Assembly: GCA_022578605.1 (NCBI GenBank)
Contig: MU394070.1
Coordinates: forward strand, 496,001 to 560,000
Direction of reading: 5' to 3'
Length of the DNA stretch: 64,000 nucleotides
Source of the DNA: Camillea tinctor
Lineage: Eukaryota; Ascomycota; Sordariomycetes; Xylariales; Xylariaceae
Positions 1 through 64,000 of the stretch are shown here, one piece after another. Positions within the stretch are counted from its first letter, which is position 1; every line of letters starts with the position of its first letter. Below the pieces are notes generated by a model. The model was not told where the DNA came from. It saw nothing but the letters and a program-made list of their open reading frames with translations, and searched no databases. The translations under genes and the position numbers were made by a program.

Positions 1-391
1 TTGTCTCTTCAAATCGTCTATGCATAAAAGTAGTACATGATAAAACGCATTCCTAAAAAAAAAAAACGCCACCCATGTGATTAACTAATGTGCTTCTGCC
101 GCTGGTAGCTGCAGAAGAAGTAAAAAAATAATCAATAGGGATAGTCCTTCCCCCCCAAAAAGGAATAGAGAATAGTTGTACATAATAGCCGGCGCCCCCA
201 AGGTATCTCGTATGCCAGCAAGCCTGTTCCACCTGCTATAGCTCAATTCTATGCTCGTGTTTTCGTCGCAACCAGAAGAATCAAACCCTAATGTATGTAT
301 ATATAGAGATAGATGATAAGAAATATGACCAGAGATACTGAGTCAGATGGTCCTATACTCGTGAAGAAGCTCTTATATTCGTCTAAGTGAA
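1..391. other. 3' flank of the NsdC-like gene
   Basis: No coding region is visible. The stretch lies downstream of the stop codon of the minus-strand regulator gene and probably holds its 3' UTR. It is moderately AT-rich, with short A and C homopolymers. I see no RNA gene or repeat. Confidence 0.5.
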
Positions 392-1721
392 TCATCTCTT
401 CGTGAATGGAGGCATTGGCGCTAAAAGGTTGTTGCTTCCGGTATGGGGCATGGTCATGGGAGGTAGTTGTGCTGGGGGCGCCGCCAGATGCCCTGGCGAG
501 TTGCCGAGAGGTCTCGGAGGTGCATTGTAAGCACTGTAGTCTTCGGTCCCACGCAGATCTAAAGTACCAATGTCGAACCGCTTAGAACAGCCATCTTCCA
601 TGTGCCTGCGGTGGTGGTGAGTTAGCAAATCATGCAGAGGGATGAGAAAAGAGCTCAAAGTAGCGAACGAGACTCCCACTCCCGACAGACACTTACCTCC
701 TAAGAGTATCCTTCCGCGCAAACATGCGCCCACAGTAATCGCACTTGTGGTTTCTCTCCTTCATGTGAACACTTTGGTTATGCCTCTGGAGGTCCGTCTT
801 TCGCACAAACTTCTTGTTGCAGTCAGGGACGGTACAAGGGAAGGGGTATTCCCGTTTCTCGTCGTGCGTCTCCATATGCGCTTTGAAGTTGTAGCTTCTA
901 CTAAAGAGCTTTCCGCAGCCCTTGACCTCACACTGAAAGTTGGCTTCCTCTTTTGTAGTAAGCTTCCGCGGCTGTCTCCTCTGCGTTCGCGCTACCTTGA
1001 CAGACGGGCGCCTATCCGGCATTAACGAGGGGCCGGCGTAATACTGTTCAGGCTCGAGAGGCGGATACTCGGCCCTAGGCCACGACCCCGAAGGAACATC
1101 CGACAGGTAGCCCGAGCTACCAGCGTTAGACCCATAACTACTAGGTTCCACCGGTATGGCATGGGCCGAGTGAGGGGAGGGGTACTGGGAGAGTTCCGCT
1201 CCGCTGGAGTAATCGGTGGCGGCAGCACCAGCGGTTTCCATCTTTACTCGTGGGATCGGCGAGACGCTCTGGTGGTAAGGATAGTGATGTCTGAAGGACG
1301 GGTCCGGAGAACGAGAAGATGTAGATGTTAGGTGAGAAGACGTATTTGTGTTGATCATAGCTGCCTGGGCCGGGTGAGACGAGTACATATCGTGGCTATA
1401 CGGCGTATGCATTGTTGGTTCGTAGTTAGTGAAAGTGTCGTAATCCGCTGATAGTATGCTCGGGGCACCCGATGACGACGTAGAATGCATCACCGCAGCC
1501 CCGTTCCAGTCGGCTGAAGTCATCACATCTAAAGGAGGCAGGGAACTTCCAGTGTCCATATTAGAGGACAAGGCGGCGCAAGCCTGGTGGTCAAATAAAG
1601 AGACCTTGAAGAGAGGGTCTACTAGATCGGGTGACGGGTAGTCTAGGGAAGGACTTCCTGGGTAATTTGTATTTGGAGAAGACGCCGCCGACCTAGTCAG
1701 GGACGGAGGTGAAAGATCCAT
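392..1721 (-). CDS. nsdC: NsdC-like C2H2/C2HC zinc-finger transcription factor
   Basis: Predicted nuclear DNA-binding regulator of 412 residues. It has two exons (697-1721 and 392-605) joined across a 91 bp intron (606-696, GTAAGT...CGCAG). Three fingers occupy about residues 262-350: C-x4-C-x12-H-x3-H, C-x4-C-x12-H-x4-H, and a third reading C-x2-C-x12-H-x4-C, ending HMEDGC. Two C2H2 fingers plus one C2HC finger is the arrangement described for NsdC (never in sexual development) of Aspergillus nidulans, and that is the basis of the call. The N-terminal 260 residues are rich in Ser, Pro and Tyr and look disordered. The intron cuts finger 3 just before its zinc-binding histidine. I chose the Met at 1721 (MDLSPPSL). 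The frame stays open upstream to 2012, but that part reads like 5' UTR. The protein is shorter than the roughly 620 residues I recall for the Aspergillus protein, so a further 5' exon is possible. Confidence 0.68.
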
Positions 1722-3597
1722 CACGGGGCTTCTGGTCGTAGGACAAACCCTTTGGTTATAAGAGAAGGAGGGGGGGGTGGGAGTTGGGATGAGGGAAGAG
1801 GGAGACAACAGTTCTTGTACAACAATGGTTCGGTGGTAACGGTGGTGTTTATGTAAGTAGTCCCCGTCTAACGGTTCTGCTGATGGAGGTGGTGTCAACC
1901 GAGCCAAGTTGGTGTTTCGGTATGGATATGGAAAGGCTGAGAGACAAGGCCAGTGGGAAGTGTGAAGATAGATATATAAGATGTCACTCAGGGTAGAGAG
2001 AAAATCACACACCCCTGGGTGTTAAATGGGAATGGTGTAACTAGGTAGGTGTAAGTAGGTAAGGTTATGTATATATGTATATGTAGATGTAGATGTAGAT
2101 GTCACCGGCATGGGGAACCTAGCTCCTTCGTAGCGGAAGAGATAAACATAGTGAGGCAGACAATAGGAATACATTGTCAAGGCAGACTTCGGAAAATATA
2201 ATATAATGGTACAGCGAACGATGCTCGTTGTAAGGCGGACCCTACACACACAAGGACTGTCCATTTTCGGTAAGAGTAGGTATAAGGGTATCTCTATGGG
2301 AAGTGTTAGTATAAAGACACCCAGGGGGGTGTGGAACACCAACATGTGTTCGCAGCAACCTTGGGATGGTGTAAGTACATGAGAGCTACAGAAGGTACAT
2401 CTGAGGAACCCTTGTAGGGCAATTGGCTGTGAGACTGGCATCCCCAATCATAGCCAAAGATCCAAATGGGGAGGAGAAGGGGGGGGGGGGAGGGGAGGGA
2501 AGAAGACAAGCCTAAGCAGGGTTGGTATCCATCGGTCGCGGCTGGTGACTAATAACAAGAGGCCAGAGCAAAGACCAAGTTGCCAAGGACGACTTTGACC
2601 AGGGTCAAGCTACCGACCCAGCTGCGACTAATCTACACTACTAAACATCTGTGGGGCCGTCTTCAATCATACTATGCTACTACAACTACACAGTGGGTAC
2701 TTAAACTTACATCCATCCATATACCCTACATCTCCTTAGTATGTGTATAAGGTCTGTACCTATGTACTTTATACCTACTTATTTGTTACCTACATAGTGG
2801 TTGGTGTATAGGGATTTAATTGCGAAACAAGTATAGTATACACCTAAAAAAAAACCAATGAGGAAGATTGTTGACATAAATATCCCTAGGTAGTTAGATG
2901 ATTACGCGCAGATTATATGTAGCGTGGTAGAAAGCATAACTTAGCTGAATATGTGTTAAACGATTGTTGCATCCGCAGTTTCTATTATTTCTTCTCCCCC
3001 CATCCCCTGTTCTGTACTTTCGTCTCACCTTTGGATGAATTAGTTGTAGGTAATCGACTGTTTGTTCCAGGAGTAGACCAAAGATGTACTTACAGTATGT
3101 AAAACGTACATGAACAAATTCTAGTTGCGGCGTTGTTATTGTTGTTGTTTGGATGACCCGTTACTAAATAAAGAACACTTACACAACAGGAATAGTTAGA
3201 CAATATCTGATCTATGTAGTGTATGCACCTATAGATCTAGTATATACGCTGGCAATGCATTGGGCTGAAGAAAATCTGGGGGGCGGCTAACTCTAGCGTG
3301 AGACAGTATCTTAGGTAGGGCAGAATCTTGATCGTCTAAAAAAGAACTCGTACATTAGTTAGTAGAGACGCCGCTGCGGACCGTAAATCCTTAAGAGAAG
3401 CCATACGTCGAGATTATCAACTAGTTAGCAGATTGATCGATTACTATGCAATGTACCTACCTAGGTACTGATGATAGCGAAGAGTCTAGCAAGGGTCGCC
3501 AGCCACCAACGGAATCAGGGAATCATGAGTCCGCCACAGCGAAGGATATCAAGGCGTAGGTATCCAGCAGTTATATTATTGGCATTCTAGTTGTTTC

Positions 3598-3637
3598 TAT
3601 TATTATTATTAGTGGTATTATAATAATAATAATAATT
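3598..3637. repeat. Inverted TAT/ATA triplet microsatellite
   Basis: A run of TAT triplets, a short spacer (AGTGG) and a run of ATA triplets form an imperfect palindrome that could extrude a hairpin. There is no link to a gene. Confidence 0.7.
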
Positions 3638-5826
3638 ACCATGAGGCGCGTGGCACAAGGGCAAGTGTGGAAGTATAGTTCTTAGGGTGGAAGAGATGCA
3701 CGTAATGTTAGTGTCAACAGCGGCACTGGATCAATCAGCTTAGACCCAAGCGAAATTACATCTATCAGACGATTTAAACGTCGAGGTTGACTGCCGATTC
3801 CTGAGATCGAGGGGTTCGGGACGACAATAAGATGCCAGTGCCTGACTACTTATTAGCCAGGGCAAAGGTACCACCCTACAATTCCTAGCTAACAATGGCC
3901 CAACGATAGCTCATCCTACAAGGCAGAGCGATATAGAAGAAAAAGGGCAAGACCCGAGATGTACTAGAAACGCTCCGGTCCATTAGGGGTGGGGGCTAGG
4001 ATCTAGGGCAGCTTCGCCACGAATAGCAGGTAGGTCGGACAGAGTAAGTATAGCTCGCCAAGGCCAGCCCATATCCTTTCCCTGCTGCTAAAAGAGATTT
4101 GAAGTCATCACCATCCTTTTTGTTCCATTATGTCTAGGTAGTCTATCTATGAATGGAGGGAGGAATGGAGAGAAAGAAGGGTAATGCTGTGGTGGTATAG
4201 CGGCGGAAATTTCTAGTCGAACTACGCTTGAACCAGACTGACTTACCCAGAACTACCGGACTATCTACTATACATATCGAATAGCTAACGAGGTACTGAT
4301 GCATGGACTGAACCACCGTCTTTTTACATGCATACATATCAATTGGGGGATCGAAACAACCTGTGGTTATTCACCTTTTACGGGGTCAAGTAGAGGTGAT
4401 ATAGCACAAGGCTGCTGAATTGGCTTTCGAACTGATGTTTCAAGAAACCCTAACCCTTTGCCGAGCTCTGCGCATGTGCCCGTATGCATGTGTAAGGACG
4501 TTGTCTACCGAGAGTTCATCACCCTCGTAACCCACGTGTCTTGGCTGGGTGGATTCAAGTTCGTGTGATCTCTTTGAGGGTCGACTGTGTCGAATTTTTG
4601 AAACCAAAGGGAGGCTTAGAAGATCGAAGGAACGACATGAAGATGTCCGTGTTTCAGGCTGATCGCCAGTCGGTGGTGAGCCATACAACTTACAGATTAC
4701 ACAGCATAGAGGATATGTTGGTTACGAAGTGTGTCAATGTATATGTATAAGTGCTGCCAATCTCACTTGTGGGGATGATGCGCCGCCTGTCTGACACTCG
4801 CGCCACCGCGAAGGAATGTACTATGGAGAATGATGCACCGCCGGCTTTATACGTAGAGACAATCAACGCAAGCACTAGCTACCAAGGTCATCTCATATTC
4901 TAGCTAAAGATAGACGATAGTGGCTCTTTACCTAGTTCTTGTTCGTAAGGGCCCGGAGGATACAAGTTACATAATACAAACTTGTAAAGGAAACACATAT
5001 GTACCTACCTGAGTAACCTAGGTTTAAGTAGGTATAATTGGAACCATCCTGTACTACGTAAGCTCAACAAATCTTCGCTTTTCCACTTAGACCGGCAATC
5101 ACTTCAGCTGAGGGGGGGCAAGAAAGAGAGCTGAAACTTGACCTAAGTAGGTTTCAAGCCTCTATTAGTTGGACCTTCGCCGGCTTTTTGGACTCGATAA
5201 CATATTATCTATTGCTAGTTAACATCATCTAGTCCAAAGAACACCGCGCACATACACCATATCGGTATATTATACACTGCTGTCCCCCGCGTTAGATCAG
5301 CTAAGTACTTGCCAAATATAGGTAACCTATGTATAAAGAGAGTATCTACGCTAAGATGGGCGAGCCTTTCCTTTGGTATAAGGGTCGAGCGATCTACAAT
5401 CTTAAGACGATTTACTAGGCTTAGATATGGAACCAAAGTCTATGCCAACGTACGCTAGATGCATGGAAGCCAATAGGGATAAAAGAGCCGTGCAGCAGCT
5501 GTGGACTCTGTTACTTAATGTAGCAGCGTCCGTGCTTAAGACATGGTAAGCATTTCCACGGCATCAGCCAGTTGTGTGCTTCTCTCCTAATAGCGGGTAT
5601 GGACGGGAATAACCTATATATATACGTAGTAGGTTATTCGGTAGGAGATCACGAATGAGAGCATCTTTACTTAGTATATATAAGTTGAGTCAGCCTATCT
5701 TGTCTACTCCCTTTATTTATATATTTATTTTTCTCTTTGTCTTTAAACTAGGTGGTATCGAGACTTTTGAGATTTACATGTCAACTCTCTCATTATTTCC
5801 TCTTCTACCTGTCTCTCTTTCTTTCC

Positions 5827-5828
<2 letters not shown>

Positions 5829-5875
<47 letters not shown>

Positions 5876-5888
5876 CGTGTGTGTGTGT
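5829..5888. repeat. Compound CA-TA-TG microsatellite
   Basis: About sixteen CA units are followed by about six TA units and then about six TG units. The CA and TG runs are complementary, so the block is a palindrome around the TA core. Confidence 0.85.
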
Positions 5889-6638
5889 TCCTTCTTTCAA
5901 GTAATGGTACATGGGAGTTGATGGCATTACTTCACTTTTTATTATGGTGATGAGCATCACGAATCAAGCCACTAATCAAGGCCATTACTACCTGACTCGA
6001 GAAATAGCACATGTCATTATTTACCTTGTATATACCAAGCACAAAACAGCACATGTGGGGGTTAGCTTGCGAACCCCCTTACCGGTACATGCAACCCGAA
6101 ACTAATAATAGCCCAAAGTAGCTTCTATTCATACTGTCTCGGTTTGTAAAACACCAGACTGAAAAGAGGCTCTCCAAAGGTATCGATAGTCAAGTATACG
6201 ATGCGCATTTATATATCGTACTGTTCCAATCTATTAGTATTACTGGATTGTGGTGTCTCCTGCCCTCGCGGTATTTAGAAGGTAAAGGTACGGACATGTC
6301 TCTCTCTCTGTGTGTGTATGTGTGTAACGAATGCCACTGAGGCCGGAAACCGCCTCATCGGCCGTTTTTAGGAAATTAGAGTCATCTGGCTAGCGCAGGT
6401 TGCTTTGATAAAGCATTGACAATTCCCAAGACATTGATGATAACAGTAACAGTATCAATCGTTCGCTATTAGGAGAACAGCTTAATATACATTTTAAGCT
6501 TATGTGCTGCGCCTAGATCCGACAACCTGGTTCGGTACCTGTGGGTAGCTCTATCCCCACTATTGGTTGGCGTTGGGCGGTCGCGCTTGTAATCACAATG
6601 CAGTCTAGCATTCCCTAAACATAGAGGAATATAGAAGG

Positions 6639-6640
<2 letters not shown>

Positions 6641-6669
<29 letters not shown>
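6641..6669. repeat. AG dinucleotide microsatellite
   Basis: About fourteen AG units in a row, intergenic. Confidence 0.9.
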
Positions 6670-6673
<4 letters not shown>

Positions 6674-6699
6674 GCATCCGAATCAAGGTATGAGCTGCA

Positions 6700-6990
6700 T
6701 TTATGTGTGTACCTACTATGTAAGTAGGTATTTTATAGTCAGTAAAGCGGCTGGGATTACCTATATATGCGTGACTTAGGTACCTTAACCTACCAAAAGT
6801 AACCTACACCTTTCCAATATATAGGTACATAGGTAAGTCCAGGGATCCATGTAATCTATGTAACTACTATGTAGGTACTAATTGAGTACTTAGGTATGTA
6901 GGTAGGTGCATGTTTTACCTTTGGAAGTTTAACAACAGGCCTGTGGCTGGTGGACTCTCAAGGGACTCCAGTCACCTACCTAGGTACCTG
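6700..6990. repeat. Cluster of TAGGTA/TACCTA motifs
   Basis: More than a dozen copies of short words such as GTAGGTA, TACCTA and the palindrome TAGGTACCTA lie in about 290 bp, in both orientations. The same words occur singly in most intergenic regions of the gene-bearing part of the window (for example near 2045, 3460, 5005, 12330, 28450, 34170) but not in coding exons I examined. Function unknown. Confidence 0.5.
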
Positions 6991-7520
6991 GCTGTCTGGG
7001 TAAGAAGCAAGCCACAGATAATGCCAAAGCATGGACCATCATGTATGTGGCTGCCTGCTCCAACCACTTTTAGTACCAGACTCGATCAATATCATCAAAG
7101 ACAGAACAATAAGAACGTACACACATAGGTTATTTCATTCTATCTAATTTCAGCCTATGACGACGGCTTTCACCCTTCCCCCATCACGCATATTCCGATC
7201 GGGATACCACTTCATCAACAGTAGTCTGAGAGGCTCCAATATAGCGTCACAAGCATCGTATTTCTATATTGTTATGTAGCGAAGGCATGGTACTAGCCTA
7301 GCTATCCACAGCCTATCTAGACCAACTAGTGCAGGGCAGGAATCTCAAAACCGCCAGGGAGCTCCAGCAACCTGTTACTACCTATTGCATGCACTGGTTT
7401 ATCCCCTAGGCTGCACAGTCCTCCTTTATGCGCACTTGGGCACCCGGTGCTTTGCTGTTTCGACCTGGCTTAGGACATAGGGCGGTGAGGTTGTGACGGC
7501 CTCATCGAGCACGGCCAAAG

Positions 7521-9990
7521 ATGAAATTCTTCATAGATGACCTCCCCGTGCTCTTCCCCTACCCTCGCATATATCCAGAGCAATATGCGTACATGTGCGA
7601 CCTCAAGCGGACTCTCGATGCGGGTGGCCACTGCGTTCTGGAGATGCCTTCGGGCACAGGGAAGACCGTCTCGCTGCTCTCACTCATTGTTGCCTACCAG
7701 CAACATTATCCTGAGCATCGAAAACTTATCTACTGCTCGCGTACCATGTCTGAAATCGAGAAGGCTCTGGCTGAGCTAAAGGCTCTCATGAAATTTCGTG
7801 CCGAGGAGCTCGGCCGCGTGGAGGAATTCCGTGGTCTTGGCTTGACTAGTCGTAAGAACCTCTGCCTTCACCCTTCGGTCAAGAGGGAGAAGAGCGGTGC
7901 TATAGTTGATTCTAGGTGTCGCAGTCTCACTGCTGGCTTTGTCAAGGAGAAGAAGGAGAAGGGCGAGAACGTCGATGTTTGCGTCTATCATGATAATCTA
8001 GATCTTCTTGAGCCACACAACCTAATTCCGAACGGCGTCTGGACATTGGATGGCCTCCTGAGGTACGGCGAGCAACACAAGCAGTGCCCCTACTTTACTT
8101 CGAGACGGATGGTAAGTTTCTTATGAAAAGTCCTTGCTTAACGCGTTCAACGCTGTCGTCCAGCTCTGCTTATGCTCCGAAATATCTTAGATGCAATATT
8201 GCAATGTTATCATTTATTCTTACCACTACCTGCTGGATCCCAAGATTGCCGAGCGTGTGTCTAAGGAATTCTCCAAGGATTGCATTGTAGTCTTCGATGA
8301 AGCCCACAACATTGACAATGTTTGTATCGAATCTCTCAGCACTGACATCACCGAAGATTCGTTGCGCAGGGCTACGAGGGGCGCGCAGAATCTTGAACGT
8401 AAAATAACCGAGATGAAGGAAACAGATCGGGAGCAACTGGAGAACGAGTACCAAAAGCTCGTAGAAGGGCTTCGGGATGCCGATGAAGCTCGTCAAGAAG
8501 ACGCATTTATGGCCAACCCAGCGTTGCCAGATGATTTGCTCAAAGAAGCGGTACCTGGCAACATTAGAAGAGCAGAACATTTCACGGCTTTCTTGAAACG
8601 ATTCATAGAATATCTTAAAACACGAATGAAAGTTCGTCAAGTCATATCCGAAACACCACCTTCTTTCCTTGCTCATCTGAGAGAGCACACCTTCATTGAA
8701 AAGAAGCCTCTGAGGTTCTGTGCCGAGAGGCTTACCTCACTTGTGAGGACGCTTGAGCTCACCAACATCGAGGACTACCAGCCGTTGCAAGAAGTTGCTA
8801 CATTCGCCACTCTAGTTGCTACCTATGAGAAGGGGTTTCTATTGATCCTTGAGCCCTTCGAGTCGGATACTGCCGAGGTACCAAATCCGGTTCTTCATTT
8901 CACCTGTCTAGACGCAGCCATCGCCATCAAACCAGTATTTGACAGGTTCAGCTCTGTGATCATCACATCGGGGACCATATCACCTCTAGAAATGTACCCT
9001 AAAATGTTAGGGTTCTCCACCGTTGTCCAAGAATCGTATACTATGACGTTAGCCAGGAGGTCTTTCTTGCCTATGATCGTCACCCGCGGCAGCGATCAAG
9101 CCCCCGTGTCCACTAGTTTCCAAGTCAGGAATGAGCCGAGCGTGGTGCGAAACTATGGTAACCTCCTGACCGAGTTTGCTAAGGTTACACCGGACGGCAT
9201 GGTCGTTTTCTTCCCATCCTATCTATACATGGAATCTATCATTAGTATGTGGCAGGGCATGGGTATCCTGGACGAGGTTTGGAAGTACAAATTGATATTG
9301 GTTGAAACACCAGACGCCCAAGAGACCTCGCTGGCCTTAGAGACGTATCGGACGGCCTGTTGCAACGGGAGGGGGGCCGTTCTCCTTTGTGTCGCACGGG
9401 GGAAGGTGTCGGAAGGCATCGATTTCGACCACCAGTACGGGCGTACCGTGTTGTGCATCGGAGTTCCGTTCCAGTATACCGAGTCACGTATCCTAAAAGC
9501 AAGGCTCGAGTTCCTCCGCGAGACGTATCGCATCCGCGAGAACGACTTCCTATCCTTCGACGCTATGCGGCACGCCGCGCAATGCCTCGGACGCGTGCTT
9601 CGGGGCAAGGATGACTACGGGATCATGGTGTTGGCTGACCGGCGGTTCCAGAAGAAGCGCCTCCAGCTGCCCAAGTGGATTAACCAGGCCATGCAGGAAG
9701 TCGACGGCAACCTCAGTACTGACATGGCCGTCATCACGGCGAAGCGCTTCCTACGCGATATGGCCCGTCCCTTCAAGGCCAAGGACCAGGAGGGCATCAG
9801 TGTGTGGAGCCTCGAAGACCTCAAGGCTCATCAGAAGAAGATGGACGAGGAGCGCATACGCGAGCTTCAGAGCGGCGACGCCATGATGGAAGCATTGCAG
9901 AGAGCCCAGGCGAATCAGAAGTACACGGAAGAGTACGATATGGATGATGACGATCTTGACGAGGGCATGATGGAGCTCGACGGGGCCTAA
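7521..9990 (+). CDS. rad3: Rad3/XPD-type ATP-dependent 5'-3' DNA helicase of TFIIH
   Basis: Predicted XPD/ERCC2 helicase of 796 residues, the usual family length. In TFIIH it opens DNA in nucleotide excision repair and has a structural role in RNA polymerase II initiation. Exons are 7521-8111 and 8191-9990, with a 79 bp intron (GTAAGT, branch CTTAAC, TTAG) that rejoins RRM to MQYCNV. Visible motifs are Walker A PSGTGKT at about residues 43-49, the four cysteines of the iron-sulfur domain (C115, C133, C154, C189), the DEAH box at 233-236, and helicase motif VI QCLGRVLRG at 661-669. The C-terminus is acidic (DMDDDDLDE). The start is the first ATG in frame and gives the typical family N-terminus MKFFIDDLPVLFPY. 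The gene is convergent with prp3, whose stop is about 540 bp away. Nothing looks broken. Confidence 0.97.
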
Positions 9991-10531
9991 GCCGAACTAC
10001 GGGGAGTGTACAGTGCTCTTCGCATATTTTTGGGACTAACGGATATGGTTTCTTTTCTATAGAATCCATTATCTTCTAATACAGTGTGACCAGCACCCAT
10101 CATCATAATGAATCGTTCGAATGATGTGAGACCACTACAGCATAGGCTCTTTTAGGCTAGGGACGATGGAATATGGGAAGGGAAGGCATGTAGATGAACT
10201 CTTAGTCGAGAATGAAGTGATGATAGAGCCTCACCCTATACCATCTCTATCGTCCCGACATGAAATACAATAATTTGCCAATCAATAATTAGTGAACTTA
10301 TACTTCTTTTTCATGCATTTTTTTTTATTGCTATACGATTAGAGTCTCCTTTCTTTTCGATCCCTTTCCTTTCCCTTCCGTACGCATGATTGAGCTTCTT
10401 CCAGTAACAAAAGGGTATATAGCACGGTCGTTGATAAACTTGGTGGGCCTTGGATTTATTTGCTTTGATTTCGTTTGGTCTATGCTAGACTGCTGGGTCC
10501 CTTCCACCCCCCCCCTTCATTCGTTATTAAA
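9991..10531. other. Convergent 3' region between rad3 and prp3
   Basis: The two genes end tail to tail here, so the stretch must hold both 3' UTRs and polyadenylation sites. It contains T-rich and A-rich tracts and candidate AATAAT/ATACAATA words, but no open frame of interest. Confidence 0.5.
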
Positions 10532-12120
10532 CTACTGCGTCGTCTTAGCTAAGTTCCAAAAGTTATCCATCTTGGCCCTTGCCAACGCCTCCCGGGCCTC
10601 AGCATCAGTCTCACAGACGCGCGATTTCCAGGAGCGGAAAGCGCGAGTCTTGACCTCGCCTTCGAACAGCAGCTGGCACTTATTCAGGGTGAGATCCTTG
10701 AGGTCTCCCTGCTCGTCCTCAGCGCGGAGCCAGTCGCGCAAGCCCTCGGTACGGGCATCCTTATTGTCGCTACGAGAGGGCACGTTCTCAGACCAGTCGA
10801 TACGGTGCAACATGAGCTGGCGGTAGTGGCGGATACCGTATTCGCCACCTTCGACGATGACAAGACACTGGCGCGGGTGCATGACGACTAGACCGGTGAG
10901 GCCATATTGCTCGGCGTTCTTGCTGACCTTAAAGCGGTGCTGGCCGTTGGCAAGGCTGCCAACCTTGAAAACGAGCACTCGCAGGCCCTTGGCAGCGTCC
11001 TTCTCTTGGTTTGCCGCTAGCTTCTCGTGTTTTTGCTCCTTAGTTAGCTTGCGCTCCTCGTTCGTCTGCACGTGCTGCGCATGACGCTCTGCGATCTCCC
11101 GGTTCACGCGCGCCTCGACCGCGGTTGGGTCCTTGACAGCCTCCTCACCCAGCACACGCATTAGGTTACCCTTCTTAACCTTCGGAGGCGGCGCCGGTTC
11201 CAAGCCCACTGTAATTGTAAATTAGGGTTAGCGTATGCCTCACAAAAGAAATCTCAAAGGGGAGGGGTGAGGAGGGAGGTATATAGTAGTATATAAATAT
11301 AATACGTACAGCGTATCTTAGCCTGCGTTTCCCTCAAGTCTGCCATACGACGCTGTCGGCGCAGCTTCGCCTGTTCGGTCGTGGTGAGGTACATGGGTTT
11401 CGGCGCGGGCATGCTCTGGTCTTGCGGGGGTTCGATAGCCACAGGATGCTGGATGAAATTGGTTATGACGGAGTCGGGGGTGTCTATCTTGAGAGATTGG
11501 GGGTTATCTATGTCATCGTAGTTGTCTCCGTTTATGAGGCCTTCGTCCCACCATTCAATACTCGGGGGCGCCTCCACGACAAAGTTCTTCTCCACGTCGA
11601 TATCTTCGTCTATGCCCACCTTGCGGGTCTGGGTAGCAATGCGCTTCTTGAGGGCCTCGAGCGCGGCCTGCCGCCGCAGTGCGTTCGCCTGCTGGATGTA
11701 TTTGCCCTTCTGGTTGAAAATGAGGTGACGGGACTGTCGCGGCTTGGCAGTGGGAGCGCTTAGATTCGCGTCGTAATAAGGGTTGCTCTTAATCTCGTCC
11801 TGTGAGGGGCCCGAAAGGTCAAGCGGCTTCTGTCTTGAGGTATTCGTGGGGCCACCGGCACGCTGGCGTGAGTGGGAGGAGGACGGGCTTGGTCTCGAGT
11901 CGCTAGCTTTATTGACAGGCTTCACCTGACCCAGATCCTCGAGGGCTGGGTGTAGACCAACATTCAACCCCCCCTTCGCTTTGGTAGTGCCGATAGCTGC
12001 TGATACACGGGCCTTGAGTGCTGCCAGCTTAGCTGCCTTGTCGGCGGCACTGTCTGGTTTCTGGACTCTAGACGTAGCATTGTTGCGCGGACCAAGACCC
12101 GGAGAGCCGTGTCGGTCCAT
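10532..12120 (-). CDS. prp3: Prp3, U4/U6 small nuclear ribonucleoprotein
   Basis: Predicted 495-residue homologue of Prp3, the U4/U6 snRNP protein needed to assemble the U4/U6.U5 tri-snRNP before splicing. Exons are 11310-12120 and 10532-11208. The 101 bp intron (GTACGT donor, GCTAACC branch, TTACAG acceptor) splits a Leu codon and restores KIR-L-GLEPAPPPKVKK, the conserved Prp3 core. The N-terminal 100 residues are Ser/Pro-rich and variable. The Prp3 domain spans about residues 105-340 (SNPYYD, FNQKGKYIQQA and GNLMRVLGEEAVKDPTAVE are visible). The C-terminal DUF1115 domain (about 350-490) holds VVMHPRQCLVIVEGG and a motif ending RAFRSWKSR. Length agrees with the family. Prp3 shares a 640 bp divergent promoter region with RPA190. 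Confidence 0.95.
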
Positions 12121-12764
12121 TTTCGAATGAAGATAGAGACGGATAGGATAGATGGATAGGGTAGATGGATAGGGATGGTTGGTTCGCGATCGAGGAGAGA
12201 AGCCGTGTCGTGGTAGAGTGGGTAGTGTAAGTCGTGTGTCAAGGGTGTGTAAGAGTAATAGGTGCTGTTATAGACCGAGTGAAAGAGAGTGTGACTTTAA
12301 TGATTGGGATGGATGGATTTAATTTACATTAGGTAGGTACGTACAGGTAGGTTAGAGGGAGATAACCTAGATATACATTACTTAGTGTACCTGCATATGC
12401 ATTCATCTATGCAGTATATACGTATATACGTACACATAACCTAGGCTAGCTATTTACTGCCTTCACTGACCGCTAAGAAAAAAGGAAACAAACGAAGAAG
12501 AAAAGACCAGGAGAGACTTGAGTATCTTTTTTTTTTCTGCCAATTGACCCCACCTTAAAAAAAAGTTATCTATCTTCTATCTATCTTAAGATAAAAAAAA
12601 AGAGTATAAAAAAAAAAGAAGATATCAGCTAGAGAGAGCTCCCATCTTCAACTATTCCAAATATACCCTAAACTTATTCATATCCCTAGACATGATTTCT
12701 GCCAGCATAATCTAATGACTTTCAATTCCATTACTATAATATTACCACACTCTCTTCATCGGCC
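12121..12764. promoter_or_regulatory. Divergent promoter region of prp3 and RPA190
   Basis: These 644 bp separate the start codons of prp3 (minus) and RPA190 (plus) and must serve both. The middle has TAGGTAGGTA-type words and an ATATACGTATATACGTA palindrome near 12415. The RPA190 side has poly(A) and poly(T) tracts, the usual nucleosome-free signature of a housekeeping promoter. I do not recognise a specific factor site. Confidence 0.6.
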
Positions 12765-15700
12765 ATGAATATCTCACAGCCTATCTCGTCGGTGATCGAC
12801 AGCGTCGATTTCGACTTTCTCACTCCCACCGAGATCAAGGCCATTTCTGTGAAGAGGATCGAGAATCCCACTACCTTCGATAGTCTCCTGAATCCCATAC
12901 CTAGTGGTTTATACGACCCAGCTCTCGGTGCTTGGGGAGACTCGATGTACGCCCATATCCGCATCTTCTGTCGTTCTCAGCTGTCGTTCTCGGCGCATGC
13001 AAATGGATGGTCTATACTGATAATGTGTATCACAGCTGTACAACATGCAATCTCACTACCCCGAACTGTCCTGGCCATGTCGGCCACATTGATCTCCCTG
13101 TGCCTGTCTACCATCCGGTGTTCATGGACCAGATTCTGCGATTGCTTCGCGCTCAATGCCAGGCCTGTTTTCGTTTTCGCATGCGCAGAGCCGACATCAG
13201 TCTCGTCGCTTGCAAATTGCGCCTTCTCCAGTTCGGCCTGATCGATGCCGCCAACTATCTCGACGACATTACTCCTGACACCACCGACATCCAGATAGAC
13301 GACGGCGAAAACCTCCCAGACGCCGACCAAGAAAATTCTTCCATAGACCGAGTTGTCCTCCTAAGAGAGGCCTATACCGAGAGGGAGCTGAGGGCCCACA
13401 GGATAGGGACCGCCGATATCAGGAAAGGCAAACATGAGGGTGCATCCGAGGCTAGAAGGGAGGTGTTGAAGAGCTTCCTGAGAGACATGACCAAGGGCAG
13501 AGCGTGTGCTACATGTCATGCCGTTTCTCCAAGCTTTAGAAAGGACCGCTTTGTCAAAATCTTCCAAAAACCCCTTAGCTCCAAAGATCAAGCTAAGAAC
13601 GCCATGCGCAATCTTAAATTGAGAGACGCATTGGCTGTAGAACGAGAGTCGAGATCGCACGTGGCCAAAAAACCCAACTACGAGTCGGATGAAGGAATTG
13701 CCGATGTCGACATACAATCGAGCGAAGGCGAGGACGAGCGTGACGGAGAGGAGAGCAGTGGTGATGATGAGGGAGACGGTGAAGAGCTCGATGTAAACGG
13801 CGATGTTGTCATGGCCGATGCTACTACCAAAACCCCAAAGAAGAAAGCAGATACCACCAGCAAAAGCCAACAACGGTACATCGGTGCATTAGAAGTCCAA
13901 GCCCGCTTACGGCGTTTATACCAAAGGGAAACCGAGGTCATGTCCCTTATTTACAACTCAAAACCCCTTAGTAAAACCCTTGCTACGGACGACTTCACCG
14001 ACAACTTCTTCCTCCAAACTATCCTTGTGCCGCCTAACAAGTATCGCCCTGAAGCCCGACAAGGTGACGGTGCAATTGCTGAAGCACAACAAAATTCTCT
14101 CTATAAGCAAATCCTCCACTCTTCGGCTCGGATTGCTCAGGTCTATCAGGAGCTAGCGCAATCAAATAATCAGAGTACCAGCGCTCCTGGTCGCAAGCGA
14201 AACATATCTGAGCTACACGAGGCCTGCGTCCAATTGCAGGATAGCGTCAACTCGCTGATTGACCGCGATAGAAACCCCATACGCGGAGCCGCCGGGAAGA
14301 GGAACGAGGACGGCATCAAGCAAAAGCTGGAAAAGAAGGAGGGATTGTTCAGGAAGAACATGATGGGAAAGCGTGTCAACTACGCAGCTCGTAGTGTCAT
14401 CTCCCCCGATCCCAATATCGAAACTAGTGAGATCGGTGTGCCTCCTGTCTTTGCAAAGAAGTTGACGTACCCGGAACCGGTCACGAGCCACAATTTCAGG
14501 GAAATGCAGCAGGCGGTCATCAACGGCATTGACAAGTGGCCTGGTGCTGCTGCCATCGAGAACGAGAACGGGCAAGTTATCAATCTCAAGAACAAGTCGG
14601 TAGAGGATCGGGTAGCGCTAGCAAATCAGCTCCTCGCTCCATCGAGCCACAATTACAGTGGTATCAAAGGCAAGAAAGTGCACCGTCACCTAGGGAATGG
14701 AGATGTGGTTCTGATGAACCGACAACCTACACTCCACAAGCCCTCAATTATGGGTCATCGAGCCAGAGTTCTGCCCGGCGAGAAGACTATCCGTATGCAC
14801 TACGCGAATTGTAATACGTATAATGCGGACTTCGATGGTGACGAGATGAACATGCACTTCCCCCAGAATGAGCTTGCGCGGGCTGAGGCTTTGAAAATTG
14901 CGGATACTGACCACCAATACCTTTCCGCAACAGCCGGGAAACCCCTCCGTGGTTTAATTCAGGATCATATTTCCGTCTCCGTGGCTCTTTGTAGCAAGGA
15001 CTCCTTCTTCGACAAGGGGGCTTATCATCAGCTCGTGTACAGCGCGCTTCGGCCTGAGAGTGGACATATCACGTCCGAAAGACTCGAGCTCGTTCCACCT
15101 GCAGTCTTCAAACCTGTCAAGCGCTGGACCGGTAAGCAAGTCATTACGACCATCTTGAAGAATCTTCGACCAGCCGGCTGCGGTGACCTCTGGCTCTCCG
15201 GGAAGACATCGATCAAAGCGACACCTTGGGGAACCTTCACAGAAGAAGGAACCGTGCTATTCCACGATGGGGAGTTCATCTCAGGAATCCTGGACAAGTC
15301 ACAGCTTGGCCCCAGCGTCGGCGGCCTGATTCATTCGATACATGAGATTTGGGGACCTGAGGTGGCTGCAAGGTTGCTCAGCTGCATGGGTAGACTCCTC
15401 ACGAGATTTCTCAACATGCGTGCTTTCACTTGTGGTATGGATGATCTGCGACTCACACCCGAAGGCGAGAAAACCCGAAAGGAGAAGCTACAGGACGCGA
15501 GCCGAATAGGTCTTGAAGTTGCAGCCAAGCACGTGAGCCTGGGCGAGCAAAAGGACATAAATAGCATGGATCCTCTTTTGCTTGAAAGACTGGAAGAGGT
15601 TATGCGGGACGATAGCAAACAGGAGGGTCTCGACCACATGATGAACCAGCGATGCGGCATGTTGTCTTCTGAAGTCACACTAGCATGCCTTCCCACTGGG

Positions 15701-18052
15701 CTCGTGAAGCAATTCCCCAAAAACCACATGCAGTCTATGACAATATCAGGAGCCAAGGGTAGTGCTGTCAACGCAAACCTCATTTCTTGCAACCTTGGCC
15801 AGCAGGTTCTCGAGGGTAGAAGAGTACCTTTGATGGTAAGCGGGAAATCGCTGCCATGTTTCCGTCCCTTTGAGACCAATGTGCGGGCAGGCGGTTATAT
15901 CGTAAATCGCTTCTTAACAGGTATTCGACCTCAGGAATACTACTTTCACCACATGGCTGGGCGCGAAGGTCTTATCGATACAGCTGTGAAGACGTCGCGA
16001 TCAGGTTACCTGCAGAGATGTCTCATTAAAGGTATGGAGGGTCTCAAGGTGGCGTACGACACATCCGTACGCGATTCCGATGGGTCTATGGTACAATTCC
16101 TATACGGAGAAGATGGCCTAGATATCACCAAGCAGAAGTACCTTACAGACTTCGGCTTCGTGCTTCACAACCAGGTTTCCCAGGTGCATCAACTTGGAAT
16201 AGCCGAAAGGGGATGGGATCAGGACATCTATGGGTCCAAGGAGTTCGCACAGAAATACTTGAAAAAGGCAGTCAAGCAAGCTAAGGCTAATAACCCGAAG
16301 GCCCTTGATCCCATACAAGTTGAGCTCAACCCAAATCGGCATGCTTTCGCCACATCCGAGAAGTTTTTTGAAAAAGTTTCAGACTACATCAAGAGCAACA
16401 AGGACAAACTGATCAAGGACAAGGGAGACAAGGGGGCGTTAGAAAAAGGTTCCGGCGCGGTCCTCGTCCCCCGGAAGTACGCAGAGAAGATATTTCACAC
16501 CAAATATCTCAACTCTCTCGTGGAACCGGGTGAGGCGGTGGGCATCGTTGCTGGGCAATCTGTTGGAGAGCCATCCACCCAAATGACACTCAACACCTTT
16601 CATTTAGCAGGTCACTCGGCCAAGAACGTTACCTTAGGTATTCCTCGACTGCGAGAAATTCTCATGACAGCCAGCGACCATATATCTACACCATCTATGA
16701 CCCTCGTGCTCAATAGCGAGCTGTCTGAAGCGGATGGTGAAACATTTGCGAAGGCTATCAGCATCCTTCCACTTTCACATGTTCTTGACAAAGTGACAGT
16801 CCAAGAGCGTGTCGGCAAGGGTATCGGTTACAGATTAGCCAAGATGTTCAAGATCCGTCTAGAATTTTTCAGCTCCCAAGAATATCGCAAGACTTACGCT
16901 ATTGGAGTCTCGGATGTCTTGAATTCTGTGGAGATCAAGTTTCTGCCGGTACTAGAAAAACTGATCAAGAAGGAAATCAAGGCAAAACTAGATAAGGAGA
17001 ACGGCGCGGTGCCAGAGGTCGGTGTCAAATCAGGTATCGTAGAAACAGCTGCGGCAAACGCCGAGTCCGCAGCGCGAGACGACGACGACGACGATGATGA
17101 TGAGGGTGATGATGACGCCACTAATGCCAAACAACGGTCAAATAGGTCACAGGCGGTCTCTTATGGTGCCAACGATGATGAGGACGACGATATACAGAGA
17201 CGGCTAGAACGTGAGGCATCACCCGATGATATAGAAGAGCCTGAAGACGAAGGCTTCGGTGGCAGCCCGTCCCCATCAAGCGACGAGGAGGACTATATCG
17301 AAGATGGATCTAGTAAGAAGCGCACGAATGACGCCAATGGCAGTCGCGAAAATCGTGTTAAGGAGAGAACACCTGTTGTCTCCCGATTCGAATGCGACGA
17401 GGAAACTGGAGAATGGTGCGACTTTACGCTCGAGTATGATGCTAACATTCCGAAAGTGCTCATGTTGAGCGTCGTGCAAGAGGCGGCTAAAAAGGCACTC
17501 ATACAGCAGATTCCTGGAATTCGCTCGTGCGTCTTCGTAGCCAAGGACAAAGTTCAAGACCCACACACGGGTGAAGAAGTAGAGAAAGCGGTAGTGCACA
17601 CGGATGGTGTCAATCTCCAAGCAATGCAGAAGTACGGAGACTTTATCAACCCGAACAGCATCCGCACCAACGACATCGCAGCCGTGCTTCGAGTGTATGG
17701 AGTCGAAGCAGCACGGAAGAGTATTGTGCTCGAGTTGAGCGGGGTTTTCAGCGGTCACAGCATCAGTGTAGACGACCGCCATCTCAATCTCATCGGTGAC
17801 TACATGACGCGTAATGGTGGGTTCACTCCTTTCAACCGTAATGGCTTGAAGGGGAATGTTAGTCCGTTCACCAAGATGAGTTTCGAGACAACACTGGCCT
17901 TCCTGAAAGATGCCATCCTGGATGGTGATTGGGACGACCTCGCAACCCCGAGTAGCCGCATCGTTATGGGAAGACTTGGGAAGATCGGAACGGGGGCGTT
18001 CGACGTTCTAACAAATGTCCACCCAAAAAATGGCAAGAACTACATTGGCTAA
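12765..18052 (+). CDS. rpa190: DNA-directed RNA polymerase I largest subunit (RPA190)
   Basis: Predicted catalytic subunit of nucleolar RNA polymerase I, which makes the rRNA precursor. Two exons (12765-12946 and 13036-18052) flank an 89 bp intron (GTACGC...CACAG). The splice gives ...GDSICTTCNL, and the protein is 1732 residues, normal for the family. The N-terminal zinc site is visible as C62, C65, C72, H75 followed by C102, C105. The catalytic motif NADFDGDEMNMHF starts at about residue 657, with D659, D661 and D663 binding magnesium. The bridge/trigger-loop region reads GEPSTQMTLNTFHLAG. An Asp/Glu-rich insertion near residues 1405-1470 lies in the jaw region, where pol I subunits differ from Rpb1. 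A second acidic insertion is near residue 300. The C-terminus has the pol I-type ending GRLGKIGTGAFDVL. The start follows a TA-rich leader and gives the family N-terminus. Confidence 0.97.
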
Positions 18053-19455
18053 AGTAGCCGTGGTTGTGTGAGAACACTCAAGGCTAATAAATTTCTGGGG
18101 TTTTGTTGGAGTCCTGGGTGTCTCCAGCGTGTATGCATGTATGTCTGTTGTTTGTTATATCTGGATTAGCATTTACTTGAGTGCACTTAAAATAAAATTG
18201 GAAGAGAAAGACAAATAACCGTAGAGAAAAAGAAAAGAGCACATCTTTATTTACATAAAGTATAAGCAAATAGGAAAGATAGATGTCATGTATCTTTAGT
18301 TTTCAGCCCATTTGTTTCTTCGCATGCCTAATGTGTTCAAATAAGCCAACGTAATATCCAAACATTGTCGTGAATCCATGCGAGTGCATCCATTACCTGT
18401 AATACATTTATACCCTTGACCTAATCCACTATCAAATCTACCTATTGCTGATTATATACCAAAGGGACATAGAATTACCAATTTCTTGACCTAGCCTGGC
18501 TCGCTTGCTGACTCCGAAGTCCCTGGACTTAGATATACAAAAAGTAGGTACTACTACATCCGAACGGCAGCGTCACAGTCAAGCAATAGTACGAAGTATC
18601 AATCGACACGCTAGTTTGTGTAGGGTTGGTCCTGCTCTATACAAAAGGGATAATATATATGTTCTTGTAGTGAGTGGAAAAGGTATAGTTTAGGATATTC
18701 CCCCCAGCCTCCTCCTCCCCCCGTGATCTTGATTCGATGTACGCGGCGCGACGCAGCACGCACGAAGGACATGCACTTTCTCTTCCTTCTTCCGCGACCC
18801 ACCGAATATCTATTAGTGTAGCAGGAGTAGGTAGATAGAGATCTTGCAATACTGTTCTCCATATCAGATCCTATTTCTTAGTCCCAGTACGGAAAGGAGG
18901 TATGAAAGGCAGTAGGTTTGGGTGTATATTATATATACCGACAGATGACACGAGTAGAAAAGCATTACTGTCCTTTGAGAATACTCACCAATTCATTCAC
19001 TGATACCAGCGTTACTTTACTGGGTTGGGGTAGCAGTGATACCATATGGGGGCAAAGCACCAACACGATGAGGTGGTGCGCGTCTCGGGGACACGATTAG
19101 CTACATAGCAGTGTCACTGGTGCTGTTCATGATTCCTCTCTACCTGAGGCGTACAATTGGCTTGGCGGCCCGGTGTTCCGCATCTACAATAACAGCGAGG
19201 CAGATCACAATAGCGTACAAGAGGGCTTAATGTTTTGTTCATGTTCAGATTCTTGTGTTCAGTATCGCAGCGCAGTGGCGACCGCCTATCACTGATGTAC
19301 AACCATGTCCGTGCAGAAAAGCAACGCAGTCATCTAACGCCATGATTACCCTTTCCCTGTAAAACCGAAATTCATCATGCCGTCCCAGTGAAATATCATC
19401 AGGTGCTCAATCCATTCACTAATCTCCACCAAGGCTCCCTATGTAAGGGGAGCGC
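18053..19455. other. Convergent region between RPA190 and histone H3
   Basis: The 1.4 kb between two convergent genes holds their 3' UTRs. Open frames here are short and unrecognised. The composition is mixed, with T-rich and A-rich stretches. I see no RNA gene. Confidence 0.5.
18086..18091 (+). terminator. Candidate polyadenylation signal of RPA190
   Basis: A canonical AATAAA lies about 35 bp after the RPA190 stop codon and is followed by a T/G-rich stretch. Fungal signals are loose, so this is only likely. Confidence 0.4.
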
Positions 19456-20365
<910 letters not shown>

Positions 20366-20415
20366 TTAATGTGCTTTGATTTTTGGTGGCATTTTTGATC
20401 TTTCAGAGAAGGAGC

Positions 20416-20430
20416 TAATTTCTGATTGGT
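20416..20430 (-). promoter_or_regulatory. CCAAT-containing 15-mer, H3 side
   Basis: The word TAATTTCTGATTGGT (plus strand) occurs here and again at 21411-21425. It contains ATTGG, the reverse of CCAAT, the binding site of the HAP/CBF complex. It lies about 360 bp upstream of the H3 ATG. Confidence 0.55.
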
Positions 20431-21410
20431 TGCGGCCAAAAATCAGAGCAGATAACACCACCGATAGGCAATGTAGCTTTGCGCCTTCCCTAATTCGGAT
20501 TATTCCTCTCCATTAGCGCGTAAACTCTGTCTTTCATCTACCGTGGGAGCGTGGCCTGGTCAAAGGCGCGCGTAAGTGTGGATAGGATAGATACTTACAG
20601 TTTGCGTCTATCAATGCCAACGCAAGATGTTACTCTGACTCCATCTATATCCAAGTAAAATTTTTTGATTTTTTTTATAAGTTTTTAGTAGACGTTTTTT
20701 TCCTATTGTTCTTCTGGGCTGTATTTGGCTACAACATCTAGCAACTAACTATAATACATAGGTACATACACATACACATACACATATATATTCAATTGCT
20801 TATGTAGGTACTACATACATGCAATGCTGCAATATTAGTTACATGTACACATTCAGGCGCATACTCAGATCTGCATATCCCATCTCCACCCCTTTTCAAA
20901 CAAATCAATCAATATTGCCTGCGTGGCAGAGTGTTACTTGTATGTGGGCTTTAGATTCCAGAGTGCCGACAACTATTTAGGGTGCATAAGGTAGATAAAG
21001 TAGTGTGGTAAATAGTATCCATTTAGGACACATCATAAGTATCGGTACCCCAGATTAACGAAATACCAGGCAGGGGAAAACCAAGCAAGTTAAACATCAT
21101 GGGAAACAATAAAGCCAGAAAACATTGGATGTGCATATTCCATTATTTAACTATCCACCTACTAAAGTTACCTGGGTTAGGCATCTATGTATGTATGTAT
21201 AAATGTACAGAGTGAGATAGGTGCGTTTTATCATGTTCAGGTATAGAGAGGCATGGAGGGATAGGCACGGGAAGGGAAGAATGTACATGGGTACTCGATA
21301 CCAAGTAGAAACTAAGATCACTGAATAGGATTTAATGATTGGTCCAGAGAATAAAGATGTTTAAATCAATCTGTCTTAATTAGGACTAGCTGGGAGTTGG
21401 CAAGTGTCCG

Positions 21411-21425
21411 TAATTTCTGATTGGT
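21411..21425 (+). promoter_or_regulatory. CCAAT-containing 15-mer, H4 side
   Basis: Exact copy of the word at 20416-20430, about 375 bp upstream of the H4 ATG. A further GATTGGTC lies nearby at about 21337. Its position mirrors that of the H3 copy. Confidence 0.55.
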
Positions 21426-21642
21426 CCTCCACGCTATTCTTTTTGACACTAGAAGGAGCAGAGGAGTAACAGTAAAAACGGGAAATAGAAAAAATCAACA
21501 AGATCATTCAATCAATCAGTCAGGCACAGACGCACTACCTGCTGCACGTACACGCACCTGCACAAGGTACCCGATTAAAAAAAAAAGTCGCGTTTCCAGT
21601 TCTGGGCTGATCTGATTCTAGTCCACCACTCAACCCCGTTCC

Positions 21643-21650
21643 TATTTAAA
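21643..21650 (+). promoter_or_regulatory. TATA-like box of histone H4
   Basis: TATTTAAA about 150 bp upstream of the H4 start codon, followed by a CA/CT-rich leader. Confidence 0.5.
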
Positions 21651-21798
21651 GGTGCCTTAACCTTCCCCACGCTCCCATCTTTCCCAACTACAACTCCAAA
21701 CAACCCTATTCCATCCATCTTCATCAGCCTCATCTCGTGCACTCAACCACCACTACCAAAACACATAACTCAATCACTATCTACACCCCTCATTCAAG

Positions 21799-22322
<524 letters not shown>

Positions 22323-25300
22323 GCGGGTGGTTTTGTCGTCATTTTTCAGTAGGTGGAGGTGTTCACGTCTGTTACGAAATCAATTTTCGCGCAAATTACA
22401 ACCATAGAGGGGGGCCTTCTCTGCCCTGTTGCCTCCTTGCATGGTCTGGTCATGATGATCAATGGGATTAGGGCTCTTGTTTTGTTTTTAAGGGTGTTAC
22501 AATGAAATGTGTACCATAAGGGAAACTGGTTGGGGTCAAGTTACATGGATTTGCCCGATGAGGCATAATCAATCCGTCAAGGACATTTAAGAACAAACTA
22601 TTTTGCGCTTTTCTCTTTCGTATTGTGACATGCTACATCTCATACAACTTAGTTGCGTAGAATCTTGCGTTCTGTCTTGTCAATATGGGTATGCGATGGG
22701 TGGTAGTGTACTTAATGGGCTATGATGTGGTTGACTTTCTCTGCCTTGATATATTCCCTCTGGTCCTAGGTCATGTCGACGTGGTCACACTAAATCCAGT
22801 CACATCTTTTGAAATTCCAGCTAGTTCAAAAGTACATCTATGTACTTTTTGTATAGGTTTCCCTCTAATTCTAGTAGCAACATAACCTGCCGTGTTTTTT
22901 TTTTGTTAGTAGCAGGTAATACAATAATCATGTATCATGTCTGAGCATCTGGTTATCTTATTCTTTTACTTTTATATGGTGTTGCTTTCATAGTGGGCAT
23001 CTTATTGCTGTATGTGTGCTTTGTACTTGGGGTTTTTTTTTTATTAACCAATGTGTATTGTGTTATTTCTTTACATGCGATTAATTTCCTTGTGTGACTA
23101 GAATTGCAATAACAAAGCCAAACTGGTTATTATTATTATCTCACAGAATCAACAGCTTGACTATACAGTTGGCCATGCACTATAACACGTTATGAACTAT
23201 GTATGCTTTAAGGAGATTTCAAGACAGATCGCTTTTAAGTTTATATGCTAGCAAGGAGTTTAACATAAAAAGTCACATGAAATAAATATATAACTAAGAC
23301 TTACTTGGTTTAAAAAAAGGGGAAGGGGAGGCAAGTAAGGAAAAAAGGAAATATAAGTAATGCCTTTCGTTAGAAAGGTTTTCTTCCCCATCTGTGTGGT
23401 CACCTGGGTAGTTTAGTTCCTTGGGCTCCCATCGTGGCAGTCCATCATACTTTGTGATGGTAGGTCTATAACAGGTAGCTCGTAAGAATACATGTGCTCC
23501 AGTCGAATGAAAAATCCATTTTCTAGCTACTTTATATAATATATGAAATAGCTAGGTGTTTGAGCATATGGGGGTTTGAAATGATTGAACTAGTCATGAT
23601 TAAGTAACCTCTAAGGTAAATGGGGGGAGGGGTTTGAGTAATCGATCATATATCTTGAAAATATCTTGTCCTACCATAATCAAGCCAAGTTGGTATACCA
23701 GTAGTATATGAAGATTACATCCTCCCTCAAGCAGATGGCGGTTCGATGAATTCGTCATGGGCTCTTCCTGTTACTGCTCTGAGGCTTCAAATAGTATGGA
23801 GGATTCAATAATTTTCATATAATTACTATTAAGATGTGGATGGTAAACATGAGCACCTTTTCCATTATTGCTAATGTAATCAGGAAATCAACGGAGTTAG
23901 ATATTTTGTCATCGATATTGTAGAAGTAAGCATGCTATATAATGATTTGTGTTTGCTAATTCGATGTTACCACACAATGTCAAGCGTCATATGAAGATAA
24001 GTGATAAAGTCATTGTTGCGTGAAGATTCAAAAATCAAGTACCTAGTATATACACCCAAACGCTCTAGTTGTTTCTTACCCAACATTATAGCTCGCATCA
24101 TAGTGCAAATAATGCATTTCTCTTTATATAGATTGTAGTGTGTCTACGCTTGAGTAGCTATCCTAGCATATATATATATACCACGAGGATTGTAACGAGA
24201 GTTTAAGTGATCACAATATTCTAATGCAGGAGACCAGAATTATAAATACCCATAACACTGATATGTATACGTAAAATACTCCCTTTATTCCCTTAAGGAC
24301 TATGTGCTGCCATGTCTCTTGTAGTTTAGCATGCCACTCCTAATAACATATAAATAGTCAAGGAAGCATCTTATAACTTCTTTAAACACGCTTGATATCA
24401 GTCACCTACTCAGCCTCAGGCTAAGGGTGAAATGATTATTTAACGTGCCACAAAACACGAATGTAGTACTTGGTGAGGTTAACAATACGTCGTTGAATTA
24501 TAGGACACGCAACAGGTCACGTTATTATTTCTTAGATCGGGAACCTGAATAAGTAATGGTACTACAAAAACAGCAATATACTATGCCTAGCATGGTAGAT
24601 TTCAAAGATCACTCTAAGCGAAGTCTCGCGTTCCCACTATAACAGTGGAAATGAGCACTATATGGAGCTGTTATTGGAGTGAGACGATAGGTGAGGGAAA
24701 GGATAAAGTGTATTAGTCCAGGAGAGAGTCTATGAGGAGGGCGGAAGCCCGATATATATGTACATATGATAGTAGTGTAGTACCGTAGAGCGGGGTGGTA
24801 ACCCCATATTCCAACAGCTGTAAGAACCAGGCCGCGAAGTAACTCCGTAAGCAATGTATACGGCGACACGACTTGTATGCTGCTCCTACGTGTACAGTAA
24901 CTACGCAATAGCCTGCGTTTGAGAGTAATCTCAATGATAAGCAGTATTTCTCATATCTAGATGCTTAGATGGCTCAGACCAAGTCTTTCGTATGAGATTA
25001 CACACACGATATCATGATGTAAGCCCTAGATAGGGGACACATAAGTGTTATAACACGAGGATCTAAGCTACCCATGTAGTCACGCGTTAGGGTGTAGTCT
25101 ATTTACACACATATAGTCTCCTTGCTCTGTTTCCCAGCCAGAGCTTAGCTCCTCTCATACGATATTAGATTTTCTATGTCTAATGGCCCCCTTGCTACTT
25201 AAGTATCCTCGGACTTCCTTTCTGTCGCATAATATCCCAGCTGCCGACCTTTATCCCGTCTACGACTGACATGCGTTGCTATACATTTTATATGAGATGG

Positions 25301-26820
25301 GATCTTATTCCTTTTGGTATCATATTGCGTGTTGAGAGATCTCAAGCGTCACCCCAGAGATGTGTTGCAAGGTGGTCGAATCTAATGTATTGGCCTTTTC
25401 TTGCAAAAAGGATCATGCCCGAACCGGTAAACGAGCCTACCTCCTGATTAGTTGAATACGGAATGTTACACGGTATTTTGATTTATACGGAGTATGGACT
25501 CGTTGGATCTTACATAAATAGTTCACCGGGCGGTATGCGAATAAGGGGAAAACCAAGAAGGGCTTGTCTCATCACCTGAGGCTGTTAGTGGACACATAAG
25601 GCTGATTAGATCTTGAATACTAGATCGGATCGCAAGGTTGTAAGACGAACTACTCTTACTGAATTGAACATAAGACTAAAGACGATTGCTAAGACAAGTT
25701 TGCCGTGTGTAAGCGAAATACCTCCGTCCTCCTGACCTGCATGACCCATCCAGACTCCTGCCTCCCATTCAATTTCAGACTGGCGGAACGTAACATATTG
25801 GCTTAAGTTGAGCACGTGCTCGTGTCACGAGGCTTAGTTTTCTCCCTCTTTTTTGTTTTGTGGAGTTCTTTTTTTTTTCTTCTTTACCTCCCGTTACGTA
25901 GGGGGGAAGGAGAGGACTGGCGAGACTGGATGGGTTGGTTGGCTGGTTGGGATGAATCGTGGCGTAGCACACGGGACTTGGACTGTGCAGTGATCTCTTA
26001 CAACGATTAGGTTATTATGATTTGTGAGGCTCGAACCCGAACCCGAGGCTCGAGCGATGGGTTGGTGGAGACAAGGAAACTGGGGTATCGCAACAAGGTA
26101 GGGGTGTCCTGGGTCCCGAAATAGGAAAAGCATTGGCCGGGAATAGCTTCCGATCTCGCTTCTACACTTACACTACACTAATGTCTGGTAGGGCTGGGGG
26201 GGCAGTGGTAGGTGTAATGTACTTGGCAGTGACCAAGCGCGAGCCTTTGTCGGCTTTAATCGAACTTGGTACCACAGGTAATACACTACCCACTACCTAG
26301 TGTACACAGGTACTACCTAATCAAGCCACCCTCTATCGAGTGAGAGAGTTCCGGGACCCGCCGATGCGCCAGGCCGCTTTGTACAATCCAACCCGATTGC
26401 CCGCTTAACGCCGTCCCGTACCACCGTGTTACCTCTGTGCCTGAACGCAATTCTTGCCTTTTTTTTTTTCCTTCTTCTTTACTTTAGCCGCCAAAACGCT
26501 AAATGGGGGTCATGGCTGCAGTCTCTCCACGTGGGTTACCGAAGGTGTCGAGCGCAAAAAAGGGGCTGAGCGAAAATTCAATAGTATGAGTGGGGAGAGA
26601 TAATAGACAAAGTCAAAAGACTGAAGTAGAGAAGTTCTCCCTATCTGGACCTCCGGGTAGGGCCAGACACCCAACATGCTCGTTCTGGCTGGAACTTGAT
26701 GAGCGATTCATCTGTTGAAGATTGGAGGCCTCGTGATGAACAGGCAGACAGGCTAGAACCTCATCATAAAATGGACCCAATTTTATGTATAGTCATCTAT
26801 AGAAGCAAGGGGACATTTTG

Positions 26821-26870
26821 AAAAAAAAAAAATTACCCCCCCCCCCCCCCAAAAAAAAAACAAAATCCAA
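26821..26870. repeat. Adjacent A and C homopolymers
   Basis: A run of about 12 A, then about 15 C and 10 A within 50 bp. Low complexity only. Confidence 0.7.
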
Positions 26871-27014
26871 AATCGAACAGTCATCGGCCAACATAAGGTA
26901 TGCGTTGTTAGTCTCGACCTCCCGGGATGGCCGATTGCCATTACCTATATCTACCTCTCAAGCGTTTGAATGTAGATCTAGAAAGGGGGGAGTGGAGGGG
27001 AGATGATAGATGGG

Positions 27015-27043
27015 AAAAAAAAAAAAAAAAAAAAAAAAAAAAA
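27015..27043. repeat. A29 homopolymer
   Basis: Twenty-nine consecutive A in intergenic DNA. It could be the tail of an old retroposed copy, but I found no target-site duplication around it. Confidence 0.75.
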
Positions 27044-29003
27044 GCACAGCCACATATCTGTCCAACCAACGAACGGGTGCGGAGAACGTTCCACAACAGC
27101 CTAGAATGAACGGATCCAGATCGCCGGGATGCGACGACAAGATCTAGACAACCCTAGGGTGGGAGTGACTAAGTAACCACTTTTTAAGCACAAGGAAATA
27201 CTATTTCCTTCGGCGTTTGCTCTACGGCAATTGTAAATCAATCTAGGCCATAGAGTGAAGCGGGGATGACAAATTAAGAAAGTAAATGACCCGAGAGGAA
27301 ACAAACCGGAGCGGAGAGGAAAGTATCAGGCGTTTGGATGCAGGTAGACATGTAATGTACATATATAATCACTAATGTACTAGGCAGGTATACTACCGAG
27401 ACTAAGTACTAACTTTTCTCCCTGGACAGTCAGATGTACGAAATATACTGCAGGGCTGAATAAGACCCCGGATGTGTTTAAGTCTAGGTTAGGTGTATGT
27501 GTAAGTGTGTGCAAATGCCTAACAAGTGTGCAATGTCGACGGAGGATCATTAAATTGATGTGTCAGAACTTTAAGACGTGTCTATGTTTGGATATCCATA
27601 CATACACGATTAACTAGTTCACTTGATGGTAATTAGTGTGCAGGTGTCTAGATCGTGAAGTTTTTTTTCTTTTCCCGTTGGCTCCGTTCTCACCCCGTTG
27701 CACAACCGATAAGACCGAGACAATGCGAAACTGCGAACTGCGATTCTCCACGGAAGGCAGCGGAGAGGCCGTCGCAACGTGTGATTGCGAATATTTTGCT
27801 GATGTACCTGATGTATCTGATGTATTGTGAATTTCATGGGATGACGATGAGACGACAGGTAGCAGGAGATGATAGTACGATCGATTGATTGATTGATTGA
27901 TTGACTGACGGACTACGGCACATGGCCTCGGCCCCGGCAACACTTTCCACAAGAAGCCTAGGCAAGTCCTGCTGAATAATAACTGTGGCTCTTTGTGGCT
28001 TGTTCCCCTCTGGAGCCAGTTGGAACGTGGAGGAGAGTGGCTGTGTCGTAAGAAAGTATGGATGGGTTTAAGTTGGTCCTCAGTTTCCGGTCCTCTCGCT
28101 AGTAGTACAAAGTACATAACTAGCTACTGAGTACTAAGTAGTAGTAGAAGGTTACTTACTTACGGTGGAACGAATGCTACCTTACCTCTCTACACTAATG
28201 TCAGTGGCTTTTCTCTCCCCTCCCTCTTCTCTTTGTTCTCTGTTCCTTCCACCATGGCTGACTTTCCTTATTCTATCCGCAAGGCCACTCCGTCAGGCCT
28301 GTCAAAGTGGATAGGTAGTAGCAAAGTAAGAATATGCAGCCTGTACTTACATACTTGCACCTACCAACATATGTACTAGGGAATTGAAATCCGCACTAAC
28401 CGCCTTGGCACTAGTTCCACCTATCGCCTGTCCGTGCATGTCCCATAGGTACCTAGGTATACACTGGATACACCCTCATGCGGGCTACGTCATCTTCCAT
28501 GCCCGGGTAGGAATCTATAGTTCTGCTCCTTCGTCATGATTCTCTCTCTCCAACCCACACCCTCCCATCGTATCGGAGTACAAGTACCCCAGAAGAGGTA
28601 GATGGATAGACAAGTCTTGAGAGAACATCTTTATAAAGGAAACAAAGACATCTCAAGAAAAGACCACACGACAACCTGCGAAGAAAAAAAAGATCAGATA
28701 ATAATAATTAGAAAGTTTCAAAGAAAGTCCTTAAAACCCCATGACCACATCCTTCATTATCACCAATTATTAATCGCTTCCAACTGGTTCGGAAACAACG
28801 GTTATTACCAAAGAGAGATAAAAACCGATATTTTGAGAAAATAAGGGAAAAAGAGAAAATTGAGAAGAAGAGAAGAGAAGAAGAAGAAAAAAAAGAAGAC
28901 AAGGTACGAAAAAAGGGAGATCGTTCTGCCGGCAGAACCCGGACTCAAAAGGTACCTGACAATACTTTACTTACTTAGCACTTACATCCCACCTCTACCC
29001 TTC

Positions 29004-29014
29004 CCATATATATA
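29004..29014 (+). promoter_or_regulatory. TATA-like element of the Rpn4-like gene
   Basis: CATATATATAG about 380 bp upstream of the start codon. It is followed by a long CT/CA-rich stretch free of ATG for most of its length, as in an extended 5' UTR. Confidence 0.4.
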
Positions 29015-29392
29015 GAGTCATCCTTTGCCACCGATCCTCGACTCCTCCCATCATCCACTTTCAATCCCCACACCATTACTACCTTTTACCTCAACCTATC
29101 TATTGGATTACAAGTTGATTTGTTCTTTTGGGACAATATACATCATACTTAACAAGCTTTCACACCTTATATCTCGACACTCGTTTTCTCCAAGACATTA
29201 TCATTAGCACCATCACATCACTATTACCATCTATCATCTTCCAAACCTTATCCATGCGCATCCATCCTCATTACTAACCCACCCAACAAACTCTATTACT
29301 TGTTGCATACCCGCTCACACTTATACCAGACAGAAGAGAGAGAAAGAGCAAGAAGAAAATAATATAAAATAAAACGCAACACGGCATCCAAT

Positions 29393-31447
29393 ATGATGCT
29401 TGCGCACAATAACTACACCTCGAGAAATCATCGACCCTACGGATACTATAACCAGCAAAACCTCAACCTCGACTTCGACTCAAGTAACCCACCACTACCT
29501 GGTACATTGGATAACCTGCCTGCTGCCGCCGCTGCCGTTGCTGCTTCGCAACGATATAGGTTCCCAACAACACAGGCACATCCGCAATCGCATCACCACC
29601 GCCACAGCCAAAGTTTGACCCAGGTCCCAGAACTCATGCCTTCGGACTCATGGATGCTACGCAGCCAACAGACCCCCCGAGCAGCCAATCGCTTTAGCCA
29701 CCACCGTGAGTCGTCGCTGTCGTCGCTAGGATCTAATGGCCCCACGTCGCCTTACAACTCCAACACGACGAATCCCCAGATCGCCATCACCGACTCAGCT
29801 CACGATGCGTTTCACGACGACCCAAATTATTCATACAACCACATGATGAAGCCGATTAGTATGGCTGAGAACATATACGCGACTGCACTGGCCAATTTGG
29901 ATGGCAGCAGTGGTATGAATGGTCAAGGTATGACGGCTGCTGACATGAGCATGGGCGACGGACTGCCGCAGCAACAACAACAGAAGCGAGGAGGCTTAGC
30001 ACCAGCTCCCGAACTGTCCATTGGTGGTGGTTCATCGACAAGGTCTCGTCCAGTATCGGTGGCAAGTTCCATCGTTGGTGGTGACTCACCCGCCACGCCA
30101 TCTTTCCACGAGCCCGAGGAAGATGGCAAGAGAAACACAAAGAATGGTGAGACCAGTGCTCTTCCACTACACATCTTTCTCGGTCGTGACTATGATTATG
30201 AAGATTGCTCACAATTCTTCGACGAAACAGTCTTTCCTACCCCAAACAACAACATCCCAAAACTAGATCGCACCATGACCGATATATACAACGACGAGCT
30301 ATACAATCCAAACTTCACCATTACATCTGCGTCTCCACCACCGCAGACGCATCTTGCCATGTCGCCGAGCAATGACCTGTTTGCCAAGACGCTCCAAGCT
30401 GCCAACAGTCAGCACCTTAGTGCTGTCCAGTCGCCGGTATCAAATGGGTCGCGAGATCGATCGCCGTTTCGCCAGGGCTCGCCTTACGCGTCAGCCCTCG
30501 ACGACTTCCCTAAAGTGGGCATGAACCAGATGCGACTTGGATCAGCTCAGCAAATACGGGAGAAGCGGAAAGCGGAACAGGATGCGAAGGAACTTGAGAA
30601 TCAAATGGCACGCAACTCCAAAGATGATCAGGGAACTCCAAGCACCATCTCTCCCAAGGACGCTGTACTCGAGTTTAACGAGGCAGACGACAGCTCGAAC
30701 TTCCCACTGTTCCCAGCTCAGGAAAACGGCAATGCTTACGGACTAGAGCCGGCGAACAACACTAATACCCATAAGGCCATATCCCAACACTCTAGCCCGC
30801 CATTTCAGTCGATGGCATCCACGCCCATCCAGAGTGGATTTAATTTCTCGATGCCTACGAACATGCAAATGCCGCAGCAGTACCCCTTCATCTCACGAGG
30901 ACAGCAACAGCCCTCGACGCCTTCGATGTCAACTTTCTCGCGCGTCAGCTCATCTGAAGCGAGTGGCTGCGATACTAGCAACGACAGGCCTATACAGAAG
31001 CCAGCCCGCACAAATGCGGACGGAGGCACGTATACTTGCACATACCATGGTTGCACTCTACGATTCGAGACGCCCGCGCTTCTTCAGAAACACAAACGTG
31101 AAGGACACCGCCAAGCGAATGCTCTCCACCACATAAGAGGTGCAGCATCTAGTGCTGCGATGCCGGGTAATATTCTCAACAGCCAAGCAGGACCGCACAG
31201 ATGCGACCGAATTAACCCAAGTACGGGGAAGCCATGCAACACGGTATTTTCTAGGCCCTACGATCTTACCAGACACGAGGATACGATCCACAATGCACGC
31301 AAGCAAAAGGTGCGCTGTGATCTATGCACGGAGGAGAAGACGTTCAGCCGGGCCGACGCCCTTACAAGACATTACCGAGTGTGCCACCCAGACGTTGAGT
31401 TCCCGGGCAAGCATCGAAGACGCGGAGGAGCTACTGCCGGCGTATGA
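29393..31447 (+). CDS. C2H2 zinc-finger transcription factor, Rpn4-like
   Basis: Single-exon gene for a 684-residue nuclear regulator. The N-terminal 540 residues are low-complexity (Ser, Gln, Asn and Pro rich, with an Ala run near residue 45). They include short acidic clusters such as DYDYEDCSQFFDE near residue 265 and LEFNEADDSSNFPLF near 425, the kind of segments that act in transactivation. The C-terminus carries three fingers: C-x4-C...H-x4-H at about 548-570, one with an extended CDRINPSTGKPC knuckle at about 604-633, and CDLCTEEKTFSRADALTRH at about 642-660, then a basic tail. A long knuckle followed by FSRPYDLTRHEDTIH is what I recall of proteins annotated as Rpn4, the regulator of proteasome genes. 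That identity is from memory and only moderate. The start is a tandem ATG ATG after a CT-rich leader. Confidence 0.8.
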   Translation: MMLAHNNYTSRNHRPYGYYNQQNLNLDFDSSNPPLPGTLDNLPAAAAAVAASQRYRFPTTQAHPQSHHHRHSQSLTQVPELMPSDSWMLRSQQTPRAANRFSHHRESSLSSLGSNGPTSPYNSNTTNPQIAITDSAHDAFHDDPNYSYNHMMKPISMAENIYATALANLDGSSGMNGQGMTAADMSMGDGLPQQQQQKRGGLAPAPELSIGGGSSTRSRPVSVASSIVGGDSPATPSFHEPEEDGKRNTKNGETSALPLHIFLGRDYDYEDCSQFFDETVFPTPNNNIPKLDRTMTDIYNDELYNPNFTITSASPPPQTHLAMSPSNDLFAKTLQAANSQHLSAVQSPVSNGSRDRSPFRQGSPYASALDDFPKVGMNQMRLGSAQQIREKRKAEQDAKELENQMARNSKDDQGTPSTISPKDAVLEFNEADDSSNFPLFPAQENGNAYGLEPANNTNTHKAISQHSSPPFQSMASTPIQSGFNFSMPTNMQMPQQYPFISRGQQQPSTPSMSTFSRVSSSEASGCDTSNDRPIQKPARTNADGGTYTCTYHGCTLRFETPALLQKHKREGHRQANALHHIRGAASSAAMPGNILNSQAGPHRCDRINPSTGKPCNTVFSRPYDLTRHEDTIHNARKQKVRCDLCTEEKTFSRADALTRHYRVCHPDVEFPGKHRRRGGATAGV

Positions 31448-34400
31448 TAGTGGCTATCAGGACGACTCAGTCAAGCCACCTATCTAACCCTGCCCTTGTC
31501 TGATGGGGTCTACAGGAGAGAGGGGAGCATGGAAGAGCTCAGAATGCTTGGATGTCAGGCTTTGGGCTTCCCCGCCCTATGTTGGGAAGATCAGGGTCCT
31601 AGGTTTAGATCATGCATGCAGGGTCCTGCGGGGGGGGAGGGGGGCTTGGTGAGGATGTTGCAAGATTGGGTCGACAGGGAGAAGTGGACCCCAATGGATT
31701 CAGACGGGTCTTGAACCCTTAAACGGCCGGTCCACTTTTACCACTGTTCCTGGAGATGTTATTGGTTGGAAACCTCTGAGGGCTCCGCCTATGACGTCTA
31801 TCTCGACAAGCCGAGGAGACTGGTGGGTTACCACCTACGTCACCGACGTCTCTGACCCGTCTTTCTTCGCTTCTCGCTTTCCCTGATGATAGTCAGCACA
31901 TTCTCTCTCGAACACGTCGACCCCTCCCAAAGCATGCACGATGATGTTATGCATCCGTCACTCCTGTTCACTCTTGATTTTTTTTCTTTTTTCTTTTTCT
32001 TTCGTACTTTTTTTTTTCTTTCGTTTTATTATTGTCGGTTGCTTTCCCCTCCTTTTCAGGATAACTACCGCGCACGGGCGTTACAGAAGCGGATCTTGGG
32101 ACCCGGCGTACTGGTTAGGATAAAACGGGCTTTCATTGGTTTTTTTTTTTTCCAATTTCAGGATATCTTCTACGTCATGGTTAGGTTCAGCGTTGCGATT
32201 GTACACGGTATAGACAAGGAAAAATACTTTTTTTATTCTTTTATTACTTTACGATGGCCTAACTAATCGTGTAATCAAGCATCCTCCTGTTTTCTTTTTT
32301 TTGTATATCTACATTGCAGGACACATTTTGTCAGTCTGATATGGACTATAGGAATCTGCACAAGGTCTGGCAAAGGAGCACAAGACTTGATCCGATGAAA
32401 CGATTTTTTGATTATATGTATACAGTTTGTCGAGAGATAAGGGTGACAATGATGGGGGAGGCAGATTGTATTGTTTGTACGATTCCCGAGTCATGTTAGA
32501 GTATAGACAAAAACGACATTACCCTGCAAGGGTTACTTAATATGACGATGATATACAATCGGCTACCATAAGACTCAAATCCGATGACATGCGTATCCAT
32601 TACGATTAGTATATTTTGGACCGACTATGTCACCCTATATTCCCACTTAGTGATCGGATGCGAGGTGTGCCAAGGGGGCTTCACCTGCACAGTTGTGGTG
32701 CATGTGCTTCGTATCTCTCTAGCTAGATGCATTTTCTAGCCTTTCGATTGTATTCTTTCATTCGTCTACCCTAGGTTGGTAATTCAAATAAAAACAAAAG
32801 CAAATGAATTCTTGAAAACATACGACGTCACTACGTAACCTCTTGGGGAGCGAAACAGGAAAGGTGGAAGTGCATAGAAAGAAAAAGAAAATTTAATGAA
32901 AACAACATGCCACCATCTCTCCCGCATGGAAATATATAGATGTTTCCCGATAAGGAAATGATCGTCTACATATAATGGTGATGATCTTTTGGATGCAGCA
33001 TGCGGGATTCTTCTCCTAAGGTGGTGCAAATGCTATGCGTACGCCTTGGCAGATAGATATCGTACTAGTGGATATGTACCTAAAGTATGTTTTTTTTCTT
33101 TTTTTTTTTCTTTTTTTTTCTTTTGCTTTTTTTTTGCTCTCTTTTTCTATGGTGTCTCCACGTGTAAGAAAACGACCATACAGAATTACGATAAGGTATC
33201 CACCCTAGAATAGTTTTTTTTTTAACCCGTGGGACTTACCTTTCGACTAGTGTAAAACCCGATCCCAATTCTGTGCATAAGCCATTACGCTGTGTAACGT
33301 ATGTTAAACCATAGGTACCAAACCAACCCCAAGAAAAAAAGTTTAAGTGCCACCAGACAACCAATTGGCTTATGCTTACTGCCCTACCTTAAGGCCCTAC
33401 CTTGGGCCAATACATGGTTAAGTAGGCAATGTAGATTTGTTCCATTGAACCCCTAGATGGACTAGGGCTAAGTATGTTACGGTAAAAAGCCTATTGGTAG
33501 GTAGGGTAACTACACACATAGCACGCCTATTAAAACCTGACGGATAAGTCAGTATATAGGAAGCCGTAAACAAATCATCGTCATCACTGTCATGCTGCAC
33601 GTTAAAGAATAATAGAAAGTCACTCATTATCCATTGATCGGCAGAAAGAAGGAACATGTCCGGCAGCCAGTTAACCGTTTCTTCTCCTTTTTTCCCTTCC
33701 TGCAATTATTGTTACTTCTAGGTAATCTCTGAATCTCTCTACACTAACTAGTCAGAGCCGTTGATCTTAGCCTCGGCATGTACGGGTTGGTCTGACAGTC
33801 GCTTAAAAAGCATTGTGGCTTTGTACCATCAAGTCACGAACTTGAATTGGATTCCCAAAGGGGTATTTTATTGCCCCTCCGCTCCCACCTCCCCCCCTCC
33901 CAAGCGATCAACACAAGATGGAATTCTGATTGTCAGCTTCTTCAATTTAGTTCTAGAGGGGAACGATTACATTTGTTACAAATGGATACGAGGTTTTTTA
34001 AAGGAAGGCAAGAAAAAAAAAAAAGAAGCCTTGATGATTTAAAATCTACATGCCTAACTAGGTACTACTCTACAATAGGTACCTTGTATGAGTGCGACTT
34101 GATAGCATGTCATTGGGCATCGTATACTACACTAGTGTAACCTATATTGATGCATGTAATTCGTGTGCCTACATGTGTACCTACCTACATAGTAAGTTAT
34201 ATGTATGAAAAGATGTACCTTGGCAGCTTGGGCACATAGTCAGGTTAGGCAGACAGAGAGTAAACAGGCTGCCAGGGTACTATGTTAGGGTAAGGTAAGG
34301 AAGGTTAGGGGGGGGGGGGGGAGTGGAAGACTACTTAACGCGAAGATACGAAACTTTGAATTAATCAAAATAGCACTATCCTCTAACTAGTGTTACTCCA

Positions 34401-35433
34401 TACTAGTAGCCAATATGGAATGCTACCTAGGTACTTATCTAGTGCAGATGCAGATGCAGGTGCAGGTGAAGGTGGAAGGTTCCGGAGAAGACCCACAATC
34501 CGATTTTCCCGCACCCTCTCAGAACCCGGATTTTCGGGGTCCAAGTCTGGAATGCATTGTATGTACATCATCAACATGTACAATTACACAATCTCTGACA
34601 ATCATTTCTCTCTATTTCTCTCCCCGCCCAGCTCTCCCTAGCACCTGTAATAATAAAGTATAGGGAAGATAGGGGAGGTCTTGAGTAACCTGGTTACCTC
34701 ACTGTGTACAAAGCTCCCGATTGGACAATCCTAATGTGTAGTTGTTCATCACATAGCTGGTATGTTTGTATCGTATGTAGTAGTCAGATGGGGAAACCCC
34801 CCTTCCCTTTCCCCCCTCCACCCCCCTAAATAAAAAAAAACGATAACGAATCCAAAAACACGATGCGTTTCTCATTTCTCTAACTATTGGGATGTCTAGA
34901 CGTAGGTAGATAACCAATTGTAGCTATATCCACTCACCTGCATAAACCATAGAGCATGCTTGGATAGCAAAACTCGCATTGGACAACAAAGGCTGTGCCT
35001 TTTATAGGTCAAATAGAAATGCCTACGTAAAGAGAGAAGCGAAACTAGAATACGCATATGAACCATCTCTCAGATTCCTACTAGCCATAGGTTGTACTAT
35101 TACGGCTGCTCGCTATTAGACTTGCTAAAACCAAGGTGTTAACTCAACTTAACAGACATACACGGGTAACATATATATGTATTTAGATAGGTATAAGTGA
35201 ATCGATTTCTGATGCCTTCTACACCCAAAAGGTAGTGCTATTACGCTACTACGGGGAATTTATGTGTTGAATTACATGATCCCATCTACCCCCTCTCTTA
35301 AACTTAGATACTATCCCTTGCCCCTTTTTAATTTTATTTTCCTTTCCTTCTGCCTTTATTTGATGATTATATTCACCACCCAAAAATAGGAGAAAAAGTC
35401 CATAGTCTATACTCTTAGACCGACTAGCTTGAT
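31448..35433. other. 4 kb convergent region between the Rpn4-like gene and AROM
   Basis: The two genes end tail to tail. The stretch holds their 3' UTRs and T-rich tracts (31980-32030, 33090-33140, 34300-34321 poly G). No open frame has a recognisable domain. TAGGTA words cluster near 33310-33510 and 34060-34200. I see no RNA gene or transposon ends. Confidence 0.5.
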
Positions 35434-40700
<5,267 letters not shown>

Positions 40701-40940
40701 TTAAAAAATTACCATGCCTTTCGTTAAAAAGGTTTCTTCCTGCCCACCTGCAGGAAAAAAAATTCCTACCGTGCCTTTTGCGCTTTAATTAGTAACTAAA
40801 AAGTGCTTCCCATTAGCTGCAGCGCTGCGCTGACCCACCTTTTTACTATGGTTGCTAACCTATCTTTTTAGCCACCCTTAGCCACCTTTAGCCACATACA
40901 CCACTTATATAGCTAGGTTAATAATAAGATTTAATATATA

Positions 40941-41025
40941 GGCTATATAGCGTAATAATTAAGCGTTTAATAAGTATTAATATAAAAACTAATATAATAA
41001 GTTTAAATTTTATTATAATTTTAAT

Positions 41026-41029
<4 letters not shown>
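40941..41029 (+). mobile_element. SINE head fragment, decayed
   Basis: The tRNA-like head can still be traced (GGCTATATAGCG, TTAAGCG, AATAAGTTTAAATTTTATT), but C and G positions of the A and B boxes are largely converted to T and A. It ends in a long TAA microsatellite. Confidence 0.6.

Positions 41030-41118
<89 letters not shown>
41030..41118. repeat. TAA trinucleotide repeat, about 29 units
   Basis: Nearly perfect TAA array joining a decayed SINE head to an inverted SINE-like tail. It probably expanded from the microsatellite tail of an element. Confidence 0.9.
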
Positions 41119-41134
41119 TATTTTATGTTTAAAA

Positions 41135-41298
41135 TAAATAATAAAATTAATGTAATTATTGTATATTAAAAAGTGTATAGCACTTTATATAAATAAAATA
41201 AAAAAATAGCAATATTTAATATGCAGCGCAGTTATATATTTAATGTTATACTTTTTTATTTTTTTACATATTTATAATACTATTTTATACTGCTATAT
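41135..41298 (-). repeat. Repeat Y, left copy
   Basis: About 160 bp that match positions 62625-62810 in inverted orientation. Both hold the words AATATTTAATAT and GTGCTATA and a TGTAATTATT block. The origin is unknown. Confidence 0.55.
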
Positions 41299-41299
41299 A

Positions 41300-42094
41300 A
41301 TAATGATAATAATAATAATAATAATAATATATTTTACGTCCAAGATAGGCAGAACTAACTAACTAACTAATTATTTACAACTTTAAGCCTATATAGACTA
41401 TAAAACAGCTAAAGTAAAAAGTTTCGTAAGCCTTTGTACTTGCGTATTAAAAATTTATATAGAAAATCCTCTACGCCGACTAGAAAGTTAGCACCTTACC
41501 GTTAACTAGCCTTTTTTAAGGCCTTGCCAATAAGTTAATCGGTAACAGCACCTTATAAAAAGCTACCTTATAAAAGGCTATTTTATAAAGAAATATTAGC
41601 GATAGTAAGGTTAATAATGGGAAATATATAAGTCGACAATAACTACCTTATTAAATAAGGAGGTGTTGGTAATAAGGGGGTATATAAGTCGGCAACAGCA
41701 CCTTATAAAAAGCTACTTTATAAAAGGCTACCTTGCAAAAAAAGGGGTATTAGCAATAATAAAGTTATTAACAATAAATATCTTATTAATAAAGCTATTA
41801 ATAATAAAGATTTTAATTATTAATATTTTTTATTTTATTAATATAGCTTTATTTGCAATGCTACTTTAAAATGTTAATAAGGTATATATATATGCTAATA
41901 ATTAGCTAGCAATAATGTAGGTACTTAGCGAAAAGTTTCGCTAATAATGCTTTTATTAGCTATAAAATAGCTAATAAAAAGTATTATGCTTTAAAAAAAA
42001 GGATAGTTAATTAAACCACAATGGGATTTAAACTTATTACATTAATATTTTACATTAATGTTTGCTAAACGCTTAACCACTACGCCATGTGGCC
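41300..42094 (-). mobile_element. SINE copy, nearly full length
   Basis: It runs from the ATT/ATC microsatellite tail (41300-41330) and the TTTTACGTCC tail motif to a tRNA-like head ending GGCC at 42091-42094. The head keeps AGTGGTTAAGCG on the minus strand, while the B box has decayed to GTTTAAATCC. The inner tandem repeats are reduced to two. Confidence 0.75.
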
Positions 42095-42592
42095 TATATA
42101 ATAATGATAATAATATATTTTACGTTTAAAGCAAGCAATGAAATTAATTAACTAATTAGCTATTTATAACTTTAAGCTTATATAAATTATAAAACGGTTA
42201 AAGTAAAAGGTTTATATTTTTATACTTACGTGTTAAAAATTTATATAAGAAATTTTTTGCGTTAACTTATTAAAAAATTAGCGCTTTATTGTTAATTAGC
42301 TTTTTTTTTTAAGGCTTTATTAATAAGTTAGTTAATAATAACACCTTATATAATAATGATAATAATGATATATTTTATGTTTAAAGCAAGCAATAAATTA
42401 ATTAATTAATTAGCTATTTATAACTTTAAGCTTATATAAATTATAAAACGGCTAAAATAAAAGGTTTATGCTTTTATACTTGCGTATTAAAAATTTATAT
42501 AAAAAATTTTTTGCGTTAATGCGCCTTACTATAACTAGCTTTTTTTAAAGTTTTATTAATAAAGGATTAATTAATAACAGCTACTTTATAAA
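42095..42592 (-). mobile_element. Two 3' fragments of SINE copies in tandem
   Basis: Tails begin at 42095 and 42351, each with the microsatellite, the TTTTA(C/T)GTTTAAAGC motif and the body up to the tandem-repeat zone. Neither has its head. They look broken by insertion of later copies. Confidence 0.65.
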
Positions 42593-42764
42593 AACCACAT
42601 GGCGCAGTGGTTAAGCGCCTGGCAAACATTAATGTAAAATACTAATATAATAGGTTTAAATCTTATTATAGTCCAACTAACCATCCTTTTTTTTAAGGTA
42701 TATATACTTTTTATTAGCCACATGGCGCAGTAATTAAGCGCTTAGCAAACATTAATGTAAAATA
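42593..42764 (+). mobile_element. Two SINE head fragments
   Basis: tRNA-like heads start at about 42593 (with A box TGGCGCAGTGG intact) and 42716. Each is cut short by the next head, so three heads lie within 175 bp. Confidence 0.7.
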
Positions 42765-43588
42765 GTCCATATAACGCAGTAGTTAAGCATTTAGCAAACA
42801 TTAATGTAAAATACTAATATAATAAGTTTAAATCCCATTGTAGTTTAATTAACCATCCTTTTTTTTTAAGCATAATACTTTTTATTAACTATTTTATAGC
42901 TAATAAAAGCATTATTGGCAAAACTTTTCGCTAAACACCTACATTATTACCGGCTAATTGCCAGCATATATATATACTTTACTAACATTTTAAAGTAGTA
43001 CTATAAATAAAACTACATTAACAAAATAAAAAATGCTAATAATTAAAATCTTTATTACTAATAGCTTTATTAATAAAGTATTTATTATTAATAACTTTAC
43101 TATTGCTAATACCCCTTTTTTTATAAAATAGCCTTTTATAAGGTAGCTTTTTACAAAGTGCTGTCGCCGACCCACATACCCCCCCATCGCCAACACCTCC
43201 CTATCCAATAAGGTAGCTGTTGTCGACCCACATACCCCCCATCGCCAACACCTCCCTCCAATAGGGTAGCTGTTGCCGACCTACACACCCATCGCTAACC
43301 TCACCATCGCTAACACCCCCCCATAAGGTAGCCTCCTATAGGGTGGCTTCTTATAGGGTGCTATCACCGACCAACCCACTGGCAAGGCCTTGGAGAAGGC
43401 TAGCCACGGTAAGGCGCCATTAGCGCGGAGGATTTCCTATGTAAATTTTCAATACGCAAGTACGGGGGCATAAGCCCCTTACTCCAGCCGTCTTATAGTC
43501 TATACAGGCTTAAGGTGTAACTAGATGCCATAGTAAATAGTTCAGCTATAAGCTCCTGCACTAAACGTTAAATATATTATCATTATTA
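42765..43588 (+). mobile_element. SINE copy, full length, mosaic composition
   Basis: From the head at 42765 to the AAACGTTAAATATATTATC tail at 43588. The three body hairpins are recognisable. The first 390 bp are AT-decayed, whereas 43155-43560 are GC-rich and keep intact words such as GTCGACCCACATACCCCCC and the tandem repeat. The tail decays again after 43560. Confidence 0.8.
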
Positions 43589-44055
43589 ACCTTACTTTTG
43601 CTAACACTTTTTTATTTAATAAAGCAACTATTATTAATTAATTAACCTTACTATTGCTAATACTTCCTTTTAATAAAATAGCTGTCGTTAACTTACATAC
43701 TTTTTTATTGCTAATACTTTTTTAAAACTAATAAAGTAGCTATTGCCGACCTACTTACTATTGCTAACCTTACTATCGCTAACACCTCCTTATAAGGTAG
43801 CCCTTTATAAAGTAGTTGTTATTAACTAACCTTACTAGTAAGGCTTTAAAGAAAGCTAGCTACGATAAAGCGCTATTAACACGAAAGATTTTTTATATAA
43901 TTTTTAACACGTAAGTACGAAAATATAAACCCCTTACTTTAGCTGTTTTATAGTTTATATAAGCTTAAAGTATAACTAAATACTATAATAAATAGTTTAG
44001 CTATAAGCTCTTGCATTAAACGTTAAATATATTATCATTATTATCATTAACATAT
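43589..44055 (+). mobile_element. SINE 3' portion
   Basis: Body with two tandem-repeat units, then the 3' tail with AAACGTTAAATATATTATC and the ATT/ATC microsatellite. No head. The preceding copy appears to have inserted into it. Confidence 0.7.
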
Positions 44056-45571
44056 AAAAAAAAATATAAAAAGATTTAGCTTAAATTAACTTTTAACGTA
44101 AATAAAAAAGGTTTAATAGCTAGCTATAGTTTATAATTTATTTTAAAGTTTATTTTAATGATTTTATTAATTATTTTATTAAAAATCGATAGTTTAGTTT
44201 TTAAAACTTTTAAAACTTGCAAAGCTTTTATAAAAAGTTTATAATTTTATTTTTAAACTTTATTTATTAAGTATGCTAGTATAATAAGTTAAGTGTTAAC
44301 TTTTAAGATTATTTTTAAAAGTAAAAATCTTTAAACTTTGTAGTTTATTAAAAAATTTAAAAATATAGCAAATTAGTACTTTATATGCTTAAAAAATAAA
44401 TAGTTATTTAATATAATAGCTATAAAGTAACTACAACAAGTTTTTTTGCTTTAAACCAACTATTTTTTTCGCGATTTATTAAAAGCTTGCTTTTTAATAC
44501 TAAATAGCTATAAAAATTATATATTAGTAAGTTATTTTTATTTTTATATTAATTAATTTTATTTTAATAATTTTGCAATTTTTTTTACGTATGTTATAAG
44601 AAGGGTATATTAACGCACTTTTTTTTAATTAAAGTTTATATTTACTTGTTTTCGCTACAATATTTACTTGTATTTTTTTTAGCCTATTGCTTTTACGGTT
44701 TTTAGCTTTTAAATAATAGTTTATTTAATTTTTTAAAAACGTATTATTATTGTTATTTTAATAAATTAACTTCTTAAACCGATAAATTGCTTATAAATAA
44801 AATTAACTTTATTAAGACTTATATTAAAGTAAAAAAAATAGCTTTTATTAAAAAAACTATTATAGTAAGGTTTAAAACTATTAAAAATTAGCTTATTAAC
44901 CGCAAAAAGGCTTTAAAACATTTAAAAATTTAAAATGTAATAAAAATAATAAATATAAAGCTATAGTTAAACCTTTAAAGTATAACCCTTTTTTTAATAT
45001 TAATAATTAGCTGCTAAATTAAAGATTTTAATAAATTTCGCACTTTTTAATCGAAAATTGCATTTAAATTAGCTATTAAAGCCTTTAAAAAAAAAAAACT
45101 AAGCGTTTTTTTTGCAAGAAAAAGTTAAAAAGTTTTAAGTTAAAAATAAAGCGCTAAGCAAAAAAAAAAGCGCAAAAAAGTCTTTAATTTTAATAAAACG
45201 TTTATAAAATGAATTTAAATTTAAGCTGCACATAAAGAAATTACTAAGGAACAGTTTGTAGCTTTTAAAACTAAAAACGGATTAAAATTAAGTAAAAAAT
45301 CAAGTAATAAATTAAATAAAAAATTTAGCGATAAAGAGCCAAATAAGCCTATAATATACTCGCTAATATACACGCGTTTTAGTCGCATTATTTAAGCTCT
45401 AATTAGGTACATAAATTAATTAAAAAAAGGCATTTTTATTATGTATTTATTTTATTTTTACTATTTTTTTAAGAATTTTTATGTATTATTAAAATTGTAG
45501 TGTTTTAGTGGTTTGTTATACATTTTGGTGTTCTTAATGTGGGGGTGTTTGTAAAGGTGTGGATGGATGGT
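44056..45571. other. Unassigned AT-rich sequence
   Basis: 1.5 kb of strongly AT-rich DNA between SINE copies with no frame and no match I can see elsewhere in the window. The last 70 bp (about 45510-45571) are less decayed and G-rich. It may be one more relic element. Confidence 0.4.
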
Positions 45572-46239
45572 AGTATTTAGTTACACCCTAAGCCTGTATA
45601 AATTATAAAACAGCTAAAGTAAAGGGCTTATATCCTCGTACCAACGTGTTAAAAATTTACATAAGAAATCCTCTGCGCTAATGCGCTTTACCGTTAACTA
45701 GCCTTTTTTAAGGCCTTGCCGAGGGTTAGTTAATCAGTAACAGCACCCTATAAAAAGCTACTTTATAAGAAGCTACCTTATAAGGAAGGAGGTATTAGCA
45801 ATAGTAAGGTTGTTGGCAACAGATACCTTATTAAGGTATTAGCAATAAGGGTATAAGTCGACGATAGCTACCTTATTAAAAAGAAGTGTTAGCAATAATA
45901 AGGTTATTAACAGTAAATACCTTATTAATAAAGCTATTGGCAGTAGAAATTTTAGTTGTTAACATTTTTATTTAACTAATGCTTTTAGCTACTTAACAGC
46001 TCCATTTGCAGTGCTATTTTAAAATGTTAGCGAGGTATATGTATATGCTAGCAATTAGCTAGCAATAATATGAGTAGTCGGCGAAAAGTTTTGCTAATAG
46101 TGCTTTATTAGCTAACAATAAAAAGTGTGTGTACCTTAAAAAAAAAGATGGTTAGTTAAACCACAATAAGATTTAAACCCATTATATTAATATTTTACAC
46201 TAATGTTTGCTAAGCGCTTAACTACTGCGCTATATGGCC
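45572..46239 (-). mobile_element. SINE copy lacking its extreme 3' tail
   Basis: Head at 46158-46239, hairpins, tandem repeats and the TTACACCCTAAGCCTGTAT tail region are present. The last 70 bp, including the microsatellite, are replaced by unrelated sequence at 45572. Confidence 0.75.
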
Positions 46240-49030
46240 TACTTTTTTACTTATAACTTTTTTTTAACTTTTATTAAAACTTTTATACTATATAAACTTA
46301 TAGCATTATAAGCTTTACTTTTTTCTTTTTGCTTTTAAATTAAGCAACTTTTTTTTTAAAAAAAAAAAATAAAAGCATTAACTTTTTTACTAAACATAAA
46401 AACGCTAATCTTTCTTTTTTTTATTTTAACTTTTTTTTTTAAGTTTAAAACAGTTAAAAAAACAACTTACCATTTTATTAACTACTTTTTTAAACTTAAA
46501 ATAAAAAATAGCTATTATTTTTTTTAGCTTTTTATAAAAACTAAAGCTAAAATAAAAAATAACTTTTTTATATTTAAAAAGCGCTAAATAGCGTAAATAA
46601 AAAACTATAAACTTATCTTGTTTAAATTTATAAAAAATTTAACAGTTTTTATTTTAACTTTTTTAAAAATAATTAAAAAAAAAAACAAAAATAAACGCTA
46701 AAGCTAAGTTTAATATACTTATTAACTTTTTATTTTATTTAAATATAGCATTTAAAAAATATATAAAAAAACTTTTAAACATCCACTCTCCTACTTATAA
46801 CTTTTTTTTAACTTTTACCAAGACTTTTATACCATATAAACTCATAGCATCGTAAGCCTTACTTTCCTTTCTTTGCTTTTAAATCAAGTAACTTCCCTTT
46901 TTTAAAAAAGGATAAAAATATTAGCTTTTTTACTAAACATAGAAACGCTAATCCCTTCTTTTTTTATTTTAACACCTTTTTTTTTAGGTTTAAAACAATT
47001 AAAAAAACAATTTGTTACTTTATTAACTACTTCTTTAAACTTAAAACAAAAGACAGCTATTGCCTTTTTTTAGCTTTTTATAAAAACTAAAGCTAAAATA
47101 AAAAATAACCTCTTTACATTTAAAAAGCGCTAAATAGCGCAAATAAAAAACTATAAACTTATTTTGTTTAAATTTATAAAAAATTTAATAGTTTTTATTT
47201 TAACTTTATTAAAAGCAATTAAAAAAAAAGCAAAAGTAAATGCTAAAGCTAAATTTAATATATTTACTAACTTTTTATTTTACTTAAATATAACACTTAA
47301 AAAGTATATAAAAAACTTTTAAAAAAAATAAGCTAATATAACCTTTTTTAAAATTTAAAACATCGTTATTAAACTAATAATTGCTACTATATTAAACTAA
47401 TTTTTAATTAATAGTAAAAAAAAAGCAAAGTATGTAATTAGTTTTAAAAAAGGTGCTTAGTTTGGTTTTTTTGCTTAATTTTACTTACTTTTTTAAAGTT
47501 AAGCGTTATAACTTTTACGCTTTTTAATAAAAAATAAAAAAAAAAGCTTTGCTTTTTTGTTTATATACAATAATAATAGTAATAATTAATGTTAATATTA
47601 ATTTTAATTTTAACTTTAACACTAATACTTAAAAATAAAGTATAATATAAAATAAAAGAAATAAACTTATAGTAATAAAAAATAATAATATATATTTTAA
47701 AAATAAAAAGCTTTTTATTAAGTTATTAGTTAAATATGCTTAAAATAATTTATGCTTAGTTAATTTTTAAGTAGTTTTAATTAATGTTATGTTTTTAAAC
47801 TATAATAATGTAGTAAACGCATAAAAAATAAAAATAAGCTAAGCTTTTTGCATTAAAAACGAAAAAGCTAAAAAAAACATTATATATAAAGCAATTAAAG
47901 CTAGTTTTTAGCTAAATAAAGCAATAAATTAAGCATTTTATATAGTTTTAAAGGTATTTAAAACCTTATAAATAAATTAAAGCTAAAAAGTAGTAAATTT
48001 TTTTTTATATTAAAAAATCGTTATATAAATTAATAAAAAATTAAAAATAGCTTATAAAACTAAATTAGTATTAAAAGTTTTTATTTAAAGCTAAATTATT
48101 GCGTTTAAACGATTAATAAAAGTAAGTTTTTACATTTTTAACTTTAAATTAACTTTTTTAATAAAAAAAAAGTTAAAATTTCGTAATATTAAAAGTATTT
48201 AAACTTTTATAACTTTAAAAACTATAATTATAACTTTTATTATTATAACTGCAAAAAAAAAATATAGTAACTGCTAACTTTTTATAAAATGCCTTAATTA
48301 TAAAAAACCGCATTTTTTTTAATAGTAGCTTATTTAGTTAAGCTAATTAAAAAAATAAAGCTATTATTTAATATATAAAGCAATAATTAGCATAAATTTA
48401 GCTATTTAAAAAACAATAATATTAAACTATAATAAAACCGGCTATTAATAGTAATAAAAAAAAAAAGCGTTATTTTTAAAGCTTGCAATATAAGCTTAGC
48501 TTTAAAAACGAAAATAAAAAAAACAATTGCTTTTACTTTTACTTTAAAAATAATAAAATTACAATTAATAATAGCGTTAAATTTAAAACTTATTTTTATA
48601 AAAAAACTAAAAAAGAAATAATATAATAATAATATATTAAATAATTTTTTTTTAAAAAAAAAGGCTAAAAAAAAATAAAAAACTTTATAAATAAAAAATA
48701 GTAAAACTAAAACTTTAAAAAGTTTAAAACTTTGTAAAGTTAAATAGCGTTTATAAAAAATAAAAAAATATAAAAGTAATAAACTTAAAATAATAATTAG
48801 CAATATTTTAATATGTTTTTAAGTTTACTTTACTTTAATATAGTTTTTATAAATATAGCCTTTTTTAAAATAATAAAACTGCTATAATAATTATTAAGCT
48901 TTAGCTTAACTAATTATAAATAGTAATAATAGCGCTATAAAAATTTAATAACTTAAATAAATGTTAAAAAAAATAGTTATGCTTTTTTTAAGCTAACGTT
49001 TAAAAAAAACTATAAACTTATAATATAGTA
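46240..49030 (-). repeat. Repeat family X, left copy, with a 540 bp duplication
   Basis: Read on the minus strand, it ends in GTTATAAGTA. Positions 46240-46782 and 46793-47335 are direct copies of each other, and both match 55270-55826 inverted. The shorter one looks like a 5'-truncated extra copy. Positions 47335-47800 match 54796-55270 inverted. The remainder to 49030 has no partner. It is too decayed to name the element class. Confidence 0.6.
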
Positions 49031-51374
49031 TTAATGATGATGATAATGATGATGATAATATATTTAACGTCCAGTATAAGAGCCGGAGTTAAACTAACTA
49101 CTATAGTACCTAGTTATACCTTAAGCCTATATAAACTATAAAACAGCAAAAATAGGTTTTTTATACTTGCGTGTTAAAATAAACAAAGAAGATCTTTTTA
49201 TTTTTCCTTTTTAAGGATTGCGGTTATACTTTTTATTTAAGCTGTGTTTTTTTGCAACGTTAGTTGCTTTATTGTGGCTAGCTTTTGTAGGCCTTGCTTA
49301 TTGGTTATACTATAGTTTTTGTTTTTTATACGGGTTAGTTTGCGCGAAGAAGGTTATAAAGTTAAGGTGGCCTTTATAGTTAAGTAAATAATGAGATTTA
49401 CGTTTTAAGCGGATTTTAAATTTTTATATTGTGTATTAAGTATGTTAGCATTTTATAATATAGTTAAGATTTTATTTTTAATTATATTAGCATATGCAAT
49501 AGTTAATTGCTTTAAAATAATTAAAGCGTTAGTAGTAGTTTATAAAGTTATTATAATTTGTGCATTTAGTAAAAAGTCGGTATAAAGTTTAATAATTAAA
49601 AGTAAGTTTTTTAAAAGTAAAAACTATAAGTAATTTTTATTTTTAATATAAATAAAAAGTATTTTATATTTATTACTTAATAAAAATGTTATATTTTTTA
49701 AGCTTATTAATGCGCTAAATATAAGTTAAAGTAAAAAGTTTAAAAAAGTTAAAAAAAAAGCAATTAAAATAATTAAAGCTTATGCTTTTTTTAACTTGTT
49801 AATTTGCTTTTTTATTTTTAAAAATATTTTTATATTTAAAAAACTATTATATAGTATAAATAAAAAAATAAATGTAGTTAATTATTTTTATAAAAGCAAC
49901 GAAATTAGTTTAAAAATTATCGAAAAAATGGCTAAAAAGCTTTTAAATTATTGCTATATTATTTAAATATAAATAAAAGCTAATAAAAATAAAAATAATA
50001 TTATGCTACTTTATTTTTGCTTATTTTATAGCTTTTTACGTAATAACTACTTTTGCATTAAAAACTTTTACTTAGCTAAAAAGTTTATAAAAAAAATATA
50101 GCTTTTTATTGCTTTAATATATTATAAACTTTTAATTAACGTAAATATTTAAAGTTTTAAATTTATTTAAATAAAAAATTAAGTTAAATAAAAAAAAATA
50201 TTTAAATTAGTATTTATATTTTATAACTTTTGCTATTTTTTTTTAAAACGAAAAAAAAAAGCTTTAAGTTAACTTTTATTAAAAAGGTTTAAGTATAAGT
50301 ATAAAAAAACTAATATATTTATTATTTATAATTTTATTTTTTTTAAATTATTTTTAAAGTTTATTTTTATTATTAAAAAGTATTAAAAATTTAATGTTTT
50401 AAATTAAATTAAATATTTATTGCATATTTGCTTAAAAAATACTTTTAATAATAAAATGTTTAATTTTTTATAAAGTGTTAGTATATTAATTATTTTTTAT
50501 ATTAATAGTATTATTTTAACTGCTACTTTAAAAAGTTTATTAAAAATAGCTAATTAAGCTTTATAATTAATATATATTACTTTGCTTTTTAAAGTGTTTT
50601 ATTAGTAATGTTTAAGCTATTATGTTTTTATTGCATATGTTGCTATTAATATTATGCATGCTTTAGTTATTTTAATTATTTTGTTTAATAAAGCGCTTTT
50701 AATTACTTTATTAAAATGTTTAATATAATTAATTACTTAAAATATTTTAGCTTTTTAAGTTGCAATATAATTTTTAAAACGTAATTTAAAATTAAAGTAT
50801 ATTTTAAACTACTTAATTGTTTTTTTTAAAAATTATATAACGAAGTTTTTAACTTATATTAGTTTTTTTTTTATACTACGTTTTTTATAAAAGTATTTAA
50901 GCTTATATTTAATAAGGTTAAAAAAAAAGTATTATGCTTTTTTTAGCTTAAAATGTTTTTAATGTTTTTTTTTTTTAACTATTTCGTAGTTTTTTAAGTT
51001 AATTTTTTTACTTTAAAAATAGTTATATTGTTTATATAACTAAACTTTATATTAAGTACGCTTTTTTTAAAAATTAGTTTAATATATAATATAAATAGTA
51101 TAAATAAAATTAAAAATTTTTATAATATTTTATAAAAAAGTAAGGTAAGTGTAATTATAATATTTTTTATATAAATTATTGCTTTTTTATTTATTATGTA
51201 AAATTTAATTTATTTAACTATATTGTTTAGTTATTTTTACTTTTGTAAGCGCAAAATAAGTTTTTTTTTAAAAACTGCATTAAATGCTTTAAATATGTTT
51301 ATTATTAAAAGCGATGCTTTTTTTTTTATGTTAAGCGCTTTTTTTATATTATATATAATATAAGCTATAAAGTT
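49031..51374 (-). mobile_element. Long LINE-like element, copy L1
   Basis: The 3' end at 49031 has the ATC/ATT microsatellite and the AACGTCCAG tail motif of the SINE, and similarity to the SINE continues for about 150-300 bp (AACACGCAAGTATAAA, GGCTTAAG, GCAAGGCCT). Beyond that the sequence is unique to this family and matches 52705-54795 inverted. Coding potential is destroyed by AT decay, so reverse transcriptase cannot be shown. The LINE assignment rests on the shared tail. Confidence 0.55.
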
Positions 51375-52189
51375 AATAATAATAATAATAATAATAATAT
51401 ATTTAACGTTTAGTGCGGGAGTTTATAGCTAAACTATTTATTATGGCATTTAGTTACACTTTAAGCTTATATAAACTATAAAACGGTTAAAGTAAAGGGC
51501 TTATGCTTTTATACTTGCGTGTTGAAAATTTACATAAGAAATTTTTTACGTTAACAAGTTAGCGCTTTACTGTAGTTAGCTTTTTTTAAAGCTTTATTAA
51601 TAGGTTAGTCGGTAACAGCTACTTTATAAGGGGCTACTTTATAAAAAGTGTTAGCAATAATAAAGTTAGCAATGAGTATATAAGTTAGCAACAGCTACCT
51701 TATTAAAAGAAAGTGTTAGCAATAATAAAGTTAGTTAACAATAATTACTTTATTAGTTTTAAAAAAGTATTAGCAATAAAAAAGTATATAAGTTAACAAT
51801 AGCACTTTGTAAAAAGCTACTTTATAAAAAATTACTTTGTAAAAAAAGTATTAGCAATAGTAAGGTTATTAGCAATAAATACTTTATTAATAAAGCTATT
51901 AACAATAGAAATTTTAGTTACTATTATTTTTATTTAATTAATGCTTTATTTGCAGTGTTATTTTAAAATATTAGCAAGGTATGTATATATATTAGCAATT
52001 AGCTAATAATAATATAAGTACTTAGCAAAAAGTTTTACTAATAATGCTTTATTAGCTATAAAATAGCTAATAAAAAGTATTGTGCTTTAAAAAAAAAATA
52101 GTTAATTAAACCATAATAAGATTTAAACTTATTACATTAGTATTTTACATTAATGTTTGCTAGGCGCTTAACCACTGCGCTATGTGGCC
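51375..52189 (-). mobile_element. SINE copy, full length, decayed
   Basis: Microsatellite tail at 51375, TTTAACGTTTAGTGCGGGAG motif, three to four tandem-repeat units, hairpins, and head ending GGCC at 52186-52189. It lies between the two inverted long elements L1 and L2. Confidence 0.8.
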
Positions 52190-54795
52190 AAAAGTATTTA
52201 TATTAAAAATAAATAAAAAAAAATATTATTAATTTATAATAGCTGCTTATTTTTATAAACGTAAACTTTTTTATGCTTAAAAAAAACTGCAAAAAAAATA
52301 AAAACATTTTTTTATAAAATTAACACGTTTTATTAAATAAAGCAAAATTAACATGCATTTATATAATTAATATTTTTTTAAAAAAAAATAAGCTTATAGC
52401 TTTTTTATTGTAAAAAGCATAATTAATTATAAGCTTAATAATAAAAATGCTTTATAAAATATGCTTAAAATATAAATATTATTTAATGCATTTTTAAACA
52501 ATTAAAGTAATAATGCTATTAAAAGTTAAAAAAAATTTTTTATTATAATTAAGTTTTAAAAGCTAATATTTTTATTTTTTTGCTTTAAAAAAATTAAAAC
52601 GTTTAGTAGTTAAATATATAATAAACTTTGCAATAAAAAAAAGCATTATTTATTATTAACAATTTAAAGCTTTTTTTAAAAAAGCAGCTATTAATTTTGT
52701 AACTTATATTATATATAATGTAAAAAAAGCGCTTAATAAAAAAAAAGCATTACTTTTAATAATAAACATATTTAAAGTATTTAATATAATTTTTAAAAAA
52801 AAACTTATTTTGCGCTTATAAAAGTAAAAATAGTTAAATAATTTAATTAAGTAAATTAAATTTTATATAATAAATAAAAAAGTAGCAATTTATATAAAAA
52901 ACGTTATAATTGCATTTATTTTACTTTTTTATAAAGTATTGCAAAAGTTTTTAATTTTATTTATATTATTTATATTATATATTAAATTAGTTTTTAAAAA
53001 AAGCAGTTAAATAGCTTAAAATATACTTTAATTTTAAGTTACGTTTTAAAAATTACATTGCAATTTAAAAAGTTAAAGCATTTTAAATAATTAATTATAT
53101 TAAACACTTTAATAAAGTAATTAAAAATACTTTATTAAATAAAATAATTAAAGTAGTTAAAATATATATAATATTAATAATAATATATATAATAAAAACA
53201 TAATAATTTAAACACTATTAATAAAATATTTTTAAAAATAAAATAATGCGCATTAACTATAAAGCTTAATTAATTATTTTTAATAAACTTTTTAAAATAG
53301 CAATTAAAATAATATTATTAATATAAAAAATAATTAATATATTAATACTTTATAAAAAATTAAATATTTTACTATTAAAAATACTTTTTAAATAAATATA
53401 TAATAAGTATTTAGTTTAATTTAAAGCATTAAACTTTTAATATTTTTTAATAATAAAAATAAATTTTAAAAATAACTTAAAAAAATAAAATTATAAATAA
53501 TAAATACGTTAGTTTTTTCGTACTTATGCTTAAACCTTTTTAATAAACGCTAACTTAATGCTTTTTTTTATTTTGTAAAAAAAGCAATAAAAATTGCAAA
53601 ATATAAATATTAATTAAAGTATTTTTTTATTTAACTTAATTTTTTATTTAAATAAATTTAAAAATTTAAATATTTATATTAATTAAAAGTTTATAGCATA
53701 TTAAAGCAAAAAAAAGTTATATTTTTTTTATAAATTTTTTAATTAAGTAAAAAATTTTAATATAAAAATAATTACTACATAAAAAGCTATAAAATAAGCA
53801 AAAATAAAATAACATAATATAACTTTTATTTTTACTAGCTTTTATTTATATTTAAATAATATAGCAATAATTTAAAAACTTTTTAACTATTTTTTTAATA
53901 ATTTTTAAGTTAATTTTATTGCTTTTATAAAAATAATTAATTATATTTACTTTTTTATTTATACTATATAATAATTTCTTAAATATAAAAACATTTTTAA
54001 AAACGAAAAAGTAAATTAATAAGTAAAAAAAAGCATTAGCTTTAATTGCTTTAACTGCTTTTTTTTTAACTTTTTTAAACTTTTTACTTTAATATTTATT
54101 TAATGTGTTAATAAACTTAAAAAACACAATATGTTTATTAAGTAATAAATATAAAATATTTTTTATTTATATAAAAAATAAAAGTTATTTGCAATCTTTA
54201 CTTTTAAAAAGCTTATATTTAATTATTAAACTTTATATTAACTTTTAATTAAATAAATAAGCTATAATAACTTTATAAATTACTATTAACGCTTTAATTA
54301 TTTTAAAGCAATAAATTGCTATATATGTTAGTATAGCTAAAAGCAAAACTTTAACTATATTATAAAATATTAACATACTTAACACATAATATAAAAGCTT
54401 AAAATTTGCTTAAAACGTAAATTTCGTTATTTAGTTAGCTATAAAGGCTATATTAACTTTATAACCTTTTTTGCGCAGGCTAGCCCGTATAAAAAATAAA
54501 GACTATAAATGCAACTAATAAGCAAGGCCTATAAAGGTTAGTTACAGTAAGGCAACTAACGTTATAGAAAAACACGGCTTAAATAAAAAGCACAACTATA
54601 GTCCTTACAAAAGAAAAGTAAAAAGATTTCTTTTATTTATTTTAACACGTAAGTATAAAAGTCCTCCTTACTTTTGCCGTTTTATAGTTTATATAGGCTT
54701 AAAGTGTAACTAAATACCGTATTATAATAGATAGTTTAGCTCTAGCTCTTGCATTAAACGTTAAATATATCATTATTATTATCATCATTATCATT
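52190..54795 (+). mobile_element. Long LINE-like element, copy L2
   Basis: Inverted partner of L1, about 2.6 kb, ending in AAACGTTAAATATATC and the ATT/ATC microsatellite. It extends about 500 bp further 5' than L1. The final 300 bp keep more GC and align with the SINE 3' region. No intact frame remains. Confidence 0.55.
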
Positions 54796-55826
54796 TTTTA
54801 TATATTTGCTATATTGCTATAGTTTAAAAAATAGCGTTAATAAATGCTATTTAAAAATTAGTTAAGCGCAGGTTGTTTTAAGCGTATTTAACTAATAGCT
54901 TAATAAAAAGCTTTTTATTTTTAAGGTATAAGTTATTGTTTTTTATTGCTATAAGCTTGTTTTTTTTTTACTTTATACTATATTTTATTTTTAAGTATTA
55001 AGGTTAAAGTTAAGGTTAGTGTTAGCGTTAATTACTATTGCTATTATTACATATAAGTAAAAAAGTAAAGCTTTTTTTTTTATTTTTTATTAAAAGGCGC
55101 TAAAGTTATAATGCTTAACTTTAAAAAAGTAAGTAAAGCTAAATAAAAAAAAGTTAAATTAAGTACTTTTTTTAAGGCTAATTATGTATTTTGCTTTTTT
55201 TTTGCTATTAGTTAAAAATTAATTTAGCATAATAGCGACTATTAATTTAACGATTATGTTTTAAATTTAAAAAAAAGCTACGTTAGCTTATTTTTTTAAG
55301 AGTTTTTTATATACTTTTTAAGTGCTATGTTTAAGTAAGATAAAAAGTTAGTAAATACGTTAAACTTAGCTTTAGCATTTGCTTTTGTTTTTTTTTTAAC
55401 TGCTTTTAAAGAAGTTAAAATAAAAACCGTTAAATTTTTTATAAATTTAAACAAAATAAGTTTATAGTTTTTTATTTGTGCTATTTAGCGCTTTTTAAAT
55501 GTAAAAAGGTTATTTTTTATTTTAGCTTTAATTTTTGTAAAAAGCTAAAAAAAATAGTAGCTATTTTTTATTTTAAGTTTAAAAAAGTAGTTAATAAAGT
55601 AGCAAGTTGTTTTTTTAACTGTTTTAAACTTAAAGAAAAAAAAGTTAAAATAAAAAAAAAAAAACTAGCGTTTTTATATTTAGTAAAAGAACTAATGCTT
55701 TTATCCTTTTTTAAAGAAAAAAAGTTGCTTAATTTAAAAGCAAAAGAAAAAAAGTGAAGTTTATAATGCCGTAAGTTTATATAGTGTAAAAGTCTTAGCA
55801 AAGGTTAAGAAAAAGTTGTAAGTAAA
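54796..55826 (+). repeat. Repeat family X, right copy
   Basis: About 1 kb matching 46793-47800 in inverted orientation, with more GC retained. It ends in AAGTTGTAAGTA next to a SINE tail. An open frame at 55476-55757 is Lys/Phe-rich and compositional. Confidence 0.6.
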
Positions 55827-56023
55827 ATAATGATAATAATGATAATAATATATTTAACGTTTAATGCGGGAGCTTATAGCTAAACTATTTATTATAGCAT
55901 TTAGTTATACCTTAAGCTTATATAAATTATAAGACGGCTAAAGTAAGGGGCTTATACTTTCGTACTTGCGTGTTAAAAATTTATATAAGAAATTTTTTAC
56001 GCTAATAAGTTAGCGCTTTATTG
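55827..56023 (-). mobile_element. SINE 3' fragment
   Basis: Microsatellite, TTTAACGTTTAATGCGGGAG and about 150 bp of the tail region, then interrupted by the GC-rich copy that follows. Confidence 0.75.
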
Positions 56024-56835
56024 TGATGATGATGATGATGATATATTTAACGTCCAGTGCGGGAGCTTATAGCTGAACTATCTACTATGGCATCTAGTTA
56101 CACCCTAAGCCTGTATAGACTATGGAACGGCTGGAGTAAGGGGCTTATGCCCCCGTACCTGCGTGTTAAAAATTACATAAGAAATCCTCCGCGCTAGTAG
56201 CTAGCGCCTTACCGTTGGCTAGCCTTCTCCAAGGCCTTGCCAGTGGGTTGGTCGGTAACAGCAAGGGGTGTCAGCGATAGTGGGGTTGGCGATGGGTGTG
56301 TGGGTCGGCAACAGCTACCCTATTGGAGGGAGGTGTTAGCGATGGGGGGTATGTGGGTCGACGACAGCTACCCTATTGGATAGGGAGGTGTTGGCGATAG
56401 GGGGGTATGTGGGTCGGCAACAGCACCCTGTAAAAAGCCACCCTATAGGAGGCTACCCTGTAGGGAGGGGGGTGTTAGCGATGGTGGGGTTGTTGGCGAT
56501 AGTTACCCTGTTAGTGGGGCTGTCGGCAGTGGATATTTCGGTCGCTAACATTGCCATTTAGCTAATGCTTTTTAGCTGCTTAGCAGCTCTATTTGCAGTG
56601 CTACTCTGGGATGTTGGCGGGGTATGTGTGTATGCCGGCAATTAGCCGGCAATGATGTGGGTGCTCGGCGAAAAGTTTCGCCAATAGTGCTTTTATTGGC
56701 TATAAAATAGCCAATAAAAAGTGTGTGTGCCCTGGAAAAAAGGATGGTTAGTTGGACCACAATGGGATTTAAACCCATTACATTAGTATTCCACACTAAT
56801 GTCTGCCAGGCGCTTAACCACTGCGCCATGTGGAC
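56024..56835 (-). mobile_element. SINE copy, full length, least decayed
   Basis: The best reference copy at 812 bp. Read on the minus strand: head from 56835 with A box TGGCGCAGTGG, D stem GCGC/GCGC, and B box GGTTTAAATCC; hairpin 1 (56691-56719, TTTTATTGGCTAT with its complement); hairpin 2 (56667-56682, GGCGAAA/TTTCGCC); hairpin 3 (56633-56651, TGCCGGC/GCCGGCA); tandem repeats of about 55 bp (56270-56420); tail TAGTTACACCCTAAGCCTG; and an end of ATC units. The high GC content shows it escaped most RIP and is young. The short open frames in it are not genes. Confidence 0.85.
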
Positions 56836-57581
56836 AAAAAAAAATAGTTAGTTAAATTACAATGAAATTTAAACCTATTATATTAATATTTTACACTAAT
56901 GTTTGCCAAGTGCTTAACCACTGCGCTATGTGGCCTTAAATAAAGAAGTGTTAACAATAAAAAGTATATAAGTTAACAATAGCTACTTTATTAAATAAAA
57001 AAGTATTAGCAATAAAAAATATGTAAGTTAACAATAGTACCTTATAAAAAGCTACTTTATAAAAAACTACTTTATAAAAAAAAATATTAACAATAATAAA
57101 GCTAATTATTAATAATAGTTACTTTATTAATAAAGCTATTAGCAATAAATATTTTAATTATTAATATTACTATTTAGCTAATACTTAACTACTTAATAGC
57201 TTTATTTGCAATATTACTTTAAAATGTTAACAAAGTAGGTATATATGCTAGCAATTAGCCGGCAATAATATAGGTGCTTAGCGAAAAGTTTCGCCGATAA
57301 TGTTTTTATTAGCTATAAAATAGCCAATAAAAAGTGTATGTGCCTTGAAAAAAAGGATGGTTAGTTAGACCACAATGAAATTCGAACCTATTACATTAGT
57401 ATTCCACACTAATGTTTGCCAAGCGCTTAACCACTGCGCCATGTGGCCTAAAATAGCTAATAAAAAGTATGTATGCTTTAAAAAAAAAGATAATTAATTA
57501 AACTACAATGAAATTCAAACCTATTACATTAATATTTTATACTAATGTCTGCTAAGCGCTTAACCACTGCGCTATATGGCT
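56836..57581 (-). mobile_element. Nest of SINE 5' parts with three heads
   Basis: tRNA-like heads at about 56855-56935, 57368-57448 and 57500-57581, all on the minus strand. The middle one has a 430 bp body with hairpins and tandem repeats but no tail. The outer ones are short. The middle head keeps GGTTCGAA in the B box. The arrangement fits repeated insertion of the family into itself. Confidence 0.7.
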
Positions 57582-57951
57582 AATAAATTATTTAAAACAA
57601 CAATTAAAATAATGCTATTAATGTAAAAAATAATTAATATTTTAACTTTTTATAAAAAGTTAAATATTTTTTTATTAAAAGTATTAAATTTTTAATACTT
57701 ATTAATAATAAAAGTAAATTTTAAAAGTAATTTAAAAAAAAATAAAGCTATAAATAATAAATATAATAGTTTTTTATATTTATATTTAATTTTTTTAATA
57801 AATGCTAGTTTAAAGCTTTTTTTTTATTTTATAAAAAAAATAGTAAAAATTATTAAATATAAAAACTAATTTAAATATTTTTTAATTAACTTAGTTTTTT
57901 ACTTAAATAAATTTAAAATATAAAATATTTACGTTAATTAAAAGTTTATAA

Positions 57952-59565
57952 CAGGGTTGTGATAAAAAACTTTAGTTTTTAGTTTTTTTTTAGTTACTAA
58001 CTAATTTAGTTAGTTTTAACTACAGGACCCACTAATTACAGTAGTTTTAGTCAGCCTATTAGCTAACTTATGTAGTTTTTAGTTAAAGTGCTAATTAACT
58101 CATGTAGTTTTAGTTAAGGCTTTAACTAACTACAAACTATATGAGTTAGTCGAGTTAGTAACTATAAAAAACTAAAAACTACAAAAATAGCCCCATTTTT
58201 CTTAAAAATAATAGTTTAATACTATATTTAATATAATAAATTAAATTTAGATTTTATATAACCTATTTTATAAAAAGTATTATTTTATATTAAATATATA
58301 GTAAGTTATTTAATTTTTTAATTTAAAGTATATTAAAAATTATAATTATATATAAAAAACATTTAAATTTATTAACGTTATAACTTTTTTAATTTAATTA
58401 ATAAAATTATATTTTTTATAAAATAATTTATATAAATAATAATAATGATAATAATATATTTTACGTCCAGGGCGGGCGATGAAACTAATTAACTAATTAG
58501 CTATTTATAACCTTAAGCTTATATAAACTATAGAACGACTAAAGTAAAAAGCTTATACTTTTATACTTGCGTGTTAAAATTTACATAGAAAATCTTTTGC
58601 GCTATTAGCGCTTTACTATTAATTAGCTTTTTTTAAAGCCTTACTAATAAGTTAATTAATAATAGCACTTTATAAAAAGCCACCTTATAAGAGGCTATTT
58701 TATAAAAGGTATTAGCAATAGTAAAGTTAGCGATAAAAAGTATATAAGTTAATAATAGCTACCCTATTAAATAAAAAAGTATTAGCGATAAGAAGTATAT
58801 AAGTTAACAACAGCTACTTTATTAAATAAAGAAGTATTGGCAATAAGAAATATGTAAGTTAACGATAGCTACTTTATTAAATAAAAAAGTGTTAGCGATA
58901 GGAAATATATAGGTTAACAATAATTACTTTATTAAAAAAAAGTATTAGCGATAATAAGGTTAATTAGTAATAACTACTTTATAAAAGGCTACTTTATAAA
59001 AGAAAATATTAACAATAGTGAGGTTATTAGCAATAAATACTTTATTAATAAAGCTATTAATAGTAAATATTTTATTTGCTAATATTTTTATTTTTGCTAA
59101 TATAGCTTTATTTGCAATGCTACTTTAAAATGTTAATAAAGTATGTATATATGCTGGCAATTAGCCGGCAATAATATAGGTACTTGGCAAAAAGTTTTGC
59201 CAATAATGCTTTTATTAACTATAAACAGCTAATAAAAAGTGTGTATGCTTTAAAAAAAAATAGTTAATTAAACTACAATAGGATTTAAACCTATTATATT
59301 AATATTTTATACTAATGTTTGCCAAGCGCTTAACTACTACGCTATGTGGCCATATAATTTATATAAAGCTTTAATTTAATTTATTAAATTAAATATAGTA
59401 TTAAATTATTGTTTTTAAGAAAAATAGGGCTATTTTTATAGTTTTTAGTTTTTTTATAATTACTAACTTAAATTAATGTAGTTAGTTTTAATTAGGCTAT
59501 TAACTAACTTTAGTTAGTGGGGCTAGTTAATTTAGTAACTAATTAATAACTAAATCACAACCCTG
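57952..59565. mobile_element. hAT-like fold-back (MITE-type) element
   Basis: Starts CAGGGTTGTGAT and ends ATCACAACCCTG, a perfect 12 bp terminal inverted repeat. It is flanked by the identical 8 bp GTTTATAA (57944-57951 and 59566-59573); an 8 bp duplication is diagnostic of the hAT superfamily. Without the SINE nested at 58437-59353 the element is about 680 bp. Segments near 58160-58250 and 59375-59465 are a further inverted pair, so it can fold back on itself. The left part carries repeated GTAGTTTTAGTTA-type words. It has no transposase frame, so it is non-autonomous. Confidence 0.85.
58437..59353 (-). mobile_element. SINE copy inside the hAT-like element
   Basis: About 917 bp, flanked by a perfect 14 bp duplication ATAATTTATATAAA (58423-58436 and 59354-59367). 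It holds four to five tandem-repeat units, the most in the window, and a head ending at about 59351. The duplication fixes both ends of the element and shows it is a retroposed unit. Confidence 0.85.
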
Positions 59566-59660
59566 GTTTATAATATATTAAAATAATAAAAAGCTATATT
59601 TTTTTATTTATATAATTTAATAGTTTTTTAAATAAAAAAATATTTTTTAAATTTTTTAAA

Positions 59661-60498
59661 AGCCACATAACACAGTAATTAAGCGCTTAATAAACATTAA
59701 TATAAAATACTAATATAATAAGTTTAAATCTTATTATAGTTTAACTAACTATTCCTTTTTTTAAAGCATACATACTTTTTATTAGCTATTTATAGCTAAT
59801 AAAAGCATTATTAGCAAAACTTTTCGCTAAGCACTTATATTATTATTAGCTAATTGCTAATATACATACCTTTCTCGCTAATATCCTAAAATAACACTGC
59901 AAATAAACTAAAAAAGCATTAACTAAATAAAAATGCTAACAACTAAAACATTTATTACTAATAACCTTATTAACAAAGTAATTGTTGCTAATAACCTTAC
60001 TATTGCTAACACTTCTCTTTTTATAAAGTAACTTCTTATAAAATAGCTTTTTACAAGGTACTGTTACTAACTTACATACTTCTTTATTATTAACACTTCT
60101 TTATTTAATAAAGTAACTGTCGTTAACCTACACTTCCCTATCGCCAACACCTTTCTTTAATAAAGTAGCTATTGTCGACCTATACACCTATTGCTAACCT
60201 TATTATCGCTAACACCTCCTTATAAAGTAGCCCCTTATAAAGTAGCTTTTTACAAAGTGCTATTACTAACCAACCAACCTTTAATAAAGCTTTAAAAAAA
60301 GCTAACTAATAGTAAAGCGCATTAACGCAAAAAATTTCCTATATAAATTTTTAACACGCTAATACAAAAGCATAAACCCCTTACTCCAGCCGTCCTATAA
60401 TCTATACAGGCTTAAAATATAACTAAATACCATAATAAATAATTCAACTATAAGCTCCTGCACTAAACGTTAAATATATCATTATTATCATCATCATT
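59661..60498 (+). mobile_element. SINE copy inside L3
   Basis: About 838 bp, flanked by a 12 bp duplication AAATTTTTTAAA (59649-59660 and 60499-60510). Head GCCACATAACACAGTAATTAAG, hairpins, tandem repeats, and tail AAACGTTAAATATATC with ATT/ATC units. Confidence 0.8.
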
Positions 60499-61222
60499 AA
60501 ATTTTTTAAATTTTTTATTTATATTTAATGCATTAATAAATTAAAAAATATAACATTTTTATTAAGTAATAAATATAAAACATTTTTTATTTATATAAAA
60601 AGTAAAAATTGTTTATAATTTTAACTTTTAAAAAGTTTATATTTAATTATTAAATTTTATATTAGCTTTTTATTAAATAAATAAGCTATAGCAACTTTAA
60701 AAATTATTATTAACGCTTTAATTATTTTAAAGCCATTAATTGCTATATATGTTAATATAATTAAAAGTAAAACTTTAATTATATTATTAAATGTTAATAT
60801 ATTTAATAAACGATATAAAAACTTAAAGTTTGCTTAAAATATAAAGCTTAACATTTTATTAATTATAAAAGCTATATTAACTTTGCAACTTTTTTTTACA
60901 TAAGTTAACTTATATAAAAAACAAAAAGTATAGTGTAACTTTTTAGCAAAGCTTATAAAAACTAGCTATAATAAAGCAATTAACGTTATAAAAAATTATA
61001 GCTTAAATAAACTAAATAAAAAATAATGCTTTATAGTTTTTTTAAAAAAAATATAAAAAGCAAAAAAAATTTCTTTATTTTTTTAATACGTAAGTATAAA
61101 AAGCAACTTCCTTATTTTAGCCGTTTTATAGTTTATATAAGCTTAAAGTGTAATTAAATACTTATTAGTAAATAGTTTAATTTTAAGCTTTTGCATTAAA
61201 TGTTGAATATATTATTATTATT

Positions 61223-61966
61223 GATGATGATGATGATGATGATATATTTAATGTTTAGTGCGGGAGCTTATAGCTGAACTATTTACTATGGCATTTAGTT
61301 ATACCTTGAGCCTGTATAGACTATGAGACGGCTGGAGTAAGGGGCTTTAAAGGCCCCCGTATTAGCGTGTTGAAAATTACATAAGAAATCTTCCGTGCTA
61401 GTAATGGCGCCTTACCGTGGCTAGCCTTTTTTAAGGCCTTGCTAGTGGGTTGGTCGGTGACAGCTACCCTATAGGGGGCTACCTTGTAGGGGGTGTTAGC
61501 GATAGTGGGGTTGGCGATGGTAGGTGGGTCGACGACAGCTACCCTATTGGATAGGGAGGTGTTGGCGATGGTGGGGTTGGTCGGTGACAGCCACCCTATA
61601 GGGGGCTACCCTGTGGGGGGTGTCAGCAATAGTGGGGTTGGTTGTTGGCGACGGTTACCCTGTTAGTGGGGCTATTGGCAGTGGATGTTTTGGTTGCTGG
61701 CATTTCCATTTAGCTAATGCTCCATTTACAGTGCTACTTTAAGATGTTGGCGAGGTAGGTGTGTATGCCGGCAATTAGCCGGCAATGATGTGGGTACTTG
61801 GCGAAAAGTTTCGCCGATAGTGCTTTATTGGCTATAAAATAGCCAATAAAAAGTGTTATGCCTTAGAAAAAGGGATGGTTAGTTAGACCACAATGAGATT
61901 CGAACCCATTACATTAGTATTCCACACTAATGTCTGCTAGGCGCTTAACCACTGCGCCATGTAGCC
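61223..61966 (-). mobile_element. SINE copy, full length, GC-rich, best tRNA-like head
   Basis: 744 bp in the minus orientation. The head (5' end at 61966) folds well as a tRNA acceptor (7 bp with G-U pairs), D arm (GCGC/GCGC) and T arm (5 bp with loop TTCGAAT). It has A box TGGCGCAGTGG and B box GGTTCGAATCT. The anticodon region is not standard: an 8 bp stem with loop GTGGAAT. The element sits in an ATT microsatellite (ATATTATTATTATT on both sides), which is probably the tail of L3. Confidence 0.85.
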
Positions 61967-62230
61967 ATATTATTATTATTATTATTATTGCTATTTAGTT
62001 AAAATTTAGCTATTTAATAGCTTTATTTACAGTGCTACTTTAAAATATTAATAAAGTAGGTGTATATGTTAGTAATTAGTTAGTAATAAGCTTTATTAGC
62101 TATAAATAGCTAATAAAAAGTATATATGCCTTAAAAAAATAGTTAATAAAACCATAATAAAATTTAAACTTATTATATTAATATTTTACATTAATGTTTA
62201 CTAAGCGCTTAACCACTACGCTATATAGCC
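61967..62230 (-). mobile_element. SINE 5' portion after an ATT repeat
   Basis: An ATT microsatellite, then a decayed SINE body and head (about 62150-62230) in which the boxes read GTTTAAATTT and AGTGGTTAAGCG-like. The tandem-repeat zone and tail are missing. Confidence 0.65.
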
Positions 62231-63020
62231 AATAAAATAAGGTAAAAGGTTAAAAAAGCCACATATAAAATTTCCAATTTTTAATTATAAAAATTTTATA
62301 TATTTTAAAAATTTAAGGCATTTTATAAAAAACATGTTAATTAAAACATTATAAACGTTAACGTTAACATAAAATTATTAACTTAAATATAATATTATAA
62401 ATAAAAATTTATTTTTTACAGTAATAAATAATTTTTTTTTAATTTAAGTCGTTAATTTTTAATAAAAAGCGTTAAATGCAACTAGCTTACTTAAAAAAAA
62501 ATAGTTTTAACTTACTTTTTAATTAAAAAAGTTTAAATTAAAAAGTTTATTTAATAATAATAAAATAAATTTTTTATAATTGCGTTAAAGTTAAACTTAC
62601 TGCAATATATAATGCAAAATATAACAGTATAAAGTAGTATTATAAATATATATAAAAATAAAAAAGTGCAATATTAAATATACAGCTGCGTTATATATTA
62701 AATGTTGCTATTTTTTTATTTTATTTATTAATGTTAATATTAGTTTTTATTTTATTTATATAAAGTGCTATATACCTTTTAATATATAATAATTACATTA
62801 GTTTAATTTCTAACTTTATATATAAAATAATTAATTAACTATTTATATAAACCTTTATAACTGCTATTAATTTAAATTATAAATTATTATTTTTAAAATA
62901 TATTTAATTTTTAATTATACTTAAATATTTAAACTTTTATTATAACATTAATAACATTTAAAATTAAAAAATAACCATAAAAAACTTTTATATTAACATT
63001 AAAATTTATATTTATTTCAT
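62231..63020. other. AT-rich right edge of the island
   Basis: Strongly AT-rich sequence without frames. It contains repeat Y (below) and otherwise no match I can see. Composition recovers only after 63.05 kb, inside the neighbouring gene. Confidence 0.5.
62625..62810 (+). repeat. Repeat Y, right copy
   Basis: Inverted match of 41135-41298, with a short extra segment duplicated in the middle. Together the two copies lie near opposite ends of the island. Confidence 0.55.
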
Positions 63021-64000
63021 TTAATTTGGTAATGTTTTTGTGTTTTTTAATAAATCTTTTAAAGTACTTTCTGCATAGCTGGCCTTAGCACTGTTCCTTT
63101 TTAATGCAGCCGTGCCTCCCACCATTCCCTTTTGTGATATCCACGAACTGACCCCTGATAAGAAACCCGTCGGGCTTCTTAGTTCTCCTGGGTTGGAAAA
63201 ATCAGCTGGATATAGCTGCTGTGGCGGAGACGTATTGATGCAGTCCTCAACAGAACGACCTCCCGCTAGGTTCCTCGTTATGAGATGACTTGTATCACAA
63301 TTGCAAGTTAGTCCATCACCCCCTCGTCTGTCTCCGAAAGGGGTTGTGAAGATAGAAATAATATAACCGCATATGTTATAGAGCGGCACTTATTTCAAGG
63401 TATATTTGGAAATACTTTAACTACTCACCTCCGGGAAGTTTCCGGTCTTGCGGGTTCACTGAGCAGAGAAAAATAGGGGGTATTGCTTTCGGTACGTATC
63501 GAATTCCGGGAACTGTTTAGGATCGATGCTGTAATTAAGGTTGATCTGGGTCGCAGGTGCTTATCCTGGCCCTCGTTGCTTGCCTGGGCTTCAGTACTGT
63601 TGGCACTCCCGTCTTCATCGTGACCTGAACCCGCTAGGCGGCCCCGTACGTCAGCCGCTATTTCCTCAGCTGACTGACTCTTGCCCTTGTCCTCGTCTGA
63701 TGATCGACTTGAGCTTATAATTGTCTCTAGAGTACCGTAAGCAACGCTTTTTGGACGGACAACGCTTCGCCGTTTGGTTTGTCTGGTATTCGTGTGCTCC
63801 TCATCGCTCGATATTGCTTGAAGAGTCGGACCTCCAGGTACAGGGAGCCCCGACGATGCTAATGACGCCACAAAGCCCGCTCCTGAGCCATGAGGAACGA
63901 CGTGAACCTCATACTGATTGCTAAGCGAGTATCTTGACCGAGCACAGATCTCGGCTATCCGATCGAGATGTGTGACGATATCCTCTTGCATATCCACCAT
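63021..64000 (-). CDS. 3' part of an unrecognised protein gene
   Basis: Two exons (63429 to the window end, and 63021-63288) separated by a 140 bp intron (GTGAGT donor, CTAAC branch, CAAG acceptor) that keeps frame (ETSR-SHLITRN). About 279 residues are visible. The Met at the very edge (64000) may be internal, so the gene probably continues outside. The visible start MVDMQEDIVTHLDRIAEICARSRYSLSNQYEVHV looks like a folded helical segment. The rest is Ser, Asp and Glu rich and probably disordered, with basic patches such as TKRRSVVRPK. I do not recognise a family and assign no function. The last codons run into the AT-rich island, so the C-terminus may have been altered by it. A different acceptor is possible. 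Confidence 0.6.

Follow-up and report, generated by a model that had tools for sequence, protein, structure and literature searches.

The 64,000-nucleotide stretch of DNA analysed here (the window) carries a family of tRNA-headed SINEs, SINE1, that is very probably a non-autonomous retroposon, with an internal promoter in its tRNA-like head and a LINE-shared tail, copied by the LINE and later decayed through RIP-like mutation. About 175 bp of the SINE1 3' end also terminate a 6.24-kb LINE (about 6244 positions) in the same window. Because SINE1 ends like this nearby LINE, it probably hitch-hikes on the LINE's copying machinery.

In the mechanism we propose, the internal promoter would yield a SINE1 RNA without protein-coding content, whose LINE-shared 3' end (~175 nt) would form two hairpins with ACGTTAAATATATC(ATC/ATT)n after them. 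The LINE's reverse transcriptase would recognise this end, and the LINE would cut the target, prime copying on the tail and leave target duplications of ~12-15 bp. The same LINE would also mobilise SINE2, a shorter family whose head is related but whose body differs. RIP-like C-to-T mutation would then have ruined most SINE copies and all LINE copies listed, the outcome being an AT-rich graveyard amid ordinary genes.

SINE1 copies, their ends and their decay

A profile built from the copies gives 21 chained SINE1 matches in the window, 14 with the head, 14 with the tail and 7 with both (Table 1). The first-pass annotation had counted about 15 heads and 14 tails, and these numbers stand, except that three of the 14 tails are ends of the LINE, not of SINEs. 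Its length range for full units, 744-917 bp, agrees with the 746-917 bp of the seven full copies found by profile search. They are indeed longer than typical SINEs, but this is less striking in fungi, for which the passages on fungal SINEs in PMC5063351 list lengths of 700, 800 and 900 bp. Across all loci examined, 35 full copies (692-928 bp) span the profile from end to end, and the length variation accompanies internal repeats; one of these, a unit of ~55 bp, varies in number. A search of the genome, of the kind proposed earlier as a check, brings the family to at least 91 matches on 18 contigs of its own genome, a lower bound in which partial pieces are counted.

Target duplications at the copy ends, seen earlier on three copies, extend to much of the family. 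The SINE1 duplication score has a median of 14, and the control, 1056 mismatched flank pairs, a median of 4. Of the 33 tested copies, 20 reach or pass the 95th percentile of the control, only 6 reach its 99th, and the remaining 13 have no duplication above the 95th. Protein-coding copies, named by the first-pass annotation as evidence against a SINE, did not appear: the longest ATG ORF is 50-143 aa in the eight least mutated copies, inside the shuffled range in six and slightly above the 95th percentile in two. Together with Rfam-recognised tRNA-like heads and the simple-repeat tail, these results support the earlier reading of SINE1 as a tRNA-headed SINE with no coding capacity.

Table 1. SINE1 and LINE features in the window, with profile scores in bits where given.
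Feature	Coordinates	Strand	Description
Full SINE1	61222..61967	-	746 bp, 47% GC, little mutated, head at high coordinate; profile 772 bits; Rfam tRNA 35.8 bits at 61885-61966; duplication AATAATAATAATAT ambiguous because inside AAT microsatellite
Full SINE1	56024..56836	-	813 bp, 50% GC; 783 bits; Rfam tRNA 32.9 bits; no duplication above control
Full SINE1	58436..59352	-	917 bp, within hAT-like MITE; 662 bits; Rfam tRNA 30.1 bits; duplication TTTATATAAATTAT
Full SINE1	59661..60498	+	838 bp; 596 bits; duplication ATTTTTTAAATTTTTTA
Full SINE1	51378..52189	-	812 bp, in LINE sequence; 625 bits; no duplication above control
Full SINE1	41308..42095	-	788 bp; 608 bits; duplication ambiguous because microsatellite-like
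Full SINE1	42765..43588	+	824 bp; 720 bits; duplication not found
SINE1 without last tail part	45571..46240	-	model 2-677; Rfam tRNA 27.3 bits, below gathering score
SINE1 5' part	56946..57449	-	model 2-465; Rfam tRNA 25.9 bits, below gathering score
SINE1 5' part	61986..62230	-	model 3-273
Two SINE1 head-only pieces	42595..42764	+	42595-42719 and 42717-42764; profile
SINE1 head-only piece	56836..56936	-	profile
SINE1 head-only piece	57449..57580	-	profile
Two SINE1 3' parts	42098..42616	-	42098-42350 and 42351-42616; profile
SINE1 3' part	43588..44050	+	model 331-741
SINE1 3' part	55829..56025	-	model 552-742
LINE 5' part	46780..49034	+	positions 1-2311 of ~6244; start is the shared 5' boundary
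LINE 5' fragment	46239..46779	+	positions 4-541
LINE 3' part	49038..51381	-	positions 3898-6243; tail 49038-49307; last three of five RT motif places
LINE fragment	52191..53010	+	positions 3401-4226; first four of five RT motif places
LINE 3' part	52973..54789	+	positions 4433-6242; shared tail 54503-54789
LINE 5' part	54787..55825	-	positions 12-1055
LINE 3' end	60499..61222	+	positions 5526-6234; tail 60936-61222; abuts tail of SINE1 61222-61967

The host is a fungus of the Xylariales, closest to Biscogniauxia. The island is AT-rich and RIP-like, with a C-to-T bias of 37% at CpA, 33% at CpG, 27% at CpT and 21% at CpC. CpA is favoured only mildly, below textbook RIP, and RIP is the presumed mutator. 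The likely helper LINE appears to be dead through this RIP-like mutation; some low-copy SINEs in ordinary DNA are little mutated. Nested insertions run both ways, SINE in LINE and LINE in SINE.

The shared tail and the 6.24-kb LINE

With 3 mismatches allowed, the tail word AACGTTAAATATATC matches the window 23 times where 6.4 matches are expected, a count that none of 100 shuffles reaches. One tail is common to the ends of the LINE, SINE1, SINE2 and a 524-bp relative (L112): LINE and SINE ends are 71-83% identical across stretches of 95-190 nt, and 27 tails fit one collinear alignment. Within it lie two hairpins with covariation support. The hairpin cells are 92.7% paired, compared to at most 68.2% when the hairpins are slid, and hold 31 double changes, compared to 16.1 in shuffles; paired cells, double-change cells and covariation score each exceed all 500 shuffles. 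Two other counts are unremarkable: that of pairs containing a double change is reached in 72 of the 500 shuffles, and that of further pair types in 185. A single base pair reads G-C in 19 tails but C-G in the five SINE2 tails, a swap that C-to-T mutation cannot make. This covariation suggests that the hairpins are recognised by the LINE's enzyme.

The 6.24-kb element has a fixed 3' end, variable 5' truncation and target duplications. Its 24 segments that reach the 3' end comprise two full copies, with target duplications of 13-14 bp, seven that end at the edge of the sequence examined, and 15 others that start at differing inner positions (3898-6001), some of them because of later insertions. 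Along much of the element, G is enriched at one of three positions. No reverse transcriptase was found in read-through LINE frames by Pfam, which gave only weak unrelated matches below the cut-offs, or in PDB and 5.8 billion proteins searched with a profile of six LINE read-throughs. In place of these protein searches we used a motif scan in which C-to-T and G-to-A changes are allowed. Five reverse-transcriptase motifs occur in order, with a chain score of 53.6; the 400 nulls give 30.3 +/- 4.3 and never exceed 45.1, and the reverse strand scores 30.1. Two of the motifs rank first in their track, two share first place, and the YRPI-like motif comes only third or tied third. The element is likely to be a LINE and the helper of SINE1.

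A genome search for RVT_1 gave five hits (L052, L053, L054, one partial and one mutated on C28), none of which coincides with a LINE copy found; L052 and L053 look like Ty3-type LTR elements. A low-stringency blastn search with the LINE returned AT-rich noise at ~60% identity and was dropped. The first-pass annotation had missed the tail-sharing LINE inside the same window.

The tail could have passed the other way, the 6.24-kb element having taken it from a SINE, or another LINE could move both. The poor state of the LINE leaves some room for this, with all copies listed at 7-28% GC, no protein-family match and a reverse transcriptase visible only through motifs. We nevertheless regard it as very improbable: the LINE, SINE1, SINE2 and L112 all finish in this tail, the duplications of the two full LINE copies are sized like those of the SINEs, and one SINE2 copy harbours a 5'-truncated LINE copy with a duplication of 14 bp that differs at one base. 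Capture from LINE to SINE is the direction we infer.

The tRNA-like head and the sister elements

A tRNA check on the heads, proposed by the first-pass annotation, gave a divided answer. The Rfam tRNA model (RF00005) matches five heads in the window at E <= 1 (25.9-35.8 bits), three of the five above the gathering score, whereas ARAGORN called no tRNA in the window. The two boxes read earlier in the head also differ. The A-box pattern TGGCGCAGTGG has 21 matches in the window at up to 2 mismatches, compared to 6.4 expected, and no shuffle of 100 has as many; 12 of these matches lie at 42-62.3 kb, and the others resemble background. The B box GGTTCGAATC as written, however, occurs in the window no more often than chance predicts: there is one intact match and one with a single base off, a number that 55 of 100 shuffles equal or exceed, and most copies carry a C-to-T or G-to-A variant of it. 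A B box at chance level is what might be seen if the AT-rich island were a random accumulation of tRNA pseudogenes and microsatellites, but such an accumulation has practically no probability. It is refuted by the 35 head-to-tail copies, the at least 91 genome matches and the tail pattern, which at up to 1 mismatch finds 34 tails against 0 for its reversed form.

In a comparison with possible source tRNAs, which took in 39 of 59 tRNA hits and left out L104, the halves of the SINE1 head score 25 against a shuffled maximum of 9, with Leu, Arg(acg) and Ser in near-ties; the SINE2 head fits Ile best. L104 was dropped as the best tRNA-locus match to the head, being itself a SINE2 head.

Judged from this head, SINE1 would be transcribed by pol III from its internal promoter. 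Caution comes from T5 runs conserved near +97 and +117 in little mutated copies, which could stop pol III. Each of the 14 least mutated copies listed has two runs of at least 5 T within 45 nt past the head; in three copies, one run is T6 or T7. Early pol III termination at these runs, and the length of full units (692-928 bp), would suit pol II transcription, or a start at a promoter next door, with the head a relic or an RNA-folding domain and the LINE still copying via the tail. We consider this unlikely, however. T5 is a borderline pol III terminator in fungi, four of six sister loci keep tRNA-like heads (Rfam tRNA, 30.5-45.1 bits; L108 and L110 have no match at E <= 0.1), and SINE2 retains such a head although its body differs, which fits a head that is required.

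SINE2 (~360-410 bp) has seven copies, with duplications seen in five, and a head related to that of SINE1. Sister elements carry perfect duplications of 14-15 bp. The first body hairpin has 12 pairs in the folds of both SINE1 and L112; three pairs differ, and by eye, in these two sequences, all three are changed on both sides. We tentatively suggest, with rather less than even confidence, that one fungal LINE fed a small radiation of modular retroposons with related heads bearing an unusual anticodon-region hairpin, interchangeable bodies and a single conserved tail of two hairpins. SINE1 would then be an SVA-like composite of head, hairpin block, variable 55-bp tandem repeats and LINE tail, its body kept as RNA structure.

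Relation to known systems

SINE1 is of a kind already known in fungi, where there are precedents both for SINEs of this length and for tails shared with a LINE; the family itself is possibly new. Five literal SINE1 head and tail strings did not occur in the literature text searched, and a literature search on the family gave nothing among the matches listed. The relevant passages of PMC5063351 record few fungal SINEs and consider a helper LINE for one of them. By their listed description, to which the comparison is confined, Egr1 (700 bp) and egh1/EGH24 (900 bp) of Erysiphe graminis, mgsr1 (800 bp) of Magnaporthe grisea and nrs1 (500 bp) of Nectria resemble SINE1 in length (PMC5063351). In the same passages, the authors propose that AfuSINE2-1a of Aspergillus fumigatus depends on the Tad-clade LINE I-1_AF; like SINE1, it is fungal and tRNA-related, with a 3' part resembling a LINE 3' UTR and a trinucleotide-repeat end, but it is 370 bp long, has 4 copies and ends in (ACT)n (PMC5063351). 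The AfuSINE2-1a body and tail score 20-21 against SINE1, SINE2 and L112, within the shuffled range, and the only matches slightly above shuffles sit at the B box.

One genome here holds a likely helper LINE, several tail-sharing SINEs, naturally covarying tail variants and insertions both ways, so tail recognition by a fungal LINE becomes directly testable. It also offers a case of an apparently dead helper LINE beside little mutated low-copy SINEs.

The SVA-type composite retroposons of apes join a SINE-like part, a variable tandem repeat and a retroelement-related 3' end. SINE1 has a similar module order, with no homology expected, but its head is tRNA-like and its tail is shared with a fungal LINE. 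Eel UnaL2 and UnaSINE form a stringent-type LINE/SINE pair with a 3' stem-loop. As described in the relevant parts of PMC5135761 and PMC3747384, stringent-type pairs have a common 3' end and a stem-loop for recognition, as SINE1 and its LINE appear to have; recognition was tested in those pairs, whereas here covariation points to it.

SINE1 and its AT-rich setting

The first-pass annotation had described a tRNA-headed SINE-like family, here called SINE1, and this proved genuine, with 35 full copies, tRNA-like heads and target duplications above control. A model of 745 positions, obtained by iterated profile search over 215 kb of collected loci, identifies 111 chained pieces, including 35 full copies (692-928 bp), 57 pieces with a head and 82 with a tail, the last count including LINE ends. 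The window holds 21 pieces, 7 of them full copies, with 14 heads and 14 tails, in line with the roughly 15 heads and 14 tails originally claimed in 22 kb. These pieces occupy 9555 of the 21290 bases at 40941-62230. Genome-wide, one SINE1 copy used as query gives at least 91 matches on 18 contigs, partial pieces counted. Length variation tracks internal repeats, including a unit of ~55 bp.

The window lies on contig C20 of a genome that comprises 44.7 Mb in 154 contigs. Its GC content is 47% at 1-40800, 21% at 40941-62980 and 47% past 63000, and the resulting island is flanked on both sides by ordinary sequence. Genes on its left are listed in the table; the other named protein matches, among 120 listed, are mostly to genera of the Xylariales. 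These matches place the host in that order, probably close to Biscogniauxia. Full SINE1 copies range from 21% to 53% GC. C-to-T and G-to-A changes make up 4068 of the 4491 differences from the presumed older base in the counted columns, a share inflated because that base was guessed by a rule favouring C and G. Change at C is highest in CpA (37%) and lowest in CpC (21%). RIP-like dinucleotide ratios are seen in all 50 loci fetched by SINE or LINE queries, with TpA/ApT at 1.21-1.63 and (CpA+TpG)/(ApC+GpT) at 0.39-0.93.

Target duplications were scored in the 33 of 35 full copies that have near-complete model ends and enough flank. The median score is 14, compared to a median of 4 in a control of 1056 mismatched pairs of flanks. 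Scores at or above the control's 95th percentile occur in 20 of the 33 copies, and at or above its 99th in 6, a few scores being inflated by microsatellite insertion (41308-42095, 61222-61967 and C74:570). Two copies of unequal length, C64:232902 and C153:8828, both lie in LINE sequence and have the identical duplication TTTAAGCTAACGTT, possibly an insertion hot spot. A separate element at window 57952-59565, inside a LINE fragment, carries the SINE1 copy 58436-59352; by eye it has the terminal inverted repeat CAGGGTTGTGAT...ATCACAACCCTG with GTTTATAA at either side, and we take it to be a hAT-like MITE.

tRNA-like heads and sister elements

The Rfam tRNA model matches five SINE1 heads in the window, three of them above the gathering score, and four of six sister loci (30.5-45.1 bits); the heads of L108 and L110 gave no match at E <= 0.1. 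The acceptor and T arms of the model fit in the heads. In the alignments printed for L107 and L109, the stretch separating the D and T arms is not treated as an anticodon arm, whereas in that of L112 it is, with an insertion preceding it; inspected by eye, SINE1 forms a longer hairpin at this place, CATTAGT...ACTAATG. No source gene for the head stands out among 39 tRNA genes compared. Little mutated SINE1 copies contain T5 runs at about +97 and +117, where pol III might stop. In the fold of one copy, C21:2835-3728, three strong body hairpins follow one another at positions ~115-205; the first, of 12 pairs, also occurs in L112, where by eye three pairs are changed on both sides.

SINE2, a shorter SINE with the same type of tail, has seven copies, and the four measured (L105, L107, L108 and L109) are ~364-413 bp, give or take a few bases at the ends. 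Its head is 77-80% identical to that of SINE1 over ~80 nt and its body is unmatched. Duplications flank five of the seven copies (see table); the copy on C140 shows no clear one, and the 3' flank of the copy on C147 falls outside the examined sequence. Both these contigs are rich in SINE1 and LINE copies. Flank GC is 41-47% for the four measured copies and 34% for L110. L112, a SINE1 relative of 524 bp, is 70% identical to a window SINE1 copy over the alignment (head 79%, tail 75%) and lies between CGGTCCAGTGGG and CGGCCCAGTGGG in flanks of 46% GC.

Genes left of the AT-rich island (window positions) and SINE2 copies with target duplications
Feature	Position or locus	Duplication	Remark
Pentafunctional AROM gene	35532-40247		closest gene checked left of the island
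Gene	29393-31447		80% identity to a Biscogniauxia marginata protein
SINE2	L105	ATGACAAGAAATCTA	perfect
SINE2	L107	TTCTACTATGATTT	perfect across 14 nt
SINE2	L109	TAGAGAATACACCC	perfect
SINE2	L108	CATTCTCTTCTTTTG	one change
SINE2	L110	TGCTACTTTAGC	by eye

The common 3' tail and the LINE

The last ~175 nt of the LINE are 71-83% identical to the SINE tails in pieces of 95-190 nt. We aligned 27 tails from SINE1 (types a and b), L112, SINE2 and the LINE, selected out of a total of 83 so as to be less mutated and varied, with L109 added via its own coordinates. The alignment is collinear, the L109 row beginning 9 nt late and extending 9 nt into the repeat, and its consensus folds into two hairpins. 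On this fold 92.7% of 398 cells are paired, compared to 33-68% when it is slid. Double-change cells (31 versus 16.1 +/- 2.9) and the covariation score (0.417 versus 0.332 +/- 0.016) were equalled in 0 of 500 shuffles. Pairs with a double change (9 versus 7.3, a number reached in 72 of 500 shuffles) and further pair types (reached in 185 of 500) are unremarkable. Six tails folded singly give z-scores of -1.5 to -2.4, and with up to one mismatch allowed the tail-end pattern has 34 occurrences, its reverse none.

LINE copies align to an element of 6.24 kb with a sharp 5' boundary. Among 24 segments reaching the 3' end in the examined loci, 7 run off the examined sequence and 15 have inner starts (3898-6001), some due to later insertions. 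The two full copies, on C45 and C64, are each interrupted by SINE1 and have the duplications TAAGCTATAAAGT and TA[C/T]TAGCAAAGCTT, respectively. Much of the LINE shows an excess of G at one of three positions, in a phase that shifts with alignment gaps and differs between copies; this periodicity is the mark of an old coding sequence. A motif scan accepting any codon reachable via C-to-T or G-to-A, with patterns and spacing limits that we assumed from general knowledge, finds five motifs of a reverse transcriptase in the proper order, at positions 1433, 1538, 1643, 1814 and 1906 of LINE part B. The LDxxGAFD-like and PQGSP-like motifs top their own tracks, the QFG-like and FADD-like motifs tie for best, and the YRPI-like motif is only tied third. 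The chain scores 53.6, compared to 30.1 on the reverse strand and a mean of 30.3 (sd 4.3, maximum 45.1) for 400 rolled-track nulls. Pfam, PDB and protein searches did not recognise this reverse transcriptase, which is expected for a gene so mutated but is nonetheless a weakness.

On C147 a LINE copy lies within a SINE2 copy, flanked by TTTTTCCTAACATT and TTTTTCCTAGCATT, and SINE1 copies are located in copies of the LINE; the periods in which LINE and SINEs were mobile therefore overlapped. The LINE is probably the helper of SINE1, present in the same window.

Other reverse-transcriptase sequences occur among the fetched loci. L054 (C78:3564-7301) has an open frame of 661 aa at 59% GC with RVT_1 as its sole Pfam match, and might be a single-copy host gene for a reverse transcriptase. 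L056 (C28:3710-4069) is a heavily mutated RVT_1 match with 11 stops and 10% GC, and did not match the LINE at the cut-off applied. L052 (C26) and L053 (C14) look to be Ty3-type LTR retrotransposons with long open pol-like frames (reverse transcriptase, RNase H and integrase) at 45-47% GC.

Comparison with known SINEs

Among the papers listed by the literature searches there was no published record of the SINE1 family. SINE1 is a genuine SINE family of a known kind. Fungal SINEs of 500-900 bp are already described, as is an Aspergillus fumigatus SINE with a LINE-like 3' end (PMC5063351). Compared to SINE1, SINE2 and L112, AfuSINE2-1a is similar at the B box only.
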